From assembly GCA_007693785.1 (NCBI GenBank), contig RECY01000018.1, forward strand, positions 1-39,700: 39,700 nt of DNA. The letters run 5' to 3'. Source of the stretch: Phycisphaerales bacterium (GTDB lineage: Bacteria; Planctomycetota; Phycisphaerae; Phycisphaerales; UBA1924). The translations under genes were made by a program, and so were the position numbers. The first letter of the stretch is position 1, and every line of letters starts with the position of its first letter. Positions 1 through 39,700 of this stretch are shown here, piece after piece. The notes under the pieces were generated by a model. That model was not told the origin of the DNA, did not search any database, and saw nothing but the letters and a program-made list of their open reading frames with translations.

Positions 1-640
<640 letters not shown>

Positions 641-744
641 TCAATCCGAAATCCGGGCGGCGGCTCGGTGCGGGGGTGGCGCGGGCGTGGTATGTTTCGT
701 GCGAGCGGAGCCGGCGCTGGACGCGCGGGCGACAGGGGAGGCCG

Positions 745-1464
745 ATGCCCACGACACCGGAAGGATTCGCCGCCCGCATCGACCGTCTGAAGGCGGACCT
801 TGTGGACCAGGGGCGGCGCGTGCAGGCGCTGGTGGAGCGATCGTTCGACGCGGTCTATGCGCGGGACGCGGCGGGGGCGGCCCGGGTGATCGACGACGAC
901 GACCCGATCGACCGGGCCGACGTCGATATCGAGCGGGCGTGCGTGCAGCTGCTCGACGACGCGACGCGCGAAGGGGCGGCGATCGGGCACAGCCAGCTCC
1001 GCGCGGTGCTGACGATCGTGAAGGTCAACAACGAGCTGGAGCGGACGGCCGACGCGGGTGTTTCGGTGGCCGAGCACGTCGCGGAGCTGGTCGGGTGCAC
1101 GGGCGAGCCGCCGGACACGTTCCGGGTGATGACCAACTCGGTGGTCGGGATCATCCGGGACGTGAACTCGTCGTATCAGCATCAGGACGCGGGGCTGGCG
1201 AAGCTGGTGCTCCAGTCCGAGGACGCGGTGGAGGCGTTCAAGCTCGCGATCCTCCGGGATCTGGAGGAGCAGGTCGCGAGCGGGGCGATCTCGGTCGACC
1301 TGGCGTTCACACTGGGGCAGATCGCGGGCGAGTGCGAGCGGATCAGCGACTACTGCACGAATGTCGCCGAGCAGGTGATCTACGTCGCGACGGGCGCGAT
1401 CGTGCGTCACACCGACGCGGGATGGGTGGAGACGGGGCGCTCGGGGAACGAAGAAGATGAGTAG
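745..1464 (+). CDS. PhoU-like phosphate signalling protein
   Basis: A 239-residue all-helical protein of the PhoU family, whose members damp phosphate uptake and PhoR/PhoB signalling in the cytoplasm. Two PhoU repeats are visible. Each carries the family's acidic metal-binding helix: around residues 98-110 the motif NNELERTADAGVSVAEH, and near the C-terminus GECERISDYCTNVAEQV. The length matches the usual 220-240 residues. ATG at 745 is preceded by GGGGAGG, which favours it over in-frame codons further upstream. No pstSCAB or phoR genes are adjacent; its neighbours are enolase (divergent) and an aminotransferase (convergent), so the Pst link is not supported by context. It could be one of the PhoU paralogues tied to other transporters. 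Confidence 0.85.
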   Translation: MPTTPEGFAARIDRLKADLVDQGRRVQALVERSFDAVYARDAAGAARVIDDDDPIDRADVDIERACVQLLDDATREGAAIGHSQLRAVLTIVKVNNELERTADAGVSVAEHVAELVGCTGEPPDTFRVMTNSVVGIIRDVNSSYQHQDAGLAKLVLQSEDAVEAFKLAILRDLEEQVASGAISVDLAFTLGQIAGECERISDYCTNVAEQVIYVATGAIVRHTDAGWVETGRSGNEEDE

Positions 1465-1497
1465 TTGAGGGACGCCCGTGCCACGGAGAGGCTCGGG

Positions 1498-2718
1498 TCA
1501 GACGCCCGCGGCTCTTTCCGCTTCGGCGCAGACGGCTTCCAGCGCGTCGCAGGCGTAGCGGACGTCTTGCGGGCTGATGAAGGGGCCGACGCTGAGACGT
1601 AATGCGCCGCCTGATTCGGATCCCAGGCTCGCGTGGGCTCGCGGGGCGCAGTGGATGCCGGCTCGGGCGAGGATGCCGAACTCGTTTTCGAGTCGGTCGG
1701 CGAGGTCTCGCGCGGGGATGGTGTCGTGGGCGAGGCTGAAGACGCCGAGCCGGTCGCCGACGCCTTGCGGGCCGAGGAGTCGGAGGCGTTCGAGGCTGCC
1801 GCGGACGTTGAGCGAGGCGATCATGGTTTCGATGAGCCCGCGTTCGTGGGCCCAGAGTCGGTCGACGCCGCGCTCGAGGATCCAGGCGACGCCCTCGCTG
1901 AGCCCGGCGAGGCCGACGGTGTTGTGGGAGCCGGCCTCGTAGCGGTCGGGCATGTCGCCCGGGTGGGTGTCGAGCTCGCTGAGGCTGCCGGTGCCGCCCT
2001 CGCGGACGGTGGCGACGACGCGTTCCATGCCGGGTCGGAGGTAGAGCACGCCGGTGCCGAGCGGGCCGAGGAGGCCCTTGTGCCCGGGGAAGGCGAGCAG
2101 GTCGACGCCCATCGCTTCGACGTCGATGGGGATGTGCCCGACGGACTGGGCGGCGTCGACGAGGAAGGGGACGGCCTGATCCCGGCAGATCGCGCCGATC
2201 TCGGCGATGGGCTGCACGGTGCCGCTGACGTTGCTGGCGTGGACGACGGCGACGAGGGCCGTGTCCTTGCCGATCGCGGCTCTGACGTCCTCGGGATCGA
2301 CCAGGCCCGTCTCAGGGTCGACCGGGACGCAGGTCCAGACGCAGTCGCCGTCCTCGGCGAGCGCGTTGAAGGGGCGGAGGACGGAGTTGTGGTCCATCGC
2401 CGTGGTGACGAGGTGGACGCGCGAGCCGGGGCGGGTGCGCCGTCGGTGGCGGACGACGCCGGCGATCGCGAGGTGGAGCGCGTCGGTGGTGTTGAGCGTG
2501 AAGACGACGCGCTCGGGGGCGGAGCCGTGGATGAGGCGGTTGATCCGCTCGCGGCAGGTGCGGAGGACGCGCGTGCCCTCGAGGCTCTCGGCGTAGCCGC
2601 CGCGACCGGGGGACGCGCCGACGTGCTCGGCGTAGTGGCGCATCGCCTCGAGCACGCGCGGGGGCTTTGGGAAACTCGTGGCGGCGTTGTCGAAATAGAG
2701 CCTGCGGGAGCGATCCAT
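1498..2718 (-). CDS. Class V aminotransferase / cysteine desulfurase family protein
   Basis: A 406-residue PLP enzyme resembling the IscS/SufS-like cysteine desulfurase group typified by Enterococcus EF2568 (TIGR01977). Diagnostic stretches are YFDNAATSFPKPP at the N-terminus, FTLNTTDALHLA, TTAMDHNSVLRP, the cofactor region DAAQSVGHIPID, and AFPGHKGLLGPLGTG, where the Lys should form the Schiff base with PLP. A Cys-containing segment, IHCAPRAH, near the C-terminus may correspond to the persulfide loop. Sulfur transfer from cysteine is the likely reaction, though members of this subgroup are poorly studied and could act on other amino acids. The start at 2718 has no Shine-Dalgarno but has TACAGT 6 nt upstream, suggesting a leaderless message. 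No Fe-S assembly genes are adjacent. The ORF stays open upstream to 3618, but homology starts here. Confidence 0.88.
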   Translation of the reverse strand: MDRSRRLYFDNAATSFPKPPRVLEAMRHYAEHVGASPGRGGYAESLEGTRVLRTCRERINRLIHGSAPERVVFTLNTTDALHLAIAGVVRHRRRTRPGSRVHLVTTAMDHNSVLRPFNALAEDGDCVWTCVPVDPETGLVDPEDVRAAIGKDTALVAVVHASNVSGTVQPIAEIGAICRDQAVPFLVDAAQSVGHIPIDVEAMGVDLLAFPGHKGLLGPLGTGVLYLRPGMERVVATVREGGTGSLSELDTHPGDMPDRYEAGSHNTVGLAGLSEGVAWILERGVDRLWAHERGLIETMIASLNVRGSLERLRLLGPQGVGDRLGVFSLAHDTIPARDLADRLENEFGILARAGIHCAPRAHASLGSESGGALRLSVGPFISPQDVRYACDALEAVCAEAERAAGV

Positions 2719-2724
2719 CGGTGG

Positions 2725-2730
2725 ACTGTA
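2725..2730 (-). promoter_or_regulatory. Candidate leaderless -10 box of the cysteine desulfurase gene
   Basis: TACAGT lies 6 nt before the ATG on the minus strand. That spacing would put the transcription start at or next to the start codon. The gene has no Shine-Dalgarno. No clear -35 is visible. Confidence 0.3.
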
Positions 2731-2773
2731 CGCGGGCGGTGGGCGTCCCGGCTCTGGGCTCGCCCTTGGGTTC

Positions 2774-2792
2774 CGGGGCGGGCTCAGCCCCG
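2774..2792. terminator. Hairpin at the DUF1501 gene stop
   Basis: CGGGGC, a 7-nt loop, then GCCCCG: a 6-bp stem that includes the stop codon of the DUF1501 gene in its loop. No T-tract follows on the minus strand, so intrinsic termination is only a possibility. Confidence 0.3.
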
Positions 2793-4124
2793 ACGCGTGA
2801 CGGGCAGGACGCGGAAGCTCCGCCCGAGGACCTCGCGGCTGTCGGTGCGCATCCAGCGTTCGAGGACGCCGGCGTAAACGCTCCGGAAGTCGATGAGGTG
2901 TTTCAGGTCGCCGTCTTCGAGGTCTCGGAGGGAGGGGTGCTCGCCGATGACGCCGGCGCGGGCCATGGGGCCGAAGAGGAACATCGGGGCGGCCGTGCCG
3001 TGGTCGGTCCCGTTGCTGGCGTTCTGCCCGACGCGCCGTCCGAACTCGCTGAAGCTGACGGTGAGCACGCGGGTGTCGTTGCCCTGGGCCTTGAGGTCGT
3101 TGTAGAACGCGCGGACGGCCCCGCCGAACTCCGCGAGCAGTTGCCCGTGCCGCCCCTGCGCGCCGCCCTGCTGGGCGTGCGTATCGAACCCGCCGAGGGA
3201 GACGTAGTAGACGCGGGTCTTGAGCCCGGCGCGGATCATGCTCGCGATCATCGACATCTGCTGCGCGAGGCGCGTGCGCGGGTATTCGACGAGCGGGCGC
3301 TGGGCGACGGCGTTGCGGATCAGGTCGCTGGAGATGCGGGCGTCGAGGGCGGTGCGCACGAGGAAGTCGGCCGTCGTCTCGGCGTGATGGTGCCCGTGCC
3401 CATCGGCGTGCGCGTGGTCTCGAACGGGGGCGCGTTCGGCGAGTCGCTGGTGCGGCTCGGCGAGCGCGTCGTGCAGGTCTTCGCCCAGCCAGCGGAAGAG
3501 GTTCGCGTTCTCGAACGCGACCGGCTGCACCTGGCGGCCTTGCATCGCGAGCGGCGCGGTGCGACCGATCGCGACGCTCGGGGCGCGCCCGGCGTCCTCT
3601 TCGGGGGAGCCGGCGCATTCGTTATCGACGTAGCGCCCGAGCCATCCCGTGCCGGTGGCGTTGGTGTTGGCGGTGTGCCAGATGTCCATGCTCTTGAAGT
3701 GGGATCGGTTGGGGTTGGGGTAGCCGACGCCCTGGATGACACCGACGAGCCCGTCGTCGTACATCGCTTTGACGTCGGCGAGTCGCGGGTGGAGCCCGAG
3801 CCCGTCGGCTCCGCGTCCGAAGCGGAGCACCTCGCGCTCGGGGACCGCGATCCGCGGGCGGGCGTTGTAGTAGCCCGCTTCGCCGAAGGGGACGACGGTG
3901 TTGAGCCCGTCGTTGCCGCCGGAGAGCTGGAGGACGACAAGGACGCGGTCCTCCGGCACGCCGGGCGTGGAGCCGCGCCCGCCCATGGCGGCTTCGAGCG
4001 CGACGGCCGAGCGTTGGAGGAACGCCGGCGCGACCACGCTCGCCGAGGCGAGGGCGAGCGAGCCGAGCGTGAACGCGCGACGCGTGTAGGCTTTGGCTTC
4101 GGATGGGTTGTTGTGCAGACTCAT
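2784..4124 (-). CDS. DUF1501 family secreted protein
   Basis: A 446-residue protein of the DUF1501 family (sulfatase/alkaline-phosphatase-like fold), abundant in Planctomycetes and of unknown substrate. The N-terminus has a twin-arginine-like signal (TRRAFTLGSLALASASV), predicting export folded through Tat. The family core starts at VLQLSGGNDGLNTVVPF and continues with SHFKSMDIWHTA, a SLGGFDTHAQQ motif and VSFSEFGRRVGQNASNGTDHG, where the His and Asp residues are likely metal ligands. A His-rich insertion (DHAHADGHGHHHAE) sits mid-protein. It lies 37 nt downstream of the DUF1800 gene in the same direction, the standard DUF1800-DUF1501 pairing. ATG at 4124 is the start directly preceding the Tat signal; its ribosome site (GGGA) is weak. 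Confidence 0.9.
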   Translation of the reverse strand: MSLHNNPSEAKAYTRRAFTLGSLALASASVVAPAFLQRSAVALEAAMGGRGSTPGVPEDRVLVVLQLSGGNDGLNTVVPFGEAGYYNARPRIAVPEREVLRFGRGADGLGLHPRLADVKAMYDDGLVGVIQGVGYPNPNRSHFKSMDIWHTANTNATGTGWLGRYVDNECAGSPEEDAGRAPSVAIGRTAPLAMQGRQVQPVAFENANLFRWLGEDLHDALAEPHQRLAERAPVRDHAHADGHGHHHAETTADFLVRTALDARISSDLIRNAVAQRPLVEYPRTRLAQQMSMIASMIRAGLKTRVYYVSLGGFDTHAQQGGAQGRHGQLLAEFGGAVRAFYNDLKAQGNDTRVLTVSFSEFGRRVGQNASNGTDHGTAAPMFLFGPMARAGVIGEHPSLRDLEDGDLKHLIDFRSVYAGVLERWMRTDSREVLGRSFRVLPVTRRG

Positions 4125-4161
4125 CGCTGATTCCCAGAGGCTTCGTGCCTCGTGCCTTCCT

Positions 4162-5730
4162 CTAGCAAAGCTGATATTCCGGCATCGCGGTGATGAGCAG
4201 GATCGCGCCGGTGACGCCCTGCGCGTTGCGCACGCCGCCGTGCTCGGCGATGAACGACGCGATGGTGGCGGCGGCCTCGGGCGGTCGTCGCCCGAGCATG
4301 AAGCGGAGGAGCTGATCCGCAAGGGCCTCGGGCTCGCGTGCGGCTCGCTCGTCCTCGCGGGCGAGGGTTTGGACGATCGGCGCGGGGTCGTAGCTGTCGG
4401 CGGGGCGCGGCTGGCGCTGCCCGGCGAGCCGCCCGGTGAGCAGGTACGCCGCGGCGTTCTGACGGGTGAATAGGGTGTTGGTGTTGATCCACCACCGCCC
4501 GCCCGGCCAGCCCGCGACGCTCGGCGGGAAGAGCGGGTTCTGCCCCATCAGATCCATCGCGTCGAGCAGCGTGTTCAGGTCGCGCGTCGGGGTGAGAAGC
4601 TGGCGGATCGAGCCGACGAGCAGCTCGGCGGGGCTCTTGATCAGCTCGCCCCGCGCCTCGTCGGCGTAGAAGTGTGCGCTCCTGAACACCTCGCGCAGCA
4701 CCGGCGCGAGCTGGTATCGCGAACGCCGGAGCGTGTCGGCCATCGCGTGGACGTACGCCCGCACCTCCGGGGTCGCGCCCGGGTCGCGCCGGTCGTCCCA
4801 GTGCTCGGGCAAGGGGGCGACGAAGAAGCGGTAGAGCTTGGCGGCGATGAAGCTCGCGCAGGATCGCTGGGCGAGTATGGCGCGGACGAAGGCGTCGCCG
4901 TCGAGGTTGCCGCGGGCGCCGAGGATCTGCTTGCTCCCGCGGTCGTGCTGTCGCGGGTTGAAGGTGAACTCGTTGTTGTTGAAGGTGTAGCCGGTGAGAG
5001 CGCGGGCGCCCTCGCGGATGTCGCGCTCGGTGTAGTTGCCGACGCCGAGGGCGAAGAGCTCCATGAGCTCGCGGGCGAGGTTCTCGTTGGGGTTGCCCCG
5101 TCGGGATCGGTGGTTGTCGAGGTAGGCGAGCATCGCGGGGTCGCGGATGATCGCGTGCATCAGTTCCGCGAAGCTGCCGAGCGCGTGCGCACGGAAGAGG
5201 CGGTTCTGCATGAGCATGTGCCACGAGTTTTCGATGGCGCGATAGTTGGTCGCGAAGTGCCCGTGCCAGAAGAGGGTCATCTTCTCTTGCAAGGCGGCGG
5301 GGGATTCGATCATCCGCGTCAGCCACCAGCGTTGGATCGCGCGGGCCTGCTGGCGGTCTTCACGCTGGCGTTCTTGGATCATGGCTCGCAGGCGGGCGAG
5401 CGCGTCCTCATCCCCGCGGGCGGCGGCCCGGCGGTAGGCCTGGCGCTGCTCCGGGTTGGGCTCGGCCATGACGCTGTCGCGGATCTCCCGCGGCGGGGTG
5501 TCGTCGCGGAAGTTGGCCTCTCCCGGGTTGAGAAAGTATTCGATTGCGCGATCGAGGCCCCACTCGGCGACGAGTCGGACCTGGACGGGTGAGCCGCCGA
5601 AGCCGACGCGGAGGAGCAGGTGGCGGGCCTCGTCGGGCCCGAACGCGCCCGGGTCGAGCGGGGCGATCGCGGCCCGGGCCCGGGCCTGCGGGCTGGTGCG
5701 CGGGGTGACGTCGCTCCAGAGTCTTGACAT
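4162..5730 (-). CDS. DUF1800 family protein
   Basis: A 522-residue DUF1800 protein, a family of unknown biochemical role almost always encoded just before a DUF1501 gene, as here. Family signatures visible are FGPDEARHLLLRVGFGGSP near the N-terminus, MTLFWHGHFATNYRAIEN, NENLARELMELFALGVGNY, REGARALTGYTF and PPSVAGWPGGRWWINTNTL. There is no obvious signal peptide, although the partner is secreted. ATG at 5730 has GGAG 6 nt upstream. The gene follows heme A synthase on the same strand after a 144-nt spacer holding a strong hairpin, so it probably has its own transcription unit. Family assignment is firm; function is not known. Confidence 0.9.
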   Translation of the reverse strand: MSRLWSDVTPRTSPQARARAAIAPLDPGAFGPDEARHLLLRVGFGGSPVQVRLVAEWGLDRAIEYFLNPGEANFRDDTPPREIRDSVMAEPNPEQRQAYRRAAARGDEDALARLRAMIQERQREDRQQARAIQRWWLTRMIESPAALQEKMTLFWHGHFATNYRAIENSWHMLMQNRLFRAHALGSFAELMHAIIRDPAMLAYLDNHRSRRGNPNENLARELMELFALGVGNYTERDIREGARALTGYTFNNNEFTFNPRQHDRGSKQILGARGNLDGDAFVRAILAQRSCASFIAAKLYRFFVAPLPEHWDDRRDPGATPEVRAYVHAMADTLRRSRYQLAPVLREVFRSAHFYADEARGELIKSPAELLVGSIRQLLTPTRDLNTLLDAMDLMGQNPLFPPSVAGWPGGRWWINTNTLFTRQNAAAYLLTGRLAGQRQPRPADSYDPAPIVQTLAREDERAAREPEALADQLLRFMLGRRPPEAAATIASFIAEHGGVRNAQGVTGAILLITAMPEYQLC

Positions 5731-5764
5731 CGCGTTCTCCGCTCCCGGGCGAGTCGTTCCGCCG

Positions 5765-5779
5765 CCGGCTCAACGCCGG
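5765..5779. other. Small hairpin between ctaA and the DUF1800 gene
   Basis: CCGGC-TCAAC-GCCGG forms a 5-bp stem with a 5-nt loop, next to the larger hairpin at 5793-5838. No T-tract follows. Confidence 0.3.
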
Positions 5780-5792
5780 GGTTGCGGGCGCA

Positions 5793-5838
5793 TTGCACGC
5801 GCCCGGTTCAGAATCGGGCTTCCGGGCGGGGCGTGCAA
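5793..5838 (-). terminator. Long stem-loop after ctaA
   Basis: Left arm TTGCACGC+GCCCGG and right arm CCGGGC+GGG+GCGTGCAA pair over 14 bp with one 3-nt bulge and a 15-nt loop. It begins 37 nt beyond the ctaA stop codon (minus strand), the place expected for a 3'-end structure. It lacks a T-tract, so it may be a Rho-type or 3'-protective element rather than a classical intrinsic terminator. Confidence 0.45.
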
Positions 5839-5874
5839 GCAAAAACGCGAGGATGGCGTCGTGTTCGGGGCTCG

Positions 5875-7500
5875 TCAGCGTGGGGCGCGGGCGAGGCGGT
5901 GCCCCCAGACCGCTGTCAGCGTGACGGCCGCGAGGAGCAGCGCGCCCGTCGCCTGATGGCTGGTGGTGACGAGGGCTTCGAGGATGGGGACGGGCGGCGC
6001 GTCGGCGAGCATGTCGGCGGTGGGGATGGGGCCGCGGTCTTCGCGCATCGCGACGACGCCGAGCGTCGCCCACCCGAGGATGAACTGGATCGCGACAACG
6101 ATCATCGCGGTCATGCCGAAGCGGCGCAGCCAGCGCGCGGGAGCGGTGGGGGGCTGGCGGTCCTGCTCGTCACGCTTGGTGCCGGCCGCTCCGGCAATCC
6201 CGGCGAGGACGACCACGACGAACGCGAAGAGCACGTGGGACCAGAGGGCGTGGGACGCACCGAGGTGCCGGTAGGTCGCGCCGAAGATGAGCTGAATGAA
6301 AAGGCACGCGAGCGCGACGATCGCGAGCGTGCGCGCGCGTCGGGCGATGGTGCGTTGGCGATCGGTGATCGCTTCGTCGGTGCGGACGAAGGCGAGGCTG
6401 AGCATGGCGGCGACGGTGACGGCGAGGGCGAAGACCGTCTGCCCCCCGACGCCGTGGAGCAGGGCGTAGCCGAGGGCGTTCTCGGTGACGCGGACGCCGC
6501 CGGCGATGCCCTGGAGGGCGACGAGCACGCCGAGGGCCCCGGCGGCCTCGCCCGCGCGATCGCGGAGGAAGCTGACCACGAGCCACGCGGACGCGATGAG
6601 GGCGAGCGCGACGAGGATCGGAAAGAGCGCGCCCGCGGAGAGCGAGGCGCCAAGGTGAGCCGCGAGTGAGGCGAGCCCGATCGCGACGAGCACGACGACG
6701 CCGCCGATCGCGCGGATCCAGCCCTTGGGGCGGACGGCAAGGGTCGAGACGAAGAGCGTGAGCATCGCGAGCCCGACGAGCGAGCCGAAGAGGCGGTGGG
6801 TGTGCTCGAGGAAGATGCGCTGGTCGGCCATCAGGGCGATGGGGTAGAGGAACATGTTGGCGCCGTAGGTCCCGGGCCAGTCGGGGACGGCCATCCCGCT
6901 GTCGGTGCTCGTGACCAGCCCGCCGATGAGCAGCAGCGGGGCGACGGCGATCGCGGCGACGAGGGCGAGTCGCGCCAGCCAGCGGTCGTGCCGGCCTGTG
7001 GCGAGGGCGGGTGTGAGGGGCGAGGTGTCGCGACGGGTGCGGATCGAGCCGCCGACGGCGCCCGCGGCAGCCCCGATCGCGCCCGAAAGGGCGAGGAAGC
7101 CGAGTGCCGCCAGACCGGCGCCGGGGCGGAGGCGGCCGATGGCCTCGGCTTCGGCGAGCCCGCTCGGCTGTTCGGCGAGCTTGCTCCCCAGGATCAGGAG
7201 GTTGACCAAGGCCGCGACCAGCCCTGCGCCGATCCCGATCCGCCACCCGCGTTGGGCTCCGCACCCGCGGACACCCATCGCCAGCACCAGCGCGAGCGTG
7301 GCGAGCAGGATCGGCCCCGCGACGCTCGGCGCGAGGCGGACCGCGGGCAGATGGGTGATGAACCAGACCGCCCAGAGCGCGACGGCTCCGGCGAAGCCGT
7401 GTGCTAGCCACTGTCCAAATAAGGGGTTACGTGCGGCGTCCGACTCCGCGTGTTCGCGGGCGAGTGCGGATTGGCGGATTTGGGCGTCGGCTGTGGTCAT
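5875..7500 (-). CDS. ctaA: Heme A synthase (COX15/CtaA family) with an N-terminal membrane extension
   Basis: Oxidises the C8 methyl group of heme O to give heme A, the cofactor of the caa3 oxidase encoded nearby. The COX15/CtaA core runs from about residue 172 to 541 with the family motif GGLVTSTDSGMAVPDWPGTY (about 193-212), EHTHRLFGSLVG (His233 and His235), LLHGVGGQTVF and a final SHQATGALLL; these histidines are the expected heme ligands. About 170 residues before this core contain four further hydrophobic segments (roughly 33-51, 58-78, 88-106, 128-150). Many CtaA proteins are only 300-350 residues, so this extension is unusual; it does not resemble CtaB (no NxxxD prenyltransferase motif). 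ATG at 7500 has GGAGG 7 nt upstream. It is divergent from actA with a 351-nt spacer. Confidence 0.9.
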   Translation of the reverse strand: MTTADAQIRQSALAREHAESDAARNPLFGQWLAHGFAGAVALWAVWFITHLPAVRLAPSVAGPILLATLALVLAMGVRGCGAQRGWRIGIGAGLVAALVNLLILGSKLAEQPSGLAEAEAIGRLRPGAGLAALGFLALSGAIGAAAGAVGGSIRTRRDTSPLTPALATGRHDRWLARLALVAAIAVAPLLLIGGLVTSTDSGMAVPDWPGTYGANMFLYPIALMADQRIFLEHTHRLFGSLVGLAMLTLFVSTLAVRPKGWIRAIGGVVVLVAIGLASLAAHLGASLSAGALFPILVALALIASAWLVVSFLRDRAGEAAGALGVLVALQGIAGGVRVTENALGYALLHGVGGQTVFALAVTVAAMLSLAFVRTDEAITDRQRTIARRARTLAIVALACLFIQLIFGATYRHLGASHALWSHVLFAFVVVVLAGIAGAAGTKRDEQDRQPPTAPARWLRRFGMTAMIVVAIQFILGWATLGVVAMREDRGPIPTADMLADAPPVPILEALVTTSHQATGALLLAAVTLTAVWGHRLARAPR

Positions 7501-7536
7501 GGAACGGCCTCCGCGTCTTGGCCGCGCGAATCTGGA

Positions 7537-7546
7537 GTCAGACAGC
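7537..7546 (+). promoter_or_regulatory. GTCNGACAGC site, copy 1
   Basis: GTCAGACAGC. First of three near-identical decamers in the ctaA-actA divergent spacer, 36 nt upstream of the ctaA start codon. Confidence 0.4.
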
Positions 7547-7590
7547 CAGAATCAGACGGCGGTGCTTGCTGAGACTCAGTTTCGATTACG

Positions 7591-7602
7591 GTCTGACAGC
7601 AA
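7591..7602 (+). promoter_or_regulatory. GTCNGACAGC site, copy 2 (left arm of an inverted repeat)
   Basis: GTCTGACAGCAA pairs with TTGCTGTCCGAC at 7638-7649 (11 of 12 positions), arms separated by 35 nt. A TTGACG hexamer (7610-7615) lies between the arms. Confidence 0.45.
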
Positions 7603-7637
7603 ATGTCCCTTGACGGGGCGGGCCCGGGGCGGAGAAA

Positions 7638-7649
7638 TTGCTGTCCGAC
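7638..7649 (-). promoter_or_regulatory. GTCNGACAGC site, copy 3 (right arm, inverted)
   Basis: TTGCTGTCCGAC on the plus strand is GTCGGACAGCAA on the minus strand. The three copies differ only at the fourth base of the decamer, as expected of operator sites for one regulator. Confidence 0.45.
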
Positions 7650-7774
7650 AAGAACCGGCACGTCGGATCGTAGGTGTGTATGCTGCCGGCTCGCCGGGAA
7701 GCCGCGATTCAGCAGGTGCGGGTTCTTCGCCCGGGTGTTCTGATGGTTTCGGCAGTTTGGTGAGACGCGGAAAA

Positions 7775-7786
7775 AGGGGATCCCCT
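7775..7786. promoter_or_regulatory. 12-bp palindrome AGGGGATCCCCT before actA
   Basis: A perfect palindrome preceded by an A-rich run, 65 nt upstream of the actA start. The half-site GATCCCCTG recurs at 16683-16691 upstream of the caa3 cluster, so a shared site is possible but the match is short. Confidence 0.25.
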
Positions 7787-7851
7787 GTCGTCGGGTGCGG
7801 CTGCCGGTGGGTGGCGTGCGGGCCCGGCCTGGATCGAGGAGTGCTGTCCCG

Positions 7852-8544
7852 ATGTCGGCGATCTTCCCGAAATGGACCAACGCGGTGCCGACGATCGGCG
7901 CGATGGGCGCGCTCGGCGGCCTGCTGACCGTGGTGGTGGGCACGTGGTATTACGCGACGCCGGACTTCTGGGAAGTCGGGTACATGCCGACCCAGCCCGG
8001 CGAGGGCTTCAACCACCAACTGCACGCGGGGCGTCTGGGCATGGACTGCCGGTACTGCCACACGAACGTGGAAACCTCGCCCGAGGCGAACGTCCCGACG
8101 GTGAGCACGTGCATGGGTTGCCACACCGAGGGGATGCTCTCGGGGAGCGACGTCCACCGGGTGGGTTGGGTTCGTGAGGCGTACGCGGAGGACCGCTCGA
8201 TCCCGTGGCGCCGGATCCACAAATTGCCGGACTATGTGCGCAACTTCCCGCACCACGTGCACGTGCAGGCGGGTGTGAGCTGCTACTCGTGCCACGGCCA
8301 GATCGTGGGGATGCCGGTGGTGTTCCAGGCCGAGAGCCTGAGCATGGGCTGGTGTCTGGAGTGTCACCGCGAGCCGGAGAAGCACCTTGTGCCGCCGGAT
8401 CAGGTGACGAAGCTGGTGTGGGCGGAGCAGGAGTGGTTCGCGACGCCGGTGCATCAGCGTTCGTACGAGGGCGTGACGGCATCGGAGCTTCTTGAGAGTC
8501 TTCGTCAGGCGCCGCCGCAGAACTGTGCGGCTTGCCACCACTGA
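7852..8544 (+). CDS. actA: ACIII subunit ActA, pentaheme cytochrome c
   Basis: Membrane-anchored multiheme cytochrome c of alternative complex III, which passes electrons from quinol oxidation toward the terminal oxidase on the periplasmic side. The 230-residue protein has one N-terminal membrane segment (about 12-34) and five CxxCH heme sites: CRYCH 66-70, CMGCH 87-91, CYSCH 144-148, CLECH 168-172, and CAACH 225-229 at the extreme C-terminus. Additional His residues (FNHQLHAG, FPHHVHVQ) are candidate axial ligands. ATG at 7852 follows GAGGAG; in-frame codons back to 7795 have no such site. It is the first gene of the act operon, in canonical ABCDEF order. Heme attachment would depend on ResB/CcsA, encoded around 26.7-31.4 kb. 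Confidence 0.93.
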   Translation: MSAIFPKWTNAVPTIGAMGALGGLLTVVVGTWYYATPDFWEVGYMPTQPGEGFNHQLHAGRLGMDCRYCHTNVETSPEANVPTVSTCMGCHTEGMLSGSDVHRVGWVREAYAEDRSIPWRRIHKLPDYVRNFPHHVHVQAGVSCYSCHGQIVGMPVVFQAESLSMGWCLECHREPEKHLVPPDQVTKLVWAEQEWFATPVHQRSYEGVTASELLESLRQAPPQNCAACHH

Positions 8545-8645
8545 TCGCAGGCGGTGATCGCCTTGAGCGGCGTGTGTTCGTGCGGGTGTGTTGAGCGTAG
8601 GTGAAAGTCGCAGCGTTGAAGCTGCGAGTGAGGATCGCGACGACG

Positions 8646-12163
<3,518 letters not shown>

Positions 12164-12167
<4 letters not shown>

Positions 12168-13765
12168 GCGCGATCAACCCCGACGAACAGACCGCGCAGC
12201 AGCTCGCGGGGCTCCGCCCCGGGGCCGCCGACCGGTCGAAGCACGCGGACCTCGGCGACGGGACGCTGGTCGAGGCGCCGGGCGAGCGCGCGCCCCTGGT
12301 CCTGAACGACCGCTCGGCGCACGACGTGACGGAGATCGTCTGCGGGTACGCGGAGAACACGCCGCCCAAGTGGTGGCTCCCGGCGTTCCTGATCGCGGCG
12401 AGCTCGACGGGCCTGCTGGGCGTCGGCGTGCTCTACCTGATCATCACGGGCGTGGGTGTCTGGGGCCTGAACAACCAGGTCAACTGGGCGTGGGACATCA
12501 CGAACTTCGTGTTTTGGATCGGCATCGGGCACGCGGGGACGCTGATCTCCGCGATCCTGTGCTTGTTGAAGCAGAAGTGGCGCACGGCCGTCAACCGCTC
12601 GGCCGAGGCGATGACCATCTTCGCCGTGACCTGCGCCGGCATCTTCCCGGCGATCCACGTCGGGCGCATCTGGTTCATCTGGTTCGTCTTCCCGATCCCG
12701 AATTACAACTACATCTGGCCCAACTTCCAGTCGCCGCTGTTGTGGGACGTGTTCGCGGTGAGCACGTACGCGACGGTTTCGGGCCTGTTCTGGTACATGG
12801 GCATGATCCCGGACTTCGCGACGATGCGGGACCGGGCGATCCTTCGTCTGAACGCGTCGGCCTCGGCCGGCGAGAAGAAGAAGCTCCCGGACATTCTCCG
12901 GGCCTACATCTTCACGCTGCTGGCGCAGGGCTGGCGGATGTCGAGCCGCCACTGGCACCGGTACGAGATGGCGTACCTGCTGCTGGCGGGCCTGGCGACG
13001 CCGCTGGTGCTCAGCGTGCACTCGATCGTGTCGTTCGACTTCGCGACCTCGGTGGTGCCGGGCTGGCACACGACGATCTTCCCGCCCTACTTCGTCGCGG
13101 GTGCGATCTTCGGCGGGTTTGCGATGGTGCTGCTGCTGCTGATCCCGATCCGGGAGCTGTACGCGAACTTCAAGGACTTCCTGACGCTCCGTCACCTGGA
13201 GAACATGTCCAAGATCCTGCTCGCGACGGGCATGATGGTGGGCTTCGCGTACGCGATGGAGTTCTTCATCGCCTGGTACGGCGGCAACGAGTACGAGTGG
13301 TACGTCTTCATCAACAACCGGGCCAACCCGGCGATGGCGCCGTACTGGTGGGCCTATTGGGCGATGATCACGTGCAACGTGCTGAGCCCGCAGGTCTTCT
13401 GGTTCAAGAAGATGCGGACGAACCCGCTGGTGATCTGGCTGGTGGCGTTGTTCGTGACGATCGGGATGTGGTTCGAGCGGTTCGTGATCATCGTGACGAG
13501 CCTGCACCGGGCGTGGCTGCCGGCGACGTGGCACATGTTCTGGCCGACGTGGGTGGACATCGGGATCTTCGTGGGCTCGATCGGTTTGTTCCTGACGCTG
13601 TTCCTGCTGTTCCTGCGGTTCGTGCCGGTGTTCCCGATCGCGGAGTTGAAGGCCGTCCTGCCCGAGGCCGACCCGCACCGCGGGCACGGGGACCACGACG
13701 AGCCGGGCGCGGACGTCCACGGCGGCGGGCACGGCGAGCTGTCGGCCCCGAAGGGAGCGCACTGA
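12164..13765 (+). CDS. actC: ACIII subunit ActC, NrfD/PsrC-like quinol-binding membrane protein
   Basis: A 533-residue integral membrane protein of the NrfD/PsrC family with about ten hydrophobic helices, expected to contain the menaquinol oxidation site and possible proton paths. A hydrophilic N-terminal tail (about 65 residues) precedes the first helix; helices begin with [20 protein letters not shown]. Family-typical stretches are [60 protein letters not shown] and [15 protein letters not shown]. The C-terminus is His/Asp-rich ([19 protein letters not shown]). Translation is probably coupled to actB through the 4-nt overlap, and GGAG lies 7 nt before the start. Length and gene order match ActC. 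Confidence 0.94.
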
Positions 13766-13766
13766 T

Positions 13767-14378
13767 ATGTCGATCGTCAGCGGCATCGCGGACTACTTCC
13801 CGTTCGTCGTGCGCAAGCCCCCGGCCCGTTTCCGGACCGAGGACGACCGCCCCGTGCACGGGATCATGGCTGAGTACGACTCGGCGGCCGACGTCTACCA
13901 CGCCGCGGAGCAGGTCCGCGACGCGGGGTACACCAAGTGGGACGTCTACACGCCCTACCCGATCCACGGCATGGAGCACGCGATGGGCGTCAAGCGGACG
14001 TTCCTCCCGCTCGTGGTCGCCGGCGGCGGGTTCACGGGCGTGGGGCTCGGCTTCCTGATGCAGTGGTGGATCTCGGGCGTGGACTACCCGCTCATGAAGC
14101 AGGGCAAGCCCTACGCCGCGTGGGAGCCGTTCGTCATGGTCAGCTTCGAGCTGGGCATCCTCTTCGCCGCGTTCACGGCCTTGTTCGGGATGCTCGCGCT
14201 CAACGGGCTGCCCCGCTGGCACCACCCGCTGATGCTGAAAGAGCGGTTCTTGCGCGCCAGCGACGACCGCTTCATCATCGTGATCGAGGCCGAGGATAAG
14301 AAGTTTGATCCCGACGCGACCGTGAAGCTGCTGGAAGACGCGGGCTCGTCGCGCGTCGATCTCGTGGAGGACGAGTGA
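13767..14378 (+). CDS. actD: ACIII subunit ActD (DUF3341)
   Basis: A 203-residue DUF3341 protein, the ActD subunit. A soluble N-terminal domain contains the conserved KWDVYTPYPIHGMEHAM segment (about 57-73), followed by two membrane helices (about 79-101 and 121-146) and a short soluble C-terminus with HHPLMLKERFLRASDDRF. ActD has no known cofactor and packs against the ActC/ActF membrane core. It starts 1 nt after the actC stop codon with GGGAG 9 nt upstream, firmly inside the operon. Confidence 0.92.
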   Translation: MSIVSGIADYFPFVVRKPPARFRTEDDRPVHGIMAEYDSAADVYHAAEQVRDAGYTKWDVYTPYPIHGMEHAMGVKRTFLPLVVAGGGFTGVGLGFLMQWWISGVDYPLMKQGKPYAAWEPFVMVSFELGILFAAFTALFGMLALNGLPRWHHPLMLKERFLRASDDRFIIVIEAEDKKFDPDATVKLLEDAGSSRVDLVEDE

Positions 14379-14482
14379 CCCGTCGCGCCCTTGATCGACG
14401 CTCGTTCACCGCTGCCGCTCCGCGGCCCGTGCCCCTTGATTCTGTGCCACCCCAGTCCCGACCAGTTGAAGGCGACCGACCA

Positions 14483-15325
14483 GTGAACCGCACCTCAACG
14501 CACACGCCTGGATCCCGACCCGCGACGCTGTGCCTGGCGCTCGCGGGCGGCGCGCTCCTGCTCGGCCTGTCGGCCGGTTGCCGGGGCGACCGCTCGGACA
14601 ACCCCCCGCGTCAGTTCTTCCCCGACATGGACGACCAGGCTCGCTGGCAGTCGCAGGGGGAGAGCCGCTTCTTCGCCGACGGGCGGACGATGCGCCTGCC
14701 GCCGGACGGCACGGTGCCCTTCGGCGCCTGGCCGCTGCTGGACGACGAGGCGGGCCTCGGCGAGGCGGTCGCGCGTCGCGCGAGCTATCTGAAGGAGGAC
14801 CGCGGGTTTTACGAGGGCCAGAACCCGGACGGCTCGCCGGTCGACGTCATGCCGGCGAGCGTGACACGTGCGATGCTGGAGCGCGGGGCCGAGCGATTCA
14901 ACATTTTCTGCGCGGTCTGCCACGGGTATGAGGGCGACGGACAGGGCGTGGTCGGGTCGCTGTGGTCCTACCCGGTGCCGTCGGTCCACCTGGAGCAGTA
15001 CCAGCCCGGTGGCGAGCTCGGCCAGGACGGGCATCTTTACCGCGTCGCGATGTGGGGCGTGGTGGGCCCGGACGGGCGCCGGGCGATGCCCGGGTACGCG
15101 CACGCGTTGAGCGAGGAGGACGGGTGGGCGGTCGTCGCCTATGTCCGCGCGCTGCAGGCGAGCCGCCAGGGGGACATCAACGACCCCGGGATCCCGGAAA
15201 ACGTGCGTCGGAACCTGCGTCAGCAGCGTGCCGCCGCCCCGGCTCCCGCGCCGACGCCCGATGACGACGCGAACGGCGAAAACGGCGAGAACCCGTCCGC
15301 CCCGATGAACGGAGGCGCCCAGTGA
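14483..15325 (+). CDS. actE: ACIII subunit ActE, monoheme cytochrome c lipoprotein
   Basis: A 280-residue periplasmic lipoprotein cytochrome c. The signal peptide ends in the lipobox LSAGC (Cys33). One heme site, CAVCH, lies at 143-147, and RAMPGYAHAL (Met202) is the probable sixth ligand. ActE is the likely electron exit from ACIII to the CoxII cytochrome domain. GTG at 14483 is chosen because GAAGG precedes it by 10 nt and it directly leads into the signal peptide. The frame is open from a GTG at 14375 overlapping the actD stop, which would add 36 residues unlike a signal. The C-terminal tail is low-complexity (Ala/Pro then Asn/Gly/Glu). The stop overlaps the actF GTG by 4 nt. Confidence 0.92.
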   Translation: MNRTSTHTPGSRPATLCLALAGGALLLGLSAGCRGDRSDNPPRQFFPDMDDQARWQSQGESRFFADGRTMRLPPDGTVPFGAWPLLDDEAGLGEAVARRASYLKEDRGFYEGQNPDGSPVDVMPASVTRAMLERGAERFNIFCAVCHGYEGDGQGVVGSLWSYPVPSVHLEQYQPGGELGQDGHLYRVAMWGVVGPDGRRAMPGYAHALSEEDGWAVVAYVRALQASRQGDINDPGIPENVRRNLRQQRAAAPAPAPTPDDDANGENGENPSAPMNGGAQ

Positions 15326-16638
15326 GCCAGATGACGGCGGACCAGTACCGGGCCCACCTCGAGCGAACGCGTCGCCACCCGGCGCTCGCGGCGGACAACA
15401 TCCACCTGCCGGCCGGGAGCGGGACCAAGCTCAGCGCGCTCTGCTTCGGCGTCGCGCTCGCGGGGCTGGCCCTGACGCTGCTCGGGGCGGTGGTGGTGAA
15501 CGTCAAGCACGCCCTGGCGGCGTACCAGGTCGGGGTCATGAGCGTGCTCGCGATCGCCCTAGGCTCGCTGTTCATGATCATGATCTTCAATCTCGTCAAC
15601 GCCGGCTGGCACGGGACCGTCAAACGCCAGTGGGAGCACCTGTTCAGCATGCTCCCGCTGTGCGTCCTGCTGGTCTTCCCGGTGCTGGCGATCGAGGTGA
15701 TCCGGGCCGTCGTCGCGGGCGACTCTGGTCGCGACGGGTTCCTGCTGTTCGAGTGGCTCAACCCCGCGATCTCGGGCACGTTTCTGATCGAGCACAAGGC
15801 GGGGTTCCTCAACGCGCCGTTCTGGCTGCTCCGGTTCGTGCTCTACGCCGCGATCTGGATCTTTCTCGCCCAGCGTCTCTACAGCCTGAGCAAGCAGCAG
15901 GACCTCACCGGCGACCGCTGGCTCAGCCAGAAGGCGCGCTTCATGAGCGGGTGGGGGACGCTGGTGCTCGCGCTCACCAGCTCCTTCGCGGCCTTCGACT
16001 GGATGATGTCGATGGACTACCGCTTCTTCAGCACCATGTGGGGCGTCTACTACTTCGCCGCCAGCGCCGGCGCGAGTGTCGCGACGCTGGTCATCGTTCT
16101 GGCGATCCTCCGCGGCATGGGACGGCTGACCGGCGCCGTCACGGATGAGCACTTCCGCGACCTGGGCAAGTTCCTCTTCGCGTTCAGCGTCTTCTGGGCG
16201 TATATCGGCTTCAGCCAGTACTTCCTGATCTGGTACGCGAACATCCCGGAAGAGACCGCCTATTACCTCCGTCGCATGACCGGCGGGTGGGAGGCGCTGA
16301 GCTTCTTCCTGATCGCCGGGCACTTCGTGGTGCCGTTCGTCCTGCTGCTGTTCAAGCCGGTCAAGCACTCGACGCTGGGCCTGGCGCTGGTCGCGGGCTG
16401 GCTGCTGGTCATGCACGTGCTGGACATGTTCTGGATCATCCGCCCGATGGTCTACGTTCAGGATTGGGCGAGCCTGAACCCCGGGCCGACCGGGTGGTGG
16501 GTGGACGTCGCCGCGATCGTCGGCGTCTTCGCCCTCTTTGCCGGGGTGCTGATCCGCAAGATCGCCTCGGGCCCTCTCGTCGCGGCCAACGACCCCTACC
16601 TCCACGAATCCCTCAAGCACAAGAACTACGTCGGGTGA
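15322..16638 (+). CDS. actF: ACIII subunit ActF, second NrfD-like quinone-binding membrane protein
   Basis: A 438-residue polytopic membrane protein, the second PsrC/NrfD-like subunit of ACIII, paired with ActC. About ten hydrophobic helices are visible, including LCFGVALAGLALTLLGAVVV, the FAAFDWMMSMDYRFFSTMW segment typical of ActF, FSVFWAYIGFSQYFLIWYAN and FVVPFVLLLFKP. The start is GTG at 15322, preceded by GGAGG 6 nt upstream and overlapping the actE stop. An ATG three codons later is a weaker alternative. It is the last gene of the act operon; a 220-nt spacer separates it from the caa3 cluster. Confidence 0.92.
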   Translation: MSQMTADQYRAHLERTRRHPALAADNIHLPAGSGTKLSALCFGVALAGLALTLLGAVVVNVKHALAAYQVGVMSVLAIALGSLFMIMIFNLVNAGWHGTVKRQWEHLFSMLPLCVLLVFPVLAIEVIRAVVAGDSGRDGFLLFEWLNPAISGTFLIEHKAGFLNAPFWLLRFVLYAAIWIFLAQRLYSLSKQQDLTGDRWLSQKARFMSGWGTLVLALTSSFAAFDWMMSMDYRFFSTMWGVYYFAASAGASVATLVIVLAILRGMGRLTGAVTDEHFRDLGKFLFAFSVFWAYIGFSQYFLIWYANIPEETAYYLRRMTGGWEALSFFLIAGHFVVPFVLLLFKPVKHSTLGLALVAGWLLVMHVLDMFWIIRPMVYVQDWASLNPGPTGWWVDVAAIVGVFALFAGVLIRKIASGPLVAANDPYLHESLKHKNYVG

Positions 16639-16858
16639 CGCCCCGGCGATTTTGAGACGATATCATCCGCAATTGGGCGGCTGATCCCCTGAACGGAGCC
16701 CGATCTTTCCTGCATTTCCTCCGACGCCCCGCATCGGCTCTAGGATCTTGACGAACCGTTGTGTGCCGTTGGGCCGGAATGTTTCTTGTCAGGCAGTATC
16801 GATTGGCTGAGTTTCGGACGATGGAGACCGGGCGTAGTGCCCGTGGGTGAGGCCCTTG
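16639..16858 (+). promoter_or_regulatory. Spacer before the caa3 cluster
   Basis: 220 nt without a gene. It holds CTAGGATCTT (16740-16749), sharing ten bases with the sequence before resB; TTGACG (16748-16753); and a direct TTTCCT-GCA-TTTCCT (16706-16720). This suggests the oxidase cluster has its own promoter in addition to read-through from act. No hairpin terminator is evident after actF. Confidence 0.4.
16741..16746 (+). promoter_or_regulatory. Candidate -10 box (TAGGAT) of the caa3 cluster
   Basis: TAGGAT in GCTCTAGGATCTTGAC, about 112 nt before the first gene of the cluster. One of five intergenic copies of the hexamer. No confident -35. Confidence 0.35.
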
Positions 16859-17251
16859 ATGAGTCAGGAACTAGACCACACGCCGACGCCACCGCCCGAG
16901 CATCTGGACGATTGGCACCAGCACACCTCCGCGGAGGGAATGCCGCAGGCCGAGCACGCGGCATCGGTCAACATCGCGGTGCTGGGCTTCGTCGGCGTGG
17001 TGATCGTGGGGGTGGTGGTCGCGCTGGTGATCTTGGTGGTGATCTACTTCCAGGCGTACAGCTCGACGCTCACGGCGCAGAAGGCGGAGAACACCGTCTG
17101 GTACCAGAGCGAGTACCGCCCGTACGAGGCCGGCTCGATGCGTCGCCTCCGCGAGTACGGGTGGCAGGACCAGACCGACGGCGTCGTTCGCGTGCCCATC
17201 GACCGCGCCAAGGCCCGCGTGATCGAGTCGTATCAGAACACCCGGCGATAA
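16859..17251 (+). CDS. Small single-helix membrane protein of the ACIII-caa3 cluster
   Basis: A 130-residue protein with a soluble N-terminus, one long hydrophobic helix (about residues 38-65, NIAVLGFVGVVIVGVVVALV) and a C-terminal domain containing LREYGWQD and VRVPIDRAKARVIES. Proteins with this layout, a YGW followed by a VPIDRA-like motif, recur between actF and the cox genes in ACIII-containing bacteria. It could be an accessory subunit of ACIII or the oxidase, or an assembly factor; I assign no name. ATG at 16859 has GTGAGG 6 nt upstream. It has no Cys or heme motif. SCO1 follows after 35 nt. Confidence 0.8.
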   Translation: MSQELDHTPTPPPEHLDDWHQHTSAEGMPQAEHAASVNIAVLGFVGVVIVGVVVALVILVVIYFQAYSSTLTAQKAENTVWYQSEYRPYEAGSMRRLREYGWQDQTDGVVRVPIDRAKARVIESYQNTRR

Positions 17252-17286
17252 AGCCGGTTTACGAGACGGAAAGAAAGGCGGAAGGC

Positions 17287-18291
17287 GTGCCCAGCCCGAG
17301 GACCGAGAACCAGACGACCACAACCGACCGCGGGCCCGCGCCCGCGCGTCGCGGGTGTGGCGCGGGCGCTCGGGCGTGGGTGGGCGCGTGCGTCGCGTGG
17401 TGCCTGCTCGCGATGCCGTCGGGGTTCGCAGTGGGGGGCATGGACGACGGGCTGGAGCCCGAGGAGCCGGCCCTCTCCCCGGCGGTCGAGGCGATGCTTG
17501 AGCGGATCCGTCCCGAGACGGACAACCGCCCGCTCGAGGCCCAGGGGCTCGAGGTGGAGGAGCGGACGGGCGAGCGTGTGCCGGGCGAGCTGGTGCTGAC
17601 CAACAGCCGCGGGCGCGCGGTGACGCTGGGAAGCTACTTCAACGACGACGGGCGACCGATCATCCTCGCGATGGTGTATTACGACTGCCCGGTGGCGTGC
17701 ACGGCCGTGCTCGACCGCATGTGCGCGAGCCTGGCGCGCCTGAACTACGAGCCCGGCACGGATTATCAGATCGTGGCGGTCAGCTTCGACCACACCGAGA
17801 AGTCGAGCGACGCGGCGATCAAGAAGGAGCTGGCGCTGGCGGCTCTGGACAAGCCCCTGACCCCGGAGGTCCGCGCGGGCGTCGCGTTTCATACGACCGA
17901 CGCCGCGACGGCCCGGATGCTGTCGGACGCGACGGGTTTCCCCTACCGCCTGCTCCCGAACGGGGAGTACAGCCACCCGATCGCGGTGATGATCCTGACG
18001 CCGGACGGAACGATCAGCCGCTACATCCACGGCTTCGACTACCCCCCGCGCCGCGTGCGTCTCGCGTTGCTGGAGGCCTCGGAAGGGCGGATCGGCTCGT
18101 CGATCGGCGACATGTTTCTGGCGATGTGTTTTTTGTACGACCCGCGGAGCGGCGCGTACACGCTTCAGGCGTTCCGCATCATGCAGGGCGGTGCGATCCT
18201 GAGCGCGTTGGCGATGGTGGCGTTGATCCTCACCCTCCGGATCCGAGAGACGATGCGTCGGAAGCAGTCGTTGACCCCTGCCGCCGCGTGA
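17287..18291 (+). CDS. SCO1/SenC/PrrC family copper chaperone
   Basis: A 334-residue membrane-anchored thioredoxin-fold protein that delivers copper to, or reduces, the CuA site of cytochrome oxidase. An N-terminal hydrophobic segment (about 29-51) leads into the SCO domain. The metal site is CPVAC (Cys134, Cys138) with His230 in the motif EYSHPIAV, the expected Cys-Cys-His set. A second hydrophobic helix near the C-terminus (QGGAILSALAMVALILTLR) is an addition compared with the roughly 200-residue classical SCO1. Start GTG at 17287 follows a purine-rich stretch ending GGAAGGC. It sits directly before coxII, whose CuA site it should serve. Confidence 0.9.
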   Translation: MPSPRTENQTTTTDRGPAPARRGCGAGARAWVGACVAWCLLAMPSGFAVGGMDDGLEPEEPALSPAVEAMLERIRPETDNRPLEAQGLEVEERTGERVPGELVLTNSRGRAVTLGSYFNDDGRPIILAMVYYDCPVACTAVLDRMCASLARLNYEPGTDYQIVAVSFDHTEKSSDAAIKKELALAALDKPLTPEVRAGVAFHTTDAATARMLSDATGFPYRLLPNGEYSHPIAVMILTPDGTISRYIHGFDYPPRRVRLALLEASEGRIGSSIGDMFLAMCFLYDPRSGAYTLQAFRIMQGGAILSALAMVALILTLRIRETMRRKQSLTPAAA

Positions 18292-18330
18292 CCGAGTTGA
18301 AGCCCGCGGACCTGACCTGAAGACCCCACG

Positions 18331-19614
18331 ATGGACACGACCATGACCACCCTCGCAGACGGCTTCTGGCACTGGCTCTGGTTCGGCGAGCAGGCCGCAA
18401 CGGACACGGCGCGTTCGACCGACGGGTTGTTCATGTGGATCTTCTGGTTCAGCGCGTTCTGGTTCGTGCTGCTGATGGCGTTCATGGTCTTCTGCGTGGT
18501 GGTGTACCGTCGTCGCCCGGGTCAGCCGACGCCGCGATCGAGCAGCCACAACACGCCGCTGGAGATCGCGTGGACGGTGATCCCGAGTCTCGGGTTGGTG
18601 TACATCTTCTTCGCGGGCTTCCAGGGGTACATGAACAAGGTGGTCGCCGAGGGCCCGGCGATGGAGTACAGCCTCGAGGCGTACACGTGGGGCTGGGACC
18701 TGACCTACCCCAACGGGATCCAGAGCGCCGAGGCGACGCGGATCCTGGACGTGAGCCAGCGTCGGGCGGCGATCCCGATGCCGGGCGACACGCCGACGGT
18801 CGATCTCGAAGCGGGCGGGCCGTCCGCGACGAGCATGGAGTACCCGATTTTCTACGTGCCCGAGGATCAGCCGATCCGCCTGCGGATGACCAGCCGCGAC
18901 GTGATCCACAGCTTCTGGGTGCCGGACTTCCGCGTGAAGTTCGACGTGTTCCCGAACCGGTACACGAGCTACTGGTTCCGGACCGATCGCCTGAGCCAGA
19001 ACGACCCGGTGCTGCCGGAGACCAACGGGCAGCGGTACCGCGACCACATCATTTACTGCGCCGAATATTGCGGCGATTTCCACTCGGAGATGCTGGCGAT
19101 CCTGCGCGTGGTGAGCCGCCAGTATTACGCGGAGTGGGTGCAGTCCGGCGGCATCGACGAGGAGAACACGCCGCTGCCGGAGCTCGGGCAGATCATCTCA
19201 CGCCGCAGCGGGTGCTTCGCGTGCCACTCGGTGGACGGCAGCCGCAACACCGGCCCGACCTGGCAGAACGCCTACGGCTACGACGTGCAGCTCACCACCG
19301 GTGAGAGCGTGCCCTACGACGCGAACTACATCCGCCGCTCGATCGTCGAGCCCGCGGCCGAGATCCACGCGGGCTACCCGAACCAGATGCCCTCCTACGC
19401 CGGCGTCTTCAGCGAGCGCCAGATGAACGGCATCATCGCCTATATCCAGTCCCTCTCCGATCGCGGCCCGGTCGACCCGTTCGCCAACGGCGCCGAAACG
19501 GAAGCAGACGGGCCCGATGCCGACGCGGAAGGCACCGAACCCGAGACTGAACCTGAGACTGAACCCGATACCAACAACGACGCGAACAACGCCGAAAACA
19601 ACCCGGCGAACTGA
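18331..19614 (+). CDS. ctaC: Cytochrome c oxidase subunit II with fused cytochrome c (caa3 type)
   Basis: A 427-residue subunit II. Two membrane helices (about 34-57 and 78-100) are followed by the cupredoxin domain with His193 (DVIHSFWVPDF) and the CuA loop CAEYCGDFHSEM (Cys243, Cys247, His251, Met254), all ligands intact. A C-terminal cytochrome c domain carries CFACH (295-299) with Met353 (NQMPSYAG) as sixth ligand, making this a caa3 oxidase that can take electrons directly from ACIII. The tail is acidic with a short Glu-Pro-Glu-Thr repeat followed by an Asn-rich end. ATG at 18331 is used; an in-frame ATG at 18343 is possible. Confidence 0.95.
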   Translation: MDTTMTTLADGFWHWLWFGEQAATDTARSTDGLFMWIFWFSAFWFVLLMAFMVFCVVVYRRRPGQPTPRSSSHNTPLEIAWTVIPSLGLVYIFFAGFQGYMNKVVAEGPAMEYSLEAYTWGWDLTYPNGIQSAEATRILDVSQRRAAIPMPGDTPTVDLEAGGPSATSMEYPIFYVPEDQPIRLRMTSRDVIHSFWVPDFRVKFDVFPNRYTSYWFRTDRLSQNDPVLPETNGQRYRDHIIYCAEYCGDFHSEMLAILRVVSRQYYAEWVQSGGIDEENTPLPELGQIISRRSGCFACHSVDGSRNTGPTWQNAYGYDVQLTTGESVPYDANYIRRSIVEPAAEIHAGYPNQMPSYAGVFSERQMNGIIAYIQSLSDRGPVDPFANGAETEADGPDADAEGTEPETEPETEPDTNNDANNAENNPAN

Positions 19615-19644
19615 CCCCAGACCGCAGAGCCCCGAGGGCAACCC

Positions 19645-21429
19645 ATGAGCACGATTGATCAGCACAGCCAGATGCCGAGCCACGATCCGCACGGGCACGC
19701 CGGGCACCACGAAGGGTCCTACCTGACCCCCGTCGGCGGCTTCTGGGCCACCGTCTGGGACTGGTGCACCACCGTCGACCACAAGAAGATCGGGGTGATG
19801 TACCTCTTCGCCATCCTCTTCATGTTCTTCCTCGGCGGCGTCGCGGCCCTGCTCGTCCGCATGGAGCTGCTCGAGCCCGTTCGCGTCCTCAGCGACGGCT
19901 CGGTCGTCGGGCAGTTCACCCGCGCCCTCTTCGATGCCGACGGCACCGTCGCCGATCACAACAACTACTACAACCGCGCGTTCACGCTCCACGGCGCGAT
20001 CATGACCTTCATGGTCATCGTGCCGTCGATCCCCGCCAGCCTCGGCAACTTCTTCCTCCCCATCATGCTCGGGGCCAAGGACGTCGCCTTCCCCCGCCTG
20101 AACCTGCTCTCCTGGTACATCTACGTCTTCGGCAGCGTCTTCGCGGTCGCCTCCATCCTCGGCGGCGGCGTCGACACCGGCTGGACCTTCTACACCCCTT
20201 ATTCCACAACCACCGACGCCGATCACTGGCGCGTCGTCTTCATGATCATCGGCGTCTTTATCCTCGGCTTCAGCTCCATCCTCACGGGCCTCAACTTCAT
20301 CGTCACCGTCCACAAGCTCCGAGCCCCCGGCATGGGCTGGTTCGACATGCCCCTGTTCGTCTGGGCGCTCTACAGCTCCGCAATCATCCAGGTCCTCGCG
20401 ACGCCGGTCATCGGCATCACGATGATGCTGCTCATCGCCGAACGCGTCTTCAAGGTCGGCATCTTCGACCCCGTCCTCGGCGGCGACCCCGTCCTCTACC
20501 AGCACTTCTTCTGGTTCTACTCCCACCCCGTGGTCTACATCATGATCCTGCCCGGCATGGGCGTGATCAGCGACATGATCGCCGTCCACAGCCACAAGCA
20601 CATCTTCGGCTACCGCGCGATCGCCTTCGCCTCGCTCGGCATCACCGCGGTCAGCTTCCTGGTCTGGGGGCACCACATGTTCACCAGCTCCGGCGAGCTG
20701 GCGGCCGCGATCTTCAGCGCTCTCACCTTCCTCGTCGCCATCCCGACCGCGATCAAGGTCTTCAACTGGATCGCGACGCTCTACAAGGGCAACATCAGCC
20801 TCAACACCCCGATGCTTTACACGCTGAGCTTCCTGTTCCTGTTCTCCATCGGCGGGCTCACCGGGCTCCCTCTGGGCGCGCTCGCGACCGACCTCCACCT
20901 GCACGACTCCTACTTCGTCGTCGCCCACTTCCACTACGTCATGATGGGCGGCACGATCATCGCCTTTGTCGGTGCCATCCACCACTGGTGGCCCAAGATG
21001 TTCGGGCGCATGTACAACGAGGCCGGCGGCATCCTCGGGTGCATCCTCGTCTTCATCGGCTTCAACATGACCTTCTTCACCCAGTTCATCCTCGGCACCC
21101 GCGGGATGCCCCGCCGCTACGCGACCTACCTCACCGAGTACCAGGACCTGCACGTCATCTCGACCGTCGGCTCCTGGGTCCTCGCCCTGGGCTTCCTGGT
21201 TCACCTGCTGGTGTTCGCGCACTCGCTGGTCGCCGGGCGCAAGGCGCCGCCGAACCCGTGGGGCGGGATCAGCCTGGAGTGGGAAGTCGAGAGCCCGCCC
21301 CCGTTGCACAACTTCCACCATGAGCCGATCGTCAAGCACGGGCCGTACGACTTCGAGCACGTCGTCCCGCCGCACTGCGACCCGGCCGAGTACCCCGTCC
21401 ACGAGCGCGACCCGAACCGGGCGCACTGA
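19645..21429 (+). CDS. ctaD: Cytochrome c oxidase subunit I, A2-type
   Basis: Catalytic heme-copper subunit of 594 residues, reducing O2 to water with proton pumping. Visible ligands are His116 (FTLHGAIM, low-spin heme a), His294 with Tyr298 in YSHPVVYIM (CuB and the cross-linked Tyr), His343-His344 (WGHHMF, CuB), and His428/His430 ([11 protein letters not shown]). The D-channel Asp is kept (Asp146, [11 protein letters not shown]) and so is the K-channel Lys (Lys371, PTAIKVFNW). In place of the Glu of A1 oxidases (HPEVY) there is a Tyr-Ser pair just before HPVVY, the mark of A2-type oxidases. GAGG precedes ATG 19645 by about 7 nt. Confidence 0.96.
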
Positions 21430-21480
21430 CCGATCCGCCCGCCCGAAGAGACCACTAGATTCACGTAGGGGAAGCACGAC

Positions 21481-22173
21481 ATGGCCTCGATCCACACCGG
21501 CGAGCCGGCCAAGCCCGACCTCGCCCAAGCCCCGCGATGGCAGACCTACCGCCACGGGCACCACTGGCGGAACGCGGACGACGAGTTCGACGCGGCCAAG
21601 ATGGGCATGTGGCTCTTCCTGACCACCGAGGTCCTGCTCTTTGCCGGGCTCTTCGTCGCCTACGCCGTCTTCCGCATGAAGTATCCGGAAGCCTTCGTCG
21701 CCGGCTCGCACCACCTGAGCGTGAAGTGGGGGTTCATCAACACGGTGATCCTTCTGCTCTCCAGCTTCACCGTCGCCTACTCCATCCGCTGCGCTCAGCT
21801 CAACAAGCAGGGCCTGCTTAAGCTCAACCTGCTCATCACCATCGCCTGCGGCTTCGCCTTCCTGTTCATCAAGGGCACCTTCGAGTACTACCCCAAGATC
21901 ATGGAGGGCAAGGGCCCGGGCTGGTTCTTCAGCTATGCCTACGCCGAGAGCCCGTGGGAGCCGATCTGGTGGGGCCTCTATTACTGCGCCACCGGCGTCC
22001 ACGCTTTGCACGTCATCATCGGCATGGGCCTGCTCTTCTGGGTTTACCTCGGTGCCCGCAAAAAGAAGTACGGCCCGACGCACTACACCGGCGTCGAGAT
22101 CACGGGCCTCTACTGGCACCTTGTCGACCTCATCTGGATCTTCCTCTTCCCACTCCTCTACCTCATCCACTGA
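21481..22173 (+). CDS. ctaE: Cytochrome c oxidase subunit III
   Basis: A 230-residue subunit III with five hydrophobic helices, the short form common to caa3 oxidases that lack the first two helices of mitochondrial CoxIII. Characteristic stretches are AKMGMWLFLTTEVLLFAGLF, INTVILLLSSFTVAYSI, FIKGTFEYYPKI, YYCATGVHALHVIIGMGLL and the C-terminal LYWHLVDLIWIFLFPLLYL. It stabilises subunit I and its proton uptake. ATG at 21481 has GGGGAAG upstream. It follows coxI by 51 nt. Confidence 0.95.
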   Translation: MASIHTGEPAKPDLAQAPRWQTYRHGHHWRNADDEFDAAKMGMWLFLTTEVLLFAGLFVAYAVFRMKYPEAFVAGSHHLSVKWGFINTVILLLSSFTVAYSIRCAQLNKQGLLKLNLLITIACGFAFLFIKGTFEYYPKIMEGKGPGWFFSYAYAESPWEPIWWGLYYCATGVHALHVIIGMGLLFWVYLGARKKKYGPTHYTGVEITGLYWHLVDLIWIFLFPLLYLIH

Positions 22174-22193
22174 CCGACCCGGCCCCCAGGTGG

Positions 22194-22212
22194 CACGGCT
22201 CTCCGAGCCGTG
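22194..22212 (+). repeat. CACGGCT-CTCCG-AGCCGTG hairpin element
   Basis: A perfect 7-bp inverted repeat with a 5-nt loop, between coxIII and coxIV in an otherwise co-directional operon. It could act as an RNA processing or stability hairpin, and looks like a short palindromic element of the kind that can be repeated across a genome. The sequence feels familiar from planctomycete intergenic regions, but I cannot verify that here. A T-tract is absent. Confidence 0.5.
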
Positions 22213-22284
22213 TTCGCCCCGCTCCGACCTGAACCGACCGAGAAGCCGACCCGAAGCGACCCCAACCCACACGGGACCTCAGCC

Positions 22285-22923
22285 ATGAACGAGCCGCGCC
22301 AACCCGCACTGAACGACCTCGACCCGCACGGGTTTCACGAGGGCGATCACGACCACGGGCACGTCATCCTGCCGTTCCGCACGCTCGTGGTGGTGCTCGC
22401 GGCTCTGCTCTTCTTCACCGTCCTGACCGTCAGCGCCGGCTCGGCGGAGGTCTGGATCAGCGAGAAGTTCGACGTTGTCATCCCGACGTGGGTCAACGTC
22501 ATGGTCGCGATGAGCATCGCCAGCATCAAGGGCATGCTCGTGCTCATGTACTTCATGCAGCTCAAGTACGACAAGCCGATCAACACCATGATCTTCCTGT
22601 TCTGCCTCTTCGCGTTCGCCCTCTTCATGGGCCTGACCACGATCGACCTGGGCAACCGCGACCGGATCTACGCGTGGAAGGCGCCCGCCATCATCGAGGG
22701 CGGCAACAGCGTCGGGCTCGCGACCGAGGCCGCTCCGCACAACTTCCCCTCCGGGCAGTCGATCGCGACGTGGGCCCGCGAGCGTGAGATCGCGACGATC
22801 GGGCCAGAGAAATTTGCCGAGAAGGTCGAAGCCATGAAGACCCGGGAAACCTCCAGCAGCGAGATATCCCGCCCGGCCCGCGGGCGCACGCCCGGCCTTT
22901 TTGACGCCGACACCACCGACTGA
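22285..22923 (+). CDS. Cytochrome c oxidase subunit IV (prokaryotic type) with C-terminal extension
   Basis: A 212-residue protein. The first ~125 residues match the prokaryotic COX4 (CtaF-like) family: a His-rich soluble start (GFHEGDHDHGHVILP) and three membrane helices (about 30-53, 72-96 and 100-122), with the family's SIKGMLVLMYFMQLKYD between helices. Usual members end near here at about 110 residues. This one continues with about 90 hydrophilic residues, including the segment ATWAREREIATIGPEKFAEK, presumably exposed to one side of the membrane. Position after coxI and coxIII fits. ATG at 22285 is chosen because it begins the family domain; upstream in-frame sequence to 22210 overlaps the hairpin. 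Confidence 0.87.
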   Translation: MNEPRQPALNDLDPHGFHEGDHDHGHVILPFRTLVVVLAALLFFTVLTVSAGSAEVWISEKFDVVIPTWVNVMVAMSIASIKGMLVLMYFMQLKYDKPINTMIFLFCLFAFALFMGLTTIDLGNRDRIYAWKAPAIIEGGNSVGLATEAAPHNFPSGQSIATWAREREIATIGPEKFAEKVEAMKTRETSSSEISRPARGRTPGLFDADTTD

Positions 22924-22989
22924 CCCGAACCCGAACCCCCGCTCGTGCGATCGCAGCACTGGCGGGCCGGTCGGGCAAAGCCGCCGCGA

Positions 22990-23793
22990 ATGACCAGAAC
23001 GCGCCAGATCGCCGCCGCCTGCACGCTTGTCAGCGCGGTGGCTCTGATCGCCAGCGCGGTCGCCCTCGCCCGCGGCATCGCCCAGTTCAATACCGACAAC
23101 CCCACGGGCATCAACTACACGCTCCCGCTCCTGGCCGAGAGCCTCCGCTTCCACGGGCGAGACATCCGCGTGACCGACGACGTGGACGACCGCGGCCGCG
23201 GCGTCGTCGTTGTCACCTACGGCGACCGCGTGCTCAAGCTCCCCGTGCGCATCCCGCAGCCCAACCCGCTCCCGGGCCTGGCGCGCCACGCCGACTGGTT
23301 CACGATCGTCCGCTTCATCGAGGCCCCGCCGCGGACATCGCTGGAGCGGGCGCAGGAGATGGCGATGGGCGGCGAGATCGCCGACCGCCTGGTCATCGTC
23401 GAACGCATCCCGCGCCTGGAGGCGAACGAGGGCGCCCTCGGGCTGGAGCCGCAGGAAGGCTGGGGCTGGCAGAACGTCCAGCGCAAGAACTGGTTTTTCG
23501 GCTTCCACGAGTTCAAGCCCGACGGCTCCATCGAGTCCACCGAGCTCCGCTTCCCCACCACACGCCGCCAGCAGGCCCCGCTCGAGGGCGAGCTCCGCTA
23601 CGGCACTTGGCAGTACGACGTCGCCTTCCAGGTCATGCCCAAGGGCGCCGCCCCGCGACAGGATTTCACCGAGGGCGCGCTCGTCCACGCCCAGCGACCA
23701 TTCGCGGCCGCCAGCCTCAGCCTCATGGCCCTGCTCGCCAGCCTCGCGGTCGCGAGCGCCGCCAACGGCAAGCGATCCCAACCGGCGGCGTAG
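22990..23793 (+). CDS. Unrecognised membrane-anchored protein at the end of the caa3 cluster
   Basis: A 267-residue protein I cannot place in a family. It has an N-terminal hydrophobic helix (about 7-27, IAAACTLVSAVALIASAVAL), a soluble middle of about 210 residues containing NPTGINYTLPLLAESLRFHG, QEGWGWQNVQRKNWFFGFHE and LRYGTWQYDVAFQ, and a C-terminal helix (about 238-260, AAASLSLMALLASLAVASAA) with a short basic tail. This topology suggests a periplasmic domain tethered at both ends. No Cys-pair, heme or copper motif is seen. It lies 66 nt after coxIV in the same direction, so a role in oxidase assembly or stability is possible by context only. The start codon lacks a good Shine-Dalgarno; GTG at 22945 is an alternative. 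Confidence 0.75.
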   Translation: MTRTRQIAAACTLVSAVALIASAVALARGIAQFNTDNPTGINYTLPLLAESLRFHGRDIRVTDDVDDRGRGVVVVTYGDRVLKLPVRIPQPNPLPGLARHADWFTIVRFIEAPPRTSLERAQEMAMGGEIADRLVIVERIPRLEANEGALGLEPQEGWGWQNVQRKNWFFGFHEFKPDGSIESTELRFPTTRRQQAPLEGELRYGTWQYDVAFQVMPKGAAPRQDFTEGALVHAQRPFAAASLSLMALLASLAVASAANGKRSQPAA

Positions 23794-23834
23794 GTATCGG
23801 TTTCGACCGTGCGAACGCGCCTTCACAATCTCGG

Positions 23835-23863
23835 TGGGATGGGCCCTCGGCCCGTCTCTCCCA
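23835..23863. terminator. Hairpin between convergent genes
   Basis: TGGGA TGGGCC-CTC-GGCCCG then TCTC bulge and TCCCA: two stacked stem segments separated by a bulge, in the 115-nt convergent gap between the caa3 cluster and the AI-2E permease gene. No T-tract on either strand, so it is a modest candidate for a shared transcription end. Confidence 0.35.
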
Positions 23864-23908
23864 ACGCTCCTTGACGGGAAAAACGCCCGTTCCCCGATCC
23901 GCACACGC

Positions 23909-25237
23909 TCAGGACTCGTTATCCAACGGCAGCACGTCCGCCCGACGTCCTTCGACCCATTCCTTGTACCGCGGCCACACGAGCTCCTGCACCACGATCT
24001 TCAGGCACGCCGCGATCGGGATCGCCACGAGCAGCCCGAAGAACCCGAACAGCATGCCCCCCGCCAGCGACGCGAACAGGATCAGCGGCACCGACATCTC
24101 CGTCGTCTTCCCCTGGATCAGCGGCGTCAGGACATAGTCGTCCATCGCCTGCACCAGGAAGTACACCACCGTCGGCGCGAGCAGGATGTAGATCACGTGC
24201 CCGCGCAGGCCCGTGTGCCCCTCCAGAAACAGCAGGATCATCGAGAGCGGCACCCCGACCAGCGCCAGGTACGGCACGATCGCCAGCACCGCGACCGCCG
24301 GACCCAGAATAAACGGCGCCGGCACGCCGATCGCCCAGTACAGCCCCGTGAACAGGATCGCCTGCACGAACGCGATCGTCAGACGCCCGCGGATGAACGC
24401 GCTGATCACGCGGTCGAACCGCTTCACCAGGTGGTGGACGGTCTGCTTGTTCTTGTCCGGGATGAGCGAGTCGCCGAACCGCAGAACACTCGGCCACGAC
24501 ACCGACACGAAGAAGAAAAAGAACACCGTCAGAAAAACCAGAAACCCCAGACCGATCACCGAGCTCACGAGCGCGACCGCGACCCACACCGCGTTCGCGC
24601 CCAGGTCGGCGACCGTCGTCGCGATCCGCTCGGTGTTCGCGCTGACCCAGTCCGAGATCGTCTCGAGAGCGCCGGCCATCGACTCGTCGTCGATCCCCGC
24701 GACCTGCTCCCGGATCCACACCCACGAGGCCCCGGTCTCCTCGCGCAGCGATTCGATGGAAGCCTCGCGATCGAAGTCTTCTCCCCCCGTGCGTTCCGCT
24801 TCGAGACTCTCCCGCACGTGCGAGATGTTGTCGAACTGTCGCGTGACGAGGTCGATGCCCTGCACCACGCCGAAGGAGAGCGCCAGGACGCCCGGGATCA
24901 CCACGAAGAGCGCGAACGCCGTCAGGATCGCCCCGGCCGCGATCTGACGGGAGACCCTCAGTTTTCGTGTCAGCCAGCCCACCACCGGCTCGAACAAATA
25001 CGCCAGCAGCAGCGCCAAGAGCAGCGGCACCGTCACCAGCGAGATCTTCTGCCCGACCCACAGCAGCCCAAATAGCCCCAGCACCAGCAGCACGTCGCGG
25101 ATCGGCTGAATCTGCCAGAGGTGCAGCTCGCGCCACGACTTCGACGTCCCGCCCGGCCCGCCTGAAGCGGGACGGGAAGCCCCGGACGAGGCGTGCCCGG
25201 GCGGCGGCGGAACAGGCTGATCAGAGCCGGTCGTCAT
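23909..25237 (-). CDS. AI-2E family transporter (PerM/TqsA-like permease)
   Basis: A 442-residue polytopic membrane protein of the AI-2 exporter family (UPF0118/PF01594). A hydrophilic Pro/Gly/Ser-rich start of about 50 residues leads to paired helices (DVLLVLGLFGLLWVGQ and VTVPLLLALLLAYLFEPVVG), a long periplasmic helical region (about 140-220), and the conserved C-terminal half with IRGRLTIAFVQAILFTGLYW, AVLAIVPYLALVGVPLSMIL and MDDYVLTPLIQG. Substrates differ within the family, including autoinducer-2 and sodium/proton antiport, so none is assigned. No luxS is present nearby. ATG at 25237 has no Shine-Dalgarno but TATTCT 7 nt upstream. The gene is 87 nt downstream of the Minf_1886 gene. 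Confidence 0.9.
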   Translation of the reverse strand: MTTGSDQPVPPPPGHASSGASRPASGGPGGTSKSWRELHLWQIQPIRDVLLVLGLFGLLWVGQKISLVTVPLLLALLLAYLFEPVVGWLTRKLRVSRQIAAGAILTAFALFVVIPGVLALSFGVVQGIDLVTRQFDNISHVRESLEAERTGGEDFDREASIESLREETGASWVWIREQVAGIDDESMAGALETISDWVSANTERIATTVADLGANAVWVAVALVSSVIGLGFLVFLTVFFFFFVSVSWPSVLRFGDSLIPDKNKQTVHHLVKRFDRVISAFIRGRLTIAFVQAILFTGLYWAIGVPAPFILGPAVAVLAIVPYLALVGVPLSMILLFLEGHTGLRGHVIYILLAPTVVYFLVQAMDDYVLTPLIQGKTTEMSVPLILFASLAGGMLFGFFGLLVAIPIAACLKIVVQELVWPRYKEWVEGRRADVLPLDNES

Positions 25238-25244
25238 GACCGCA

Positions 25245-25250
25245 AGAATA
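25245..25250 (-). promoter_or_regulatory. Candidate leaderless -10 box of the AI-2E permease gene
   Basis: TATTCT on the minus strand, 7 nt before the ATG, in a gene lacking a ribosome-binding site. This spacing fits transcription starting at the start codon. No clear -35. Confidence 0.3.
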
Positions 25251-25324
25251 CCGGGCCCGACCGGCGGAAGGACGACCGCACGCGCCAACCCGTTCGGAAA
25301 ACCGAGCGATGCACCCGGGGGTGA

Positions 25325-25759
25325 TCAGGCCCGCCCGCTCGTCTCCGGCTTCTCGCCGCCGAGCCCCCCGGCCCGGGCCGGGCTCGCGAACGCCTCGTCA
25401 AAATCGAACACGTCGCGGAAGTCCTCGATCGAGTCGTCGTCGGTCGTCCGCATCAGCCCCGCGTCGACCATCGCGAACACGATCTTCCCGAAGTCCTCGG
25501 TCTTGCGCAGCCCCCAGTGCCGGAGCACCGTGCCCGCCAGGTCGCCGAACTGGTCGATCGCGTAATCACGGATCCCGAGGCAGAGCTGCTGCCCGGAGAC
25601 GTGGCGAGACTCGTCATCATCCAGCGGGCCGATCGCGTGCGGCCCGTGCGCCGTCTCCACCGTGTGCGCCAAGCCCTCGCGCACGAACTGGAACGCCTCC
25701 GGCGGGAACGGGCCCGCCCGGTCACGCATCGATTTCCAATCCAACGTCACGTTTGCCAC
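25325..25759 (-). CDS. Minf_1886 family protein (TIGR04138)
   Basis: A 144-residue protein of the Minf_1886 family, restricted mainly to Planctomycetes and Verrucomicrobia and of unknown function. The family pattern is clear: FPPEAFQFVREGLAHTV, SRHVSGQQLCLGIRDYAIDQ, VLRHWGLRKTEDFGKIVFAM and DSIEDFRDVFDFDEAFA. It is predicted soluble, with no signal or membrane segment. GTG at 25759 is chosen because GGGAG lies 7 nt upstream and the family homology begins soon after; the open frame extends 45 codons further up without similarity. A TAGGAT hexamer sits 80 nt upstream. Confidence 0.88.
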   Translation of the reverse strand: MANVTLDWKSMRDRAGPFPPEAFQFVREGLAHTVETAHGPHAIGPLDDDESRHVSGQQLCLGIRDYAIDQFGDLAGTVLRHWGLRKTEDFGKIVFAMVDAGLMRTTDDDSIEDFRDVFDFDEAFASPARAGGLGGEKPETSGRA

Positions 25760-25838
25760 GGCTGCTCTCCCACACACACGGGGCCCGACTTCCCGAGAAC
25801 GCACACCCCGGGCACCCGTCCGTACATCCTTCGCCACA

Positions 25839-25844
25839 ATCCTA
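25839..25844 (-). promoter_or_regulatory. Candidate -10 box (TAGGAT) of the Minf_1886 gene
   Basis: Minus strand GTCCTAGGATTGTG, 79 nt before the GTG start. The CTTGAC/GTCAAG dyad lies just upstream, where a regulator could act. Confidence 0.35.
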
Positions 25845-25861
25845 GGACCCGTTGCAGATTT

Positions 25862-25895
25862 CTTGACGCAACCGATCGATGCGGATCGTGTCAAG
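25862..25895. promoter_or_regulatory. Interrupted palindrome CTTGAC-N22-GTCAAG
   Basis: Six-base arms around a 22-nt centre that itself contains GATCGAT. It lies 18-51 nt upstream of the TAGGAT box of the Minf_1886 gene. A regulator site is possible; arms this short also occur by chance. Confidence 0.25.
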
Positions 25896-26058
25896 ATGGG
25901 TCGTCAAACCAGCTTCTTGACCCTTTCCGACGGGATCGCAGCCACCCGCCCCCCGTATTCATGGGTCCACCTCCCCATGGGCTCAACCCGCCTCGCTCAT
26001 GGGGAGCGTCCGAACGCCGCGCCGGCGACCGACCACTCGCACGCCGCGTGCTGGGATC

Positions 26059-26715
26059 TCACACGCCGCCCGCGCTCTCCCTCGCCCGGTCCCGCACGCT
26101 CACGTGCGGGCTGGCCGTGACGTACCAACGCAGCGGCGCGCTCGCCCAAGCCCCGGCGTAATCCACCCCGATCCGCGTTGTGTTGGTCACGCTCAACGGC
26201 GCCTCGCCCGCTTCCACCCACAGGTCCCCGCGTACGCAGAGGTCGATCGCGTTGAGCGCCCGGTCGATCCCCATCGCCTGACACAACTTCGCCGGCCCGG
26301 AGCACAGGTCGCGATCCCGAAGCACCCGCCCCGGGCGCTTCGTCCCCGCGAGCCGGCGGGCGTGCATCGCGGCGACACCCTCGGTCGGCTCGAGCGCCCG
26401 GATCAGCACAGCCGCCGGGTAGCCCGCCCGCTCGCACACGATGTTGAAGCAGTGGTGCATCCCGTAAGTCAGAAAGACGTAGCTCGTCCCGGGCTCGCAG
26501 AACATCGGCTCGGTGCGTGGCGTGCGTCGCCACCCCTTGCTGTGGGCCGCCGCGTCTTCTGGCCCGAGGTACGCCTCGGTCTCCACGATCCGCCCCGCGA
26601 GGCGCTCGCCGCCCTCGCCCGTGCGCACGAGCACGCACCCGAGCAACTGCTGCGCGAGCGCGCCTGCGTCGGTCGCGAAGAACGCACGCCCCAGCCTCTC
26701 CGGGTGTCGGCTCAC
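26059..26715 (-). CDS. 3-methyladenine DNA glycosylase (AAG/MPG family)
   Basis: A 218-residue base-excision repair enzyme that flips out and removes alkylated or deaminated purines. It aligns well with human AAG: GRIVETEAYLGPEDAAAHS holds the catalytic Glu (Glu47) and the intercalating Tyr (Tyr49), followed by MFCEPGTSYVFLTYGMHHCF, AAVLIRALEPTEGV and GPAKLCQAMGIDRALNA. The length is typical of the bacterial family. The GTG start at 26715 overlaps the ccsA stop (GTGA) and has no Shine-Dalgarno, so translation is probably coupled to ccsA. A repair enzyme trailing a cytochrome c maturation gene is odd and may be a chance arrangement. Confidence 0.92.
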   Translation of the reverse strand: MSRHPERLGRAFFATDAGALAQQLLGCVLVRTGEGGERLAGRIVETEAYLGPEDAAAHSKGWRRTPRTEPMFCEPGTSYVFLTYGMHHCFNIVCERAGYPAAVLIRALEPTEGVAAMHARRLAGTKRPGRVLRDRDLCSGPAKLCQAMGIDRALNAIDLCVRGDLWVEAGEAPLSVTNTTRIGVDYAGAWASAPLRWYVTASPHVSVRDRARESAGGV

Positions 26716-28619
26716 GCGTAGGCGTGCAGGCCCGGGAGCAGCAGGTTCACGCCGAAGTAGGTCCACAGCATCACGAAGAACCCGATGACGCTCAGCCAGG
26801 CCGTGATAAGCGCCTTGTTCTTGCCCGTCGTGAACCGCAGGTGGATCACGATGAGGTAGACGATCCAGGTGATCAGCGCCCACGTCTCTTTCGGGTCGAA
26901 CGCCCACCAGCGTCCCCACGAGTGGTCGGCCCACCACGCGCCGAGCAGGATGCCGACGCCCAGCGTCCAGAACGCGAGCTGCAGCACGGTCATCAACGCC
27001 GTGTCGAGGTCCGCCAGCGTGCGAGCCGTGGTCTTGGTCTCCCGTGGCGCGAGCGTCTCACCCGCACGCCCGGTGCCCGTGCGCCCCCCCTCCAGCGCCG
27101 CCGCCGACACCGCCTCCATCCGGCTCGCCCCCAGCACGCGCCTCGCGTAGTGCGTTCCCAGATAGAACAGGCTGATGATGAACCCCAGCCCGATCAGCCC
27201 GTAGCTCACCAGCACCGTCGTCACGTGATACTTCAGCAGCACCGACGTGTTCAGGATCGCCGCCTCGCGCTCGATCGACCGACCCGGGATGCCCGTCTCC
27301 GTCGCGGCGATCAGGATCAGGAACCCCGTCGCCGACGCGGCCGCCGCGAACAGCGGCTGCTTCCGCGCCACCGCCAGCCCCAGCCCGACCACCCCCGCGA
27401 ACAGGCTCACGCCCGTCATGGACTCGAACTGGTTCTGGATCGCGAACCGCTCGGCGATGATGCACCGCAGCACAAACCCGAACGCGTGCAGCAGCAGCCC
27501 GAGCACAAACAGCCCCGTCCCGAGCCCCGTCAGCCACGATCGCCCGGTGCCGAACGCCAGGACCAGCGCCACCGTCGCGAGGAAGTACGCCCAGTAGCCG
27601 TAGGTGAACGCGCCGGAGCGGTTGTAAAGGTGCTCCAATTCCGCCCGCTGTGTCGGGTAGAGCTCGCTGTTCACCGTCGGCAGGATCTCTGCCAGACGGC
27701 GAGCCGCCTCATTGACCGCGGCCGGGTCCATCGCGCGCCACGCGCGCCCGAGCTCCGAAGCCGCCGTGCGCGCCGGGTGATCGGGCGCGAGCTCGCTCAG
27801 GTGGTGCCACGTGTCCCCGCGGTATTCCGGTGCGACCAGGCGCATGTTCGAAGCCGACTGATCCCACAGCCCAAGCCCCCGCCGCACGTTCGAGAGCGCG
27901 TCCCGGTAGGGCTGGTTGAACGCGTGCCGCTCCTCCAGTTCCGGCCCGAACCGCTGCGCCATCATCGGCGTGATCCGCGTCAACCGCATCCACCGTGACT
28001 GCATCGCCCCGTCGCCCGGGAACGCCGCCTCGAGAAACGCCCGGCGCAGCGGCAGGTAGTTCACGTGCAGCAGCGGGCGATCGACGTAATACACCGGGTC
28101 GATGATCAAATCGAGCAGCGTGAACAGCGGGTCGTGCGCGACCAGCTCCACCCGCTCACCGGCGGGGATCGACGTGTGCAGGTGCCCGCTCGCGTGATCG
28201 CCGGCCGCGTACCCACCATCTGTCCCATCGCTTGTCGCGTCCCCGGTCGGCAGCACGTCCTGATACGCCCGCCGCCCGGTGATCGTCTCGACCGTCTCCA
28301 TCGCGAGCGTGTCGAGGATCTTGACCCGCCCGTTGTGCAGCACGGCCAGTCGTCGCAGCGGCTCCAGATCGACCGAGCGGTAGAACGCGTTCTTCTGGGC
28401 CGCGGTGGGGCGGCGCTCGAAGATCATGTTCGCCTCGCCGAACGGGTTGGGCAGATCGCCCGACGCCTCGTCGACCATCGCCGACTCGGGGTGCTCGTTG
28501 CCCGCCGGGGCGTATTGCGCAAGCGCGGGCGACACGAGGCACGCGAGCAGCACGCCCGCCAACGCCCACGCGCACGACCGGAGAGCCCGCGATCCACCGT
28601 CAAAGTTCACTGCGTGCAT
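26712..28619 (-). CDS. ccsA: CcsA/ResC-type cytochrome c maturation protein with periplasmic N-terminal domain
   Basis: A 635-residue heme-handling component of System II cytochrome c biogenesis, which moves heme out and attaches it to CxxCH motifs with ResB. The signature WWADHSWGRWWAFDPKETW (tryptophan-rich WWD-type motif, about residues 562-580) and the surrounding helices are plain. The N-terminus has a signal peptide (AGVLLACLVSPALAQ), then about 300 residues of periplasmic domain with LAVLHNGRVKILDTLAMETV before the membrane core; classical CcsA lacks this. ATG at 28619 is preceded by AAGAG; a GTG seven codons earlier is possible. It lies 57 nt after resB in the same direction. Confidence 0.9.
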   Translation of the reverse strand: MHAVNFDGGSRALRSCAWALAGVLLACLVSPALAQYAPAGNEHPESAMVDEASGDLPNPFGEANMIFERRPTAAQKNAFYRSVDLEPLRRLAVLHNGRVKILDTLAMETVETITGRRAYQDVLPTGDATSDGTDGGYAAGDHASGHLHTSIPAGERVELVAHDPLFTLLDLIIDPVYYVDRPLLHVNYLPLRRAFLEAAFPGDGAMQSRWMRLTRITPMMAQRFGPELEERHAFNQPYRDALSNVRRGLGLWDQSASNMRLVAPEYRGDTWHHLSELAPDHPARTAASELGRAWRAMDPAAVNEAARRLAEILPTVNSELYPTQRAELEHLYNRSGAFTYGYWAYFLATVALVLAFGTGRSWLTGLGTGLFVLGLLLHAFGFVLRCIIAERFAIQNQFESMTGVSLFAGVVGLGLAVARKQPLFAAAASATGFLILIAATETGIPGRSIEREAAILNTSVLLKYHVTTVLVSYGLIGLGFIISLFYLGTHYARRVLGASRMEAVSAAALEGGRTGTGRAGETLAPRETKTTARTLADLDTALMTVLQLAFWTLGVGILLGAWWADHSWGRWWAFDPKETWALITWIVYLIVIHLRFTTGKNKALITAWLSVIGFFVMLWTYFGVNLLLPGLHAYA

Positions 28620-28676
28620 GGTCTCTTCTTTCCGTGCCACCCGGCGGCGTGCGCACGGGCGGGCGACGCGTCGTGC

Positions 28677-31352
28677 TCAGATCGAAGCGCCCTCGTTCGT
28701 GCCGGCGCGAGGCGGGGGCGCGATCTCGCCCCGGGCCGCGGCCTCGGCAAGCCGCTGCTTCTCACGCCGCACCAAATACGGCTTCAGATAAAACGCCCAC
28801 GGGATCCCGACCCCCATCATGATCCCCCCCAACGCGATCACGTGGATCCCCGGGTTGTTTCCCACGCCCAGGATCGTGAACATCGCGTACGGGCGTTCCA
28901 GCAGGCCCTGGTCGGCCAGAACCTGCGTCTCCTCCCAGTTCGCCCGGTCCCACCCCGCCTGACTGAACTTGTACTGATTCGGGCTCACCCCGGTCACCAG
29001 GCGGCGGAGCACGCCGACGACCGGGTTCGGCGCGTCGTACACGTTGTGTGGCGCCGTCAGCGGCGCGTTCAGCTTGGTCACGTGCTCGAACGCCTCGAAG
29101 TTCGCCCCCAAACCCGTGCGCACAAACCCGAACCGGTCCTCGACCGGCTCCACACGCACCATCGACTGGTAATCCCGCGGCGCGCCCCGGTGGTCGTACG
29201 CGATCATCTCGAAATCGACCAGCCGCAACTGAAACCCCGGGAGCGGGTGCTGGCGACGACCGACCGCGACGCGCACGCGACGACCGTCCGGCAGGTCGAA
29301 CCGACGCGCGTTCTCCTCGCCCTGCAAGCCCAGAAACCGCGTGAACGGCACCCAGCGCGTCTCCGACCACTCGCTCGCCGCCTCCCCCGGGCGACGACCG
29401 CGGATCGTCCCGGACACCTTGACCGCGAACATCGCCTGCTCGTGCGTCCCCGTGAACGAGCGGTCGCGTTCGCTCTCCGCCACCGGCACCGGGCGGTCAA
29501 ACGCCTCGGCGTGCGCCCAGTGCTCGCCCAGGCGAAAATCAATCAGCGGCACCGCGTCCCGCAGCACGCCGTCCTCCGGCAACGGGTCGAACACGCGCAC
29601 CCCGCCGTCCGGATCGCGCACGATCGCGCGCACACGCGTCCCGCCCTCGCCGGAGGTCACCTCGTCGAAATACACCCGCAGCCCCGAGTGCGGGACGTAC
29701 CCGAGCCGGATCGATGACTCGTCCGCCACGCGACGGCTCGGCGACGCCATCGCCGACGCGTCCGACGACTCGCCCGGGTCCAGCAGGTCCTGCGAGATCT
29801 CCGGGAACGCGTGGTACACCCACCGGTCGAACGTCTCCCCCGTCGGCGTCGTCACGCGCACGATCGCGACTTCCGTGCTCGCCCCGACGTACCCCTCGGT
29901 CACGATCGGGAACGGCGGCTCGGCGTGCAGCTCCTGCACCTCGATCCGGAAGCCCCCGAGCTGGACCGGCACCTCCGGAGCCGCCGGGATCACACGGCGC
30001 GTCGGACGCCCGCCCGCCTCCTCGCTCGGGATCTCGATCACCAGCATCGGGCCCGGGCCGGCCGGGTGGCGCTGGGCCAGGTCGCGCCAGCGCGAGGCGG
30101 GCATGTCCCGCGTCATCTCTAGCGCGATGATCTGGTTCGACGAGATCCGGTGCGCCGGGTCGTTCGCCAGCAGCGCAAACCGGAACACCGGCCCCTCCGG
30201 CACACGCCCGGACTCGTCCTCCAAGCGGCTTATCAGCTCGATCACCTGCAACGGGTTTGGACGGAAATCCGGCGCACGGTTCGGGCCCGTTGGCTCGGGC
30301 ACGCGCCGCCAGTCCCGCTCCGGAGCCGCGTACGGCGCGTACCCCACGATCTCGAACCGCAGGTCCTCGTCCACGATCAGGCGCACGCTCTCCGACGCGG
30401 GCACATCGGGCGCGCGCACGCGCAGGTCTCGCCCCGTTTCCTCGCGTCGGTCCAGCGTGCGCTCGGTCAACGCCCAGAGCGTCGCCGGCCCGTCGCCCTC
30501 GACCGACGGCACGCCCGCGTCGAGGTTGTACGCGTTGTACCGCGGCACGCCGGAGATCGGGCGCTGCTGCCAACCACGGAACTGATCGACGTACAACGCC
30601 ATGTGCGTGTTGTCGTAGAACGTCCGCTGCGCCGCGCCGAGCCCGGGGCGCCCCGCCGCCTCGTCGAATGAGCCCGCGATCAGGATCGTGTCGCCTTCTT
30701 TTTTCAGCGACTGGTAGTACACGCTCCCGAGCGCGATTGTCACGATCCCCGTGTGCACCGTCAGCACGCCGAGGTTCTTGAAGCAGAACTCGATGCGACG
30801 GAACGTCGCGATGACCATGTTGACGACGAACGCGAGCAGCAGCACCCGCATCGGCCACCAGGAGTAGAACTCCAGCTCGCTCATCTCAAAGCCCGGCAGG
30901 TGGCGGAGCGTGACCGACTCGTGGGAGGCCGCGAAGTCCGCGAAGAAGCGCACGCCCTCGCCCGTCGCGGGGTCAAAGTGCAGGCTCGGCCACGCGTACC
31001 GGTGCCAGAGCCAAGCCGCGACTGGCGTGAGGATCAGAAACGTCAGCACGGTGCACGCGAACGCCAGCCCGCGGCTGCGTGGCGCGATCAGCTTCCAAGC
31101 GACGCCCGATGGCACCGCCGCCAGCACCAGCACGCCCAGCAGCACCGTGCCGATGTAGACCGCCCACGTCGGGATCAGCGCGAGCAGCCCGATCGGCACG
31201 CTCGCGACGATGCCGTAGAGCGAGACGAGCACGAGCAGGATGACCGCCAACCAGATCGAGCTGAACGCCCGCAAGGTCCACTTCGCGGGCGCGGCCCACG
31301 CCGGGAAAAACCGGTCATCCCACGCCAAGCTGCGTCGCCACTTCGCGCTCAT
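28677..31352 (-). CDS. ResB-like cytochrome c maturation protein, very large
   Basis: An 891-residue ResB/Ccs1-like partner of CcsA. Membrane helices cluster near the N-terminus (about 28-65, 68-90, 95-115, then VLLLAFVVNMVIATF and NLGVLTVHTGIVTIALGSVY, where His may touch heme). A huge periplasmic region follows (about 230-830), and a final helix GIHVIALGGIMMGVGIPWAF leads to a basic cytoplasmic tail. Ordinary ResB is 450-550 residues, so the periplasmic part is roughly doubled. Assignment rests on this topology, the His-containing helices and the adjacent ccsA; the periplasmic part has no motif I recognise. ATG at 31352 has GGGGAG, spaced closely at 3 nt. Confidence 0.82.
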   Translation of the reverse strand: MSAKWRRSLAWDDRFFPAWAAPAKWTLRAFSSIWLAVILLVLVSLYGIVASVPIGLLALIPTWAVYIGTVLLGVLVLAAVPSGVAWKLIAPRSRGLAFACTVLTFLILTPVAAWLWHRYAWPSLHFDPATGEGVRFFADFAASHESVTLRHLPGFEMSELEFYSWWPMRVLLLAFVVNMVIATFRRIEFCFKNLGVLTVHTGIVTIALGSVYYQSLKKEGDTILIAGSFDEAAGRPGLGAAQRTFYDNTHMALYVDQFRGWQQRPISGVPRYNAYNLDAGVPSVEGDGPATLWALTERTLDRREETGRDLRVRAPDVPASESVRLIVDEDLRFEIVGYAPYAAPERDWRRVPEPTGPNRAPDFRPNPLQVIELISRLEDESGRVPEGPVFRFALLANDPAHRISSNQIIALEMTRDMPASRWRDLAQRHPAGPGPMLVIEIPSEEAGGRPTRRVIPAAPEVPVQLGGFRIEVQELHAEPPFPIVTEGYVGASTEVAIVRVTTPTGETFDRWVYHAFPEISQDLLDPGESSDASAMASPSRRVADESSIRLGYVPHSGLRVYFDEVTSGEGGTRVRAIVRDPDGGVRVFDPLPEDGVLRDAVPLIDFRLGEHWAHAEAFDRPVPVAESERDRSFTGTHEQAMFAVKVSGTIRGRRPGEAASEWSETRWVPFTRFLGLQGEENARRFDLPDGRRVRVAVGRRQHPLPGFQLRLVDFEMIAYDHRGAPRDYQSMVRVEPVEDRFGFVRTGLGANFEAFEHVTKLNAPLTAPHNVYDAPNPVVGVLRRLVTGVSPNQYKFSQAGWDRANWEETQVLADQGLLERPYAMFTILGVGNNPGIHVIALGGIMMGVGIPWAFYLKPYLVRREKQRLAEAAARGEIAPPPRAGTNEGASI

Positions 31353-31403
31353 GCACTCCCCGGAAAAACCACCCCCTCGGGATCGCCCAGATCCAAGTCG
31401 AAG

Positions 31404-31409
31404 ATCCTA
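31404..31409 (-). promoter_or_regulatory. Candidate -10 box (TAGGAT) of resB
   Basis: Minus strand GGCCTAGGATCTTCG, 51 nt before the resB ATG. It shares CTAGGATCTT with the spacer before the caa3 cluster. The tandem repeat at 31439-31476 lies 30-70 nt upstream, an activator-like position. Confidence 0.4.
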
Positions 31410-31438
31410 GGCCAAGCTTCGCCAAAGCCTCCAGCTAG

Positions 31439-31476
31439 ATTCCTGCAAAACAAGACCTATTCCCGTAAAACAGGAC
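31439..31476 (+). repeat. Tandem 18-bp direct repeat upstream of resB
   Basis: ATTCCTGCAAAACAAGAC (31439-31456) and ATTCCCGTAAAACAGGAC (31459-31476) agree at 15 of 18 positions, all three differences being transitions, with a 20-nt period. The A-rich core stands out from the GC-rich surroundings. Confidence 0.6.
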
Positions 31477-31486
31477 GCGTTCCCGC

Positions 31487-31512
31487 CCTTCCCCGCCCCC
31501 AGCGGGGGGAGG
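31487..31512. terminator. GC-rich hairpin in the resB spacer
   Basis: CCTTCCCCGC and GCGGGGGGAGG pair over at least 6 perfect base pairs plus wobble extensions around a 5-nt C-rich loop. Possible transcription end for the amidohydrolase unit; no T-tract. Confidence 0.3.
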
Positions 31513-31546
31513 TGTTGGCGCAGCCGACGGAAGCGGTCCGGGGACC

Positions 31547-31566
31547 TGGCCCGAGTCGCAGGGCCA
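31547..31566. other. Hairpin TGGCCC-N8-GGGCCA
   Basis: Perfect 6-bp stem with an 8-nt loop in the resB spacer. Function not evident. Confidence 0.3.
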
Positions 31567-31597
31567 AACCCGGATGTGCCCCGGACGTCTTCCGAGA

Positions 31598-31700
31598 GGT
31601 CCGTGCTCCGGGTGCTCTCTTCACCCTCTGACCACGCCCCGATCACCGACGCCCCACACCAGCCGGCTAAAAAGAAACTGGTGTGCTCGGAGCACGGACC
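31598..31700 (-). other. Nested inverted repeats, candidate structured RNA or attenuator
   Basis: Perfect 13-bp outer arms GGTCCGTGCTCCG (31598-31610) and CGGAGCACGGACC (31688-31700) enclose a perfect 8-bp inner stem CACACCAG (31655-31662) and CTGGTGTG (31678-31685). On the minus strand the outer arm can instead fold on itself as GTGCTCCGAGCAC, followed within 5 nt by TTTCTTTTT. Competing folds next to a T-tract are what an attenuator would show. It starts 33 nt after the amidohydrolase stop. It matches no tmRNA, RNase P or SRP RNA core that I can recognise. Confidence 0.5.
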
Positions 31701-31732
31701 GTGCGGGCAAGGTCAGTGGCCCATCGCCAAGA

Positions 31733-33172
31733 TCAGCAGCACGTCGTCGTTGGCAGCAATGCCACCTCGCTCTCGCCGCCCATAACGCTCGCCAGCGTGG
31801 CTCCCTCGGCCGCCACCACGCCGAGCATGCGCCCGCCGACGGTCCATCGGCACCGATCCTCGTCGATCCCCAGCGCCCGCGCCCCGCGTGTCGTACACAT
31901 CGCGAGCAGCGTGAGCGGGTCCGTGCCGTCGCGTGCGTGGAGGCGTCGGGCCTCGTCGAGCGGGGAGAGTCGGTCGGTGCCGGGCGGGCAGCTCACGAGG
32001 CTGTCGGTCCCGAGGCAGACGTTCACCCCGGCGTCGAGCATCGCGCGGTAGCGGTGGGGACCGAGGGCGTCGGGTGAGGCGAACGCGTCGCTGGAGCGCG
32101 GGCAGTAGGCGACGCTGACGCCGGCGCGCCGAAGCACGCCCAGCAACGCCTCCGGCTCGCGTCCTTCCCACTCTGGCGGGCAATCGTGAACGTGCGCGCA
32201 CAAGAACGGGCTCCCCCCCTCGGCCGCCGACACGAGCGCGCGTTCCATGTGCTCGATCGGGTGGCGCCCCCGCCCGACCTGGGCCGCCAGAGACTCGTCC
32301 CAGAGCCCGAGCGACTCCAGAAACGTCCGTTGCGCCCCTCGGGCGTGGGCGATCAGTTCCCGCTCGGCCAGGCTCTCCGCGAGGTGCGTCGCGAGGTGCA
32401 ACGCGGGTGAACCGGAGGCGTTCCAACGCGCCGCCTCGCCCGCCAGGGCGCGAAACGTGGGCTCCGCGACCGAGTACGGCGCGTGCGGCTGCAAGCCCAG
32501 GCGCACGCCCGCGTCCGGATCGATCCGGAACCCCGCCTCGTGCGCACGCCACAGGGCGGTCGCGGCTTCCAGCCCGCGGGCTTCCCCGCGACCGATGCCG
32601 AAGAACTCGACCTCGCTCACCCCCAGCAGCGGCCCGTCGGCGAGCGTCCGCCACGCCTCGAGGTTCGTCTGTCCGCCCGCGGCACCCGCCACATCCCCGA
32701 CGGCCGCCACCCCGCCGCGGATGGAAAGCTCGACCCCCAGACGAACCGACCACGCGATTGCGTCGGGCTGCGCGGGGCGTCCGAGGCGGACCATATCCAG
32801 CCAGGCGGCGAACGCGCTGGGGTCGGCGGGGTCGCTCGGCGGGCGCGGACCGAGGGCGGAAAGATCCAGGTGGGTATGGGCGTTGACGAACGCGGGGAGG
32901 AGGACCGAGCCCGGGCGGTCGATGGTTTGCCGTTGCTCGGGCGGGGTGTGCGCCCAGGCCTCATGGCGGTCGATTTCGTCCGCGGGCCCGATCGCGAGCA
33001 GCGTGCCGGGGCAGAAACGGTCGCGGTCGCGGGTGTCGAAGAGGGCGGCGACGGGGCCCGGGGCGTGGCGCGGGCCGCGATCGTCCCAGGCGCTCCCGCC
33101 CCGGATGCGCAGGATCCGCCGCTCCGGGGCGGGATCGGGCGTCCTGGGTGTGCGGGGTTGTGGCGGATTCAT
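31733..33172 (-). CDS. Amidohydrolase (TRZ/ATZ, chlorohydrolase/deaminase group)
   Basis: A 479-residue metal-dependent hydrolase of the amidohydrolase superfamily. The beta-barrel metal site is visible: NAHTHLDLS (His99, His101), LATHLAES (His, with the catalytic Glu nearby), the late His in CAHVHDCPPEW or SVAYCPRSS region, and CLGTDSLVS with the metal-binding Asp. This subgroup deaminates or dechlorinates cyclic compounds, including guanine, hydroxyatrazine and aminodeoxyfutalosine in menaquinone synthesis. The last would fit an organism whose ACIII uses menaquinol, but the sequence does not prove it. ATG at 33172 has GAGAGG 5 nt upstream. It is divergent from the OmpA-family gene. Confidence 0.85.
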   Translation of the reverse strand: MNPPQPRTPRTPDPAPERRILRIRGGSAWDDRGPRHAPGPVAALFDTRDRDRFCPGTLLAIGPADEIDRHEAWAHTPPEQRQTIDRPGSVLLPAFVNAHTHLDLSALGPRPPSDPADPSAFAAWLDMVRLGRPAQPDAIAWSVRLGVELSIRGGVAAVGDVAGAAGGQTNLEAWRTLADGPLLGVSEVEFFGIGRGEARGLEAATALWRAHEAGFRIDPDAGVRLGLQPHAPYSVAEPTFRALAGEAARWNASGSPALHLATHLAESLAERELIAHARGAQRTFLESLGLWDESLAAQVGRGRHPIEHMERALVSAAEGGSPFLCAHVHDCPPEWEGREPEALLGVLRRAGVSVAYCPRSSDAFASPDALGPHRYRAMLDAGVNVCLGTDSLVSCPPGTDRLSPLDEARRLHARDGTDPLTLLAMCTTRGARALGIDEDRCRWTVGGRMLGVVAAEGATLASVMGGESEVALLPTTTCC

Positions 33173-33351
33173 GGCAACCTCTCCGGGCGTCCGAAGATAC
33201 CGATGTTGCGGGGCGCGTCCCGTCGGGGGCGCGTATTCTGCTTGGAGCCGAGTCCTCGGCTCGCGCCGGCCGCGATGGACGCCGCCGGTGCCATCGTCGG
33301 GCCCGGAGACGCCCGGCGCTCGAACCACGCGGCATTCACGGAGGCCTTGCC

Positions 33352-34263
33352 ATGCAGATCCGATCCTCACGCTCCCGCCGGCTTCTGGCCGCGGCCACGA
33401 CCGTTCTCGCCGCCGGCACGCTGCTCGGCGGGTGTGTCAGCCAAGAAGCCTACGACAACCTCGCCGACACCAACCGCGGGCTCCAGAACCGCAACGCGGA
33501 GCTGGTCCGCGATGTCGAGGGCCAGGAGGCGATGATCCGCCAGTTCCAGGCGCAGCAGAACCGGACCGAGCAGGCGCTGGCCGAGCTCCGGCGCGAGAAC
33601 AGCGCCCTCCGCGGGACCGTCGGCGATCGCGAGCGGGCGCTGCGCGACTTCAACGAGCGCCTCGCGGGCGTGACCTTCGGCGAGCTGGACGCCGAGACGA
33701 GCCGGGCCCTCTCGCAGCTCGCGGCGGAGAACCCGGAGCTGATCACCTACGACCCGGACCGCGGGATGCTGCGGTTCGCGAGCGACCTGACCTTCGCTTC
33801 GGGCTCGGCCGAGCTGCGCGACACCGCCAAGAGCGGGCTGGCCGCCCTTGCCCGCGTCCTCCAGACCGCCGCCGGCGCGCAGTATGAGATCCACGTCGTC
33901 GGGCACACCGACGCGCAGCGGATGGCGAACCCCGCGACGATCCGCCGTCACGGGAGCAACATCGGCCTCAGCGCCAACCGCGCGATCTCCGTCCGCGACG
34001 AGCTCGTCTCCCTCGGCGTCGAAGGACGCAAGATCATGGTCGCCGGCTGGGGCGAGTTCCGCCCCGTCGCCCCGAGCGGCCCCGGTGGCGCGACCCCCGC
34101 CAACCGGCGCGTCGAGATCCTGCTCACCCGCGCCAGTTCCGCCGGCGCCGAGTTCCAGCCCAGCGAGGGCGGGAGCGCGGCCCCGAGCGGCGGGCGCGGC
34201 ACCAGCGGCGTCGGGGTCGATCGCCAGGCGCCCCCCACGCGTCAGGACGCCGGGGGCAAGTAA
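33352..34263 (+). CDS. OmpA-family outer membrane lipoprotein with coiled coil
   Basis: A 303-residue lipoprotein: a signal peptide ending in the lipobox LLGGC (Cys28), a long coiled coil (about 35-105, rich in Asn, Gln, Glu and Arg), and a C-terminal OmpA peptidoglycan-binding domain (about 135-265). The domain shows LTFASGSAELRDTA, IHVVGHTDAQRM, GLSANRAISVRDELVSLGV and NRRVEILL, where the Asp and Arg of the last two bind diaminopimelate. The tail is Ser/Gly-rich. It probably links an outer layer to peptidoglycan, like Pal or the TolR-side OmpA lipoproteins. ATG at 33352 has GGAGG 7 nt upstream. A good terminator follows. Confidence 0.92.
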   Translation: MQIRSSRSRRLLAAATTVLAAGTLLGGCVSQEAYDNLADTNRGLQNRNAELVRDVEGQEAMIRQFQAQQNRTEQALAELRRENSALRGTVGDRERALRDFNERLAGVTFGELDAETSRALSQLAAENPELITYDPDRGMLRFASDLTFASGSAELRDTAKSGLAALARVLQTAAGAQYEIHVVGHTDAQRMANPATIRRHGSNIGLSANRAISVRDELVSLGVEGRKIMVAGWGEFRPVAPSGPGGATPANRRVEILLTRASSAGAEFQPSEGGSAAPSGGRGTSGVGVDRQAPPTRQDAGGK

Positions 34264-34313
34264 GCCCGCAAAGCTCCGAAACACGTTCGCAGCCAACACC
34301 GCACGCCTCGGCC

Positions 34314-34336
34314 ACACGCCGGGGCGTGTTTTCTTT
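34314..34336 (+). terminator. Intrinsic terminator after the OmpA-family gene
   Basis: ACACGCC-GG-GGCGTGT followed by TTTCTTT: a 6-7 bp GC stem and a T-rich run, 50 nt after the stop codon, in the convergent gap before polX. It is the clearest intrinsic terminator in the window. Confidence 0.75.
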
Positions 34337-34389
34337 GCGGCGTTCTTCCGCCCGGGTCACGCGGGACCGTCCGGCTCGCGCGGCGGAGA

Positions 34390-36201
34390 TTACGAGCGTT
34401 TGCTTCGCACCCACGCGCGGAGCTGGGCGCGGGTCATCGCGTTGACGCAGAGGTCTTTGGGGAGCCACCCGCGCCGGGCGGTCAGGACGCCGTAGCGGAG
34501 GTTGTCAAAGTCGGCGGGGGCGTGGACGTCGCAATCGATCGCGATCTTCACGCCGGCCTCGCCCGCCGCCCGCACGTGCGTGTCCCGCAGATCCAAGCGC
34601 ATCCAGTGGGCGTTGATCTCGAGCGCGACGTCGTGCTCTTTCGCCGCGGCGAACAGCTCGCCCATCGCCGGCTCCAGCCCGGCACGCCGACCGATCAGGC
34701 GCCCCGTCGGGTGACCGATGACGTGGACGAGCGGGTGCTCGATCGCGCGGAGGAGGCGTTTGGTCGCGGTTTTGGTGTCCTGGCTGAGGGCGGCGTGGGG
34801 GCTGGCGACGATGAAGTCGAGGGCCGCGAGCACGTCGTCGTCGTAGTCCAGCGAGCCGTCGGCCAGGATGTCCACCTCGCTCCCGCAGAGCACGTCGATC
34901 TCGACGCCGTCCGCGTCGAGCTGCTCGTGCAGGCGTTCGATCTCGGCTCGCTGCTTCTTCAAGCGTTCGGGCGAGAGCCCGTTCGCGACGGTGGCGCTCT
35001 TGCTGTGATCGGTGACGGCGATCGTGTGAAAGCCGCGTTCGTGCGCGCGCCGCACGAGCTCGGCGAGCGCCATCTCCCCGTCGCTCTCGGTCGTGTGCGC
35101 GTGCAGCTCGGCCTTGATGTCCTCCAGCTCGATCACGCCCGGAAGATCAGCGTCCAGCTCCCCACGGTCCTCGCGCAGCTCGGGCGGAACCACCGCGACG
35201 CCGAGTTTCTTATAGATCTCGCCTTCGGTCTTGCCGGCGACCGGCTTCACACCCCGCGACTGCGGCGAGCCCTCGCTCTTCCCGTCGTCCGGGAAGAGGC
35301 CGTACTCGTTGAGCGTGAGCTTCTGCTTCTGTGCCCGCTCGCGGAGGGCGACGTTGTGGGCCTTGGAGCCGGTGAAGTACATCAGCGCCGCGCCGAAGCT
35401 CTCGCCCGGCACCGTCCGCAGATCGACCTGCACCGTCGGGCCCGTCGCCTCCTCGTGCCCTTTCCATCGCCCGAAATTGCGCTCGAGCGAAACGCGCACG
35501 CTCGTCTTGGTCTCGCCGCTCCCGACGACGTCTACGACGCCTTCGCGCAGCGCCTTGTGCGCACGGGCCGCGGCCTCATCGTTCTCGACACACGCCAGGA
35601 TGTCGATATCCCCGATCGTCTCAACGCCGCGGCGCAGGCTCCCGGCGAACTCGGCCTGCGCCACGCCCTCGACCTCGCGCAGCATCGCGACCAGGCGCTC
35701 CGCGACCGGCATCGCGACGCCGATCGGGAGGCGCGAGCCGCCGGATTCCAGGAACTTCAGGCTCGCCTTGATCCGCTCGACGCTCTTGGCCCCCATCCGC
35801 GGGAGCTGCGTGACCGAGCCGTCGTCGAGCGCCCGCTGCAGGCTCGCGAGGTCGGTCACGCCGAGCTGCTCCCACATCGCCTTGACGGTCTTCGGCCCGA
35901 CGCCGGGCACGCTCAGCACGTCCAGCAACCCCGCCGGCACCTTGGCGCGAAGCTCCGCGTGCTCGCCGATGTCGCCGGTCTCGACAAACTCTGCGATCTT
36001 GTCGGCCTGCTTCGCCCCGATCCCGTCCAGCGCCAAGAGACGCTCGCGGTCCGACGCCAGCTCGCCGACGTCTCCGGGAAGATCGCGGATCACCCGGGCC
36101 GCCTTCTCGTGGGCGATCACGCGGAACTTGTTCGCCCCGAGCAGCTCGAGCATCTGCCCGATCTCTTCAAACTTCGCCGCCAGACGCTCATTCATCGACA
36201 T
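34390..36201 (-). CDS. polX: DNA polymerase X family with PHP domain
   Basis: A 603-residue bacterial PolX, a gap-filling polymerase in base-excision repair with a C-terminal PHP 3'-5' exonuclease/AP endonuclease. The 8-kDa and fingers regions carry helix-hairpin-helix motifs (LDGIGAKQADKI near 60, VPGVGPKTVKAM near 100). The palm holds GSLRRGVETIGDIDIL with catalytic Asp198 and Asp200, and Asp260 in VQVDLR. The PHP domain begins near 363 with AELHAHTTESDGE (His367, His369), then GHPTGRLIG, LEINAH and IDCDVHAP, so all metal sites look intact. ATG at 36201 has no Shine-Dalgarno, only TAGCAT 5 nt upstream; an ATG two codons later is possible. Confidence 0.94.
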   Translation of the reverse strand: MSMNERLAAKFEEIGQMLELLGANKFRVIAHEKAARVIRDLPGDVGELASDRERLLALDGIGAKQADKIAEFVETGDIGEHAELRAKVPAGLLDVLSVPGVGPKTVKAMWEQLGVTDLASLQRALDDGSVTQLPRMGAKSVERIKASLKFLESGGSRLPIGVAMPVAERLVAMLREVEGVAQAEFAGSLRRGVETIGDIDILACVENDEAAARAHKALREGVVDVVGSGETKTSVRVSLERNFGRWKGHEEATGPTVQVDLRTVPGESFGAALMYFTGSKAHNVALRERAQKQKLTLNEYGLFPDDGKSEGSPQSRGVKPVAGKTEGEIYKKLGVAVVPPELREDRGELDADLPGVIELEDIKAELHAHTTESDGEMALAELVRRAHERGFHTIAVTDHSKSATVANGLSPERLKKQRAEIERLHEQLDADGVEIDVLCGSEVDILADGSLDYDDDVLAALDFIVASPHAALSQDTKTATKRLLRAIEHPLVHVIGHPTGRLIGRRAGLEPAMGELFAAAKEHDVALEINAHWMRLDLRDTHVRAAGEAGVKIAIDCDVHAPADFDNLRYGVLTARRGWLPKDLCVNAMTRAQLRAWVRSKRS

Positions 36202-36206
36202 GCCGG

Positions 36207-36212
36207 ATGCTA
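36207..36212 (-). promoter_or_regulatory. Candidate leaderless -10 box of polX
   Basis: TAGCAT on the minus strand, 5 nt before the polX ATG, with no ribosome-binding site in between. Compatible with a leaderless message. Confidence 0.3.
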
Positions 36213-36282
36213 CCCCGGGCGTCCGGCGAAGCCGCGGGCGTATCGAGGGATTGGCGTGCATGGACGGTTGCGGACCGCTCCC

Positions 36283-36573
36283 TCACGGTCGTGGCTCGTG
36301 AGCTGTCTCGCTCGCCGGTTTCCCCGGCTTCATCTCTACGCTCGCCGGCTCATCGCCGTAGGTGTCGATGATCTGGTGCTCGATCGCCTCCACGAGGGCC
36401 TCGCGTTCGGCTTCTGGGACGAGCATGAGGGCGGCGACCCATCGGCGGCCCAGTTCGAGCTGCCCGGGGCGGAGCAGGTCAGTCAGCAGGCGGAGGTGGT
36501 CGCCGGGCGACAACCCTGGCGATCCGGTCGATCCGCCCTCGGGCCGCCACATCGCTTTGGACCGCTCGCCCAT
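36283..36573 (-). CDS. Hypothetical 96-residue protein overlapping the HTH regulator gene
   Basis: A small soluble protein with predicted helices (HLRLLTDLLRPGQLELGRRW, then AEREALVEAIEHQIIDTYG) that I do not recognise. Its start lies inside the preceding regulator gene, in another frame, with a 95-nt overlap. GGGGAG sits 4 nt before the ATG at 36573, which makes the overlap credible rather than a shadow frame. A later in-frame ATG at 36552 would shorten the overlap. Its partner is probably the regulator upstream, as with many two-gene regulatory pairs; this is inferred only from the overlap. Confidence 0.65.
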   Translation of the reverse strand: MGERSKAMWRPEGGSTGSPGLSPGDHLRLLTDLLRPGQLELGRRWVAALMLVPEAEREALVEAIEHQIIDTYGDEPASVEMKPGKPASETAHEPRP

Positions 36574-37006
36574 CCGGCTCCCCGTCGCTGCCCAACGATC
36601 CCGCGCCCGATCCCCCCGAACCGGTGCTTCCGGAGGGGGCTGACGCCGCTTTGGACGCCCGGACGCGGGTTTCGAGCGTCTGGACGAAGACCTCCAGCCG
36701 ATCCACGCGGCTGCCGAGGGTTTCCAGTGTATTGGCCATCGCCCCCAGAAGCTCGCCCGGGTCGGCCCGCTTCAGGGCGTGGCTGGTCGCGTCGGCGACA
36801 CGCATCGGCCCGCGCCCGGTGAGGAGCCAGTCCCCGCTGATCCCGAGGGCCGCGCAGAACGCGGAGAGAAACTCCGCGCTCGGCGACTGCCCCTGCATGT
36901 ACCGACGGCATGTCTCCGCGTTGGTCTCGGTCAGCTCCGCGAGCGCGCGGTACGACCGATCCCCGGCGGCGACTTCCAAACGCTCATGCAACGGGCTCTG
37001 CGACAC
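36479..37006 (-). CDS. Small helix-turn-helix regulator with C-terminal coiled coil
   Basis: A 175-residue protein. Residues 1-62 look like a phage CI-type or Cro-like helix-turn-helix: YRALAELTETNAETCRRYMQ followed by AEFLSAFCAALGISGDWLLTG and RGPM, the GDWLLTGRGPM ending being typical of that group. A helical stretch (about 78-110, LLGAMANTLETLGSRVDRLE) could form a coiled-coil dimer, followed by a Gly/Ser-rich linker and a short basic tail. GTG at 37006 is preferred; a GTG two codons earlier abuts TAGGAT. That TAGGAT reads either as a leaderless -10 box or as an AGGA ribosome site. The last 95 nt overlap the next gene. Confidence 0.75.
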   Translation of the reverse strand: MSQSPLHERLEVAAGDRSYRALAELTETNAETCRRYMQGQSPSAEFLSAFCAALGISGDWLLTGRGPMRVADATSHALKRADPGELLGAMANTLETLGSRVDRLEVFVQTLETRVRASKAASAPSGSTGSGGSGAGSLGSDGEPDGRAVQSDVAARGRIDRIARVVARRPPPPAD

Positions 37007-37012
37007 GGGCAC

Positions 37013-37018
37013 ATCCTA
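37013..37018 (-). promoter_or_regulatory. Candidate -10 box (TAGGAT) of the HTH regulator gene
   Basis: Minus strand GGTTAGGATGTGCCC, 6 nt before the chosen GTG start. A TTGTCG lies 19 nt further upstream as a possible -35. The alternative reading is an AGGA ribosome site. Confidence 0.3.
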
Positions 37019-37100
37019 ACCAGAGCCAACAACAAGGCGACAACAAACGCCGCCAATCCGCATCATTTTCGCACGAGCACGCGATCTCGGCACAACCCCG

Positions 37101-37114
37101 TGCGGCACGCCGCA
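37101..37114. other. Palindrome TGCGGC-AC-GCCGCA
   Basis: Six-base arms around 2 nt, in the 147-nt spacer between recG and the HTH regulator gene, 13 nt from the second palindrome. Could be part of the recG 3' end or of a regulator site. Confidence 0.3.
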
Positions 37115-37127
37115 TAAAGACACACGT

Positions 37128-37143
37128 TTGTGGATATCCACAA
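37128..37143. promoter_or_regulatory. 16-bp perfect palindrome TTGTGGATATCCACAA
   Basis: Located 10 nt after the recG stop and about 120 nt upstream of the HTH regulator start. It may be an operator for that regulator. Read as RNA it is a 6-bp stem with an ATAT loop followed by a weakly T-rich stretch, so it could alternatively end recG transcription. Each half (ATATCCACA) is one base from the DnaA box TTATCCACA, but no other origin features are present. Confidence 0.45.
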
Positions 37144-37153
37144 CGCGGCGCGA

Positions 37154-39256
37154 TCAGCCCACGTCCGCCAGCCCCAGCCCTTCGCCGTGGCGCTTCAGCA
37201 CGCGGTCGCGCACCAGGCGCTCGCTCGCGCTGTCCAGCGTGGGGGAGCGGGCGATCCAGGCCTTCGCGTCCCGCCGGGCGAGTTCGAGCAGGTCGCGGTG
37301 CTTGAGCGGGTCGGCGTGGAGCATCGTGCTCGCGCCGGACTGCTTGGCCCCGAAGACCTCGCCCGCGCCGCGGATCTCGAGGTCCGTCTCCGCGAGGCGG
37401 AAGCCGTCGCTGGTCGCGACGAGGGCCCCGAGCCGCTGGGCGGCGGCCTCGGTCTTCGCCTCGCCCACCAGCAGGCAGACGCCCCCCTTGCGACCGCGCC
37501 CCACGCGACCGCGGAGCTGGTGGAGCTGGGCCAGCCCGAACCGCTCGGCCCCTTCCACGACCATCACCGTCGCGTTCGGCACGTCCACGCCGACCTCGAT
37601 CACCGTCGTCGCGACCAGCGCGTGCGACGCGCCCGCGCGGAAGCGAGCCATCACCGCGTCGCGCTCGTCCTTCTTCAGCCGCCCGTGGACGGCCTCCACC
37701 TCCAGCCCGCGCAGAGGGCCCGCGCGGAGCTCCTCCACCAGCGCATTGACACCCGCGAACTCCTCGGCCTCGATCGAGGGCGCGACGACGAACGCCTGCT
37801 CCCCGCGTTCTAATCGACGCCGCACAAAGGCGTAGACGCGTTCGCGCTCGGTGGGCAGGACCGCGCGCGTGCGCACGGGGCGTCGCCCGGGGGGGAGGCG
37901 GTCGATGGTGGAGACGTCGAGGTCGCCGAAGATGGTGATGCCGAGCGTGCGCGGGATGGGGGTTGCGGTCATGACGAGGGTGTGGGGGACGACCTCGCGT
38001 CCGTCGGGGCTGGCGGCGGCGCGCCCGCGGAGCACGCCGCGCTGGTGGACGCCGAAGCGGTGCTGCTCGTCGATGACGGCGACGCCGAGGGATCGGAAAC
38101 GGACGCTGTCGGTCAGCAGCGCGTGCGTGCCGATGACCAGGTCGGCCTCGCCCGCGGCGATCCGTTCGAGCAGGGCCGTGCGCGCGCTCGCGGTGAGTGC
38201 GCCCGTCAGCAGCGCGGTGCGGACCTTGGAACCCTCGAGCATCGCCTCGATCGAGCTCATGTGCTGCTCGGCGAGGATCGCGGTGGGGGCGAGCAGGGCG
38301 GCCTGGTGCCCGCTTGCGACTGCGAGGAGCATCGCGTAGAGCGCGACGGCCGTCTTCCCGCTCCCGACGTCGCCCTGCACGAGGCGGTTGGTGGGGCGCG
38401 TCTGGGCAAGGTCGGCGGCGATCTCGCGCACGACGCGGTCCTGCGCGGGCGTGAGCGCAAAGGGCATGCGCTCGCGGATGCGGGCGTCGATCACGGGCCC
38501 GGTCTCGAGCGCGGGTGCGACGCAGCGCTCGCGGAGGTGGGCGCGGCGCATCTGCACGCCGAACTGGAGCAGGAGCAGGTCGTCGTACGCCAGTCGCCGC
38601 CGGGCGGCCCGCACTTCATCCTCGCTCTGCGGGGCGTGGAGCATCCGGTAGGCCTCGTGCAGCGCCGGGAGCGCGCGCTCGTGCCGATAGGGCTCGGGCA
38701 GGTGGTCCTCGATCAGCGCGAGCCCGGGGGCGAGCACGACGTCGATTGCACGTTCGACGTCGCGGCTCGTCACGCCCTCGGTCGCGGGGTAGACCGGGCG
38801 GAGGCGCTCGTCGCGCGCGTTCGGCTCGTCGTCCTCGCCTTCGGGCTCCAGGATCTCGAAGGTGGGGTTGGCGATCTGGAGTCCGGGGCCGCGGCGTTTG
38901 GCGGTGCCCTGCACCCGCAACCGGTGCCCGGCGTGGATCTTCTTCGCAAGGTACGTCTGGTTGAAGAAGACCAAGTCGAGGCGTCCGGAGTCGTCGCACA
39001 GCACGGCCTCGAACCGCCTGCCGCGACCGCTTCCCGCGACGCGCGTCGCCGTCACCTCGCCGCGCGCGCTCACGACCGAGCCCTCGGCGAGCTCCGCGAT
39101 CGGGGCCTCGGCCTCCTCGAACGCGTGACGCATCGGGACGTGCGCGAGCAGCCCCCCGACCTGGCGGAGCCCGAGCTGCGCCATCTTGCGGCTCAGCCCC
39201 GCGGGGAGCACCTCCGCCAGCGGCGTCCGCAGCGTCCACGTCGAAGCATCGCTCAC
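37154..39256 (-). CDS. recG: ATP-dependent DNA helicase RecG
   Basis: A 700-residue branch-migration helicase that reverses stalled forks and processes recombination intermediates. It has the N-terminal wedge/OB region (VVSARGEVTATRVAG, LDLVFFNQTYLAKKI), Walker A VQGDVGSGKTAVALYA, the RecG-specific DEQHRFGVHQRG (motif II), MTATPIPRTLGIT (motif III) and motifs IV-VI including VATTVIEVGVDVPNAT and LHQLRGRVGRG. Length is typical. GTG at 39256 overlaps the DUF971 gene's stop by 4 nt (GTGA) and has no Shine-Dalgarno, so translation is likely coupled. Confidence 0.95.
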   Translation of the reverse strand: MSDASTWTLRTPLAEVLPAGLSRKMAQLGLRQVGGLLAHVPMRHAFEEAEAPIAELAEGSVVSARGEVTATRVAGSGRGRRFEAVLCDDSGRLDLVFFNQTYLAKKIHAGHRLRVQGTAKRRGPGLQIANPTFEILEPEGEDDEPNARDERLRPVYPATEGVTSRDVERAIDVVLAPGLALIEDHLPEPYRHERALPALHEAYRMLHAPQSEDEVRAARRRLAYDDLLLLQFGVQMRRAHLRERCVAPALETGPVIDARIRERMPFALTPAQDRVVREIAADLAQTRPTNRLVQGDVGSGKTAVALYAMLLAVASGHQAALLAPTAILAEQHMSSIEAMLEGSKVRTALLTGALTASARTALLERIAAGEADLVIGTHALLTDSVRFRSLGVAVIDEQHRFGVHQRGVLRGRAAASPDGREVVPHTLVMTATPIPRTLGITIFGDLDVSTIDRLPPGRRPVRTRAVLPTERERVYAFVRRRLERGEQAFVVAPSIEAEEFAGVNALVEELRAGPLRGLEVEAVHGRLKKDERDAVMARFRAGASHALVATTVIEVGVDVPNATVMVVEGAERFGLAQLHQLRGRVGRGRKGGVCLLVGEAKTEAAAQRLGALVATSDGFRLAETDLEIRGAGEVFGAKQSGASTMLHADPLKHRDLLELARRDAKAWIARSPTLDSASERLVRDRVLKRHGEGLGLADVG

Positions 39257-39624
39257 GGGCCCGGCCCCGGGTCGGTGTCCGGCGCGGTCGGGGGCAAGGG
39301 CTGGCCGGGGTCGATCTCGCGCAGGTACGTCCACGAATAGATCCCCGTCGAGTGCCCGTCGCTAAAGACGAGCTTGATCGCGTAGTTGCCCACAAGCTCG
39401 GCGTCGGTGATCGTCAGCTCACCCCCGGCGTTGGGCGACTTATTCGAGGGCAGCACCGTCAGCGGGTTCTTGTCCATCTCCTCGCGGAGCTGACGCATGT
39501 CCGCGCTCGGCGACATCTTGCGCAGGTAGCGGACGGTGTAGTAACTCCCTGACCCGTCGGCCCACTGCACCGTCAGTCCGCGGTCCTTCTTGAGGTCCAG
39601 GTGCTGGGGGTGATGGGCGTGCAT
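39253..39624 (-). CDS. DUF971 domain protein
   Basis: A 123-residue protein of the DUF971 family, related to the N-terminal domain of gamma-butyrobetaine hydroxylase. Family features are LTVQWADGSGSYYTVRYLRK near the N-terminus and VGNYAIKLVFSDGHSTGIY with SWTYLREI near the C-terminus; the end is Pro-rich. Some members are linked to Fe-S or Mrp/ApbC proteins, but no such gene is seen here. ATG at 39624 has GGAG 6 nt upstream; the open frame further upstream is low-complexity. It is translationally coupled to recG. The 76 nt up to the window end hold nothing I can identify. Confidence 0.85.
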   Translation of the reverse strand: MHAHHPQHLDLKKDRGLTVQWADGSGSYYTVRYLRKMSPSADMRQLREEMDKNPLTVLPSNKSPNAGGELTITDAELVGNYAIKLVFSDGHSTGIYSWTYLREIDPGQPLPPTAPDTDPGPGP

Positions 39625-39700
39625 GGGAGGCTCCGGCGAGGGGGTGGAACGATAGGGGGAGGAGGGAGGAGGCACTCGGCATTGGGCACGAGGCACTAGG

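Follow-up and report, generated by a model that had tools for sequence, protein, structure and literature searches.

Heme A synthase (ctaA) and the alternative complex III operon that begins with actA are transcribed divergently in this bacterium, and the region between them raises the question of whether a single regulator could coordinate both and, if so, through which DNA element. The initial annotation of the window, that is, of the whole 39,700-nucleotide stretch analysed in the present study, had answered that one regulator could do so through three copies of a ten-base pattern, GTCNGACAGC, in this control region. The features discussed below are collected in Table 1; the nearest named relatives of the genome are mostly Phycisphaerales and other Planctomycetota.

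Table 1. Genes, palindromes and candidate promoter elements of the window
Feature	Position	Strand	Remarks
ctaA, heme A synthase	5875-7500	-	Pfam COX15-CtaA, 32.2 bits (cut-off 29.9)
First copy of the 10-mer, GTCAGACAGC	7537-7546	+	17-mer 7532-7548 scores 4.96; unsupported as part of the element
Fur-like 7-1-7 box, TGAGACTCAGTTTCG	7570-7584		2 mismatches to TGAGACTnAGTCTCA; 68 bp before P2
P1, 17-bp palindrome, TTACGGTCTGACAGCAA	7586-7602		Matrix score 22.9; 2 mismatches to a perfect palindrome; holds the second 10-mer copy
TTGACG, possible act -35	7610-7615	+	28 bp before P2; by eye
GAAATT, weak candidate act -10	7634-7639	+	18 bp after TTGACG, overlaps P2; by eye, missed by the promoter scan
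P2, 17-bp palindrome, TTGCTGTCCGACAAGAA	7638-7654		Matrix score 20.4; 52 bp after P1; holds the third 10-mer copy
TATGCT, alternative candidate act -10	7679-7684	+	24 bp after P2; by eye
actA, multiheme cytochrome c of alternative complex III	7852-8544	+	Pfam Cytochrome_C7
Remaining alternative complex III operon	8601-16638	+	Fe-S protein, NrfD, ActD, cytochrome c, one ORF without Pfam hit
Weak palindrome of the cox tandem, GTGCCGTTGGGCCGGAA	16763-16779		Score 10.4
Palindrome before the cox operon, TTCTTGTCAGGCAGTAT	16783-16799		Score 16.8; 20 bp from the 16763 site; outside the training set
cox operon (subunits II, I, III, IV)	18331-22923	+	Pfam COX2, COX1, COX3, COX4_pro
ccsBA, cytochrome c assembly	26712-31352	-	ResB/CcsB-like gene and CcsA
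CcsA	26712-28640	-	Cytochrom_C_asm, 114.9 bits
ResB/CcsB-like gene	28677-31352	-	ResB, 21.6 bits (under the cut-off of 24.6)
Palindrome before ccsBA, TTCCTGCAAAACAAGAC	31440-31456		Score 15.2; outside the training set
Palindrome before ccsBA, TTCCCGTAAAACAGGAC	31460-31476		Score 14.7; 20 bp from the 31440 site; outside the training set
XRE/cI-like helix-turn-helix protein	36479-37012	-	HTH_31 and HTH_3 just under cut-offs

A conserved palindrome between ctaA and actA

The three copies of GTCNGACAGC were found where the initial annotation had placed them, the second as GTCTGACAGC (7591-7600, plus strand) and the third as GTCGGACAGC (7640-7649, minus strand), and the inverted repeat that it had described was confirmed at 11 of 12 positions (arms 7591-7602 and 7638-7649), with TTGACG lying between the arms by eye. 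A fourth copy is located on the minus strand at 17919-17928, inside the open reading frame (ORF) 16759-18291. The assertion that three copies in so short a span are very unlikely by chance did not hold up, as the pattern was chosen after the sequence had been seen and similar clusters occurred in simulated windows. One-wildcard 10-mers present three times within 113 bp numbered 10 in the window and 0-8 in 12 first-order Markov simulations, where the counts include both strands and shifted forms. Shuffling for the fixed pattern gave 0.78 expected occurrences of GTCNGACAGC in the window vs. 4 seen, and 29 copies were counted genome-wide (3.06 Mb) vs. 33 for the reversed control. The literal 10-mer was consequently rejected as the unit, and its core TGTCNGACA was also rejected (18 vs. 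19 in the control). Thus, the original statistics fail to carry the claim, because simulated windows and genome counts match the 10-mer, and support for the place comes from a larger unit that is conserved.

This unit is an odd-centred 17-bp palindrome with the consensus TTnCKGYC-n-GRCMGnAA (8-1-8), and the 10-mer corresponds to its core and one half. The perfect palindrome, TTGCTGTCAGACAGCAA, was observed in relative L041, and close forms were observed in others. Two facing palindromes, P1 and P2, have the copies at 7591 and 7640, respectively, as their strong halves, which explains the inverted repeat; these two copies are therefore retained as parts of the conserved element, and no support was found for GTCNGACAGC itself as the unit or for the copy at 7537 as part of it.

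The actA gene was detected in 56 of 61 genomes, and 30 loci were taken for the palindrome search, in 29 of which ctaA is divergent from actA, the thirtieth lying near a contig end. A symmetric weight matrix was trained on the 29 ctaA/actA regions; 26 of them contain a site scoring above 11, and no site above 7 was present in the remaining three (L038, L042 and L044). The held-out set was drawn from 80 named actA loci, of which 31 without a detected divergent ctaA were dropped (L108, L109 and L137 are cut by a contig end); removal of 9 training duplicates from the other 49 left 40 loci. A site above 11 was observed in 37 of these 40 and a site above 13 in 31, compared with 6 and 4 sites, respectively, among 134,925 positions of coding DNA from the held-out loci. 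The true matrix returned 39 sites above 13, and 200 column-permuted matrices returned a mean of 0.98; the best of the latter reached 31 and is probably a permutation close to the original. Spacing was also conserved: of 69 loci, 22 have sites separated by 51-52 bp and 7 have sites separated by 20 bp, and every other spacing occurred at most twice. Being unconserved in relatives and common elsewhere, which the initial annotation had named as counting against the sites, describes the literal 10-mer and not the palindrome.

Extra palindromes 19-20 bp apart were seen between ctaA and actA in L043, L056, L058, L141, L142 and L150, and those of L056, L058, L142 and L150 lie on the ctaA side, as if a second controlled ctaA promoter were present. 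Upstream of actA in 16 loci from three further families within the order (f2, f5 and f6), neither a ctaA gene within approximately 1 kb nor a pair at 20 or 52 bp was found; five of the 16 contain a palindrome scoring above 8, including one of 14.8 in L321 that lies far upstream. The layout thus appears to be limited to one Phycisphaerales family.

Recurrence before ctaB, cox and ccsBA

A search for the element upstream of other respiratory genes, as the initial annotation had proposed, was rewarding for the palindrome, which some of the relatives also have before ctaB, cox and ccsBA. The ctaB, ccsB and act-cox tests were all scored with the ctaA/actA matrix. In the window, six sites score above 9.5, and all of them are paired (7586/7638, 16763/16783 and 31440/31460), whereas no pair was obtained in 40 simulated windows.

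First, in the 500 bp upstream of ctaB, a site above 13 was observed in 12 of 30 loci (11 of 30 when the last 20 coding bases are excluded), a count that includes G010 and G022, the loci that first drew attention to ctaB; among 66,218 coding positions, none scored above 13 and one above 11. Tandems at 20 bp with both members above 7 were present in 7 of the 30, including the weak one of the source genome (10.2 and 12.7), and approximately 60% of the 30 stretches lack a site above 11. Second, in the 400 bp upstream of ccsB, 8 of 24 loci contain a site above 13 and 9 a site above 11, one of them being this window, vs. none above 10 among 87,269 coding positions; 6 of 30 loci had been left out of this set, the match being absent or starting after residue 30. 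The ccsB positives all fall among the 18 loci of the palindrome family, with none of 6 in other families; four loci have 20-bp tandems, and 15 of the 24 lack a site above 11. Third, in the act-cox gap of 20 relatives, a site of approximately 11 or more follows actF in five (L265, L270, L271, L273 and L278), two of them as 20-bp tandems, and most of these gaps are without a site above 11. The site of L280 seemingly lies within the next small ORF, those of L283 and L284 lie shortly before coxB, and L265, L274 and L279 also have a site elsewhere in the 7.5-kb stretch.

A pattern search of 120 genomes yielded 29 loci that were read, comprising 14 ctaA/actA loci, 4 ctaB loci (L072, L074, L082 and L083) and 11 elsewhere, mostly inside ORFs; where ctaB begins is not certain, and the sites of L082 and L083 lie within its predicted N-terminal portion. 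The palindrome with Y/R freedom returned 38 sites in 35 of the 120 genomes vs. 32 for the control, and a large regulon is therefore not indicated at Y/R stringency. The tight palindrome returned 19 sites in 163 genomes vs. 3 for the control. Of these 19, 11 belong to ctaA/actA, including one from a contig that is cut; 3 belong to ctaB, 1 precedes a ResB-like gene (L262, without a Pfam hit and likened to P0004 by eye) and 4 lie elsewhere, namely inside ORFs in L068 and L085 and between genes without a respiratory link in L086 and L094.

Thus, one operator-like palindrome is found before several unlinked operons of one pathway (ctaA/actA, ctaB, cox and ccsBA), and shared control is well founded because the conserved ctaA/ACIII element recurs before the other three. 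The idea of one regulator for ctaA and ACIII is in this way retained and widened, with the palindrome in place of GTCNGACAGC as its basis. The alternative that the repeats are a chance similarity and mean nothing would agree with the unenriched 10-mer, whose clustering is matched by some simulated windows; nevertheless, it is contradicted by the held-out ctaA/actA test, by the retention of palindrome and spacing across many genera although the surrounding spacer diverges, and by the recurrence before unlinked genes of the same pathway, and we regard it as highly improbable.

A Fur-like box beside the first palindrome

Immediately before P1 lies a second element, a 7-1-7 box resembling TGAGACTnAGTCTCA. 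With up to 4 mismatches, TGAGACTnAGTCTCA was observed at -72 to -62 from P2 in 41 of 59 loci, and -68 was the commonest offset. Exact copies were present in 45 of 120 genomes, and the reversed control was present in none. At 30 TGAGACTnAGTCTCA loci, whose gene contents were assigned by eye and borne out by Pfam at the four that were compared with it, the genes were FeoA/FeoB-like (feoAB) in 3, heme-oxygenase-like in 9, ctaA/actA in 4, cysteine desulfurase-like in 1 and PhnD-like in 1, and 12 were without a clear iron link. Because it is found elsewhere before feoAB and heme oxygenase genes, we take TGAGACTnAGTCTCA, from its gene content, to be a Fur (iron) box. FUR proteins were detected in 37 of 37 genomes, with one to four in each and three in the source genome. 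The box shares the 7-1-7 shape of Fur boxes and a position before iron and heme genes. In Fur boxes of the Escherichia coli type the inner letters are AAT/ATT, unlike the ACT/AGT of TGAGACTnAGTCTCA.

In the source genome, boxes with up to 2 mismatches numbered 6 vs. 4 for the control, hardly more, and the case for the copy in the window therefore rests on its conserved position. Two Fur-like matches with up to 3 mismatches were found upstream of actA in the 16 loci of f2, f5 and f6. The initial annotation had listed neither this box (7570-7584) nor the operators at 16763-16799 and 31440-31476.

Boxes of the TGAGACTnAGTCTCA type are located in the source genome at C13:40707, C13:143912, C27:18301 and C43:48794 and in the relatives at L181-L210; TGAGACTnAGTCTCA is a strong motif of the family, and the Fur-like regulon to which it points would lend itself to mapping. 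Fur-like boxes are adjoined by genes for secreted-looking proteins that share a DRWxYPF motif in L192, L204 and L208 and in L176 of the source genome (C13:143912); the gene is divergent from a pilin-like gene in L192 and L204, and in L094 such a DRWxYPF/pilin-like pair has the 17-bp palindrome in place of the Fur-like box. A gene for a PhnD-like binding protein follows a Fur-like box in the source genome (L177, C27:18301) and in relative L184, and this protein may serve iron rather than phosphonate uptake.

Promoter geometry and the mode of regulation

A consensus promoter scan of 7400-7900 found no promoter, and the candidate hexamers of Table 1 were read by eye. Layout was counted over 64 loci, 5 of the 69 without an anchor site being excluded. 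Of the 64, 33 have TTGACA at 28 or 27 bp before P2, a number that becomes 34 when the range of positions is widened slightly, and 17 have TAnnnT at 21-23 bp after P2. The two never occur in the same locus, and this mutual exclusion suggests that the act promoter exists in two alternative forms. The act promoter looks as if it had shifted by approximately 45 bp between lineages. A reversed TAnnnT, read as the -10 of ctaA, occurs 16-18 bp before P2 in 36 of the 64 loci and is absent by eye from this usual place in the window. At ctaB, ccsBA and cox, TAnnnT was binned relative to the first palindrome in the 36 stretches with a site above 9, and it was found in 8 and 10 loci in the two 9-bp bins that span -15 to +2, compared with 0-5 in the other bins. 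Sigma-54 and ECF promoters were set aside from the letters, because TAnnnT hexamers recur at fixed places.

A repressor is favoured over an activator, because an operator that covers or follows the start is in keeping with repression, and from these positions a repressor is judged the more probable of the two. A palindrome P2 lying over a -35 would fit either mode alike. An activator would use the same operators and regulon, with P2 standing in for the ctaA -35 and, in some relatives, also for that of actA, and would touch RNA polymerase from this position. This reading gains from the reversed TAnnnT that 36 of 64 loci have 16-18 bp before P2 and that by eye is without a visible TTGACA-like -35, and from the TAnnnT 21-23 bp after P2 in 17 of 64. 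It is opposed by the clustering of -10-like hexamers just before or at the first palindrome of ctaB, ccsBA and cox and by the TTGACA that is placed so that P2 covers the act start in 34 of 64 ctaA/act loci, and we consider it an unlikely, if serious, alternative to repression.

Candidate regulators

Among the genes that recur in at least three loci around ctaB, ccsB and ctaA/act, none looked regulator-like by eye from its first residues, and an autoregulated HTH gene was likewise not observed. The form of the sites offers other leads. The operators of phage lambda are odd-centred, 17 bp long and in tandem, and the 434 repressor family binds tandem palindromes; a form of the XRE/cI type was found here, with 8-1-8 palindromes and 20-bp tandems. 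The XRE/cI-like protein of the window could therefore be considered as the regulator: similar to the operators, it is present in 29 of 37 genomes of the family and in 0 of 24 of other families, and it has a weak match to the 434 repressor (E 0.0069). Against this, G006 (97% complete) yielded no match although its sites at ctaA/act, ctaB and ccsB are strong; the gene is present in G013 and G036, yet these have no site at ctaA/act; it does not adjoin regulon genes; and, except for one at a start codon, no operator above 9 lies within 500 bp before its start in 30 loci (L335-L364). The protein stays a weak lead, and its identity with the regulator is considered quite improbable.

A second FUR-family protein might instead bind the palindrome, read as the 7-1-7 form TGCTGTC-n-GACAGCA. 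The three FUR proteins of the source genome, the one to four in each of the 37 searched genomes and the 7-1-7 form of FUR boxes are in line with this; however, FUR proteins are equally present in families without the operators, and the conserved outer TT/AA reaches beyond 7-1-7, which leaves this candidate improbable, if marginally less so than the XRE/cI-like protein. FNR/CRP-type sites have an even-centred palindrome, such as TTGAT-N4-ATCAA, and were ruled out, the present palindrome being odd-centred (8-1-8). We assign the regulator to none of these families.

Discussion

The conservation of the palindrome, its spacing, the set of genes that it precedes and the positions of -10-like hexamers were observed directly; dimer binding, repression and the identity of Fur are inferred. 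Herein, we propose, as a reading that is on balance probable, that the palindromes are operators of one dimeric and likely repressing regulator of a heme A and respiratory-chain regulon, with Fur acting in addition at ctaA/act. First, one dimeric regulator, for which oxygen, heme, redox state and copper are candidate signals, would coordinate ctaA, ctaB, alternative complex III, the aa3-type oxidase operon and ccsBA. Each operator would be an 8-1-8 palindrome, with tandems 20 bp apart (approximately two helical turns), and the ctaA/actA pair, 51-52 bp apart (approximately five turns), would bracket overlapping divergent promoters. Second, the probable starts of act and ctaA would be covered by P2 and P1, respectively, resulting in repression; the palindromes of ctaB, ccsBA and cox, many of which coincide with a -10-like TAnnnT or follow it closely, would also serve repression. 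Third, a Fur-type protein would bind the 7-1-7 box just before P1, adding iron control at ctaA/act.

Joint control of such genes has precedents. In Bacillus subtilis, the targets of ResDE include ctaA and resABC, whose products act in cytochrome c assembly, and ResD is an OmpR-type response regulator and an activator. The proposed regulon is similar in placing ctaA and cytochrome c assembly genes under shared control, a likeness of target genes and not of sites. In Corynebacterium glutamicum, HrrA of the heme-responsive HrrSA system is reported to govern ctaA, ctaB and the bc1-aa3 genes and to activate almost all of these respiratory components; a palindromic motif was deduced, most binding sites lie near start sites, and more than 180 novel targets were described (PMC7337898). 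The target logic is the same, with one regulator over ctaA, ctaB and respiratory complexes; unlike HrrSA, the present system has ACIII instead of bc1 and a small gene set, and the two are likened by targets and not by motif letters. In Staphylococcus aureus, the Fur-linked small RNA IsrR is reported to tie iron limitation to lower ctaA/ctaB expression and respiration (PMC12607789). Unlike this small-RNA route, the Fur-like box of the present study lies within the promoter region itself.

Among the papers listed by a literature search, judged by their titles and the beginnings of their abstracts, none dealt with bacterial control of alternative complex III. Among the matches listed for planctomycete or Phycisphaerae motifs and regulons, none resembled a motif for this group, and among those listed for the half-site letters, all were unrelated by title. 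The 8-1-8 code in two-turn tandems and five-turn pairs is unlike the oxygen, heme and redox regulators familiar to us, and it was matched to no known operator.

Thus, the place singled out by the initial annotation is real and more interesting than the repeat first noted there, namely a small respiratory regulon that is probably iron-linked at one promoter. With this regulon come a concrete operator, a defined group of genes and a connection to iron. The shared operators suggest that the supply of heme A is coupled to the complexes that use it, which C. glutamicum achieves by other means. More tentatively, with a likelihood that we place slightly short of even, one planctomycete family may possess a regulator, not described so far, that is dedicated to aerobic respiration and uses a DNA code of its own. 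Acting with Fur at one divergent promoter, this regulator would raise and lower heme A, alternative complex III, the aa3-type oxidase and cytochrome c assembly jointly with iron.
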